From Nocardia sp. BSTN01 (GTDB lineage Bacteria; Actinomycetota; Actinomycetes; Mycobacteriales; Mycobacteriaceae): a stretch of 64,000 nt of DNA. The stretch spans positions 1-64,000 of the forward strand of contig NZ_JADKYP010000039.1 of NCBI RefSeq assembly GCF_015354405.1, in the 5' to 3' direction. The stretch's first letter is position 1. Each line of letters starts with the position of its first letter. Shown here piece by piece: positions 1 to 64,000 of this stretch. The position numbers were made by a program, and so were the translations under genes. Under the pieces are notes generated by a model. That model saw only the letters and a program-made list of their open reading frames with translations, did no database searches and was not told the origin of the DNA.

Positions 1-117
1 AAATTGTGCAGACCTTCTGTCAGCTGGCGGAGTTCTCAGCGGCATACATATGGGGCTGCAGCACAGATAGGTGACATCGATCTGGCTTGCCGGGAGGTGG
101 GCCTGGAAGGATGTTCG

Positions 118-510
118 CTGCCCAAGCCCTATCCGCAGGAGTTCCGTGACGATGTGGTCCGGGTCGTGGCCGACGCGGACGGAGTCTGCCGAGTCGCGTG
201 ATGCTCGACGTCGTATCCGGTTGCTGGAGCAGGAGAACGAAGTGCTGCGACGCGCAGCAGCGTATCCATCTATCGGGAAAAGGCTCTACCCGCTCGCGAA
301 AGAGCTTGCCGCCGAAGGGATTCCCGTGGCGGTGACGTGCCGGGTACTGCAGCTCGCTCGCCAACCCTACTACCGATGGCTGGCTGAACCGGTAACCGCC
401 GGCGAGATCGCCGAGGCACCGAGCCAACGCGTTGTTCGTCGCGAACCGTGATGACCCGGAGTTCGGGTATCGGTTTCTTGCCGATGAGGCCCGCGAAGCC
501 CAGGTGCAGC
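118..510 (+). pseudogene. Decayed IS3-family transposase (orfA/orfB remnant)
   Basis: Fragments of both IS3-type reading frames can be read, in three different frames. Near 118 the peptide LPKPYPQEFRDDVVRVV matches the start of a typical OrfA. Near 205-260 the leucine-zipper end of OrfA (RIRLLEQENEVLRRAAAY) appears after an internal deletion. From about 275 the start of OrfB follows (KRLYPLAKELAAEGIPVAV, then QPYYRWLAEPV), and after another frame change NRDDPEFGYRFLADEA. The OrfB catalytic DDE core is missing. The element cannot be active. No terminal inverted repeats were identified, and the left end lies at or beyond the window edge. Confidence 0.75.
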
Positions 511-530
511 GCCGGTGTACGCGGCAGACG

Positions 531-1205
531 TCACATGGATCCGCCCGAGCGATACAACACACCCGACATCAATGTGACCAGAGTCTGTTCGAAAGCCGCG
601 CCGACATCGATGCGAAGCACAGCCAGACTGGGATCGACACTGTACGCGGCGACCGTACTGGCCGAGGGCCGTGCATGAGCGTACAGGCCCCCTGCCAGCG
701 CCACTCCCATCAAGCAGATCGCCCAGCTGCTCTCGCCGAGTTCGGGTACCACTCGACGTATCCGTTCCGCAAGGATCCCGAGGTTGTCCCGGGTGGACCG
801 CTTGTAGCGCACCACCACCTCGACCGACACGTTGTGTTCGAGGACGCCCGCTTGAGCACTCACCAGATCACACAGCACGGTGTGCTCCTGAAGGGAGCGG
901 CTGAGAACAGCGGCGAGTCGATCTATTCGCTCATCGGCCGACAGGTGCGAACCGATCGCGGACAGCTCGCCCTCGATCTCGGAAAGCCATTCACGAAATC
1001 CTCTATCGAGTAGTTCGAGCAGGATCTCCTCGCGAGATTCGAAGTAGCGCAAGACATTCGACTTCGCCAAACCCACCCGCCGACTGAGGTCGTTGAGAGA
1101 CAACTCGGCAACCGGCATTTCGGTGAGCATCGCCGCCGCGGTATCCACGATCGTTTGCCGCCGCACCTCCCGCTGCTCTCGTGTGCGCGCTCGCTGAAAT
1201 CCCAC
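531..1205 (-). CDS. TetR/AcrR family transcriptional regulator
   Basis: The 224-residue protein has the TetR layout: an N-terminal helix-turn-helix (about residues 14-60, with LSLNDLSRRVGLAKSNVLRY followed by FESREEILLELL) and a variable all-helical ligand domain. It is divergent from the SDR at 1323, with 117 bp between them that contain a perfect inverted repeat, so it probably represses that gene and itself. The start used is a GTG at 1205; upstream spacing to a ribosome binding site is poor, so the exact start is uncertain. Inducer unknown. Confidence 0.85.
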   Translation of the reverse strand: MGFQRARTREQREVRRQTIVDTAAAMLTEMPVAELSLNDLSRRVGLAKSNVLRYFESREEILLELLDRGFREWLSEIEGELSAIGSHLSADERIDRLAAVLSRSLQEHTVLCDLVSAQAGVLEHNVSVEVVVRYKRSTRDNLGILAERIRRVVPELGESSWAICLMGVALAGGLYAHARPSASTVAAYSVDPSLAVLRIDVGAAFEQTLVTLMSGVLYRSGGSM

Positions 1206-1241
1206 GCAGAGATGCTACCGACCGGGCGCCCGTTGACTATA

Positions 1242-1290
1242 GACCGCCGGTCTCTTATTGTGAGCAGCGCAATATAAGAGACCGGCGGTC
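1242..1290. promoter_or_regulatory. Perfect 17-bp inverted repeat, TetR operator candidate
   Basis: GACCGCCGGTCTCTTAT at 1242-1258 is repeated as its exact reverse complement at 1274-1290, with a 15-bp gap. Each arm also contains a short near-palindrome (AGACCGCCGGTCT and its counterpart), so two dimer sites may lie side by side. The position between divergent tetR (531-1205) and SDR (1323-2240) genes is the classic location for a TetR operator controlling both promoters. Confidence 0.75.
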
Positions 1291-1322
1291 CGTAATCAGC
1301 GGGCCCCAGCGTTGGAGGAACG

Positions 1323-2240
1323 ATGGCGCACAAGTGGACCGAAGACGACGTTCCTGAACAGCAGGACCGGCTCGCCGTGGTAACCGGAGCCAACACGGGT
1401 CTGGGCTTCGAAACCGCCCGCGTGCTGGCGGCGCAGGGAGCAACGGTCGTTCTGGCCGTCCGCGACGTCGAAAAGGGTAGGCAGGCGGTCAGCCGCATCG
1501 TCGAAGCCGTGCCCGGCGCGCGCACGAGCCTGCTCGCACTCGACCTGTCCTCGCTCGAATCCGTGCGAGCGGCCGCTGCCGAACTGCATGCGACACAATC
1601 CAGTATCGACCTGCTGATCAACAACGCGGGCGTCATGCACCCCCCGCGCCGGACCACCGACGACGGGTTCGAATTGCAGTTCGGCACCAACCACCTCGGA
1701 CACTTCGCATTGACCGGACTTGTACTGGACCTCCTCCTGAAGGCCCCGGAGTCCCGGGTGGTGACGGTCAGCAGTCTGGGGCACCGCATCCGCGCCCGGA
1801 TTCACTTCGACGATCTGCAGTGGGAGAAGTCCTACGACAGAATCGGTGCTTACGGTCAGTCCAAGCTGGCCAACCTCATGTTCACCTATGAGCTGCAACG
1901 CCGGCTCACCGCCCACGGGGCGACAACCGTGGCGGTAGCGGCGCACCCCGGCGGGGCGAATACGAACTTGATCCGCAACTACCCGTCCGTGATTCAGCGC
2001 TTGGCGCCAACGGTTGGGCCGTTGATTGTGCAGAGTGCAGCCATGGGAGCCCTGCCGACTCTGCGCGCGGCGACCGATCCAGCGGTGATCGGCGGCCAGT
2101 TCTACGGTCCTGACGGACTGGGACAGAACCGTGGATACCCGCGAGTGGTGGGCTCGAACGCCCGATCTCATGACTTCGACGCTCAGAAGCGCTTGTGGAC
2201 CGTCTCCGAGCAGCTCACCGGAGTGACTTACGAGATCTGA
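1323..2240 (+). CDS. Short-chain dehydrogenase/reductase (retinol dehydrogenase-like)
   Basis: A 305-residue NAD(P)-dependent oxidoreductase of the SDR superfamily. The cofactor motif TGANTGLG is at residues 21-28, the NNAG structural motif at 99-102 and the catalytic pair Tyr176/Lys180 in YGQSK. Length and the NAGVMHPP segment resemble retinol dehydrogenase/WWOX-type actinobacterial SDRs. The ATG follows a GGAGG ribosome binding site. It stands alone and divergent from the TetR gene, so it is probably induced by that regulator's ligand. Substrate unknown. Confidence 0.85.
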
Positions 2241-2373
2241 CAAGCGCCGCCGCAACGGTGCGAGCATTCGTCCGCGGCGATCGTCACTTACCTCGCCCAC
2301 GATCGGAGGGTCGGGGAAACCGCGCGCATTGTTCGTGCATCGCAACACGATCCGCTAAGTACTGGCTACACCG

Positions 2374-3060
2374 TCACGGTGTGCCCGGCTCACCGGCCGT
2401 GAAGACGGGCAGCCGCGCCAGTACGGGGGCATCGAAGTCGATGTCCACGCCGGCGTGGGCACCGGCGAGGCCGACGAGCGCGCGTACGGCGGGCCGTACC
2501 CGCTCCACGAAGGTCCCGCCCATTCGCGGCGACTCCGCGCCACGCATCCACGCATCGGCCGCGCCGGTAACCAGACCGACAATCATGGGCCCGTACATCG
2601 CGTCCTCCACGCTTCGACCGCCCGCCGCACGGAGGATCGTCTCCAATATAGTGCTTATCTCCCTCGCAATTGCGCGGGAATTTTCCAGGGCGTGCGAACC
2701 CACACTATCCGCGCCGAAAACCAAGAATTTGAAGATATTGGGATGTTGGTCGATCAGCGCGGCGTGTCCCGTCAACGCGACATCGATCAACTCTCCGATC
2801 GTCTCGACAGAAGATTCGCGCGCTTTGGTCAATTCTTCGATGATATCTTCCCGGGCCTGGTCTCCAATTGCCGCTGCCAGCTCACCCTTGTCTTTGAAGA
2901 ACCGATAAAGCGTCGGTTTCGGAACCTTGGCCTCCGCCGCGATCTCGCGCATACTCACCTGGGGGCCGATGTCGTCGATCGCCCGCGTGGCAGCGGCTAC
3001 CAGCTGACGCCGCACTTCCGCACGGTGTTCCACCCAGCGCTCCGTCCGCGCGTCGCCCAC
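2374..3060 (-). CDS. TetR family regulator, paralogue of the one at 15651
   Basis: TetR-type repressor of 228 residues. The DNA-binding domain contains VSMREIAAEAKVPKPTLYRF, and the first 20 residues closely match the TetR at 15651-16325 (both have DARTERWV near the start). That alignment, plus GGGAGA six bases upstream, favours the GTG at 3060 over the TTG at 3072. An operator copy (3102-3120) lies just upstream, suggesting autoregulation. It closes the minus-strand catabolic series and is the first candidate for the repressor of the shared 19-bp operator regulon. Confidence 0.85.
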   Translation of the reverse strand: MGDARTERWVEHRAEVRRQLVAAATRAIDDIGPQVSMREIAAEAKVPKPTLYRFFKDKGELAAAIGDQAREDIIEELTKARESSVETIGELIDVALTGHAALIDQHPNIFKFLVFGADSVGSHALENSRAIAREISTILETILRAAGGRSVEDAMYGPMIVGLVTGAADAWMRGAESPRMGGTFVERVRPAVRALVGLAGAHAGVDIDFDAPVLARLPVFTAGEPGTP

Positions 3061-3101
3061 AAGCTCTCCCAATCGCTCATATGTACGGACACTCGATCCG
3101 A

Positions 3102-3120
3102 ACCGATGGTATCAGGTAAC
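3102..3120. promoter_or_regulatory. Shared regulon operator, copy A (upstream of tetR)
   Basis: ACCGATGGTATCAGGTAAC on the plus strand matches the consensus ACCnnnGGTATCwGATACY with two changes in the right half. It lies 42 bp upstream of the tetR start codon. No clear -35/-10 pair was found here, unlike the other four copies. Confidence 0.6.
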
Positions 3121-3284
3121 GGCCGTTCGCCTACATTCCACTGGTGGTCATTGCCTCGGCCGGCGGCGCTTTCGAGAAAACCGCACGGGCATTCCGGCAT
3201 GCACACTTCACAAAATAGAACTCGGCAGCCGGAAACCGATAATCGTCCCCGCGATCGAAAGTGGCTACCGGCGGTTACATCCGG

Positions 3285-3482
3285 CTACTCGTCTTCGCTG
3301 AACGAAATTGCCTGTGCGGGACAGCAGGCGACGGCCTGCTCCACCGGCAGACGATCCGCCTCGGAAATCGAACCGGCGCGAACCGTGGACCTCCCGGTGC
3401 CGTCGAGGACGAAGACCTCCGCCACGAGCGCTTCGCAAATGCCGTGGCCCGCGCACCTGCCGGCGTCGACGGTCACTCTCAT
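3285..3482 (-). CDS. 3Fe-4S ferredoxin, P450-partner type
   Basis: A 65-residue electron carrier. Cluster ligands read CAGHGIC (Cys10, Cys16) and the distal CCP (Cys53/Cys54). A histidine sits in the place of the second cysteine, the pattern of actinobacterial 3Fe-4S ferredoxins that feed P450 enzymes. Its ATG overlaps the stop of the upstream SDR (ATGA), so the two are translationally coupled. The likely partner is one of the P450s at 7500-9938 or 10168-11505. No dedicated small ferredoxin reductase is next to it. Confidence 0.88.
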   Translation of the reverse strand: MRVTVDAGRCAGHGICEALVAEVFVLDGTGRSTVRAGSISEADRLPVEQAVACCPAQAISFSEDE

Positions 3483-4309
3483 GGCTTGGTCCCCTTGGAA
3501 ATTCGGCTGTCGTAGTTCGAACGATCGCCACTCGCGGTGAGAAAAACACGGTCCAGCCCCGCACGCCGGCTCAACCACCGTGTCAATGGACGAGGTAAGT
3601 GGATCCAGGACGCGGACAGCGCCGCCAACGACGTGGGCACGACGGCGAGCCTGTCGCCGCGGCGGACCACGTCGACCACGGCCGTCGCGACAGCCCGTGG
3701 CGGAACCGGTTCCATCCCGCGGGCGGGCCGAAGGCCGTCGATCAATTCGGTTGCCGCGAAGGATGGCAACACCGTGGACACGCGAACGCCATGTCCGCTC
3801 AGCTCGGCGTCGAGCGATTCGCCGAAGCCGAGCACGCCGAATTTCGTAGCGCTGTAGACCGCCATCCCGGCAGCGGGAATCCGCCCCGCAATCGACGCGA
3901 TGTTGACAATGCGGCCCTCGCCCCGGGCCACCATTGCCCGAGCGGCGATCCGTGCACAGTTGACCGCGCCGAGCAGATTGATGTCGATCGTCCGCTCGAT
4001 CATGGGCTGGTTCTGATCGAAAATCGAACCCACCGGCATGATGCCGGCATTGTTGACCCACACATCGATCGGCCCGAGCCGCTCCTCGACGGTGGCATGG
4101 AATTCCGATATCGACAGCGGGTCGGTGACGTCGAGGTCTTCGCCGAGAACCCCGAGTCGCGCCGCCGTCTCGGCGAGCGCGCCGGTGTCGATGTCGCCGA
4201 TGGCGACCTTCGCGCCGGCATCTCGTAACGCCTCGGCCGTCGCGCGGCCGATGCCTCGTGCACCTCCGGTCACCACGGCGACACGGCCGGTGAGATTCAT
4301 TCCCTTCAC
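3479..4309 (-). CDS. Short-chain dehydrogenase/reductase
   Basis: A 276-residue classical SDR with TGGARGIG at 14-21, NNAG at 86-89 and catalytic Tyr152/Lys156 (YSATK). The C-terminal extension is rich in Arg, Leu and Trp, as in membrane-associated lipid-oxidising SDRs. The chosen start is a GTG that overlaps the stop of the acyl-CoA ligase and has GGAG nine bases upstream; an ATG three codons later is the alternative. It probably interconverts an alcohol and a ketone or aldehyde in the catabolic pathway of this cluster. Confidence 0.87.
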   Translation of the reverse strand: MKGMNLTGRVAVVTGGARGIGRATAEALRDAGAKVAIGDIDTGALAETAARLGVLGEDLDVTDPLSISEFHATVEERLGPIDVWVNNAGIMPVGSIFDQNQPMIERTIDINLLGAVNCARIAARAMVARGEGRIVNIASIAGRIPAAGMAVYSATKFGVLGFGESLDAELSGHGVRVSTVLPSFAATELIDGLRPARGMEPVPPRAVATAVVDVVRRGDRLAVVPTSLAALSASWIHLPRPLTRWLSRRAGLDRVFLTASGDRSNYDSRISKGTKP

Positions 4310-5925
4310 CGATGAAGCTCCTTCAGTTCGTCGATGGTGTGGCGCGAGACCTTCCCGGAATCGGTTCGGTGCAGTTCGGCGACGATCACGATGTCGCGTG
4401 GCATCCGGGAGCGCGGCAACAGCGCGGCGAGGTGGGTCCGGATATCGCCGGCTTCGAGTTGCGTACCGGCCACCGGGACGATGTACGCGCGCAGGCGCTG
4501 CCCGAACTCGGTGTCGTCCACGCCCACCACCGCCGCGTCGGCGATGCCGTCGTGCGCGTGCAGGGCGAGTTCGACTTCCTCCGGGTACACGTTCTCGCCG
4601 CCGGAAACGATCATGTTGTCGGAACGCCCGAGCACGTGCAGCCGGCCGGCATCGTCGATCCGGCCGCGGTCGCCGGTGTCGAAGTACCCGTCGTCGCTGT
4701 TGCCCCGGCGACCGTCGGTATAGGCCTCGATCTGGCCTGGTGTGCGTACCCTGATGCGCCCCTCGGAGCCCGCGGGCACCGCGCGCCCGGCCTCGTCCGT
4801 GATACGAACGGTGACGCCGAGGGGCGGCTTACCGGCGCTGGTCGGGGCATCCGCGAGGTCGGCGGGGGTGGCGATACTGATGAATGAGGCTTCGGTCGAG
4901 CCGTACAGGTTGTACAGCACCGGGCCGAACGTTCGAGCCGCCGCCGTGACCAGCGTCGGCTCCAGCCGGGCGCCGCCGCTTGCCACGATGCGGAGCGCAG
5001 ACAGGTCGACGCCCGACAACGCCGCGTCGCCCAGGTCGAGCATCCGGCGCACCATGGTCGGCACGGCGATGAACGCGCCGCACCGATCGTCGCCGAGGCG
5101 TTGCAGGGCGCGCGTGGCCTCGAAGCGACGCTGGAGTATCAGCGTGGAGCCGAGGCTCAGGACAAGGGTCGACACCAGCAGGCCCCAGCCGTGGAATACC
5201 GGCGCGGCGACGAGCACCTTGTCGTTGCCGCGCAACGGGATTCGCGACAACAGCCCGGCCGGAAGCAACAGCGAACGGGTTTCGCTGCGCGGAGCACCCT
5301 TCGGGACACCCGAGCTGCCGCTGGTCAGGATCACCAGCGACGCCGCCTTCGGCGCCGGTGGCGGCGGCGCCGCGGGATGGGCGGCGATCAATCGGTCGAG
5401 CTCGCTGTCGTGCGGAGACGACGCGGTCCACGATTGCCATCGTTTTCCCTCGAATCCCGTTGTGGTGTCGGCGAATTCATCGTCGTAGACGAGCGCGTCG
5501 ATCCGTTCTCGGGCACACACGGCACTGACCTGCGCCGGCCCGAAGTCCGTATTCAGCAGGACCACCCGGGCGCCGGTCGCCGCTGCCCCGAACATCGTGA
5601 CCAGCGCGTCGGCATGGTTGCGGCACATGATCCCCACCGTCGCCGTAGCGCCGGGGAACTCGTGGCGAAAAGCGTTGGCAAGGCGATAACTTCGCTCGGC
5701 GAATTGCCCGAAGGTCAACGACCGCCGATCGTCGATGACGGCGACCGCGGTGGGCCGAACGGATGCCCAGGCCGTCGGCATGCCGCCCAGTCCGCCGTAT
5801 CGCTGCGCCGCCTGCGCGCTCACTCGTACGAGGCCGGGGTCCCGTGGAACAGCACCGGCTCGCCACAATATTCGTCCGGCTCGCAGTTCGTCGGCCACTC
5901 GGCCGGCCGCTGAGAATCGCTTCAT
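4306..5925 (-). CDS. Acyl-CoA synthetase (FadD-like, AMP-forming)
   Basis: An ANL-superfamily ligase that activates a carboxylic acid as acyl-AMP and transfers it to CoA. From the ATG at 5925 the protein has 539 residues. The phosphate-binding loop TSGSSGVPKG is at 201-210, NLYGSTEAS follows, then the hinge region (DTGDRGRIDDAGRLHVLGR) and the C-terminal catalytic lysine in DSGKVSRH. A longer open frame extends to 5997 but would overlap the aldehyde dehydrogenase. The product of the upstream aldehyde dehydrogenase, a carboxylate, is a natural substrate. Confidence 0.87.
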   Translation of the reverse strand: MKRFSAAGRVADELRAGRILWRAGAVPRDPGLVRVSAQAAQRYGGLGGMPTAWASVRPTAVAVIDDRRSLTFGQFAERSYRLANAFRHEFPGATATVGIMCRNHADALVTMFGAAATGARVVLLNTDFGPAQVSAVCARERIDALVYDDEFADTTTGFEGKRWQSWTASSPHDSELDRLIAAHPAAPPPPAPKAASLVILTSGSSGVPKGAPRSETRSLLLPAGLLSRIPLRGNDKVLVAAPVFHGWGLLVSTLVLSLGSTLILQRRFEATRALQRLGDDRCGAFIAVPTMVRRMLDLGDAALSGVDLSALRIVASGGARLEPTLVTAAARTFGPVLYNLYGSTEASFISIATPADLADAPTSAGKPPLGVTVRITDEAGRAVPAGSEGRIRVRTPGQIEAYTDGRRGNSDDGYFDTGDRGRIDDAGRLHVLGRSDNMIVSGGENVYPEEVELALHAHDGIADAAVVGVDDTEFGQRLRAYIVPVAGTQLEAGDIRTHLAALLPRSRMPRDIVIVAELHRTDSGKVSRHTIDELKELHR

Positions 5926-5932
5926 GGTCTGC

Positions 5933-7486
5933 TCACATTCGCTGGGCGACTCGTAACCGCACCCGGACGGCCTGCCGGAGCGCGGCGAGCGCGACACCGC
6001 GCATCCGGTCGGGATAGGCCGTCGGGCGGGTTTGGGTGGTCACGGTTTGCGGCTCGGTGTAGCGCAGAATCCCCTCGCGACCGTGGCGTCGCCCGAGGCC
6101 GCTGCGGCGCATTCCGCCCATCGGGGCGTGGATCGAAGCGATCGCCGACAGGTAGCCGTCGTTCACCATGACGGTGCCGGCAACGATCTGCTCGCCGATC
6201 ATCGTGCCGCGGGCCATATCTCGCGTCCACACACTCGCCGAGAGACCGTAGTCGCCCTCGTTCGCGAGCCGTACGGCTTCGTCCTCGGATGCCACCGGGT
6301 ACACCGAGACCACCGGGCCGAACGTTTCCTCGCCATAGACGGACATCTCAGGTGTGACGCCGGTCAGCACGGTCGGTTCGAAGAACAGTGGTCCGAGGTC
6401 GGGCCTGGGCCTGCCGCCCACCCGGACCCGCGCACCCTTTCCGATCGCGTCGCCGACATGGTCTGTCGTCACGGCGAGCTGACGCGGCGAGGTCAGCGAG
6501 CCCATATCGACGGCGAAGTCGTAGCCCGCGCCGAGCCGGAGTCTGCCGACCGCCGCTACCAGCGCGTCCAGGAAGCGCTGATACACGCTGTCGTGCACAT
6601 AGATTCGCTCGATCCCGATACACATCTGGCCGGCGCTCGAAAAGCATGCCTGCACAGTCCCGGTAACGGCGGCGTCGATATCGGCGTCGGCGCAGACGAT
6701 CATCGGATTCTTACCGCCGAGTTCCAGCGACGCGCCGATCAACCGGGCGGCGCATTGCCCGGCAACAGCACGTCCGGTCTCGGTCGACCCGGTGAAGCAC
6801 ACATAGTCGACAGCTCCGACGATGTCGGGCCCGATCCGGCTCCCCGCACCGGCCACCACCTGCCAGATGGGCCCGGGAATTCCCGCTTGCACCGCGAGGC
6901 TGCGCGCCAGCAACAGCGTCCACGGAGTCTGCGAGTCGGCCTTGGACAACACCGCGTTTCCCGCGATCAATGCCGGGATCACGTCACCTACCGCGAGAAA
7001 CAACGGGTAGTTCCACGGTGCGATCACCCCGACCAGCCCCTGTGCGCGATATCCGACCGCCGCGCGGACCGGTCCGCCCATTCCGGGAACCTTCCGGGTG
7101 GCGAGGTAACGCCGGGAGTTGGTCCCGTAGTGCTGTGCGACGGATACCACGCCCAGCACCTCGATCGCGGCATGTATCCGGGCCTTGCCGGTCTCCCATT
7201 GCATCAGATCGCACAGTTGGTCGTGGTAGTCGAGCACGAGCCGGGCGAATCGCAGGACGATTCGCTCGCGCTCGCGGATCGGCCGGGAACCCCAGTCGCG
7301 CTGAGCGATTCGTCCGGCCTCCGCGGCGCCGTCGATCGCGGCACTATCCGACTGCGGCACCCAGGGAAGTTCGTTTCCGCAGAAAGGTGCGACGGCACAG
7401 TGTGTTTCGACGGACTTCGGTAGCTGGTCGCGCAACCGGTCGATGAGCTGTCGATCGATTCTGGGCGGGAAACTCGCCTCTGTCAT
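5933..7486 (-). CDS. Aldehyde dehydrogenase, succinate-semialdehyde dehydrogenase-like
   Basis: A 517-residue NAD(P)-dependent aldehyde dehydrogenase. Visible landmarks are APWNYP (156-161), the general-base motif LELGGKNP with Glu255, FTGSTETG, and the catalytic Cys289 in SSAGQMC. EETFGPVV and the C-terminal KSG-like segment (MRRSGLGRR) fit the GabD2-type subgroup. It starts 13 bp after the MpaB-P450 fusion and ends 7 bp before the acyl-CoA ligase, so it most likely oxidises an aldehyde made by the oxygenases to an acid for CoA activation. Confidence 0.88.
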   Translation of the reverse strand: MTEASFPPRIDRQLIDRLRDQLPKSVETHCAVAPFCGNELPWVPQSDSAAIDGAAEAGRIAQRDWGSRPIRERERIVLRFARLVLDYHDQLCDLMQWETGKARIHAAIEVLGVVSVAQHYGTNSRRYLATRKVPGMGGPVRAAVGYRAQGLVGVIAPWNYPLFLAVGDVIPALIAGNAVLSKADSQTPWTLLLARSLAVQAGIPGPIWQVVAGAGSRIGPDIVGAVDYVCFTGSTETGRAVAGQCAARLIGASLELGGKNPMIVCADADIDAAVTGTVQACFSSAGQMCIGIERIYVHDSVYQRFLDALVAAVGRLRLGAGYDFAVDMGSLTSPRQLAVTTDHVGDAIGKGARVRVGGRPRPDLGPLFFEPTVLTGVTPEMSVYGEETFGPVVSVYPVASEDEAVRLANEGDYGLSASVWTRDMARGTMIGEQIVAGTVMVNDGYLSAIASIHAPMGGMRRSGLGRRHGREGILRYTEPQTVTTQTRPTAYPDRMRGVALAALRQAVRVRLRVAQRM

Positions 7487-7499
7487 TTCCGGCCGCCGT

Positions 7500-9938
7500 T
7501 CAGGAGAGTGTGGTCAATCTGACCGGCAGGCCGTCCTTCGGCACCGGTAGCGTCGAATAGTCGAGCTTCCATCGGTAACCCGGCGGTACCGTCCATTCGT
7601 GGGTGAGCAGCAGGTTGTGCATGACCGTTTTGATCTCCAACTGGCCGAAATAGAGACCGATGCACTTGTGCACGCCACCACCGAAGGGCATCCAGGCGAA
7701 CTTGTGTGATTTGTCCTCGGCACGCTCCGGCGAGAACCGCTCCGGATCGAATCGGAAGGGGTCGGACCACAATTCAGGGTTGTAATGGTTGACGATGGCG
7801 TTGGCCGAAACACGGGTGCCCGCGGGAATGAAGTAGCCGTCGATCTCGGTGTCCCGGACAGCTTCGCGAAACAAACCCGGAACGGGGGCATTGAGCCGCA
7901 GCGATTCCTTCATGATCGAGTCGAGCACGGTGAACTTCGGCAGTGTGTCGTAGGCGATTTCCGCCGGGAGTTCCCGCGATTGCGCTCGTGCTCGCGTCTG
8001 CCATTCGGTGTTTTGAGCCAGGTAGTACGCCATCGTGGTCATCGTGATGGTCGAGGTGTCGTGTGCCGCCATGAGAAGAAAGATCATGTGGTCGACGACG
8101 TCCTGGTCGCTGAATCGGCGTCCGTCGTCGCTGCTCAGATGGCAGAGGGCGGAGAAGAGGTCGGGCGTGCGGGTCGCTCGTTTGGCGGGCAGATGTTCGT
8201 ACATGAACTCCTCGAGCACGGCGCGGCCGGCCACTCCGCGCGACCATTTCGTTCCGGGTAGCGGATACCGGACCCACGCGAGGCCGGCATCGACACAATC
8301 GACGAACGCCTTGTTGATGCGATCGGCCTCCGCGCGCGGCAGACGCAATCCGAGGAAGATCTCCAGCGCCACATCGAGAGTGAGCTCTTTGAGTTCATGC
8401 AGGAGCCGGACCCGGTCGCCGCTGGGAAATGCTGCCACCCGCTCACGAATCATGGGCTGCATCTGCTGCAGGTACCCCTCGAGATTCTTGGTCGTGAACG
8501 CTTGCTGCAATACCAGTCGGTGATCGCGATGCTCGTCGAAATCCATGAGCAGCAGGCCGCGCCGGAAGAATCTGCCGATCATGAATCCCCATGCGGGTTC
8601 GGCGGCAAACGCCTTGTCCCGGTTCAACGCGACAGCCTCACATCCCGACGGACTCAGCGGAGTGACGATCTTGCCTCCCGGGCCCGCGATGAAACTGATG
8701 TCGCCGAACGTCGCGCGCTGCTCGGCCACATACTGCTGTGGGTTCTTTCGGAAGAGCAGCAGATCCGGCACGGACGGCAGTGCAGGACCCTGAACCGGTT
8801 TCAACCCACTGCCGGCCGGCGGCTTCGCCAGATCGCGCGTACGGACCTTCGCCGGGGTGGTGACGTTGCTCGGAGAGGTGACGGCCCGTGTGGTCGGGCG
8901 GCCGGACGGCTTGCCGTTCAGGATCTTTCGAGGGTCGATACCTTCGCGTTTCCACGCCTCGGCCGCCCACGGCGAATAGAGCCTGTCCACCGGGAGCCGG
9001 TTGAATACCGGATTGAGCACTCGCATCGTCGCGGCGAAGCGCTGGAACCGCTTCTCCTTCCTGTCATCCCATTCCAGGCGGCACACATCGCGCATCTGCT
9101 GGGGCAACGTGCCGACCACCACCGTTCGGAGGAAGCCGTTCAACGGCGCCGACAGCAGCTTCCACACCGGAAGCGGTAGATTCGCGAGCCGCTTCGGCCT
9201 CGGGATTCCCTTCCGCAGGTATCCGGTCGCGTACAGGATCGTCGGCGTGGGCACGAATCGTTCGAGCATCGAATCCCAGTACGCGGTGAATTCCTCATAG
9301 GTCTCGGGCTGACTGCGTGTGCTGACACCGTAGAGCCGGTACCAGATCTTCGACTCCTCGAAAATCTGCGCCTTCTCCGCGTAGGACAGCCGCCGGATGA
9401 ACGTGTCGGTGGCGTAGATGACCTGGTCGACGAAAGTGGCGTGCGCCCAATAGAACAGTTCCGGATTCAAAGCGTGGTAGCGCGAGCCGTCACTGTCGAT
9501 GGTCCCCTTGATGGACTTGTGGAAATCACGAACCGTCCGGCCCCAGTAGTCCGGCTCCGCCGAATAGAGTGTCTTCGCGATCGGTGGCTCGGTGCGCCTA
9601 CCCCGAGCAATCGGATCCTCGAAGAACACCGAGTGATCCTCGACCCCCTTCGCCAACTGCTCGATGCAGTTCTCCGTACCGGCGATGCGCTGAAACCCGA
9701 GCAAGGACCGGACGTCGCCGAAGTACTTCCAGGTCAGCGAGTCCGGACCGAGGCGGGCCGGCGGTTCGTCCGTCAGCGGGGCCGCCACCGCCTCTCGGAT
9801 TCTCTCATCGAATCCCACTGTGGCGGTGGGCTTTCCATTGTCCGGGATCGGGCCGGGCCCGGGCTCGTGCGGCGGCACGGTGCCCGCAATCGCTTCGACG
9901 CCGGGCGTTTCGGATGAGGCAGTGTTCGGCTTCTGCAT
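7500..9938 (-). CDS. MpaB-type oxygenase (DUF2236) fused to a cytochrome P450
   Basis: One 812-codon reading frame carries two oxygenases. Residues about 65-335 are an ER-bound oxygenase MpaB/DUF2236 domain (WKYFGDVRSLL at 70-80; RYHALNPELFYWAHATFVDQ near 153-172). A proline-, serine- and threonine-rich linker (about 340-385) leads to a complete P450 (386-812): oxygen-binding helix AAHDTST at 624-630, ExxR at 678-681, and heme loop FGGGVHKCIG with Cys759. No frameshift is visible at the junction. It heads the operon to aldehyde dehydrogenase, acyl-CoA ligase, SDR and ferredoxin, and has a regulon operator at its promoter. The substrate is unknown; consecutive oxidations of one lipid are plausible. 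Confidence 0.85.
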   Translation of the reverse strand: MQKPNTASSETPGVEAIAGTVPPHEPGPGPIPDNGKPTATVGFDERIREAVAAPLTDEPPARLGPDSLTWKYFGDVRSLLGFQRIAGTENCIEQLAKGVEDHSVFFEDPIARGRRTEPPIAKTLYSAEPDYWGRTVRDFHKSIKGTIDSDGSRYHALNPELFYWAHATFVDQVIYATDTFIRRLSYAEKAQIFEESKIWYRLYGVSTRSQPETYEEFTAYWDSMLERFVPTPTILYATGYLRKGIPRPKRLANLPLPVWKLLSAPLNGFLRTVVVGTLPQQMRDVCRLEWDDRKEKRFQRFAATMRVLNPVFNRLPVDRLYSPWAAEAWKREGIDPRKILNGKPSGRPTTRAVTSPSNVTTPAKVRTRDLAKPPAGSGLKPVQGPALPSVPDLLLFRKNPQQYVAEQRATFGDISFIAGPGGKIVTPLSPSGCEAVALNRDKAFAAEPAWGFMIGRFFRRGLLLMDFDEHRDHRLVLQQAFTTKNLEGYLQQMQPMIRERVAAFPSGDRVRLLHELKELTLDVALEIFLGLRLPRAEADRINKAFVDCVDAGLAWVRYPLPGTKWSRGVAGRAVLEEFMYEHLPAKRATRTPDLFSALCHLSSDDGRRFSDQDVVDHMIFLLMAAHDTSTITMTTMAYYLAQNTEWQTRARAQSRELPAEIAYDTLPKFTVLDSIMKESLRLNAPVPGLFREAVRDTEIDGYFIPAGTRVSANAIVNHYNPELWSDPFRFDPERFSPERAEDKSHKFAWMPFGGGVHKCIGLYFGQLEIKTVMHNLLLTHEWTVPPGYRWKLDYSTLPVPKDGLPVRLTTLS

Positions 9939-9998
9939 ATGCGCGAGCTCCTGTCAGATAACGACAGTGGTCGGCGGAGACGACAACCACGGACCACC

Positions 9999-10017
9999 GG
10001 TATCAGATACCGTCGGT
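9999..10017. promoter_or_regulatory. Shared regulon operator, copy B (MpaB-P450 operon)
   Basis: The minus strand reads ACCGACGGTATCTGATACC, a full consensus match. It contains the perfect 15-bp palindrome CGGTATCAGATACCG (9998-10012). It begins only 3 bp downstream of the -10 box, so a bound repressor would block transcription start. Confidence 0.8.
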
Positions 10018-10020
10018 ATA

Positions 10021-10050
10021 ATTGTGCGCTCAATCACATCGATGGGTCAA
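10021..10050 (-). promoter_or_regulatory. Promoter of the MpaB-P450 operon
   Basis: On the minus strand TTGACC (10045-10050) and CACAAT (10021-10026) are separated by 18 bp. The same -35/-10 arrangement recurs at the other operator-bearing promoters at 19613-19642, 20749-20777 and 21220-21248. Confidence 0.65.
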
Positions 10051-10167
10051 GACTCATGACGCGGCGGTCGTCGAAAACGCAGTGCCGCGTTCACCGCAGG
10101 GCGGATCGCGCCGGAATCGAGAAACCCCGGCCGGCCCGCGGTTGCGCGGCCGGCACCCACGGATGGA

Positions 10168-11505
10168 TCACGACATCGCCGACCCCCGCTGTTCTCGACG
10201 GCGGAGGGCCACCCGTCCGCCTCTGTCCGGAGCAAACGCGACACCGCGGTCGCGCCACCGCTCGTCCCGCTCAGCGGTCGGTAGCAGTTCGAAATCGCGC
10301 AGCAGCGCCCGCAACACTATTCGCATCTCGAGATTCGCGAATTCGGCCCCGATACAGCGCCGATTTCCGCCACCGAACGGCAACCATGCGGTGAAATCCG
10401 GCTTCCGGTCGTGAAAACGGCCGGGATCGAAGGAGAGCGGATCGGGATATACCGACGGGTCCTGATGCATCAGACCGAAAGCGACGATGATCCGGCGGTC
10501 CTTCGGAATGACCCACTCCCCCAGTTGCATCCTGGAAATCTTGACCTGCCGGGCAACTCCCGCGATCACCGGGCGAATTCGTTGCACCTCCCAGATGGTC
10601 TGCTGCAGGAAGCCGAGGTCGCCGGTATCGAGTTCGGCGACGAGGCGAGCGAGCACTTCCGGATGCCGGCGTAGCCGCTCCACCACCCAGGCGAGGGTGT
10701 TGGCCGTGGTTTCGTGGCCGGCGGTCAGCAACGCCAACAACTCGTCCGCGATATCCTCGTGCGCCATGGATTCGCCGTCCTCGTACCTCGCCCGCAGCAG
10801 CAGAGCGAGAATATCGGCACGCTCCTCGAGATCCGGATCCGCGAGGGCGCGACCGATCAGGGTGCGGATCAGTGAGTCGTACCGGTCCCGAAGTCCGCGA
10901 TACCGTACCCACGGGCTGAATCGTCCCCGGCGCAGCGTCGCTGTCGAAAATTGCGCGAGCCTGGATCCGAGGGTGACGATCTTCGGCATCAACACCCGCA
11001 GCTCTTCCAACTCGTCGCCGTCGGCACCGAATACCGCCCGCAGAATGATATTCAGAGTGATACGCATCGTCGACGGGAGGATCGGGAACTCGTGGTTCTC
11101 TGCCCACCGGTCGGCCTCGCGACGGTACTCCTCTTCGATCAGCGATTCGTAACCTCGCATCCGCCGGCCGTGCAGCGGCGGCGAGAGTATTTTGCGATGT
11201 CTCCGGTGCGGGTCACCATCGAGAGCGAACAATGAGCCCGGCCCGAGAATTCGGCCCAGGTTGGGCTCCACATTTCCCGCGACTTCGGGGCCCGCGGCGA
11301 ACAGTTGCCGAGCCAGGTCGGGATCGGATATGACGACGGCTTCGCCGAGCAGCGGGACGTTCAGGCTGAATGCGCGCCCGTATCGTTCCCATGTCCGATG
11401 CAACGCCCGGCGCCGACCGGCGAGGTAGGTTGCCCCCTGAATGGCCCGCGGCGCACGCGGGCCAGGCGGCAGATTGATGGGGAGGGCGGTGTCCACGCTA
11501 CTCAT
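10168..11505 (-). CDS. Cytochrome P450
   Basis: A 445-residue P450 monooxygenase. Motifs are AGHETT in the I helix (262-267), EVQR as ExxR (306-309) and FGGGNRRCIG with heme-ligand Cys384. The N-terminal LPPGPRAP stretch and loop lengths resemble the CYP135/CYP138 group of mycobacteria. It lies 26 bp downstream of the Baeyer-Villiger-type monooxygenase on the same strand, so it probably shares its transcript. Electrons could come from the ferredoxin at 3285. Substrate unknown. Confidence 0.9.
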   Translation of the reverse strand: MSSVDTALPINLPPGPRAPRAIQGATYLAGRRRALHRTWERYGRAFSLNVPLLGEAVVISDPDLARQLFAAGPEVAGNVEPNLGRILGPGSLFALDGDPHRRHRKILSPPLHGRRMRGYESLIEEEYRREADRWAENHEFPILPSTMRITLNIILRAVFGADGDELEELRVLMPKIVTLGSRLAQFSTATLRRGRFSPWVRYRGLRDRYDSLIRTLIGRALADPDLEERADILALLLRARYEDGESMAHEDIADELLALLTAGHETTANTLAWVVERLRRHPEVLARLVAELDTGDLGFLQQTIWEVQRIRPVIAGVARQVKISRMQLGEWVIPKDRRIIVAFGLMHQDPSVYPDPLSFDPGRFHDRKPDFTAWLPFGGGNRRCIGAEFANLEMRIVLRALLRDFELLPTAERDERWRDRGVAFAPDRGGRVALRRREQRGSAMS

Positions 11506-11531
11506 CGAGAATTCTTTCCCATCGTCCCGGA

Positions 11532-13013
11532 TCAGGCCCGCAGCGATACAGACTTCGGCGATCGGCGCCCGAAGACCATGCTCTCACCGATGTTTCCGAA
11601 CCTCATCGTCCCGAAATCGAGGAGATAATTCTGGCGCACCTGCCAAGGCGCACGATCGGATTGTTTCGGCATGACGCTCTGGGCTCGCAATACATACCCG
11701 GACTTCAAATTCAGGAATGGGCGTTCCCGAAAGTCCTTACCCCCGGTCGACGGAGCGGCGAAGTCGTATCCGTGCTCGTCGAGGTAGTTGAGCAGACGGC
11801 ATACATAGCGAGACGACAGATCCGCACGGAGCGTCCACGACGCGTTGGTGTAACCGATGCACCAGGCGAAGTTGGGCATATCGCTGTACATGACCCCCCG
11901 ATAGGCCCACTTGTCATGCAGGGAGACTTTCCGGCCATCGACTTCCAGATCGATTTCCCCGGCGGCGACAACTTGCAACCCGGTCGCGGTGACGATGATA
12001 TCCGCGTCGAGATGCCTTCCGGACTCGAGTTGAATACCGGAGGATGTGAACTGCGCGATCTTGTCGGTGACAATCGAAGCCCGGTCCGACTTCAGTGCCT
12101 CGAACAGGTCACCGTCGGGCGCCAGGCACAATCGCTGGTCCCACGGGTCGTAGTCGGGGACGAAATGTGGATCGGCGGATACCGAGGAGCCAGCGAGTCG
12201 CTTGTCCGCAACGCGTTGCAGCATCGACCGCGAACTTTTCGGAAAACGCCTGACGAACTGCCACATGACCGCCCCGAGTGCCAGATTTCGCCAGCGTGCG
12301 ATCTTCGCTACCCGCGAGGGTGACACCAGCAGCCGGAGCCTGGCAACCATCGGATCCCGGCCCGGTACCGCGCCCACATAAGTGGGCGAGCGCTGCAGCA
12401 TGGTGACATGCCCGGCCTCCGGCACCATCGCGGGAACCAACGTCACCGCCGTGGCGCCGCTGCCGATCACGACAACCTTCTTACCCGAGTAGTCCAAATT
12501 CTCCGGCCACTGCTGCGGGTGGACGACGGTGCCCTGAAATCTATCCCGGCCCGGAAACTCGGGGGTGTACCCCTCTTTGTAGCTGTAATAACCACTGCAG
12601 AGGTACAGGAAACGGCACGTGAATGTTCGTACGGATCCGTCGCCGGACGTCGCCTGTACGGTCCACCGCGCCGACTCCGAGGACCACGCGGCGGTGGTCA
12701 CCTGGTGGTCGTAGTGGATATGTCGGTCGATCTCGTATTCGCGGGCAGTGTCGCTGATGTAGGAAAGGATCGCCGGGCCGGCGGCGATGGCATCCGGCTG
12801 GTCCCACGGCCGGAAGGGATAGCCGAGAGTGAACATGTCCGAGTCGGAGCGTATACCGGGATAGCGGAACAGATCCCACGTTCCTCCCAACGCCGACCGC
12901 CCTTCGAGAATGGCGTACGTCTTTCCGGGACATTCGGTTTGCAAACGATATGCTGCATCGATTCCGGACAATCCTGCTCCGACGATCAATACGTCGAAAT
13001 ACGTCTCGCTCAT
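11532..13013 (-). CDS. FAD-dependent monooxygenase, Baeyer-Villiger type (EthA/MymA-like)
   Basis: A 493-residue class B flavoprotein monooxygenase. The FAD fold is GAGLSG (12-17), the family fingerprint FxGxxxHxxxWP is present as FQGTVVHPQQWP (159-170), and the NADPH site is GSGATA (184-189). Such enzymes insert oxygen next to a ketone or oxidise heteroatoms. Its start overlaps the stop of the acyl-CoA ligase by 4 bp. The combination with ligase, hydrolase and SDR parallels the mycobacterial mymA operon. An ester made here could be cleaved by the hydrolase at 14626. Confidence 0.9.
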   Translation of the reverse strand: MSETYFDVLIVGAGLSGIDAAYRLQTECPGKTYAILEGRSALGGTWDLFRYPGIRSDSDMFTLGYPFRPWDQPDAIAAGPAILSYISDTAREYEIDRHIHYDHQVTTAAWSSESARWTVQATSGDGSVRTFTCRFLYLCSGYYSYKEGYTPEFPGRDRFQGTVVHPQQWPENLDYSGKKVVVIGSGATAVTLVPAMVPEAGHVTMLQRSPTYVGAVPGRDPMVARLRLLVSPSRVAKIARWRNLALGAVMWQFVRRFPKSSRSMLQRVADKRLAGSSVSADPHFVPDYDPWDQRLCLAPDGDLFEALKSDRASIVTDKIAQFTSSGIQLESGRHLDADIIVTATGLQVVAAGEIDLEVDGRKVSLHDKWAYRGVMYSDMPNFAWCIGYTNASWTLRADLSSRYVCRLLNYLDEHGYDFAAPSTGGKDFRERPFLNLKSGYVLRAQSVMPKQSDRAPWQVRQNYLLDFGTMRFGNIGESMVFGRRSPKSVSLRA

Positions 13014-14629
13014 CTTGGCTCCTGCCCATTACCCGGGCGTGCACGCAATTCACGCCGCAGAATTTTTCCGGTCGATGATTTGGGAACGACGTCGACGAAT
13101 TCGACGGCACGTACCTTCTTGTGCGGTGCAACTCGTTCGGCAACGTAGGCGATGACGGCAGGCACGTCGATATCAGCACCGGGGCCGCGCACGACGAAGG
13201 CTTTGGGAATCTCCTCGCCGTCGTGGTCGAGAGCGCCGATCACCGCGGCATCAGCAATCGCTGGGTGCGTCAGCAGGACGGCCTCGAGTTCAGCGGGTGG
13301 AACCTGATAACCCTTGTACTTGATAAGTTCCTTCAGCCGATCGACGATGGTTACGACACCACGACTGTCGACGGTCGCGATATCGCCGGTATGTAGAAAT
13401 CCGTCGGCGTCGAGGGCCGCGGCGGTCGCCTCCGGATTGCCGAGATAACCTGCCATGACGTTCGGACCTCGACAGCACAATTCGCCGGGCGCACTGATCC
13501 CGACGTCCGGAATTTCTATTTCCGCACCACTCTGGGGATCGAGCAACTTGCACTGCATGTTCGGCACGGTATATCCGACCGAGGCCAGACTGATATCGTC
13601 ACACTCCGCCGGTATCGCATGGCTTACCGGGCTCATCTCCGACATTCCGTATCCTTGCCGGACCCGGCAGCCGAGGCGGTCACCGACAGCACGTCCCAGT
13701 GCCGCGTCCAAGGGAGCGGCGCCCGACAGAATGGTATGTACGGAGTCCAGGTCGTACTCGTCGACCAGCGGATGCTTGGCCAGCGCAATGGCCAGGGGCG
13801 GCGCGATGAAGAGGTAGGTGCAGCGGAAGTCCGATACGGTCCGGAGGAACTGCGCCAGCTCGAATCTCGGCATGGTGACCAATGTGGCGCGGCGGCGCAG
13901 TGCCGCATTGAGCAGCACAGTCATCCCGTAGATATGGAAGAAGGGCAGCAGTGCGAGCACGCGATCGTTCCGGCCGATCCCCATGATCCGGTCGATTTGA
14001 CATGCGTTCGCGACCAGATTGCGGTGGGTGAGCATCACCCCTTTGGGCCGGCCCGTCGTTCCCGACGAATACGGCAGCACGGCGATATGCGAGGACGGGG
14101 CGAAAAACGGATGGACGGCGTCGAGATCGGTCTCGCACGCGGTAGCGATGAAACCCTCCAAACCCGTGGGCCCGAGCGGATCGTCGCTGTCGATCACCAC
14201 CACGTCGGTTGCCGACAGGCCGGCCGACACTGCCGCCTCCACAGCGCGACCCGCCAGGACGGACACGGTGAATACCAGCGAGGCCCGCGAATCGACCAGT
14301 TGGTGGGCGACCTCGTCGCTGGTGTAGAGCGCATTCACCGTCGTGGCGGTACATCCGGACCGCAGAATCCCATGGAATACCGCGGCGAACGCGGGACTGT
14401 TCGGCGCATATAAGGCAATGACGGCGCCCACGGTCAAACCTCGGGCCGTAAGAGTCGCGGCGACCCCTCGAATCGTCGCGACCAATTGGCCGTAGGTGAT
14501 GGTTTCTCCGGAGATCCCGTCGATGAGGGCCGGCCGCTCGCTGTCGCCGCTGTCGAGATCGGCGAAGAGAAAGTCGAATACCGACTCATCGGGGACGTTG
14601 ACGTCTCGAAACGGGCTTCCGAAGGTCAC
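13010..14629 (-). CDS. 4-coumarate-CoA ligase-like acyl-CoA synthetase
   Basis: A 539-residue AMP-forming ligase. P-loop YSSGTTGRPKG is at 187-197, followed by GYGMSEMSP, the hinge LHTGDIATVDSRGVVTIVDR and the C-terminal lysine in STGKILRREL. Sequence style is closer to plant-type 4CL enzymes than to the FadD at 4306, so the two probably activate different acids of the pathway. GTG start with GGGGGGAG upstream. It overlaps the hydrolase stop by 4 bp at one end and the monooxygenase start by 4 bp at the other. Confidence 0.88.
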   Translation of the reverse strand: MTFGSPFRDVNVPDESVFDFLFADLDSGDSERPALIDGISGETITYGQLVATIRGVAATLTARGLTVGAVIALYAPNSPAFAAVFHGILRSGCTATTVNALYTSDEVAHQLVDSRASLVFTVSVLAGRAVEAAVSAGLSATDVVVIDSDDPLGPTGLEGFIATACETDLDAVHPFFAPSSHIAVLPYSSGTTGRPKGVMLTHRNLVANACQIDRIMGIGRNDRVLALLPFFHIYGMTVLLNAALRRRATLVTMPRFELAQFLRTVSDFRCTYLFIAPPLAIALAKHPLVDEYDLDSVHTILSGAAPLDAALGRAVGDRLGCRVRQGYGMSEMSPVSHAIPAECDDISLASVGYTVPNMQCKLLDPQSGAEIEIPDVGISAPGELCCRGPNVMAGYLGNPEATAAALDADGFLHTGDIATVDSRGVVTIVDRLKELIKYKGYQVPPAELEAVLLTHPAIADAAVIGALDHDGEEIPKAFVVRGPGADIDVPAVIAYVAERVAPHKKVRAVEFVDVVPKSSTGKILRRELRARPGNGQEPR

Positions 14630-15561
14630 GATCTCCCCCCTCCGGCCCCCAGGCCCGCTGCCCGCCGGACGCTACGTAGCCTCCCGACCACCTCTGCGGA
14701 GCGCTCGTAGGGCAGGAAGTGACCGGCGTCGGGTAGCAGGGTCAAAGACGCGTTCGGCAGAGCCGCCGCCAGCGCGATCGAATGCCGCGGCGGGCACAAG
14801 CGGTCGATGGAGCCTCCGACCACCGCCACCGGCTTGGCCGCATAGGGCTGTAGCGCGCGGAGCCGGCTGTGCCTGGACATCGACATGCCGAATTCGACGG
14901 TGACGCCCGGGCCGGCCAATTCCGCCTGCGCCAGCGCGCGGTCGATGTCCTCATTGCGGGCATCGCGGCCGAACAGCACGGCACGTGCATTGAGCCGGGC
15001 TGCTCGCTGGGAAGGCGGCCGCTGCGCCGACCGCTCTCCTCGGGCGAAGTACCAAGGAATCACACGCTCGGAGAAGAATGGGCTGCGGCGCAGGCGAGGA
15101 AAGAAGGGCCCGGCCGTGGTGGCCACGAATGCCGCGCCCGCGACACGGTCCGCGACCAGCGTGGGATGCCGCTCCCCGAGCGTGGCGATCGTCATCCCGC
15201 CCATCGAATGGCCGACGAGGACAATCGGCCCGGCCACCTGTGACGCGATGATTTCCGCCAGGTCGTCGGCGAGACGTTCCAGATTTCCGGTTCCGGGCGG
15301 CAGGCGATCGGAAAGACCGTGTCCGCGATGGTCGTAGGTGAGGAAGGCGGCGTCGGACTCCGCGGCCTCCATGCGCGCCCTCACGTCGTCCCAGGAGCGG
15401 TGGTCGAGCGTCCAGCCGTGGGCGAACAGATAGGTGACCACCGAATCGGCCGCTCCCCCGCGCCACAGTGCCAGGGTGGTCCCGTCCGATGTCGTGAAGC
15501 GCTGCGCCGCCTCCGATCCCGAACTGTCGAAGGTGGAATGCTCCAGATTGCTCAGTACCAT
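14626..15561 (-). CDS. Alpha/beta hydrolase
   Basis: A 311-residue alpha/beta-hydrolase-fold enzyme. The oxyanion strand is FAHGW (47-50), the nucleophile elbow GHSMGG carries Ser119, the acid is probably in SIDRLCPP and the His in DAGHFLPYE. The ATG at 15561 is preceded by AGAGGAAAG at ideal distance, better than two upstream start codons. First gene of the hydrolase-ligase-monooxygenase-P450 series. Likely role: ester or lactone hydrolysis, by context. No regulon operator was found upstream of it. Confidence 0.85.
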   Translation of the reverse strand: MVLSNLEHSTFDSSGSEAAQRFTTSDGTTLALWRGGAADSVVTYLFAHGWTLDHRSWDDVRARMEAAESDAAFLTYDHRGHGLSDRLPPGTGNLERLADDLAEIIASQVAGPIVLVGHSMGGMTIATLGERHPTLVADRVAGAAFVATTAGPFFPRLRRSPFFSERVIPWYFARGERSAQRPPSQRAARLNARAVLFGRDARNEDIDRALAQAELAGPGVTVEFGMSMSRHSRLRALQPYAAKPVAVVGGSIDRLCPPRHSIALAAALPNASLTLLPDAGHFLPYERSAEVVGRLRSVRRAAGLGAGGGRS

Positions 15562-15650
15562 GGTCTTTCCTCTCTGCATGGCCAACAGCTAAGGGGCGTC
15601 TCGGCTGTAGGCGGATCCTCGGCCGGGATGAAACGAACAGGAGAACCTCT

Positions 15651-16325
15651 ATGGCGGACGCACGTACCGAGCGCTGGGTCGCTCACCGAGCCGAGGTTCG
15701 GGAGCGACTGGTCGTTTCGGCCATGCGGACGATCGATACGCTCGGGCCGCAGGCGACGATGCGCGATTTCGCGAGGGAAGCAAAGATCCAGAAGCCGACG
15801 CTGTACCGGTTCTTCACCGACAAGGCGGAACTGGTGCGTGCGATTCTGGAAAGTATGCGCTCCCAGCTCCACGAGCGGATCGTGACGGTACCCGCCGACC
15901 CCGACGTCACCGTCGGCGACTTCGTGCATTCGTGCGTCGCGGCCTACCTCCAGGCCGTGCACGAGCATCCGAATATGTTTCGCCTCGCTGTACAGATAAT
16001 GGCGGAAACGCCTGATCTGGAAGGCGAGCACATCGCCAGGCGAGCCACCATTTCCGACGATGTCGCCGCTATTCTCCGGCGAATGATTACCACATTCGGA
16101 GGCACAGGTACGGATGTCGAACTCGATGCTCAGATGATTGTCGGTAGCGTGATGATCGGGGGACACTGGTGGCTCGAACACGGCACGGCGAACATCCAAT
16201 TCGATCATTTGCTCGATCGTGTGACCAAAACCGTTCGCGCGATGATCCAGGCCACTGCGCATGCGAATCGCATACATATAGATTTCGATACGCCGATCGC
16301 AGTGGTCTCGTCGACCGCCGAATGA
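15651..16325 (+). CDS. TetR family regulator, paralogue of the one at 2374
   Basis: A 224-residue TetR protein divergent from the hydrolase, with 89 bp between the start codons. Its DNA-binding domain (ATMRDFAREAKIQKPTLYRF) and N-terminus (ADARTERWVAHRAEVRERL) closely match the TetR at 2374-3060, while the ligand domain has drifted. It may control the hydrolase operon or compete for the shared operator. Neither a copy of the 19-bp operator nor another clear palindrome was found in the divergent spacer. Confidence 0.87.
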   Translation: MADARTERWVAHRAEVRERLVVSAMRTIDTLGPQATMRDFAREAKIQKPTLYRFFTDKAELVRAILESMRSQLHERIVTVPADPDVTVGDFVHSCVAAYLQAVHEHPNMFRLAVQIMAETPDLEGEHIARRATISDDVAAILRRMITTFGGTGTDVELDAQMIVGSVMIGGHWWLEHGTANIQFDHLLDRVTKTVRAMIQATAHANRIHIDFDTPIAVVSSTAE

Positions 16326-16420
16326 CAGTTCCCACGCCGGGCACCGACGAGGCACGGCGACGGCCGGATTCGCAATGGGGATCAGTCGTACACCGGTCGA
16401 AATCATGAGGTGGTCCTGTG

Positions 16421-17512
16421 CTATTGGTCGAAGGCGATGTCGATGGAATCGCTGACCGGGACGGCCTGGCACGCCAACGTGAGCCCAACGCGGATATCCG
16501 CGTCCACCAGCGTGTCGTTGCGGAGCATTTTGACCTCGCCGCTGCGCACCGTGCAGGCGCAGGCGCTACATGCTCCTTCGCGGCACGAGAAGGGCGCGTC
16601 GTAACCCTGGCTCAGCAGCACGTCGAGGAGCTTCGCATTCCGTGGCCACCGTAACTGGATCTTCCGGCCACCCAACTCCACCGTCACGCCTGCCGGAGTC
16701 TCACCATCGGTGGGCTCGGCTACCTCGATATCGGCGAACGGATCTCCGGAAAGGGACCGGTACAGCTCGATATGGAGCCTGGAGTCGGGCACGCCGATGG
16801 TGCCGAGAGCAGACCGCGCGACCTCCATGAACGAGGCCGGCCCGCAGACGAAGGCGTCATATGCCGAATAGGCCCCGAGGGAGTCGATCAGACCGTTCAC
16901 CGTCGGCAGCCCGCGTTCGGATTCCAGCCAATGTTCCACATTAAGCCGATCCGGGAACTCACGCATGATGTCGTCGAGTTCGTCGCCGAAGATCACCGAC
17001 TTCTCGTCCTTGTTCGCGTAGAACAGGTAGACCGTGCCACTCCCGCCGATCAGCGTCGACTTCGCAATGGAAATCATGGGCGTGATTCCGCTGCCCGCGG
17101 CGACCAGCAATAGATCGACGTCCAATGATTTCGGGACGAACACCCCCGACGGAGTCAGAACCGTGAGCCGCATCCCGACCTCGGCGTTGTCGCACAACCA
17201 ATTCGAAGCGTATCCTCCGGCGGTTCGCTTGACTGTCACCACCAGGTCGTCGTCCAGGTGGGGGGAACTCGACAGCGAATAGCATCGCGCCACCGCCCCG
17301 GTCCGGTCGCTCGGTACACGTATCGTGAGGAATTGCCCGGGATGGTATTTGAATTTAGAGACGAGCGCCTCCGGGACTTCGAGTACGAGGGAGGCCGCAT
17401 CACCTGTTTCGCGGATGACTTCGACGACTGTGAGATTGTGAACATGCGTGTTGCCGTGCCCGGTGCCGGCAACGTCGGGCCGGGCCGCGGTCGTACTATC
17501 TTCTTCTGACAT
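16421..17512 (-). CDS. Ferredoxin-NAD(P) oxidoreductase with 2Fe-2S domain (KshB-like)
   Basis: A 363-residue reductase in the order FAD domain (RCYSLSSSP, 77-85), NAD domain (GSGITP, 140-145; CGPASFM, 223-229) and C-terminal plant-type 2Fe-2S domain (Cys310, 315, 318, 348). This matches the reductase of 3-ketosteroid 9-alpha-hydroxylase in order and length. No Rieske oxygenase gene is nearby, so the partner here is more likely the diiron oxygenase (18525-19529) in the same transcription unit. An in-frame upstream start at 17548 is possible; neither start has a strong ribosome binding site. Confidence 0.87.
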   Translation of the reverse strand: MSEEDSTTAARPDVAGTGHGNTHVHNLTVVEVIRETGDAASLVLEVPEALVSKFKYHPGQFLTIRVPSDRTGAVARCYSLSSSPHLDDDLVVTVKRTAGGYASNWLCDNAEVGMRLTVLTPSGVFVPKSLDVDLLLVAAGSGITPMISIAKSTLIGGSGTVYLFYANKDEKSVIFGDELDDIMREFPDRLNVEHWLESERGLPTVNGLIDSLGAYSAYDAFVCGPASFMEVARSALGTIGVPDSRLHIELYRSLSGDPFADIEVAEPTDGETPAGVTVELGGRKIQLRWPRNAKLLDVLLSQGYDAPFSCREGACSACACTVRSGEVKMLRNDTLVDADIRVGLTLACQAVPVSDSIDIAFDQ

Positions 17513-17566
17513 TTCGCGTCGTGTACCTCGTTGGACAGCGCGCTTCATCGACAGCGCGGTTCAGGG

Positions 17567-18412
17567 CTACTTTCGATCGAATTGGGAGGCGATACGGGAC
17601 CGACTCGCGAGACTCGCCGCGATGTCCTGGTAACGCGGCCCGAGAATCCGCGGAATCAGGTCGAATCCCCGCGCGTCGGGGCCGATCAGCACCCGTGGCC
17701 GGTTTCGCTCGATACCCCGGACGATAGCCCGAGCCGCACCCTCCGGCCGGGTGAACGCGATGCGTTGAAACTGCCGGCTCGCCTCGGCACGTTCCTCTTC
17801 CGACTCACCGGCACCGCGTGCGTGGGCGACGATATTCGTCTTGATGCCGCCGGGATGAACACACGTGACACCTACCGGATATCGCCCGATCCGCATTTCC
17901 TGCCGCAGCGCCTCCGTGAAACCCCGAACGGCGAACTTTGCGGAGTTGTAAGCACTTTGCGAGGGAACGCCGATCAGCCCGAAAACCGACGAGATATTGA
18001 CAATATGGCCGTCACCGGAGGCCACCAGATCCGGAAGGAAGGCTTTGGTGCCGTGTGCGACCCCCCAAAAGTCGATGTTCACGACCCATTCGAAGTCTTC
18101 CCAGGACATGTCGATAATATTGGCGCTCAGGGCGACCCCGGCGTTGTTGACGACCAGATTCGCCTCACCGAATTCCTTCCGTACATCGTCGGCATACGCA
18201 TAGACCTCGTTGCGATCGGAGGTGTCCACCTGGTATGGAACCGCGATTGCTCCGATCTTCTCGCACCGTGCGGCGGTGTCGGCCACCGCGGCAGAGTCGA
18301 TATCCGAGAGGGCAAGCTTCGCCCCTCGGCGCGCCAGGTTCAATGCGAGCGCGCGGCCTATCCCCGAACCCGATCCGGTGATGACAGCAACCTTGTTCTT
18401 GAAGTCCTTCAT
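17567..18412 (-). CDS. Short-chain dehydrogenase/reductase, SadH-like
   Basis: A 281-residue SDR: TGSGSGIG at 12-19, NNAG at 89-92, catalytic Tyr155/Lys159 (YNSAK). The central stretch (WEDFEWVVNIDFWGVAHGTK, then HIVNISSVFGL and SQSAYNSAKFAVRGFTE) closely resembles SadH, the SDR of the M. tuberculosis mymA operon, as remembered. It lies between the diiron oxygenase and the KshB-like reductase, all on the minus strand, and probably oxidises or reduces the hydroxylated intermediate. Confidence 0.87.
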   Translation of the reverse strand: MKDFKNKVAVITGSGSGIGRALALNLARRGAKLALSDIDSAAVADTAARCEKIGAIAVPYQVDTSDRNEVYAYADDVRKEFGEANLVVNNAGVALSANIIDMSWEDFEWVVNIDFWGVAHGTKAFLPDLVASGDGHIVNISSVFGLIGVPSQSAYNSAKFAVRGFTEALRQEMRIGRYPVGVTCVHPGGIKTNIVAHARGAGESEEERAEASRQFQRIAFTRPEGAARAIVRGIERNRPRVLIGPDARGFDLIPRILGPRYQDIAASLASRSRIASQFDRK

Positions 18413-18524
18413 GGTTTCATTCCTTTATCGACGCTGTCATACCGATTCGGCAAGTCGTGCGTCTTCTTTTCCGGTGAGTTCGGCTACGCGTCTGTCAGGC
18501 CCGGATGCGTCACCGACACGAATT

Positions 18525-19529
18525 TCAGGCAGCGGACCTTTCGCGCTCGATTTGCTCGAGCAAATCGTCCGGAAGCGACCGCGACCACTTGTAGAGGCGA
18601 GTTGTGACAGGCCCACGAATCATTCCGACTTCATGGAGGTAACGAACCAGCGGCTCCGACCGGAAAATCGCCTGAGACCGGTATTCTTTACTCGTCATCG
18701 CGGTCAGGAATCCCTTGAGCGGATGAATCCCGACCGATCGGTACACTTTCGGATTTACCAGCACCGGCTGAACCAGCATGTTCTGCAGGGCGAACAGGCC
18801 CCGGTGCCATGCATTGGCAGCTTTACCGCGGGCCTGAATCGCACGGACCAATTCCTCCCGCGCGTAGGTGATGTGACGCGCTTCCTCCAGGATGTGGATC
18901 TTCATCATCTGCCGCAGATGAGGCTGCAGCTCGGGATCGTTCATCGCTTCGCGCTGGAACCGGTCCAGCAGTTCCTCGATGAGCAGGGTGCCGGCCAGGA
19001 CGGACGGCCCACGCGGAATGAAACCCATAACACGGTATAGCCACGTGAGCGCCGAGGGTTGCCGATACGGCTCCAGCTCGCTCAGATTGACCAGGCGGCT
19101 GAACATCGTCGAATGCCGAGTCTCTTCGGCGACTTCGGCGAGTGCGTACCGGCTGTGATCGTCGGTCATTTCGTCGCTTTCGAGCACGCCGCGCAACAGC
19201 ATGGTACTGAGCCCGACCTCGGCCATGATCCCGAAACTGAGAATCGCCACCATCTCGTGCATGCCGAGAGTACGACGCTGCTCGTCGGTCAATGTGGCCC
19301 AGAGCCGGCTTCCGTACAGTGTCTGCCGGTGATCGGGGATCCACTTCTTTTCCGGATCGAGCGGTGCGTCCCAGTTGATGTCGAGCTCACCGTCATACGA
19401 GCGATCGGCCGTCGAACGCAACAGACGCTGTGCCGTCTTCTGCCGATCTCCGACATTCTTCAGGGTTGTCGTGGAGATTCCGGCGTTGTTGACGACCGAC
19501 CGGGGCGCTTCTACTTCGAATGTCGTCAT
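18525..19529 (-). CDS. AurF-type diiron oxygenase
   Basis: A 334-residue member of the AurF/p-aminobenzoate N-oxygenase family, with helices carrying a full set of diiron ligands: Glu104, Glu136 and His139 (EETRH), Glu186, and His212, Glu216, His219 (HILEEARH). The spacing matches the AurF pattern of H-x3-E-x2-H. It is the first gene of the group running to the SadH-like SDR and KshB-like reductase, the latter a plausible electron donor. Its promoter carries a regulon operator. Substrate unknown; hydroxylation or N-oxidation are both possible. Confidence 0.85.
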   Translation of the reverse strand: MTTFEVEAPRSVVNNAGISTTTLKNVGDRQKTAQRLLRSTADRSYDGELDINWDAPLDPEKKWIPDHRQTLYGSRLWATLTDEQRRTLGMHEMVAILSFGIMAEVGLSTMLLRGVLESDEMTDDHSRYALAEVAEETRHSTMFSRLVNLSELEPYRQPSALTWLYRVMGFIPRGPSVLAGTLLIEELLDRFQREAMNDPELQPHLRQMMKIHILEEARHITYAREELVRAIQARGKAANAWHRGLFALQNMLVQPVLVNPKVYRSVGIHPLKGFLTAMTSKEYRSQAIFRSEPLVRYLHEVGMIRGPVTTRLYKWSRSLPDDLLEQIERERSAA

Positions 19530-19587
19530 GAGTGGGTTTCCTTATCTTCAGCCGACGATTGCGGCGGAAAACCTCGTCGGTACCCGG

Positions 19588-19606
19588 AGTATCTGATACC
19601 GCTGGT
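19588..19606. promoter_or_regulatory. Shared regulon operator, copy C (diiron oxygenase)
   Basis: The minus strand reads ACCAGCGGTATCAGATACT, a full consensus match. It lies 6 bp downstream of the -10 box and 59 bp upstream of the diiron oxygenase start codon. Confidence 0.8.
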
Positions 19607-19612
19607 TCGCAT

Positions 19613-19642
19613 AGTGTGCGCGCCCGCCCGTATCGGTGTCAA
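19613..19642 (-). promoter_or_regulatory. Promoter of the diiron oxygenase operon
   Basis: On the minus strand, TTGACA (19637-19642) and CACACT (19613-19618) are 18 bp apart. The bases after the -10 box (GCGAACCAGCGG) closely resemble those after the mce promoter, so the two promoters look related by descent. Confidence 0.7.
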
Positions 19643-19649
19643 GGTTCTT

Positions 19650-20666
19650 TCACCCCCGATCGGCCGTCTCGTCACGCGCCGGCGGCAAGCACCTGCCCAG
19701 CCGCAGCACCGCGCGTGCCGTTCGGCCGTTGAACAGCCCCGATTCGAGTCCGAACGCGACGAGCTCCCCCGTCAGGCAATTGACCCGCGCCCGGTAGTTC
19801 CGGCTGGTGTAGGCCGCCCATACCGCCCGATACGGGTTCAATCCGACACTCCGATAGATCTCCGAACTGATCAACCCGGGGCCGACCCGCACGATCCGCA
19901 CCGCGGCGAAGATTCCCTGCAGCCTGCTCCACAGCCGGCCTGTGCGCCCGAGCGCATCCTCGAGTTCATCCCAGGCGAACGCGATATGCCGGTCGCGCGC
20001 ACCGGAATGCACTTTCAGCACCTGCAACACATGCGGCTGCAACTCGTCTTGCTCGGACACCTCCCGCGATACCGCGTCCACGAATTCGTCCGCCAGCAGG
20101 CTCAGCACTTGGGTCATCGGCCCGGCCGGCGTCAGAAGTACGGTGTGCGCCAGGCGGTCCGCTCGCAGGCGCTCGATGTCCGGGGCGACTCCGGCATGCT
20201 TGATCAACCGGCCGAACATGGTGACGTTGCGCGAGCGATCGTTGATCATCGACAAGAGGAACCGAGATCGATCGTCGACGAGAGCCTGCTCGATCGCGAT
20301 CGTTCGGAAGGTGAGCATCGAGGCCGCGGTCTGGAGGCACATGGCTGTCGCGAGAAGGGCCACCAGTTCCCGCTTTCCGAGTTCCGTGCGCTGTCGCGGG
20401 GTCAGCGACTTCCACAATCGGGTTCCGTACACGGAGATCAGGGAGTCCGGCATCCACGCGGTTCCGGGTTCAGCGGGACGATCCCAGTCGACGTCGAGTT
20501 CGCCGTCGTAGGTATCTTCCGCGACGGCGAAAAGTAGTCGCTGCGCAGCGCGCTGCCGGTCGGCAACGCTCTTTCTCCGCGTCACAGGACCACCGATCGA
20601 TGTCACAGGGCGGGGAAACCTACTGGTCACGCCATTGGTCATCGCCGATTCACCGTTCCTCTCCAT
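19650..20666 (-). CDS. AurF-family paralogue with degenerate metal site
   Basis: A 338-residue homologue of the neighbouring diiron oxygenase; it shares SYDGELD/TYDGELD-type and YRSVG(I/L)xP segments. Aligned ligand positions differ: Glu104 is Gln112 here, Glu136 is Arg144, His139 is Asn147 and Glu216 is Arg224. His220, His227 and a helix Glu are kept. With four of seven ligands lost it probably cannot bind a normal diiron centre and may be a partner or regulatory subunit. The ATG at 20666 has GAGG upstream; a GTG at 20681 is the alternative. It has its own operator-bearing promoter. Confidence 0.8.
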   Translation of the reverse strand: MERNGESAMTNGVTSRFPRPVTSIGGPVTRRKSVADRQRAAQRLLFAVAEDTYDGELDVDWDRPAEPGTAWMPDSLISVYGTRLWKSLTPRQRTELGKRELVALLATAMCLQTAASMLTFRTIAIEQALVDDRSRFLLSMINDRSRNVTMFGRLIKHAGVAPDIERLRADRLAHTVLLTPAGPMTQVLSLLADEFVDAVSREVSEQDELQPHVLQVLKVHSGARDRHIAFAWDELEDALGRTGRLWSRLQGIFAAVRIVRVGPGLISSEIYRSVGLNPYRAVWAAYTSRNYRARVNCLTGELVAFGLESGLFNGRTARAVLRLGRCLPPARDETADRG

Positions 20667-20722
20667 GGGTGTACCTCGCACCGGAATCTCGTAGGAACCG
20701 ACAAGCAGGTTCGCGGACCACG

Positions 20723-20741
20723 AGTATCACATACCATTGGT
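20723..20741. promoter_or_regulatory. Shared regulon operator, copy D (AurF paralogue)
   Basis: The minus strand reads ACCAATGGTATGTGATACT, one base from consensus in the central half. It lies 7 bp downstream of the -10 box, between the AurF paralogue and the divergent DUF4873 gene, and could affect both. Confidence 0.75.
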
Positions 20742-20748
20742 AGCACTG

Positions 20749-20777
20749 ACTGTGAGCGTCACCGCGCTGGTTGTCAA
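20749..20777 (-). promoter_or_regulatory. Promoter of the AurF paralogue
   Basis: On the minus strand, TTGACA (20772-20777) and CACAGT (20749-20754) are separated by 17 bp, matching the other promoters of this regulon. Confidence 0.65.
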
Positions 20778-20825
20778 TGGGCCGGCATGCCCGCCCGCGG
20801 TGGCCGACGACCGAAAGGACTGCAC

Positions 20826-21173
20826 ATGACGAACCGGTTCCCGCACAGCCCGCACGAGGATTCGGACTACATCGGCGAGGCCACCATCGTCATCCGCGGC
20901 ACCGAAGTTCCCGCACATGTGGAGATCAAGGGCTACCGCGAGCCGATCGACGGCATTTTCCGCTGGATCGGGCGAATATCCCCCAATGAGCAATTGACCG
21001 AGATCCTCGCGAACCAGACGCGAGTGCGGGCGACGATCCGCACCTCCCACGGTGCGCGCGACGCCTTCGTCGGAGACCCCGACCCGTGGAACCGCTACCG
21101 CATCATCGGCAAGAGCACGCCGCCCTATCACGTGCCTACCGAACCCGATCAGGGCGAGGACGGGTCCGCGTAA
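20826..21173 (+). CDS. DUF4873 domain protein
   Basis: A 115-residue protein made almost entirely of one DUF4873 domain (GEATIVIRGTEVPAHVEIKG, then PIDGIFRWIGRI). In other actinobacteria this domain is often attached to flavin monooxygenases; here it stands alone. The ATG has AAAGGA seven bases upstream. It sits between the AurF paralogue and the mce operon, on the mce strand, and may be an accessory factor for the oxygenases of the island. Biochemical role unknown. Confidence 0.75.
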   Translation: MTNRFPHSPHEDSDYIGEATIVIRGTEVPAHVEIKGYREPIDGIFRWIGRISPNEQLTEILANQTRVRATIRTSHGARDAFVGDPDPWNRYRIIGKSTPPYHVPTEPDQGEDGSA

Positions 21174-21219
21174 CCACGGGATCGCCACTGCGGAACGGGG
21201 TCCGATTTCGGCGAATCGC

Positions 21220-21248
21220 TTGACGTGGCGTGTGACCGAGCGCACACT
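21220..21248 (+). promoter_or_regulatory. Promoter of the mce operon
   Basis: TTGACG (21220-21225) and CACACT (21243-21248) are 17 bp apart, 130 bp upstream of the yrbEA start. The segment downstream of the -10 (ACGAACCCAGCGGTATCAG) is nearly the same as at the diiron oxygenase promoter. Confidence 0.7.
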
Positions 21249-21259
21249 ACGAACCCAGC

Positions 21260-21278
21260 GGTATCAGCTACCGATGGT
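21260..21278. promoter_or_regulatory. Shared regulon operator, copy E (mce operon)
   Basis: GGTATCAGCTACCGATGGT on the plus strand; its complement is ACCATCGGTAGCTGATACC, two bases from consensus. It lies 11 bp after the -10 box, where repressor binding would block initiation of the importer operon. Confidence 0.78.
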
Positions 21279-21377
21279 AGCGCCCCCCGGGTACTGAGGA
21301 ACCGGGCTCAGACTGGTCCTCGCCCGAGGATTGCCGCTGTGAATTCTGCTCGCTCCGCTGGACAAAGAGGTTTCGCA

Positions 21378-22289
21378 GTGGCGGCCATACACATCGAACC
21401 ACCCCCCGTTCATGATCGGACTCCCGAACCGTCCACGCCTCTGCCGCCGCTCCCTCCGCAGTCCGACGGCGAGGCTTCGGCCATCGCGATAGCCCGCCGC
21501 AACTTCTCCGAAACCGTCGGCGAAGCCCTGCGCACCTTCGGACGCCTGGTCGACATGGCCTGGGAAACGCTGCGCGGCATCGTCACCGACATGCTCGCGT
21601 TGCGCTTTCCGGGGCGCGAAATGTTGCGCCAGGCTTGGTATCTGGTGACCGTGACCACGATTCCCGCAATCCTGATGGCCGTGCCGTTCGGAGTCGTGGT
21701 CTCGGTGCAGATCGGAAATCTGATTCATCAGCTCGGTGCCGACTCGCTTGTGGGCGCCGCGGGTGGCTTGGGAGTGATCCAGCAAGCAGCGCCCATCGCG
21801 ACCGGCTTGCTGCTGGGAGGTGCCGGCGCCTCCGCGATCGCCGCCGATTTGGGCGCCCGGACGATTCGTGACGAGATCGACGCGTTGCGAACGATGGGGA
21901 TCAACCCGGTGAATCGGCTCGTCGCACCACGCGTGGTGGCGATGCTGATGATCGCACCGCTGCTGAATGTGCTGATCATCTTCGTCGGAATCGTATCCGG
22001 TTATGCGATCGCCATCGGCCCGCAGCACGTCACTCCCGGTAGCTACTGGGCTACATTCGGATCCTTTGCCGTCGTCACCGACGTGTGGATCTCGCTGGCG
22101 AAGGCGATGCTGTTCGGGTTCATCGTGGTGATCGTCGCCTGCCAGCGCGGATTGGAGGCCAAGGGCGGGCCGAGGGGAGTTGCCGACGGCGTGAACGCCG
22201 CGGTCGTCCTCTCGGTGGCGGCGGTCATCGTCGTGAATCTGGTGATAACCCAGGTCGTCACCATGTTCCTTCCTGTGCGGGTGGCGTGA
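21378..22289 (+). CDS. yrbEA: MCE-system permease YrbEA (MlaE family)
   Basis: A 303-residue integral membrane permease of the Mce lipid-import complex, homologous to MlaE. After a proline-rich, soluble N-terminus of about 45 residues come several hydrophobic helices with the conserved family segment QQAAPIATGLLLGGAGASAI and the coupling-helix region RDEIDALRTMGINPVNRL. GTG start with AGAGG nine bases upstream; the open frame extends further but lacks a ribosome binding site. Its stop overlaps the yrbEB start by one base. The complex normally uses an MceG ATPase encoded elsewhere; none is in this window. Confidence 0.93.
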   Translation: MAAIHIEPPPVHDRTPEPSTPLPPLPPQSDGEASAIAIARRNFSETVGEALRTFGRLVDMAWETLRGIVTDMLALRFPGREMLRQAWYLVTVTTIPAILMAVPFGVVVSVQIGNLIHQLGADSLVGAAGGLGVIQQAAPIATGLLLGGAGASAIAADLGARTIRDEIDALRTMGINPVNRLVAPRVVAMLMIAPLLNVLIIFVGIVSGYAIAIGPQHVTPGSYWATFGSFAVVTDVWISLAKAMLFGFIVVIVACQRGLEAKGGPRGVADGVNAAVVLSVAAVIVVNLVITQVVTMFLPVRVA

Positions 22290-23155
22290 TGGTGGCGACG
22301 TCGTACGCACCGCGCGGCTTGCGCTGGGCCCGCAACCTCGCCACCCGGCCCGAGCGAATACTGGCACCGATCGAAACCGTCGGATTCACAACGGCTTTCG
22401 TCTGGCATACGCTCGCGTCGATACCGTTCACACTGCGGCGTTACCGGGCACAGACCATTCGCACCATCACCGATATGACGTGGGGCCGCGGTTCGGTGAT
22501 CGTGGGGGGCGGCACGGTCCCGGTGCTCGTCATCCTCGGGCTCGCGATCGGCGGTGGTGTCGGCATTCAAGCCTTCGCCGCACTGGACATCCTCGGGCTC
22601 GGCCCCGTCACCGGTGTGGTGTCGGCATTTGCGAACACCCGAGAATTGGCCCCGATCGCCGCCGCGATCGGTTTCGCAGCACAGGCCGGCTGCCGCATGA
22701 CGGCGGAAATCGGGGCCATGCGAATTTCCGAGGAAATCGACGCATTGGAATCGCTCGGCCTCAAATCGATACCGTTCGTGGTCACCACCCGGGTGATCGC
22801 CGGCGCCGTGGCGATCGTGCCGACCTTCATCATTGCCCTGATACTCAGCTACCTCGCCTGCTCGGCGGTGGTCGTCGTGGTCCACGGCTCCTCTCCCGGC
22901 GTGTACAACCATTACTTCTTCCAGTTCACCAGTGGTTTCGACCTCATCGCATCGGTCGCGAAGATTCTGGTGTTCGGGATTGCCGTCATCCTGATTCACT
23001 GCTATTACGGCTTCTTCGCCGCAGGCGGTCCCGAGGGCGTCGGAATCGCATCGGGACGGGCGGTGCGTGCCAGCTTCGTCAGCATCATCGGTCTGGACAT
23101 GGTGCTCACGCTTCTGCTCTGGGGGATCAATTCCTCCATCGAATTCACCGGGTGA
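22289..23155 (+). CDS. yrbEB: MCE-system permease YrbEB (MlaE family)
   Basis: The second 288-residue permease subunit. Family marks include ANTRELAPIAAAIGFAAQAG and RISEEIDALESLGLKSIP, the latter equivalent to the coupling helix of YrbEA. About five hydrophobic segments are visible. Start ATG at 22289 overlaps the yrbEA stop. YrbEA and YrbEB are expected to form the heterodimeric channel at the inner membrane below the Mce tunnel. Confidence 0.93.
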   Translation: MVATSYAPRGLRWARNLATRPERILAPIETVGFTTAFVWHTLASIPFTLRRYRAQTIRTITDMTWGRGSVIVGGGTVPVLVILGLAIGGGVGIQAFAALDILGLGPVTGVVSAFANTRELAPIAAAIGFAAQAGCRMTAEIGAMRISEEIDALESLGLKSIPFVVTTRVIAGAVAIVPTFIIALILSYLACSAVVVVVHGSSPGVYNHYFFQFTSGFDLIASVAKILVFGIAVILIHCYYGFFAAGGPEGVGIASGRAVRASFVSIIGLDMVLTLLLWGINSSIEFTG

Positions 23156-23159
23156 TCGA

Positions 23160-24200
23160 ATGCGCGACTATGCCATGCCAGGAACACCGGTGCGCCGGCG
23201 CACGGCGGCCGTCATCGGCACCGTGGTCGTCATCGCCGCCGTAGCGAGCGGATTCGCGATCGACACCGATCGCGGCCGAGCACCGCAGAACCGGATGCAG
23301 GTGCATCTGCGCACGGAACAGTTGGGCGAAGGAATCGTCGAAGGTACGGCCGTGCGTCTCGACGGTGTGGTGGTGGGGGCGGTCGATGGCATCTCGAGCC
23401 TCGACCGAGGCCGTCAGCTTCTGACTCTGGACCTCGACCGAGATCGGATCGCCGGTATGTCCGACAATCTCGACGTCGCCTACGCTCCGTCGAATCTGTT
23501 CGGCATCAGCTCGGTCGTTCTCGGACAAGCAGGCGCCGGCAGTCCATTGCACGACGGAGAAGTGGTCGACCTGACCGGCTCGAAGGCCGCCGACGTCAAG
23601 GACGAAACCCTCGGCCGCCTGCTCCGCATGCTCAGCGACACCACTGTCGAGGTGCTGACCCCGCAGCTCACTCAATTGATCACTCAGCTCAGCGGCGACC
23701 TGCGGCAGTTCACTCCCTTTCTCCGGTCGATCACCGTCCTGAGTCGGACAGTGGCCGATACCCAGCGTTTCGCACCTTCCTTCCTGATCGACCGTTACGG
23801 TTCCCTGGCGGGCGGCATCGGCCGATTCAGCTCAGCGACAGTGCAATTGCTCGCGGCCGTTCTCGCGATCCCGATCTTCACCGACGACCATGCGCGATTC
23901 GACGCCACCATCGATATGCTTGCCGCACAGGCTTTTCCGGGCATGGGCGCGATCGGCGACGTGTCGAAAGAATACTTCCACGGTTATACCGAACTGTTCA
24001 CTCCGACCGTGCAAGCTCTCGCCGGCACCGTCCCGCGGCCTGCCACATCGAAGGCGGAATTGTCTGAACTGCTGGCGCGTCTCGATCGAATGTTCATCGA
24101 TACGCCCGGCGGGTCCGCCCTCAACGTCCGTGTCGTCCTGCGCGGACTTCCCGGACTGGCCGTGCCGCTGTTCGGACCGGTGCAGGGGGGTCAGCGATGA
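23160..24200 (+). CDS. mceA: Mce family protein MceA
   Basis: A 346-residue Mce protein: short cytoplasmic N-terminus, a membrane anchor (about 14-32), an MCE beta domain (about 38-120, containing LGEGIVEGTAVRLDGVVVGA) and a long helical region. Six such subunits (A-F) build the periplasmic tunnel for hydrophobic substrates. It is short compared with 400 or more residues usual for MceA. Starts 5 bp after yrbEB. Confidence 0.88.
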   Translation: MRDYAMPGTPVRRRTAAVIGTVVVIAAVASGFAIDTDRGRAPQNRMQVHLRTEQLGEGIVEGTAVRLDGVVVGAVDGISSLDRGRQLLTLDLDRDRIAGMSDNLDVAYAPSNLFGISSVVLGQAGAGSPLHDGEVVDLTGSKAADVKDETLGRLLRMLSDTTVEVLTPQLTQLITQLSGDLRQFTPFLRSITVLSRTVADTQRFAPSFLIDRYGSLAGGIGRFSSATVQLLAAVLAIPIFTDDHARFDATIDMLAAQAFPGMGAIGDVSKEYFHGYTELFTPTVQALAGTVPRPATSKAELSELLARLDRMFIDTPGGSALNVRVVLRGLPGLAVPLFGPVQGGQR

Positions 24201-25204
24201 GGCAACTCTCCATGCGCGCTATCGCACTGCGCCTGACCATCTTCGCCGCCGCCGTGGCGGTACTGCTGGTCCTCGTCGTGCAAGCGATTCAACGTCCGGT
24301 GTCCGGTGACACGATCAGCCTGCGCGCTCTCTTCACCGATGCCAACGGCCTGAAGACCGGCGACGACATCCGGGTCTACGGTGTCGCGGTCGGAAAGGTC
24401 ACCGCAGTCGCTCTGGACGATCAGCAGGCCGCGGTGCAGTTCACCGTCCTGCGATCGCGTCCGGTCTACACCAACAGCGTGCTCGCAATCCGCTATCAGT
24501 CGCTGGCCGGGCAACGGTATATCGACATCCGGCAAGACCCGAATCCCGGTGAACGGCTGACGGACAGCGCCACCATCGGCACCGAGCACACCGTCCCGTC
24601 GTTCGACATCACCCAGATGTTCAACGGCTTGAAGCCTATTCTCGACGAGGTATCGCCAGGATCGGTCAATAAGTTCGCGGAAAATGTCCTGGCGGTTATT
24701 CAAGGCGACGGTTCGGGAATCGGGCCGGCCTTGGACTCCATCGAAGAGCTGAGTCGCTACGCCGGCGATCGCCAGGCAGTCATTTCGACGATCATGAGCA
24801 ATCTGGGCGAGATATCCGGACAGATAGGCGGGCGCTCGCCGAATTTGGTCGTCCTCCTCAGAGGGATAGCCGACGTATTCACCGTATTTCAAGCAAAGAT
24901 CGACGGGCTGATCGATTTCGCCGAGGTGGCACCATCCGCACTCGGCCCGCTCAACAGTCTCATGGCCACCCTCGGGTTCACGGAGAACAACAATCCCGAT
25001 CTTCGCAATCTTTTTCCCGACCCCGCGGCCGCGGTCGATATGTTGAACAAACTTCCCGGGTTGCTGCAGGCCATGGCCGCGATGATTCCCACTCCGATGC
25101 CGTCGGGCCAACCGGATCTCACCTGTTCGAAGGGCAATGCCGATCTACCCGGTGTCGTCCGCGTACTCATCGCCGGCCAAAGGATCGCGATTTGCAAAAG
25201 CTGA
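24197..25204 (+). CDS. mceB: Mce family protein MceB
   Basis: A 335-residue Mce subunit with an N-terminal anchor (about 10-30), an MCE domain (LRALFTDANGLKTGDDIRVY, VGKVTAV, YIDIRQDPN) and a helical C-terminal part. The terminal cysteine pair (Cys at TCSKG and ICKS) is typical of MceB. Its ATG overlaps the mceA stop by 4 bp. Confidence 0.9.
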   Translation: MRQLSMRAIALRLTIFAAAVAVLLVLVVQAIQRPVSGDTISLRALFTDANGLKTGDDIRVYGVAVGKVTAVALDDQQAAVQFTVLRSRPVYTNSVLAIRYQSLAGQRYIDIRQDPNPGERLTDSATIGTEHTVPSFDITQMFNGLKPILDEVSPGSVNKFAENVLAVIQGDGSGIGPALDSIEELSRYAGDRQAVISTIMSNLGEISGQIGGRSPNLVVLLRGIADVFTVFQAKIDGLIDFAEVAPSALGPLNSLMATLGFTENNNPDLRNLFPDPAAAVDMLNKLPGLLQAMAAMIPTPMPSGQPDLTCSKGNADLPGVVRVLIAGQRIAICKS

Positions 25205-26262
25205 CCGACTCCCCTGCCGCCCTTTCGCCGCGCGGACCGCTGTCGAGGCGGGGTAAACGTTCGAAGCAGACCGACGGCCGTACCGGAAAAGACAGCGGCA
25301 CGCGGCACCTTCGACTCGGCATCGCCGGGGCAGTCGCCCTCGTTCTGGTCCTGCTGGCCACGGGTCTCGTCTACGTGATACCGGTGGGAAAATCGACATA
25401 TTCCGCCGACCTCACCGAGGCGCAATCGATCACGACCGGCTCCGAAGTCCGGATAGCGGGAATCACGGTCGGCAAGGTTACCGGCCTGACCCTGTTGCCC
25501 GACCGGGTGCGCATGCGGTTCACGGTCGGGCACAACATCTTCGTCGGGAACCGAACCACCCTGGACATCAGAATGCTGACCGTAGTCGGCGGCCACTATG
25601 TGGCGCTGACTTCCGCCGGTGATTCGCCACTGGGCTCCACGCCCATACCTGCCGACCGCGTCCGCCTCCCCTACAGTCTGGTGCGCAGTCTCCAGGACGC
25701 CGCGACCCCGATATCACAGGTCGACGCGGGCACATTGCGGGAAAACCTCACTGCGATGCAAACATCGCTGGCGAAGAGCCCCGACGCCCTCCGCGATATG
25801 GGCAGGGCACTCCAAACGTTGACATCCGTGCTCGATCGCCAGCGAGCCGACGTCTCTCGAGGACTCGACGTCGCAGACGAATTCCTGGGCGCCCTGGACA
25901 AGAATCGATCCCTGGTCGGGACCTTCGTGCGAAAGATGGGTCGGCTGGAAACCCAAGGTCTGGCCAAGAAGGCGGAAATCACCGAAGCCTTACACATTAC
26001 GGGTGAACTGCTGTCTCGAATCGCCGCGATCGAGCCGACGTGGCGCGAAGCCTTGCAGCCCGTCGCGCACAAACTTACCGAAGCGGCACCACAGATGCAG
26101 CAGTTGATCGGCAAACTCGACCAATCGCTGGCTGCGCTACAGAGTCTCCGAGATCGCCTCACGGCCGACTTGGCCCCCACGGGAGGCCTGTCGGTGGACC
26201 ATTCGAACGCCGAGATCGTCGCACCGGGAATATGTATTCCGACAGCGGGACGGCGGTGTTGA
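25192..26262 (+). CDS. mceC: Mce family protein MceC
   Basis: A 356-residue Mce subunit. A basic cytoplasmic N-terminus (about 40 residues) precedes the anchor helix (about 43-63) and the MCE domain (ADLTEAQSITTGSEVRIAGI, TVGKVTGL). A long predicted helical part ends in a cysteine-containing tail (CIPTAGRRC). TTG start with AAGGA at ideal distance, overlapping mceB by 13 bp. Confidence 0.88.
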   Translation: MQKLTDSPAALSPRGPLSRRGKRSKQTDGRTGKDSGTRHLRLGIAGAVALVLVLLATGLVYVIPVGKSTYSADLTEAQSITTGSEVRIAGITVGKVTGLTLLPDRVRMRFTVGHNIFVGNRTTLDIRMLTVVGGHYVALTSAGDSPLGSTPIPADRVRLPYSLVRSLQDAATPISQVDAGTLRENLTAMQTSLAKSPDALRDMGRALQTLTSVLDRQRADVSRGLDVADEFLGALDKNRSLVGTFVRKMGRLETQGLAKKAEITEALHITGELLSRIAAIEPTWREALQPVAHKLTEAAPQMQQLIGKLDQSLAALQSLRDRLTADLAPTGGLSVDHSNAEIVAPGICIPTAGRRC

Positions 26263-27353
26263 GCGTGAAACGAATTCTCGCCACTCGTGGTTTCATAACG
26301 CTCGCGGGTGCCGCTGTGCTCGCAATTCTGGTCGTCGGCACGTATCTCGTCATCGCGCAACCTACGAAGCAGAAACTCTCGTACTGTGCGGTCATGCCCG
26401 ATGCCGTCGGTTTGTACCAGGGCAACCAGGTCACGATGCGCGGCATCGCGGTAGGCGCGGTGACCGCCATTCGCCCGGAGGGGCACGGAGTGCGTGTCGA
26501 TTTCACCGTCGCCGCCGACCACCCGCTGAAAGGCGATGTCACCGCCACAACCGTCTCCGACACGCTCGTGGCCGACCGAGAACTCGCGGTCCTGGGCGAC
26601 GGCACAACGCCGGCACGGTGGCCGAGCGATCGCTGCATTACCGAAACCTTCACGCCGAAAAGCATTTCCGAATCGCTCGCCGCATTCACGAAACTGACCA
26701 AAGACCTCGGCGGCAGTGATCCACAAGCCTTGCGGCGCAGCCTCGACTCGATCGATGCCGCCACGTCCGGGACCGGCCCCAGTCTGAAGGCATTGATCAA
26801 CCAGATGGGCCGAGCACTCAGCGGCCCGGATGCGGCCATCGGACATATCGGTGCGCTGATCGATGCCACGGCATCGCTCAGCAACGCCGTCGCCGACAAT
26901 TGGGAGGACATCAAGATAGCGCTTCAGCAGGCGCCGGAGGGCCTGACCTTCATCAACGAAGTGTGGGATACCACCACCCAGATCATCGACTCACTCGAAG
27001 TGATCTTCCCGTGGCTCAACGATCTCTCGCGGGAGTACGGCCGCCCGCTGCTCAACGCCCTCGACGCCTCCGGCCCCGGTCTGAAACTTCTGGCCGCCAA
27101 TGTCGGCAGCATTCAGCAGCTCCTCGATCTCGTTCCCCCGATTCTCGACGCCATGGAAAGAACCGTCGATCCAGTCACCGGCCGCGTCGTGGTCAACTAC
27201 GCGCCTCCCGCGGTGGCGCTGCCTGCGCCTGCCTCCGCGCAGGTGTGCTCGGCGATCGGAGAGCTGGATCCGGGCCGGTGCCCCGGCACATCGAAAGGCA
27301 TGACCGAGATTCCACTGCTGCCGCTGGTCCTCCGATTGTCAGGGGCACGATGA
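26256..27353 (+). CDS. mceD: Mce family protein MceD
   Basis: A 365-residue Mce subunit with an anchor helix near residues 13-33, the MCE domain (YCAVMPDAVGLYQGNQVTMR, AVGAVTAI) and a helical region ending with two cysteines (AQVCSAIG, GRCPG). The GTG at 26256 with GGGACGG upstream is chosen; an ATG at 26232 and a GTG at 26265 are alternatives. Overlaps the end of mceC. Confidence 0.87.
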   Translation: MLSVKRILATRGFITLAGAAVLAILVVGTYLVIAQPTKQKLSYCAVMPDAVGLYQGNQVTMRGIAVGAVTAIRPEGHGVRVDFTVAADHPLKGDVTATTVSDTLVADRELAVLGDGTTPARWPSDRCITETFTPKSISESLAAFTKLTKDLGGSDPQALRRSLDSIDAATSGTGPSLKALINQMGRALSGPDAAIGHIGALIDATASLSNAVADNWEDIKIALQQAPEGLTFINEVWDTTTQIIDSLEVIFPWLNDLSREYGRPLLNALDASGPGLKLLAANVGSIQQLLDLVPPILDAMERTVDPVTGRVVVNYAPPAVALPAPASAQVCSAIGELDPGRCPGTSKGMTEIPLLPLVLRLSGAR

Positions 27354-28405
27354 AAAGGCTGATTACCGTGGTTGTCGCCACACTCGCCATCACCGCCACC
27401 GGTATCTCCGGCTGCGCCTTCGACCCGTCGTCGGTGCCCGTGCCCGGCACGTCGGTCTCCGGGCCGACTTATCGGCTCGACATCGAATTCGCGAATACGC
27501 TCAATCTGCCGGCCCGCGCGAAAGTGATGGCCAACGGTGTCCGCGTCGGCACCGTGCATTCGGTGACCGTGGTGGATCCGGCATCCGGCAATCCCGGATA
27601 CGTGTCGGCGGCGATCGACATTCAGAAGTCGGTCCGTCTACCGGTCGACACGACCGCACAACTTCGCCAGAACACCATCCTCGGCGACATCTTCATCGGG
27701 CTCACGATTCCCACGACCCCCGTCACGCGAATGCTCGCACCCGGCAGCACCATCCCGATCCAACGGACCCAGCCACCGCTACAGATCGAGGACTTGCTGG
27801 CGGGACTGTCGACCTTCGTCACCGGCGGGGCGATTCAACGCTTCCAAGACATCGTCGACAGCACGAATTCGATCCTTCCGGACCAGCCGCGCGACACGGC
27901 ACGCATCTTCGGCACGATCGGACAGAACGCCCGCGATCTCGCCACCCACCTGGATACGATCGATCGATTCCTCGGTGCCGTTCAGCAAGATATGCGTGCC
28001 GTCCTCGACAACCCGAAGGCAATCGATGACCTCCTGTCCGAAAAAGGGGCGAGTCAGGTTCCCGCAGATGCGAATTCACTGGTCCTCACCCTCGGTTTGA
28101 TCGGCGGCCTCGGCATTGTCGGACACGCGGTCGCCTGGCTGGCACCGTTCCTGCGCGCGAGCGACTCCGCAGCCAAGGCCCTGGTTCCGCTCTTTCTCTC
28201 CACGGACCATCCACTCGATCTCACTGCGCCGTCGAACCTCAACGGGCTCGTGAAATTCCTGCGCGACAAGCTGATTCCGTTCGGAGAAAGCCCGGCGGTG
28301 AACATCGGCACGATAAGCACCGAGGACGCCGGCCAGGCTGTACCGGCCGACGTTCAGATCGACAGCGTGATAGCGACATTGCGGATGATCGGAGTGGTTC
28401 GGTGA
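27350..28405 (+). CDS. mceE: Mce family lipoprotein MceE (LprK-like)
   Basis: A 351-residue Mce subunit with a lipoprotein signal peptide (MKRLITVVVATLAI...) and lipobox ISGC, so the mature protein begins at Cys22 and is lipid-anchored, as is normal for MceE. The MCE domain follows (YRLDIEFANTLNLPARAKVM, VRVGTVHSV). ATG overlaps the mceD stop (ATGA). Confidence 0.9.
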   Translation: MKRLITVVVATLAITATGISGCAFDPSSVPVPGTSVSGPTYRLDIEFANTLNLPARAKVMANGVRVGTVHSVTVVDPASGNPGYVSAAIDIQKSVRLPVDTTAQLRQNTILGDIFIGLTIPTTPVTRMLAPGSTIPIQRTQPPLQIEDLLAGLSTFVTGGAIQRFQDIVDSTNSILPDQPRDTARIFGTIGQNARDLATHLDTIDRFLGAVQQDMRAVLDNPKAIDDLLSEKGASQVPADANSLVLTLGLIGGLGIVGHAVAWLAPFLRASDSAAKALVPLFLSTDHPLDLTAPSNLNGLVKFLRDKLIPFGESPAVNIGTISTEDAGQAVPADVQIDSVIATLRMIGVVR

Positions 28406-29379
28406 GCAGACTGGGAACCATCACCTCGTTATCGGCCATAGGCGCCATCCTCGTGATCGGATCCGGCTATTTGACCTTCGGCATCGCGAAGGTCGGCTGG
28501 CCGACGCATTCACCGCACACCGCGACCATGCTGCTTCCCGACTCCGGCGGGCTTGTACCACATTCGAAGGTGCTGCTGTCCGGAATCCGGATCGGACAAG
28601 TCACAGACGTCGACCGGGATGCGACCGGAGTCAGCATTACGATGCGAATCGACGGTCAATACGGAATACCGGCCGCTGGTCCGGTCAGCATCGAGAACCT
28701 GTCCGCGCTCGGCGAGCCTTATATCGAATTCACGCCGACGGCCACCGGTGAGCCATATCTGCCCGACGGGGCCAGAATCGAGGCCGCACGAGTGTCGCGA
28801 CCGATGTCGATGTCCGATCTCGCTCAGCAGGCCACTGCCCTGTTACAACAGGTCGACCCGGATACCGTCAATTCCGTCGTCTCGACGCTGGTGGAAGGGT
28901 TCGCCGGCAGCGAAGCCGTCATGCCCCAGCTCGCACGCTCCACCCAACTCCTGGCCGCGACCCTGCTGAGCCGCACCGACACCATCCGACGGATGCTGGT
29001 CGACCTGCAGGCTCATGCCGACGACATGAGCTGGACCGGGCCGGCACTGTCGGAAGCGGCAGGCCCGTGGGCTGCCTTCGGCCCCAAGGTCGGCCACGTG
29101 ATCGACTCGTTCGCCAAGATCATCCAGAAGGGCGACGTCCCCGCCGACTACACGATCGACAAACCGGATGAGATCGGCTTGATCCCGCTCCTGAATCAGC
29201 TCTCGTCCCGTGTCACACGAATGGGACCCGACATGCTCGCGCTGTTGCCGGTCATGTCTCCGATGGCAACCAGTGGTGCGAATGCACTGCGTCATCTGGA
29301 CATCAGCGCCCTGATCGAACAGGCCCTGCAAGCCACCAGTGCCGATGGTGCCCTTCAGCTCCAAGTCAACGTCAAGTAG
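28402..29379 (+). CDS. mceF: Mce family protein MceF
   Basis: A 325-residue last Mce subunit, with an anchor helix (about 7-28), MCE domain (TATMLLPDSGGLVPHSKVLL, RIGQVTDV, LGEPYIEFTP) and a helical C-terminal half. GTG start overlaps the mceE stop by 4 bp. It completes a canonical A-F set; all six are on the short side for the family. Confidence 0.9.
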   Translation: MSRLGTITSLSAIGAILVIGSGYLTFGIAKVGWPTHSPHTATMLLPDSGGLVPHSKVLLSGIRIGQVTDVDRDATGVSITMRIDGQYGIPAAGPVSIENLSALGEPYIEFTPTATGEPYLPDGARIEAARVSRPMSMSDLAQQATALLQQVDPDTVNSVVSTLVEGFAGSEAVMPQLARSTQLLAATLLSRTDTIRRMLVDLQAHADDMSWTGPALSEAAGPWAAFGPKVGHVIDSFAKIIQKGDVPADYTIDKPDEIGLIPLLNQLSSRVTRMGPDMLALLPVMSPMATSGANALRHLDISALIEQALQATSADGALQLQVNVK

Positions 29380-29415
29380 TGACAGCTCGGGTCACGTAGT
29401 TACAGCTCGGATCGA
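29376..29415. repeat. Tandem 20-bp direct repeat after mceF
   Basis: GTAGTGACAGCTCGG at 29376 recurs as GTAGTTACAGCTCGG at 29396, a 20-bp unit in two copies with three or four differences. It begins over the mceF stop codon and precedes the next gene, so it may be a recent slip duplication. Confidence 0.7.
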
Positions 29416-29434
29416 ATGGATTGCGGAGGCGAGA

Positions 29435-30076
29435 ATGCCCACCACGGAAACAACACCGCAGACCGGCGCCGAACAGTCAGCCGAAGGCGAGGAGGAATCG
29501 ACGACGAAGGTCGTCTCCACGCCCACGGCGGCCGGCCCCCGCAAGAGCGATCGGCGGTCGGTCGCCATACCGTTGAGCACTATCATCACCGGATCGGTGA
29601 CAGTGATCGCGATCGTCGCCGCGGGAATTCTCGGTGGTTTCCTGGTATCGGCTCGCAGTGACATCGCCGATCGCGATCGACAGGCTGCGGATTCTCGTCA
29701 TGCCGAGCAAGTAGCGACCAATTACGCGGTGGGAGCGGCGACTATCCGTTTCGACGATATCGGTGCCTGGATCGCGAGGCTCAAGGCGGGAACCAGCCCG
29801 CAACTTGCGAACAAGTTCGATGCGACCGCGCCGAAACTCGACGATATTCTGTCTCCCCTGAAGTGGACCTCGACCGCGTCGGCGATCGCCGCGAAGGTCT
29901 CGTCATCGACCGACGGAACGTACAAGGTGGACGTGTTCGTCAATGTGTCGTCGACCAACGCCCAGAATCCCGACGGCGCGCAAACCACAGTGACCTACAA
30001 CGTGACGATCGACAAGAAATCCGACTGGAAGATCACCGACGTCGGTGGCGTCAACGCCGCGTTGCCGACGAAATGA
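29435..30076 (+). CDS. Mce-associated membrane protein
   Basis: A 213-residue protein of the type found at the end of mce operons (Mas/Mam). A Thr/Glu-rich N-terminus (about 45 residues) precedes one transmembrane helix (about 50-75) and an extracytoplasmic alpha/beta domain (AEQVATNYAVGAATIRFDDI, then a C-terminal VTYNVTIDKKSDWKITDVGG) related to VirB8/NTF2-like folds. These proteins are thought to stabilise or assist the Mce complex. GGAG ribosome binding site seven bases upstream. Confidence 0.82.
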   Translation: MPTTETTPQTGAEQSAEGEEESTTKVVSTPTAAGPRKSDRRSVAIPLSTIITGSVTVIAIVAAGILGGFLVSARSDIADRDRQAADSRHAEQVATNYAVGAATIRFDDIGAWIARLKAGTSPQLANKFDATAPKLDDILSPLKWTSTASAIAAKVSSSTDGTYKVDVFVNVSSTNAQNPDGAQTTVTYNVTIDKKSDWKITDVGGVNAALPTK

Positions 30077-30126
30077 TCCGATCTGTCTGCGGCCGCCCGG
30101 GGTAGCAACCTTCGGCTACGAGTGCG

Positions 30127-30145
30127 CAGTCCCTGCGGGGGACTG
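30127..30145 (+). terminator. Hairpin after the mce operon, terminator candidate
   Basis: CAGTCCC (30127-30133) pairs perfectly with GGGACTG (30139-30145) around a 5-base loop, 51 bp after the last gene of the operon. There is no clear T-run, so termination efficiency is uncertain. Confidence 0.5.
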
Positions 30146-30390
30146 TGGATTCTTCGGTGTTTCCGGCTGGTCGACGAGATCACCACCAACGACCTGCGCG
30201 CCCTGGTCGAGCACATGCTGGTCGAGGCCCCGCGACCGCGCCCACCCGGGCCGTCACCGCAATCCACACGCCCACGGCTACCACAGCAGAGGGCGGAACG
30301 TCGACCAGAATCAGGCTTCGGGAGGTCCTCCGCAGTTTCAGCTTGATCGAATGTTTTTTCAGCAAATAGCCCGATTTGTAGCAGATATTG

Positions 30391-30442
30391 TTGACGCCAT
30401 CGACGCAGGTGACAAAAATTATTGATGCCCAGTATTACTGGG
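30391..30442 (+). promoter_or_regulatory. Promoter and 15-bp palindrome before secreted protein gene
   Basis: In the roughly 400-bp gene-free stretch after the mce operon, TTGACG (30391-30396) lies 17 bp before AAAAAT (30414-30419). Just downstream is the perfect palindrome CCCAGTATTACTGGG (30428-30442), 40 bp ahead of the next start codon, a good operator position. The rest of 30146-30390 shows nothing recognisable. Confidence 0.45.
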
Positions 30443-30481
30443 TTCGGGGCCTAGGTGGGGGCTCGATGATTGGAAGTTCAA

Positions 30482-31036
30482 ATGTTTATCAAGAAACTGG
30501 TGGCAACCGCGCTATTCACCATCGCCGCCACAGCGGTCGCCACTGTCACTGCGAATGGACAGGCCGGGATTGCGGATCTCAGCCTGAACGGAGTCGACGG
30601 CGCCGTCGCATACACGACCAACCTCGCTGCCGACCACTCGCGCGCTACGGTCGATCTGGCCTCCGGGAAGTTCAGTTTGGCACCGGATGCCATCACCGTG
30701 ACGGCCGACAACGGTTCGGTGGTCGGCACGATACCGACAACACTGCGCATGCAGACCGGTGAAGCATTCACCGTCACGCCCACCCTCGACAGCACGGGCA
30801 CCGTGCTGACGCTGACACCGGTCAGTGCGCCGACGACCCACCCGGTCGCCGCACCGGACCAGCTGAATGGTCTGCTCCACAATGCCCTGTTCATCGGGGC
30901 CGCTGTGGGCGCAGGCATCGGCTGCGCCATCGGCATCGCCATCGGGATCTGGTTCTTCGTGGTCGGTGCGGTGGTCGGCTGCGCTGTTGGTGCCGCTATC
31001 GGCGCCGCGATCGGCTTCTTCGCTCCCGTTCCGTGA
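30482..31036 (+). CDS. Secreted protein with C-terminal glycine zipper
   Basis: A 184-residue protein not assigned to a known function. It has a clear signal peptide (MFIKKLVATALFTIAATAVA, cleavage near TANGQA), a beta-rich middle (about 30-115) and a C-terminal glycine-zipper membrane segment (GAAVGAGIGCAIGIAIG onward). Similar proteins are common in Nocardia and may insert into the cell envelope. Overall layout resembles the protein at 61333-62133. ATG start with GGAAG upstream; codon use is normal for the region. Confidence 0.75.
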   Translation: MFIKKLVATALFTIAATAVATVTANGQAGIADLSLNGVDGAVAYTTNLAADHSRATVDLASGKFSLAPDAITVTADNGSVVGTIPTTLRMQTGEAFTVTPTLDSTGTVLTLTPVSAPTTHPVAAPDQLNGLLHNALFIGAAVGAGIGCAIGIAIGIWFFVVGAVVGCAVGAAIGAAIGFFAPVP

Positions 31037-31776
31037 TCGCGGGGGATGAGAGTCGAGTCGATGCACACGGTTGTGCCGGGCGGTTCATCAAACCAACCGG
31101 CACGACCACGACTCACCGGTGTGACCCCTCGGCCGATCGGCGCCGTGTAGGCCGCACCACGGCTGTCGGTGAGGGCAGCCGATGGACTTCCCGGCACCCT
31201 GATATCCCCGGACTTTGCCGCCAGGATGTGTCCGACCGTGCTGGTCGCCGACATCAGTGCCGTCGATCCCGCGGTGGCGGCCATCGTATGTGGTTGGCGG
31301 GGCAGCGGAAGGACACCAGAAGGACAGTCGAAAAGAAGAGAAAGTCGGGCATGCTGGAAACATGAACGCGTCTAACAACTTACAACGACGCCAGATCGAA
31401 ATTCGCTGTCCGACAAGGGAGTTGAACCCGCCTCAGACGAGTGCGACAGGGCCCGCCGCAGCGCCTGGCGGACTACTCATCGCTTCCACGATGCTATAGG
31501 GCGCTGATGGGGATCAAGCCGGTGTCGCCGACGCGGGCCGAGGGGTCGGTTCCGCGGAACACGAAAGCCGGCCGGAGCCATATTGCCCCGTAGCAGACCG
31601 GGGAGAGCAAGGCAGCGCGATCCCCATCTGCGGTAGCGCGGGGCCGCGGTAACCACATGTAAGAGGAGCCCGGCGACGGCCTCTCGGGCGTCGAGACGGA
31701 CTGCCGCGCTGCGGTTGCGGAGTTCGAATCGCCGCCGAGCGGGAGACGGTGATTGCAGGGGTTGAAGGGGGTTTCC
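31037..31776. other. Gene-free stretch of about 740 bp
   Basis: Open frames here are short, overlap on several strands and have no convincing ribosome binding site or family match. A weak tRNA-like segment on the minus strand (31408-31473) is too short and poorly paired to call. The last part must contain the promoter of the DNA-binding protein at 31777, which has AAGGGGG before its ATG. Confidence 0.5.
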
Positions 31777-32781
31777 ATGACTACCGTTCTGAAGATGCTG
31801 CTGACAGGCCGGCATCTCACGAGCCATTCGGACTTTCTGGCCGCATACGACAGGTGCGCCGCGCAGCTGGAGCCTCCTGTGCCGCCAGGATACGGTCCCG
31901 CGAGGACGCAGTTCTATCGATGGCTTTCGGGCGGCCTGGTGGGGCGTCCTCGCGACTATCACTGCCGTGTGCTGACCGAAATGTTTCCAGGCTGGACGAT
32001 CGAGGAGTTATTCCGGTCGTCCGATGACGCACCGACCGCCGGCACAGCGCGTGAGTCGGCGCTTGCCGCGGCGGATAGCGAACTGGCGGCGTTTCTCGGG
32101 GCTGAGATGAGCGTCCAGGGAGTCACGCTCGTGTACCCGACATTCGAGCTACAGCTGCGGCCCGGCACAACGCGCCCAGCCGCTGGGCGGCTTCACACAT
32201 CCGCCATCTCGGGCAAGGTCAGCGCCCCGGGCCCCGGCCGTAGTCGGAATGCGTTCGCCGCCTTACCGGAAAACGACGTGCGCGCACTGCTCTACGTGGC
32301 ATCTGCGCTTCAGCGTCGCACCACCATGTCGATCGACATCCGCAGTGACCGTGACGCCGTCACATGCAACGACCGCCCTTACGTCAGCTTCGGACTCGCA
32401 TGCAACGGCTGCACACGTCTGTATCTGGAAAGTACCGAGCATCCGCTGTTCACCCTTCACCGCAACGAGGCCTACGACGGTTGCTGTCCCGGGCAGCTCG
32501 AATTGACCAACGGCAACACCTACGACCTGAGCGGGGATCACACCATCGGCGTCATCGCACGAGCGCGGCCGAAGCCGAGGCTGCATCCGGACCGATACTG
32601 GATCTTCTGCGCCGGATCAGGCGCGCGCGGCACCGCCGGGGCAAGCTGGTACCTTGCCAACCGCTGGAGCCTCCTGCAACGACGTGCCGGTGATCGGGAG
32701 TTCGTCGCGGTGATCGCTGTGGGCGACAACTCCGACGAAGCGACCCGCATAGAGCATCTGATGATCGATTCCGCATCCTGA
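31777..32781 (+). CDS. Actinobacterial protein with N-terminal helix-turn-helix-like domain
   Basis: A 334-residue protein. Its first 80 residues (RHLTSHSDFLAAYDRCA, QFYRWLSGGLVG, DYHCRVLTEMFPGWTIEELF) match a conserved N-terminal domain seen before varied effector domains in Streptomyces and Nocardia, usually labelled helix-turn-helix. The C-terminal part (about 95-334) has cysteines at CNGC and CCPG and a DRYWIFCAGSGARGTAGASW segment; it was not recognised. It may be a sensor or a phage/stress-related switch, but nothing nearby defines its role. Confidence 0.6.
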   Translation: MTTVLKMLLTGRHLTSHSDFLAAYDRCAAQLEPPVPPGYGPARTQFYRWLSGGLVGRPRDYHCRVLTEMFPGWTIEELFRSSDDAPTAGTARESALAAADSELAAFLGAEMSVQGVTLVYPTFELQLRPGTTRPAAGRLHTSAISGKVSAPGPGRSRNAFAALPENDVRALLYVASALQRRTTMSIDIRSDRDAVTCNDRPYVSFGLACNGCTRLYLESTEHPLFTLHRNEAYDGCCPGQLELTNGNTYDLSGDHTIGVIARARPKPRLHPDRYWIFCAGSGARGTAGASWYLANRWSLLQRRAGDREFVAVIAVGDNSDEATRIEHLMIDSAS

Positions 32782-33021
32782 CCCTGCGGGGCCGGTCGGT
32801 GAACTGGCGAATACATCAGCTGACAACAGCACGGTTGTTGCCATCGGTAATGGCTCGAACTCTCAACCGACTGTGTTACGCGCGTCACATAAAAGTGTGC
32901 GGTTCGGACCCTCACGTTAATCTGACGCGGTAGCTTCAAGACACGGTCTTATACCGAATGACTATGGGTCGTTTCGGAGTGGGGTGGTCTGCGGACGGCT
33001 CGATCCCCGAGGGGATTGAGA

Positions 33022-34308
33022 ATGGACGACATCGAAGAGCCGCTGGCCCGGGCCTGGCTGAAGGCCCTGGCCCCCCGCGGTGCGGTTCCTCAGCCCGCAC
33101 CGTCGGCGCAATTCACACTGCGAGCTCTCATCATGGATCTTCTCGGCGCGCTGCGCGCGGATCCGTTCGATGCATCGGCAGGCGTGCAGGTCGGACGAGC
33201 CCTGGTCGCGGCACAGTGGACCGATGAGCACGTTCCCCGGGTCTCCGCGCGGGTTCTGCACCGACTCGTCGACCACTGCCCACATCCCGACGCCACCGCA
33301 AGGATCGCCGAACTCCTCAGCGCGATCGGGCAGGGACACCAAGCCGGGTTGTGTGATCTCCGCAGCCTCGACCACACGCATACCACTCCGGAGCGTGAGG
33401 CCGACCCGAGCCGCACAGACGACTGGTTCCGACTGGTGTTCGACAACATCGCCGCCGCGGTCGCGATCGGGAACACCGAAGGCACGCTACTGCAAGCCAA
33501 CAACGCCCTGGCGGAGATGATCGGAGTGCCGGCCCAATCCCTGCAGGGAATATCGATCTACGACTTTTCCCACCCCGAAGACAAGGAACACATCCATCAC
33601 CTGCTGTTCGAGACGCTCGTTCCGGCCCGATCCGGCACAGTCAAACTGGAACGCAGGCTGGTGCGCGCGGACGGGACCATCGGATGGATTGCCTTCGCGA
33701 TCACCTATGTCCAAGGAGCCGGCGAAAGCCCCGACTACCTGCTAGCCGTGGGCTCCGACGTCACCGAGCAGCATCAGCGGCACGAAGAATTACACCGCCA
33801 AGCCCGCCACGACCCACTCACCGGCCTACCCAACCGCCGCCTGCTCACCGAACGAGTCCACGAACTGATCGCCACCGCGCACCCCGGCGACCGCGCCGGG
33901 TTCTGCTTCATCGACCTCGACCATTTCAAGACACTCAACGACCAGTACGGTCACCACATCGGCGACAAAGCGCTCGCCGCGGTCGCGGCCCGCCTACGCC
34001 GCAGCGTGCGCGACCAGCACTGCCTGGTCACACGTATCGGCGGCGACGAATTCGTCGTATGCATCCCACCACCAACCAACACGTCCAGCACTTCGGACAT
34101 CGCCGACCGGCTGCTGTCGGCGCTGGAGGATCCGATCGTCATCGACGGTCATACCCTGGCGATAGCGGCCAGCATCGGCGTCATCGTCACCTCCCTCGCC
34201 GGGGCCGACACCGAATCTCTTCTGGCGGCAGCCGATGCGAGCCTGTACAACGCCAAATCCAACGGCAAAGGCCACTGGGTACTCAAAAGTGTAGAAACCC
34301 TCCCATGA
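33022..34308 (+). CDS. PAS-GGDEF diguanylate cyclase
   Basis: A 428-residue signalling enzyme predicted to make cyclic di-GMP. An N-terminal domain (1-115, SFARAW-type: PLARAWLKALAP, DPFDASAGVQVGRALV) is followed by a PAS/PAC sensor (about 133-250) and a GGDEF domain (about 262-425) with the intact active-site motif RIGGDEF (340-344). No EAL phosphodiesterase domain and no transmembrane helix. The first start at 33016 is a TTG; the ATG at 33022 with GAGGGG upstream is preferred. It points toward the NRPS P450, tail to tail. Confidence 0.88.
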   Translation: MDDIEEPLARAWLKALAPRGAVPQPAPSAQFTLRALIMDLLGALRADPFDASAGVQVGRALVAAQWTDEHVPRVSARVLHRLVDHCPHPDATARIAELLSAIGQGHQAGLCDLRSLDHTHTTPEREADPSRTDDWFRLVFDNIAAAVAIGNTEGTLLQANNALAEMIGVPAQSLQGISIYDFSHPEDKEHIHHLLFETLVPARSGTVKLERRLVRADGTIGWIAFAITYVQGAGESPDYLLAVGSDVTEQHQRHEELHRQARHDPLTGLPNRRLLTERVHELIATAHPGDRAGFCFIDLDHFKTLNDQYGHHIGDKALAAVAARLRRSVRDQHCLVTRIGGDEFVVCIPPPTNTSSTSDIADRLLSALEDPIVIDGHTLAIAASIGVIVTSLAGADTESLLAAADASLYNAKSNGKGHWVLKSVETLP

Positions 34309-34358
34309 GCGGCCGGCGCGACCGGAGTCACCTGCAAAAAAACCGCCACGGGTATGGG

Positions 34359-35660
34359 TCAGCCGACGGGCTGGTGGCTACGGACGCGTGGACCGGTGTG
34401 TACGGGAAGGCGCTCATAACCGTGGAGCGTGAACAGGGGGCGGCGGGTGGGCGGATCGGTCAATCGCAGATCCGGAAAGGTTTCGACGAGCGCACGCAGA
34501 GCATGGACTGCTTCCATCCGAGCCAGACCGGCGCCCAGGCACACATGAACACCGCTGCTGAAGGACAGATGATCACCGGCGTTGTGCCGGGTGATGTCGA
34601 AACGGGCCGGCTCCGTGAACACCGCGGCGTCACGGTTGGCGCCGGCCAACGACAGCACCACGGTCGAACCCGCGCGCAGCCGGATTCCGCCGATCTCCAG
34701 CGCTGTCCGCGTGGTCCGTGCGGTGGTCTGAACCGGCGGATCGATTCGTAGGATTTCCTCGACCGCGTTGGGCCAGAGATCGGGTTCGGCACGCAACCTG
34801 TCGAGCTGCTCGGGATGGCGCAGTAGCCAGGTGATGCCTTTGCCGATCAGGTTGACCGTGGTTTCGAAGCCCGCGGCCATCAGCATGGTCGCCGAGGTGC
34901 ACAGTTCGTGGGTGGACAGATCGCTTCCGGTGACAAGGTTGCTGAGGATGTCGTCCCCGGGGTTGGCGCGGAGGCGTGCGATGTGCGTGAGAAGGTAGTG
35001 ATGCACGCGCTCCGAGGATTCCATCGCCCGCTGATGCATCCGCCAAGAGATCCCCAGGTCGAGCAACGGACTGATGTCGTCACCCCAACGCAGGAACATC
35101 TCGCGGTCGGCGTCCGGGAAGCCGAGCATCTCCGAGATGATGGCGATGGGCACCTGCGCGGCGTACTGCGCCACCAGATCAGCGGGACCGTCGTCGGGAA
35201 GCGCCGCGAGTAGTTCCTCCGTGACCGCCTCGATCCGCTCACGCAGCCGGGCGACGGCGCGCGGGGTGAAGGCCGCGGTGACGGGCTTGCGCATCCGCGT
35301 GTGCGCGGGCTGGTCGATCACCAGCATCGACGGAGGATCCACCGGGGTCGGGGGGAGCGGGCGGCGCCGCAGAGCCCGCAAGACGGGGCGGGGCGCGAGT
35401 TCGGTCGGTACGCCGACACCGAAACGCTTGTCGCGCAGTATTTCCCGCACCGTCTCGTGATCGAAGGTTATCCATACCGGGTGGGCCCGGCGCAACCCAC
35501 CTGTCCCACGCATCTGCTCGATCAGAGCGTAGGGATTCTCGATACCTTCCCTGCCGCCGATCAACCGGGCGAACAGGTCACCGCGACGCAGCTGCACCTT
35601 CTTGAACAGAAGGATCACCCCGTGGTTGTTGACCCACCGATACATGTACTGCGGTTTCAT
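34359..35660 (-). CDS. Cytochrome P450, NRPS tailoring enzyme
   Basis: A 433-residue P450. I-helix AAGFETT is at 262-268, ExxR is EILR (302-305), and the heme loop FSSGVHVCLG has ligand Cys374 (Ser replaces the usual second-position Gly, a tolerated change). The ATG at 35660 has GGAGGG upstream and lies only 38 bp after the NRPS stop, so it is almost certainly co-transcribed. Likely role: hydroxylation or crosslinking of a peptide residue, either on the carrier protein or after release. No ferredoxin is adjacent. Confidence 0.88.
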   Translation of the reverse strand: MKPQYMYRWVNNHGVILLFKKVQLRRGDLFARLIGGREGIENPYALIEQMRGTGGLRRAHPVWITFDHETVREILRDKRFGVGVPTELAPRPVLRALRRRPLPPTPVDPPSMLVIDQPAHTRMRKPVTAAFTPRAVARLRERIEAVTEELLAALPDDGPADLVAQYAAQVPIAIISEMLGFPDADREMFLRWGDDISPLLDLGISWRMHQRAMESSERVHHYLLTHIARLRANPGDDILSNLVTGSDLSTHELCTSATMLMAAGFETTVNLIGKGITWLLRHPEQLDRLRAEPDLWPNAVEEILRIDPPVQTTARTTRTALEIGGIRLRAGSTVVLSLAGANRDAAVFTEPARFDITRHNAGDHLSFSSGVHVCLGAGLARMEAVHALRALVETFPDLRLTDPPTRRPLFTLHGYERLPVHTGPRVRSHQPVG

Positions 35661-35698
35661 CGAGCCCTCCGTCTTCGGCCTGTCGCATCCCCTGGGAA

Positions 35699-60163
<24,465 letters not shown>

Positions 60164-60214
60164 CGTGTAACCCCTCGCTCGGACTCGCGGGCACTGCGGC
60201 ACAACGGATATGGA

Positions 60215-60519
60215 CTGCTCGGTGTTCGAACAGTGCAGTGGGTGTTTCAGGGCGGCAGAAGCAGTTCCGCCGTCCGGGACCTCGTATTCACAGACGTAGC
60301 GACGTGGCGACGTCGTCGAGCCGATCAGCTGCCGACATCCCCGCACAGGGGTCGGCAGCATCCGACCTGCATGCGTCGTCTCGGAGCGAGCTCAGCTGGA
60401 TCGAGACGCAACGGCCGCGGAATCCGACTCACACGGGCCGCCTGCCTTCCGGGCTCCCCGCCCACGAATGGCATCGACAGCTATTCGACGCCACAGGGAT
60501 CTTGGATCGGAAACATTTT
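60215..60519 (-). repeat. 305-bp duplicated control region, copy in front of the NRPS
   Basis: This block is the reverse complement of 62205-62509 with two mismatches by eye (near 60352 and 60405), so 303 of 305 positions agree. It ends 51 bp before the NRPS start codon. It holds the palindrome TGTTCGAACA (60223-60232) and a G/C hairpin around 60331-60357. No protein family match was seen in any frame; it is best read as promoter plus 5' leader. Confidence 0.93.
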
Positions 60520-60654
60520 TCGCAGGCTCGCATGTTGCTGTTTGCGCGATATGACCAACATGAGCAGTTCGACCGATTCGCGGTCCGGCCTTCTTCCGCC
60601 TACTTTGGTACCGCCGGATAGCCGTGTGCCCGCTTGCCAACCGAGATGGGCACC

Positions 60655-60683
60655 GGTGTCCCGCCCCATCGGGGTGGGACACC
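60655..60683. promoter_or_regulatory. Strong 13-bp hairpin between NRPS and mbtH
   Basis: GGTGTCCCGCCCC (60655-60667) and GGGGTGGGACACC (60671-60683) form a 13-bp stem with a single G:T wobble and a 3-base loop. It lies in the divergent spacer and could be an operator, an attenuator or a barrier between two leaders. No T-run follows on either strand. Confidence 0.6.
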
Positions 60684-60754
60684 ACCTCGAAGACCGTGCA
60701 GTTCACACTCTCTTCACCTGCCAGGATTTCTCCCACGGGGAAGGAGGATCTGAT

Positions 60755-60859
60755 TTGCTGTCGCAGCTTTTCGGCCACCCGGCCGGAGCGCTCGCCGAGC
60801 ACACTCGACGCTCCACATACCGCACTATCGCCGATACGGCTGCAGTAACCGGCAACTGA
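60755..60859 (+). CDS. Possible small leader ORF upstream of mbtH
   Basis: A 34-codon frame starting with TTG has a near-perfect ribosome binding site AAGGAGG (60741-60747) seven bases upstream, the strongest in this spacer. The predicted peptide begins MLSQLFGHPAGALAEH and has no recognised family. It ends 110 bp before mbtH. It may be a leader peptide or a chance match. Confidence 0.3.
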   Translation: MLSQLFGHPAGALAEHTRRSTYRTIADTAAVTGN

Positions 60860-60969
60860 AACCGAACATTCTCGGCGCAACGCCCCTTCAGTAGGACTGC
60901 ATCGCAGAGGCCGGCGTTTCGGACTGGGAAGTTGTCCATCCACTCGATACGACCGTTCAGGGAGGCGAA

Positions 60970-61239
60970 ATGACCAGCACCAACCCCTTCGACGACGACA
61001 ATGGCCGATTCTCGGTTCTGATCAACGACGAGGAACAATATTCCATCTGGCCGACCTTTGCGGAGGTCCCCGACGGGTGGGATGTCGTGTTCGGCGAAAA
61101 CAGCCGCGACGCCTGCATCGAGTACATCGAAAAGAACTGGACCGATATGCGGCCGAAAAGTCTGCGTGACGCGATGGCGGCCGACGACACGGCACGCAAA
61201 AACGACAAGCCCAAATCCTCGACCCGCCGCCGCAAATAA
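60970..61239 (+). CDS. mbtH: MbtH-like protein, NRPS adenylation cofactor
   Basis: An 89-residue MbtH-family protein that binds adenylation domains and is needed for their folding or activity. Signature residues are present: [23 protein letters not shown], the [11 protein letters not shown] loop and [10 protein letters not shown], including three conserved tryptophans (27, 37, 57). A basic tail (KSSTRRRK) is additional. GGGAGG ribosome binding site. Divergent from the NRPS and presumably dedicated to it. Confidence 0.95.
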
Positions 61240-61332
61240 CGAACAGTTCCACGGCGCCGGATTCGATCGCTTCACATGGCCGGCACATCTGAAGTCCAGC
61301 ATTGAAATCTCTTCTCCGATGGAAGGTGATCT

Positions 61333-62133
61333 ATGGGCAAGGGAAAGCACTCGGCTACCAAGACGCACCGAAGAATGGCGATTTCGGCGGTAGGGACGGG
61401 AGTTGCCGTTTCGATGACGCTGGCGCTCACGGGAACCGGCCTCGCGAGAGCCGACGCTGCCCAGACCGCCCCAGCAACAGAGTCGAATCGCTCCGAGTCC
61501 GGGCAGCCGGCGCAGTGGCCTGCGGCCGAACCGCCGAACGTACATCCGTACGAAGGGCTGAAGATTCCGGACAACACATTCAGCTCGCTACAGTGGGCAC
61601 GCCCGACGCCGGAGCAGAACTACCTGGCTCCGGTAGGCGTACTACATGCCCCCGTCCCGGTCGCACCGGTGCCGCCGATCGCACCGCCGGCCGGAAAACT
61701 GCGCTTCGGTGATGTTCAGGTCGATGCCCCCGAGTGGCTCTACCGGGAGCAAGCGATCCAGCTCAACGACGGCGCTGCGGTTACCGAGGCCAATATGGCG
61801 ACCTTCCTCGACTCGGTGGGAATGGAACGCAGCCGATCGGACCGCATCGCAGGCGAAGCTCTCGGTGGTGCCGCGATCGGTGCGGTGACAGGTGCCGCGG
61901 TAGCTAGCCCGTTCGCACTGGTCGGAGCAGTCGTCGGCGGTGGAATAGGACTTGCCGTCGGAATGCCGTTCGCGCCGATCGGCCTTGCCGCGGGCCCGGT
62001 CGGCGCCGCTTACGGAGCCGCGCTCATGGCTGTCCCACTGGCGGCCATCGGTGCCGCGGCCGGTGGAACCCTCGGTGCGGTGCACGCTCTCACCGCTCCA
62101 CCGAGAACGGTCGGGATGCTTCGGACATCGTGA
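61333..62133 (+). CDS. Secreted glycine-zipper protein
   Basis: A 266-residue envelope or secreted protein without assigned function. A signal peptide (about 1-42, cleavage near ARADA) is followed by a proline-rich middle (about 45-125) and a C-terminal half with alternating small residues (GGAAIGAVTGAAVASPFALV through GAAAGGTLGAVHAL) typical of glycine-zipper membrane segments. GGAAGG ribosome binding site. Lies 93 bp after mbtH on the same strand, so it may be part of the biosynthetic locus, for example in export or self-protection. Confidence 0.7.
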   Translation: MGKGKHSATKTHRRMAISAVGTGVAVSMTLALTGTGLARADAAQTAPATESNRSESGQPAQWPAAEPPNVHPYEGLKIPDNTFSSLQWARPTPEQNYLAPVGVLHAPVPVAPVPPIAPPAGKLRFGDVQVDAPEWLYREQAIQLNDGAAVTEANMATFLDSVGMERSRSDRIAGEALGGAAIGAVTGAAVASPFALVGAVVGGGIGLAVGMPFAPIGLAAGPVGAAYGAALMAVPLAAIGAAAGGTLGAVHALTAPPRTVGMLRTS

Positions 62134-62140
62134 TCCAGAG

Positions 62141-62183
62141 CGTTGTATGTGTGGCGCAGTTCAGGATCGCCGCACATACAACG
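62141..62183 (+). terminator. Long inverted repeat after the secreted protein gene
   Basis: CGTTGTATGTGTGGCG (62141-62156) pairs with CGCCGCACATACAACG (62168-62183), 16 bp with one mismatch around an 11-base loop. It starts 7 bp after the stop codon and fits a terminator for the mbtH unit, although no T-run follows. Confidence 0.6.
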
Positions 62184-62204
62184 CCCGATCGAGCTCCTGT
62201 GAAG

Positions 62205-62509
62205 AAAATGTTTCCGATCCAAGATCCCTGTGGCGTCGAATAGCTGTCGATGCCATTCGTGGGCGGGGAGCCCGGAAGGCAGGCGGCCCGTGTGAGTCGG
62301 ATTCCGCGGCCGTTGCGTGTCGATCCAGCTGAGCTCGCTCCGAGACGACGCATGCAGGTCGGATGCTGCCGGCCCCTGTGCGGGGATGTCGGCAGCTGAT
62401 CGGCTCGACGACGTCGCCACGTCGCTACGTCTGTGAATACGAGGTCCCGGACGGCGGAACTGCTTCTGCCGCCCTGAAACACCCACTGCACTGTTCGAAC
62501 ACCGAGCAG
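62205..62509 (+). repeat. 305-bp duplicated control region, copy in front of the cutinase
   Basis: The inverted partner of 60215-60519, oriented so that the same end faces the downstream gene. It stops 58 bp before the cutinase ATG, close to the 51 bp at the NRPS. The palindrome TGTTCGAACA is at 62492-62501. Outside the block, similarity falls away abruptly on the gene-proximal side and more gradually on the far side. Confidence 0.93.
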
Positions 62510-62567
62510 CGCACGGGAGAGACCGCACTCGGCTGCACACACAGAATTCCATCCGGGAGATTCGTCC

Positions 62568-64000
62568 ATGATGTCGAAGGTGCACGCACGACCGATGCGC
62601 TCGGCACTGTTGCGAGGGATGTCGAGCGTATTCGTTGCGGCTGCCGTTACGGCAGCCGGGTCAGCAGCGGCGCAACCCGGCGATGGGTCATCGCCCGATG
62701 CGCGGCAGTGTCCTCCCCTGTATGTCCTCGGGGTCCAAGGGACAGGCGAATCATCGCCTGATGCATCGGTTTCCGTCGATGACGGCATGCTTTCGGCAGT
62801 GCTTGTCCCACTTCTGTCCAGAGTGGGGCCACAGGGGGCAGGGCACGCGTACGTCCCGTACCTGGCTTCGTTCGGCGGCATGGTGCCCGGCGGGCCTACG
62901 CCGTATTCGTACTCGGCGGCCGAGGGTCTCGACCGCCTGCAGTCGATGGCACGCGAGATCGTCGGCCGATGCTCGCATACCGAGCTGGCGCTGATCGGTT
63001 ATTCGCAAGGGGCGCATGTTGTTTCGATGTTCGCGCAGGAAGTCGGGGCCGGCGGCGGCGCGGTTCGGCCGGATCAGGTCGCCGCGGTGGCACTACTCGC
63101 CGACCCTACCCGTGGCCGGGCCGCACCTGTGTTTCCAGGCGTCCCGGGTAAAGATCGGCCGGATCCGGCGCCCGACACCGCCGGAACGGAAGTGGCCGAG
63201 TTGCCGCGGTTTTCGCTACCCACTCCGCCGGGTGGCGGCATCGGCCCGATCCGAGACATCACCGAGAATTTCGGAGCGCTCACCGGGCGGGTGGCGTCGC
63301 TGTGCCTACCCGGAGACCTGGCGTGCGACGCACCCACCGATTCCCCGCTACTTCATATGATCGCGACGATGGCCGGGCAGGTCGAATTCAACCCCGACGA
63401 CCCGGTGGCGACACTGTTCTCCATCGCGGGCACCATCCAGGCGACACTCACGAAAACGCTGGCAACGGCGGTGACCGAGGACCCGCACGGCTATTCGCTC
63501 GGAACCCTGTCTCTGACATCGGAAAAGACACTCAGTATCCGGCTCGCCGAAGCCGCCGACCCGCGCGTCCTCGCGGATCCGGAGTCTCGCGACGCGCTGC
63601 TGAAACTGGCGACCGCCGCGTTCAACACACTTCTCGCGATCACGGGGACCGCACTCGCACTGTCCACCTCCGAGTTTTCCCAGATCGCGACCGCTGCATC
63701 GGCCGACCCGCTCGCGGGGCTAACCCGCCTCGCCCAAGACGTCGCGTCGGCCTCGCACCATCCGCCGGCACAGCCCGAAGCGTTCCGGCCACTGACTCAG
63801 ATCTTCGATGCCGTCGGTCGGCTCGGTGCCGACAACGCCGAGTTGCTCGACCCGCACACGTGGCTCCGTTACGCCGACACCGTCCACCGACACGGCGCCT
63901 ACGCAACCGCCGGCATGAGCGTCCGCTCCAGCACCGAAGTGCTCGCCGACTGGTTCACCGCCGTGGCTCGCGACCTCGCCGGTCCCCATCTCTCCCGTCG
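62568..64000 (+). CDS. Cutinase-family serine esterase, secreted (partial, runs off window)
   Basis: The frame from ATG 62568 (GGGAGA seven bases upstream) stays open to the window end, giving at least 477 residues. A signal peptide ends near AGSAAAQP (about 35). The cutinase core follows: GVQGTG (55-60), nucleophile GYSQG with Ser146, then CLPGDLACD (246-254) and His263 as the probable acid and base. Typical actinobacterial cutinases end soon after this point; here over 200 further, mostly helical, alanine-rich residues follow and the end is unseen. It shares its 5' region with the NRPS, hinting that it acts on the peptide product or on the envelope during export. Confidence 0.85.
   Translation, partial: MMSKVHARPMRSALLRGMSSVFVAAAVTAAGSAAAQPGDGSSPDARQCPPLYVLGVQGTGESSPDASVSVDDGMLSAVLVPLLSRVGPQGAGHAYVPYLASFGGMVPGGPTPYSYSAAEGLDRLQSMAREIVGRCSHTELALIGYSQGAHVVSMFAQEVGAGGGAVRPDQVAAVALLADPTRGRAAPVFPGVPGKDRPDPAPDTAGTEVAELPRFSLPTPPGGGIGPIRDITENFGALTGRVASLCLPGDLACDAPTDSPLLHMIATMAGQVEFNPDDPVATLFSIAGTIQATLTKTLATAVTEDPHGYSLGTLSLTSEKTLSIRLAEAADPRVLADPESRDALLKLATAAFNTLLAITGTALALSTSEFSQIATAASADPLAGLTRLAQDVASASHHPPAQPEAFRPLTQIFDAVGRLGADNAELLDPHTWLRYADTVHRHGAYATAGMSVRSSTEVLADWFTAVARDLAGPHLSR

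Follow-up and report, generated by a model that had tools for sequence, protein, structure and literature searches.

Inverted repeats kept alike within genomes flank an mbtH cassette that lies in opposite orientations between NRPS and cutinase genes in assemblies of Nocardia species

Genes and inverted repeat of the locus

We analysed a stretch of 64,000 nucleotides (henceforth referred to as the window) from Nocardia sp. BSTN01 (G000), for which a draft assembly of 7.79 Mb in 206 contigs is available. A giant NRPS gene occupies positions 35699–60163 of the minus strand (24.5 kb, about 8154 aa, 7–8 modules and a terminal thioesterase domain). Upstream of it come, all on the plus strand, mbtH (60970–61239, 89 aa, Pfam E-value 9e-29), the gene of a predicted secreted protein of 266 aa (61333–62133) and that of a cutinase-family esterase of 631 aa (62568–64000 in the window and continuing past its end to 64463). 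The secreted protein presented no Pfam or NCBIfam match, and relatives of it occur in 150 of the 151 genomes of the genus that we surveyed (one genome per species) at E-values ≤0.001. Just behind its gene a hairpin (62140–62184, plus strand, 17-bp stem) closes the group formed by these two genes, henceforth the cassette. This hairpin is terminator-like, without a T run, and none of 200 shuffled sequences folded as well (−30.4 kcal/mol).

The cassette is flanked by the two arms of an inverted repeat, 305 nt each: arm A on the NRPS side (60215–60519, plus strand) and arm B on the cutinase side (62205–62509, minus strand). An initial annotation made from the letters alone had described a match at about 303 of the 305 positions, and alignment confirmed exactly this number, the two mismatches being at 60352 (T/C) and 60405 (G/C). 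Its distances of 51–58 bp to the start codons also hold, with 51 bp from the end of arm A to the ATG of the NRPS gene (60163) and 58 bp from that of arm B to the ATG of the cutinase gene (62568), and both mbtH and the secreted-protein gene are located between the arms as it had stated. An inverted-repeat search gave 99% complementarity at a spacing of 1685 nt, and this was the only one of four pairs of at least 35 nt in the window to exceed 80% complementarity. Searching the G000 assembly with the arm retrieved the second copy (E-value 1.7e-154) and no third copy in its 206 contigs.

Each arm can be divided in two. The core (60395–60519, plus strand, in arm A and 62205–62329, minus strand, in arm B) is common to the repeats of three relatives (G076, G083 and G086) and to a single copy in a fourth genome (G121). 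In arm A it passes without a break into the mbtH upstream region of the cassette (60520–60969, plus strand), which adjoins mbtH also in G076, G083 and G086, and partly in G121. The outer part (60215–60394, plus strand, in arm A and 62330–62509, minus strand, in arm B) appears to be upstream DNA of the cutinase side, arm B being the probable source of the copy that stands in arm A in place of native NRPS-side DNA (see below). Between arm A and the NRPS gene remains a leader that seems to have stayed outside the exchange (60164–60214, minus strand). The NRPS reading frame is open upstream as far as 60361, i.e. within arm A, and the start at 60163 is favoured over upstream alternatives because the alignment starts at residue 1 in all 23 other NRPS starts compared (5 + 18).

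Prediction of control signals gave no sigma-70-type promoter against 0.5 expected, and two terminator-like sites against 1.8 expected, neither of them the cassette hairpin. A search of 59500–63000 against Rfam at E-values up to 5 returned the hairpin as sole match; as it scored 20.6 bits where the gathering score is 72, we took it as chance. The core folds no better than shuffled sequences (z-scores of −0.60 and −1.00 on the two strands). Another strong hairpin (60641–60690, 13-bp stem, −31.4 kcal/mol) lies in the mbtH upstream region, and the relatives aligned with it do not share it in this form. The initial annotation had placed the NRPS and cutinase genes under the same signals; with DNA common to both arms, the two genes may be under shared control.

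Orientation of the cassette among related genomes

Among the 151 genomes the 305-bp block was matched in 12, and strongly in five: G000 itself, G071, G076, G083 and G086. Arm matches of 32–57 bp (G010, G011, G021, G063, G073, G101 and G125) and matches with E-values of 0.001–0.01 (G004, G013, G022, G029, G077, G100, G114 and G129) were treated as chance. G071 is taken to be the sister species, Nocardia kruczakiae NBRC 101016 (its contig C17 would be NZ_BDBL01000017.1). The mbtH cassette was not found in the G071 assembly and, being unassembled, leaves this genome uninformative on orientation.

The other three relatives (loci L023, L024 and L025, the last that of G086) have a complete locus. 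Each of them agrees with the window in the order and direction of the NRPS and cutinase flanks, but carries the part that spans mbtH and the secreted gene on the other strand. By tblastn, the order in G076 and G083 is NRPS (minus), secreted gene (minus), mbtH (minus) and cutinase (plus); in G086 it is NRPS (minus), mbtH (minus) and cutinase (plus), without the secreted gene. Inverted repeats are found at both junctions, at 4625–4845 and 6401–6620 in L023 (84.6% identity), 4311–4547 and 6084–6321 in L024 (91.6%) and 4693–4929 and 5661–5898 in L025 (89.5%), and they are shorter and more diverged than the 305-bp arms of the window. What separates the assemblies of these different species is, then, an inversion with arms at both of its junctions. 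Comparing the locus in related Nocardia was a check that the initial annotation had proposed, and the homologous arms and reversed cassettes found in this way support its suggestion that the segment can be inverted.

A hairpin also stands at the equivalent place in G076, G083 and G086, the comparison with shuffled sequences having been confined to the window; G086 has it despite the loss of the secreted gene. Of the latter only a 52-bp matching remnant is left there (L025 4929–5140), with the arms, mbtH and closing hairpin all kept. In another side observation, the NRPS flank of the window (58000–60208) is 94–95% identical to G076, G083 and G086 and the cutinase flank (62205–63996) only about 79%, whereas G071 is 94% identical to the window on both. 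Unequal in the relatives and equal in G071, these values suggest two flanks with different histories or constraints.

More distant arrangements were also found. G121, assembled as a single-contig chromosome, has one copy of the core between the NRPS gene and a divergent mbtH, as in the window, and this copy runs directly into the mbtH upstream region; the secreted protein and the cutinase were unmatched in the 14 kb fetched. In G023 and G139 the divergent pair is mbtH and the cutinase gene, as in G076, the NRPS orthologue runs in the opposite direction, and neither inverted repeat nor core was found in the 14 kb around mbtH. Relative to the group of the window, the entire NRPS gene is reversed at these two loci (L107 and L108) with respect to the mbtH–cutinase pair. 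An orthologous N-terminal part of the NRPS was matched in 67 of the 151 genomes, and the NRPS-start side was examined in 24 of them. Six of these make up the group described here, and at the 18 further NRPS-start loci mbtH and core were both absent from the fetched stretch.

The orientation seen in the window itself comes from the 206-contig draft, in which the arms match each other exactly over stretches of 137, 52 and 114 bp. It could be a mis-join, the true order being that of the three relatives and the arms and their conversion being real all the same. The sequence content at the inner edges of the arms is compatible with either orientation, and the G071 assembly is broken at the very same repeat. 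We nevertheless consider a mis-join unlikely. The arms are distinguished by two resolved bases and the stretch is free of N; reads of at least about 150 bp could have spanned each of the exact stretches; and the single-contig G121 has mbtH beside the NRPS gene and divergent from it, just as the window does.

Gene conversion between the arms

The sister genome G071 serves as a control for the age of the likeness between the arms. Its contig C70 comes from the NRPS side and breaks off about 80 bp into the repeat, and contig C17 starts about 80 bp into the repeat on the cutinase side, as would be expected of an assembler that stopped at a repeat it could not resolve. The two have 79 bp in common, which are identical; against full identity, the final base of the two ends differs. 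Compared with the window, these 79 bp contain six substitutions and one indel, and in each genome both copies carry them all. Divergence between the window and G071 is ~9% in the outer part of the arm, which is nevertheless alike within each genome. For the 305 positions of the G000 arms about 27 differences would be expected had there been no homogenisation since the split from G071, against the 2 observed (P = 7e-10, rising to 1e-3 if the rate is set to its lower bound).

The core could be compared more widely in a tree of 124 columns and nine rows, from which G071 was excluded since its core is unassembled. The two copies of G083 are identical, the G086 copies pair with a support of 98/96, and the G000 copies pair with 94/91, a value not above the tree's own mark of strong support. 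Grouping all four NRPS-side copies as a clade was rejected (p-AU 1e-56), as was such a grouping of those of the three relatives (p-AU 0.0024). In the 105 columns just inside the core, the copies of the relatives split by position instead, with a support of 100/100, and position-diagnostic columns number 13 in columns 141–241 versus none in columns 1–140. Because the core clusters mostly by genome and the adjoining inner DNA by position, gene conversion appears to have been confined to the repeat. The core tree, the diagnostic columns and the comparison with G071 all support the conversion that the initial annotation had considered; in these alignments the arms have been homogenised within genomes.

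Both copies of G086 share three bases private to them among the rows, one of which G121 also carries. Those of G000 are alike and differ from the three relatives in 13 columns; in four of these G121 has the G000 state, so the G000-specific states may be ancestral. G076 is the exception to the clustering by genome. Its copies, 90.5% alike, do not pair in the tree and so would have undergone no recent conversion. The cutinase-side copy of G076 holds a short stretch that resembles G000 and G121, where the corresponding copies of the other relatives are of the NRPS-side type. The pattern suggests that in G083 and G086 the cutinase-side copy was the one converted and in the lineage of the window the NRPS-side copy, the direction in the relatives resting on a few neighbouring sites. 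By parsimony, the repeat itself would be older than the split of the five species compared.

It is very improbable that functional selection, rather than conversion, has kept the copies alike, even if the core is conserved between species above its surroundings and is located before both outer genes. Selection would also preserve likeness between species, whereas the outer arm has diverged between the window and G071 while staying the same within each genome; nor would it explain a tree that groups by genome in the core and by position in the next 105 columns. Selection on the core may add to the likeness of the copies in the relatives but cannot account for the window and G071.

Replacement of the DNA upstream of the NRPS gene

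Upstream of the NRPS gene, the homology between the window and G076, G083 and G086 ends at 60208, at the far end of the leader, and returns in the core. The intervening DNA in G076, 165 bp native to the NRPS gene, was recovered by search from the G083 and G086 loci and was not found in G000 or G071. The search did not find it in G121 at an E-value of 0.01, despite a direct comparison with the NRPS upstream DNA of G121 in which 0 of 1000 shuffles reached the score. Against window positions 60215–60394, 442 of 1000 shuffles did so, i.e. there is no match. The counterpart of this part of the window in G076, G083 and G086 is on their cutinase side (0 of 1000 shuffles in each case). Together, the shuffle and search comparisons indicate that the NRPS gene in the lineage of the window lost about 165 bp of its native upstream DNA and gained that of the cutinase gene. 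The arrangement in G071 amounts to the same replacement, with the same outer arm edge as the window and species-specific changes in both copies.

A promoter may lie within the exchanged DNA. Compared with the inversion of the cassette, the replacement is the change more likely to matter. Like the gene conversion, it is independent of how the cassette is oriented in the window.

A model for the evolution of the locus

We think it likely, from the comparison of these sequences, that homologous recombination between old inverted repeats accounts for the locus as a whole, by way of conversion of the arms, occasional inversion of the cassette and, in the lineage of the window, an outward spread of the repeat. 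The starting point would have been the DNA upstream of mbtH. Since the core in G121 is continuous with this region, the repeat would have been ordinary intergenic DNA that was later duplicated in inverted orientation, and an inversion with staggered breaks could yield such a duplication in one step. From then on the arms would have flanked a self-contained cassette of mbtH, mostly the secreted-protein gene and the closing hairpin, set between the NRPS and cutinase genes. Recombination would copy one arm onto the other, and a crossover would at times invert the cassette. In the lineage of the window, conversion would have gone outward beyond the old core, carrying the upstream DNA of the cutinase side to the NRPS gene, and thereby both made the arms near-identical over 305 bp and replaced the native upstream DNA of the NRPS gene. 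General homologous recombination as the agent, and the direction of each conversion, are what we infer from the present state of the repeats.

As the cassette keeps both the mbtH upstream region and its end hairpin, after an inversion both outer genes would still be preceded by an arm and mbtH by the upstream DNA that belongs to it, and the expression of mbtH would probably be little changed. The same two features make an on/off switch unlikely and favour a tolerated rearrangement. A more far-reaching proposal is that the arms are a self-maintaining shared control region. Conversion would keep the NRPS and cutinase genes under common signals and could transfer control DNA at one stroke. Through flips in the population, the cassette would bring mbtH to the same intergenic region as now one, now the other of these genes, and so act as a slow and reversible coupling switch for a natural-product pathway. 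We hold this to be improbable.

Invertible DNA switches depend on a recombinase that acts on short sites. A site-specific switch of this kind, with phase variation turning genes on and off, would agree with a segment that lies between inverted repeats in both orientations, and is a highly doubtful explanation here. We found no recombinase domain, and no transposase domain either, in the scanned proteins of the cassette, the NRPS and cutinase proteins or 20 further ORFs around and to the left of the locus. The arms are 220–305 bp long with long conversion tracts, and the mbtH upstream region moves together with mbtH.

Still less credible is a single recent duplication of an upstream region with no continued exchange between the copies. 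It would fit the 303 of 305 identical positions in G000, and the initial annotation had offered recent duplication for this reason, but homologous arms are present in G076, G083 and G086, and also in G071 with the same outer edge, and the window and G071 differ at seven places in 79 bp that are common to both copies. What appears to be recent is only the homogenisation and widening of arms that predate the split of the species. Equally implausible is a mobile element that brought in mbtH and whose ends the arms would be. Inverted repeats do flank a gene cassette, but the genome yielded no more than the two copies, the cassette encodes MbtH and a protein lacking a Pfam match but no transposase, the same arms were not seen around the cassette at another place in the 151 genomes, and the core of G121 is single and merges into the mbtH upstream region, as in ordinary intergenic DNA.

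Comparison with known systems

Recombination between old, homogenised repeats, as we propose it here, is on the sequence evidence a process of known kind in a new place, acting on intergenic arms next to a giant NRPS gene. Of the described cases that we know, the nearest is the flip/flop region of Saccharomyces chromosome XIV, where homogenised inverted repeats repeatedly recreate two orientations (PMC9731477). According to the available part of that source, a segment between inverted repeats occurs in both orientations across a species group, the homogenised repeats cluster by strain or species, and the repeat is far older than the likeness of its copies implies. In Nocardia we likewise find inverted repeats at both ends (in the window and in all three complete loci of the relatives), both orientations, and clustering by genome except in G076. 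The differences are clear as well. The yeast system, again from the part of the source available, is eukaryotic, with a segment of 24 kb and 4-kb repeats made of genes, whereas the Nocardia segment is about 2 kb, its arms of 220–305 bp are intergenic, and orientations are compared between species only. The Nocardia arms have, moreover, apparently widened by taking in the upstream DNA of one gene.

The duplicate tuf genes of Salmonella are a bacterial parallel in which, in the available text of PMC5485169, non-reciprocal copying keeps near-identical sequences alike. Those are coding duplicates studied in the laboratory, in contrast to the nearby inverted and intergenic arms of Nocardia, known from comparison only. 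The likeness to DNA switches inverted by conservative site-specific recombination, as far as the accessible part of PMC5903667 describes them, lies in a short segment between inverted repeats with two orientations; it ends at the arms, which in Nocardia are long and homogenised, and at the recombinase, absent from the ORFs scanned. In the open-access literature we found no paper on this Nocardia locus or on inverted repeats with mbtH, and the available part of PMC7413640 makes no mention of kruczakiae, inversion, inverted, mbtH or cutinase.

The locus shows on a small scale, in bacteria and with a sister species to serve as control, how conversion between inverted intergenic repeats has put the upstream DNA of one gene in place of that of a neighbouring natural-product gene, and the cassette between these repeats is found reversed. 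It makes the spread of control DNA between genes without a mobile element a testable process. It also illustrates that short-read assemblies can lose or misplace such cassettes, as in the G071 assembly, which lacks the one carrying mbtH.

Other features of the window

Positions 1–19500 of the window have no long match in G071, G076, G083, G086 or G121, all of which carry the NRPS gene; there are scattered matches at 65–80% identity (up to 40 candidates were scored per genome). It looks as if the end of the NRPS gene lies beside a G000-specific island of catabolic genes (P450s, acyl-CoA ligases and a monooxygenase). A stretch at 173–511 has an 84% match to G071 (C17:6763–7112, ~5 kb past the cutinase gene there), so that the window's left end may formerly have been close to the cutinase side. 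On the minus strand, 7500–9938 holds an ORF of 812 aa that fuses MPAB/Lcp (rubber oxygenase type) and cytochrome P450 domains. Finally, a near palindrome with 41-nt arms (80%) and a spacer of 1 nt is found at 1225–1307.
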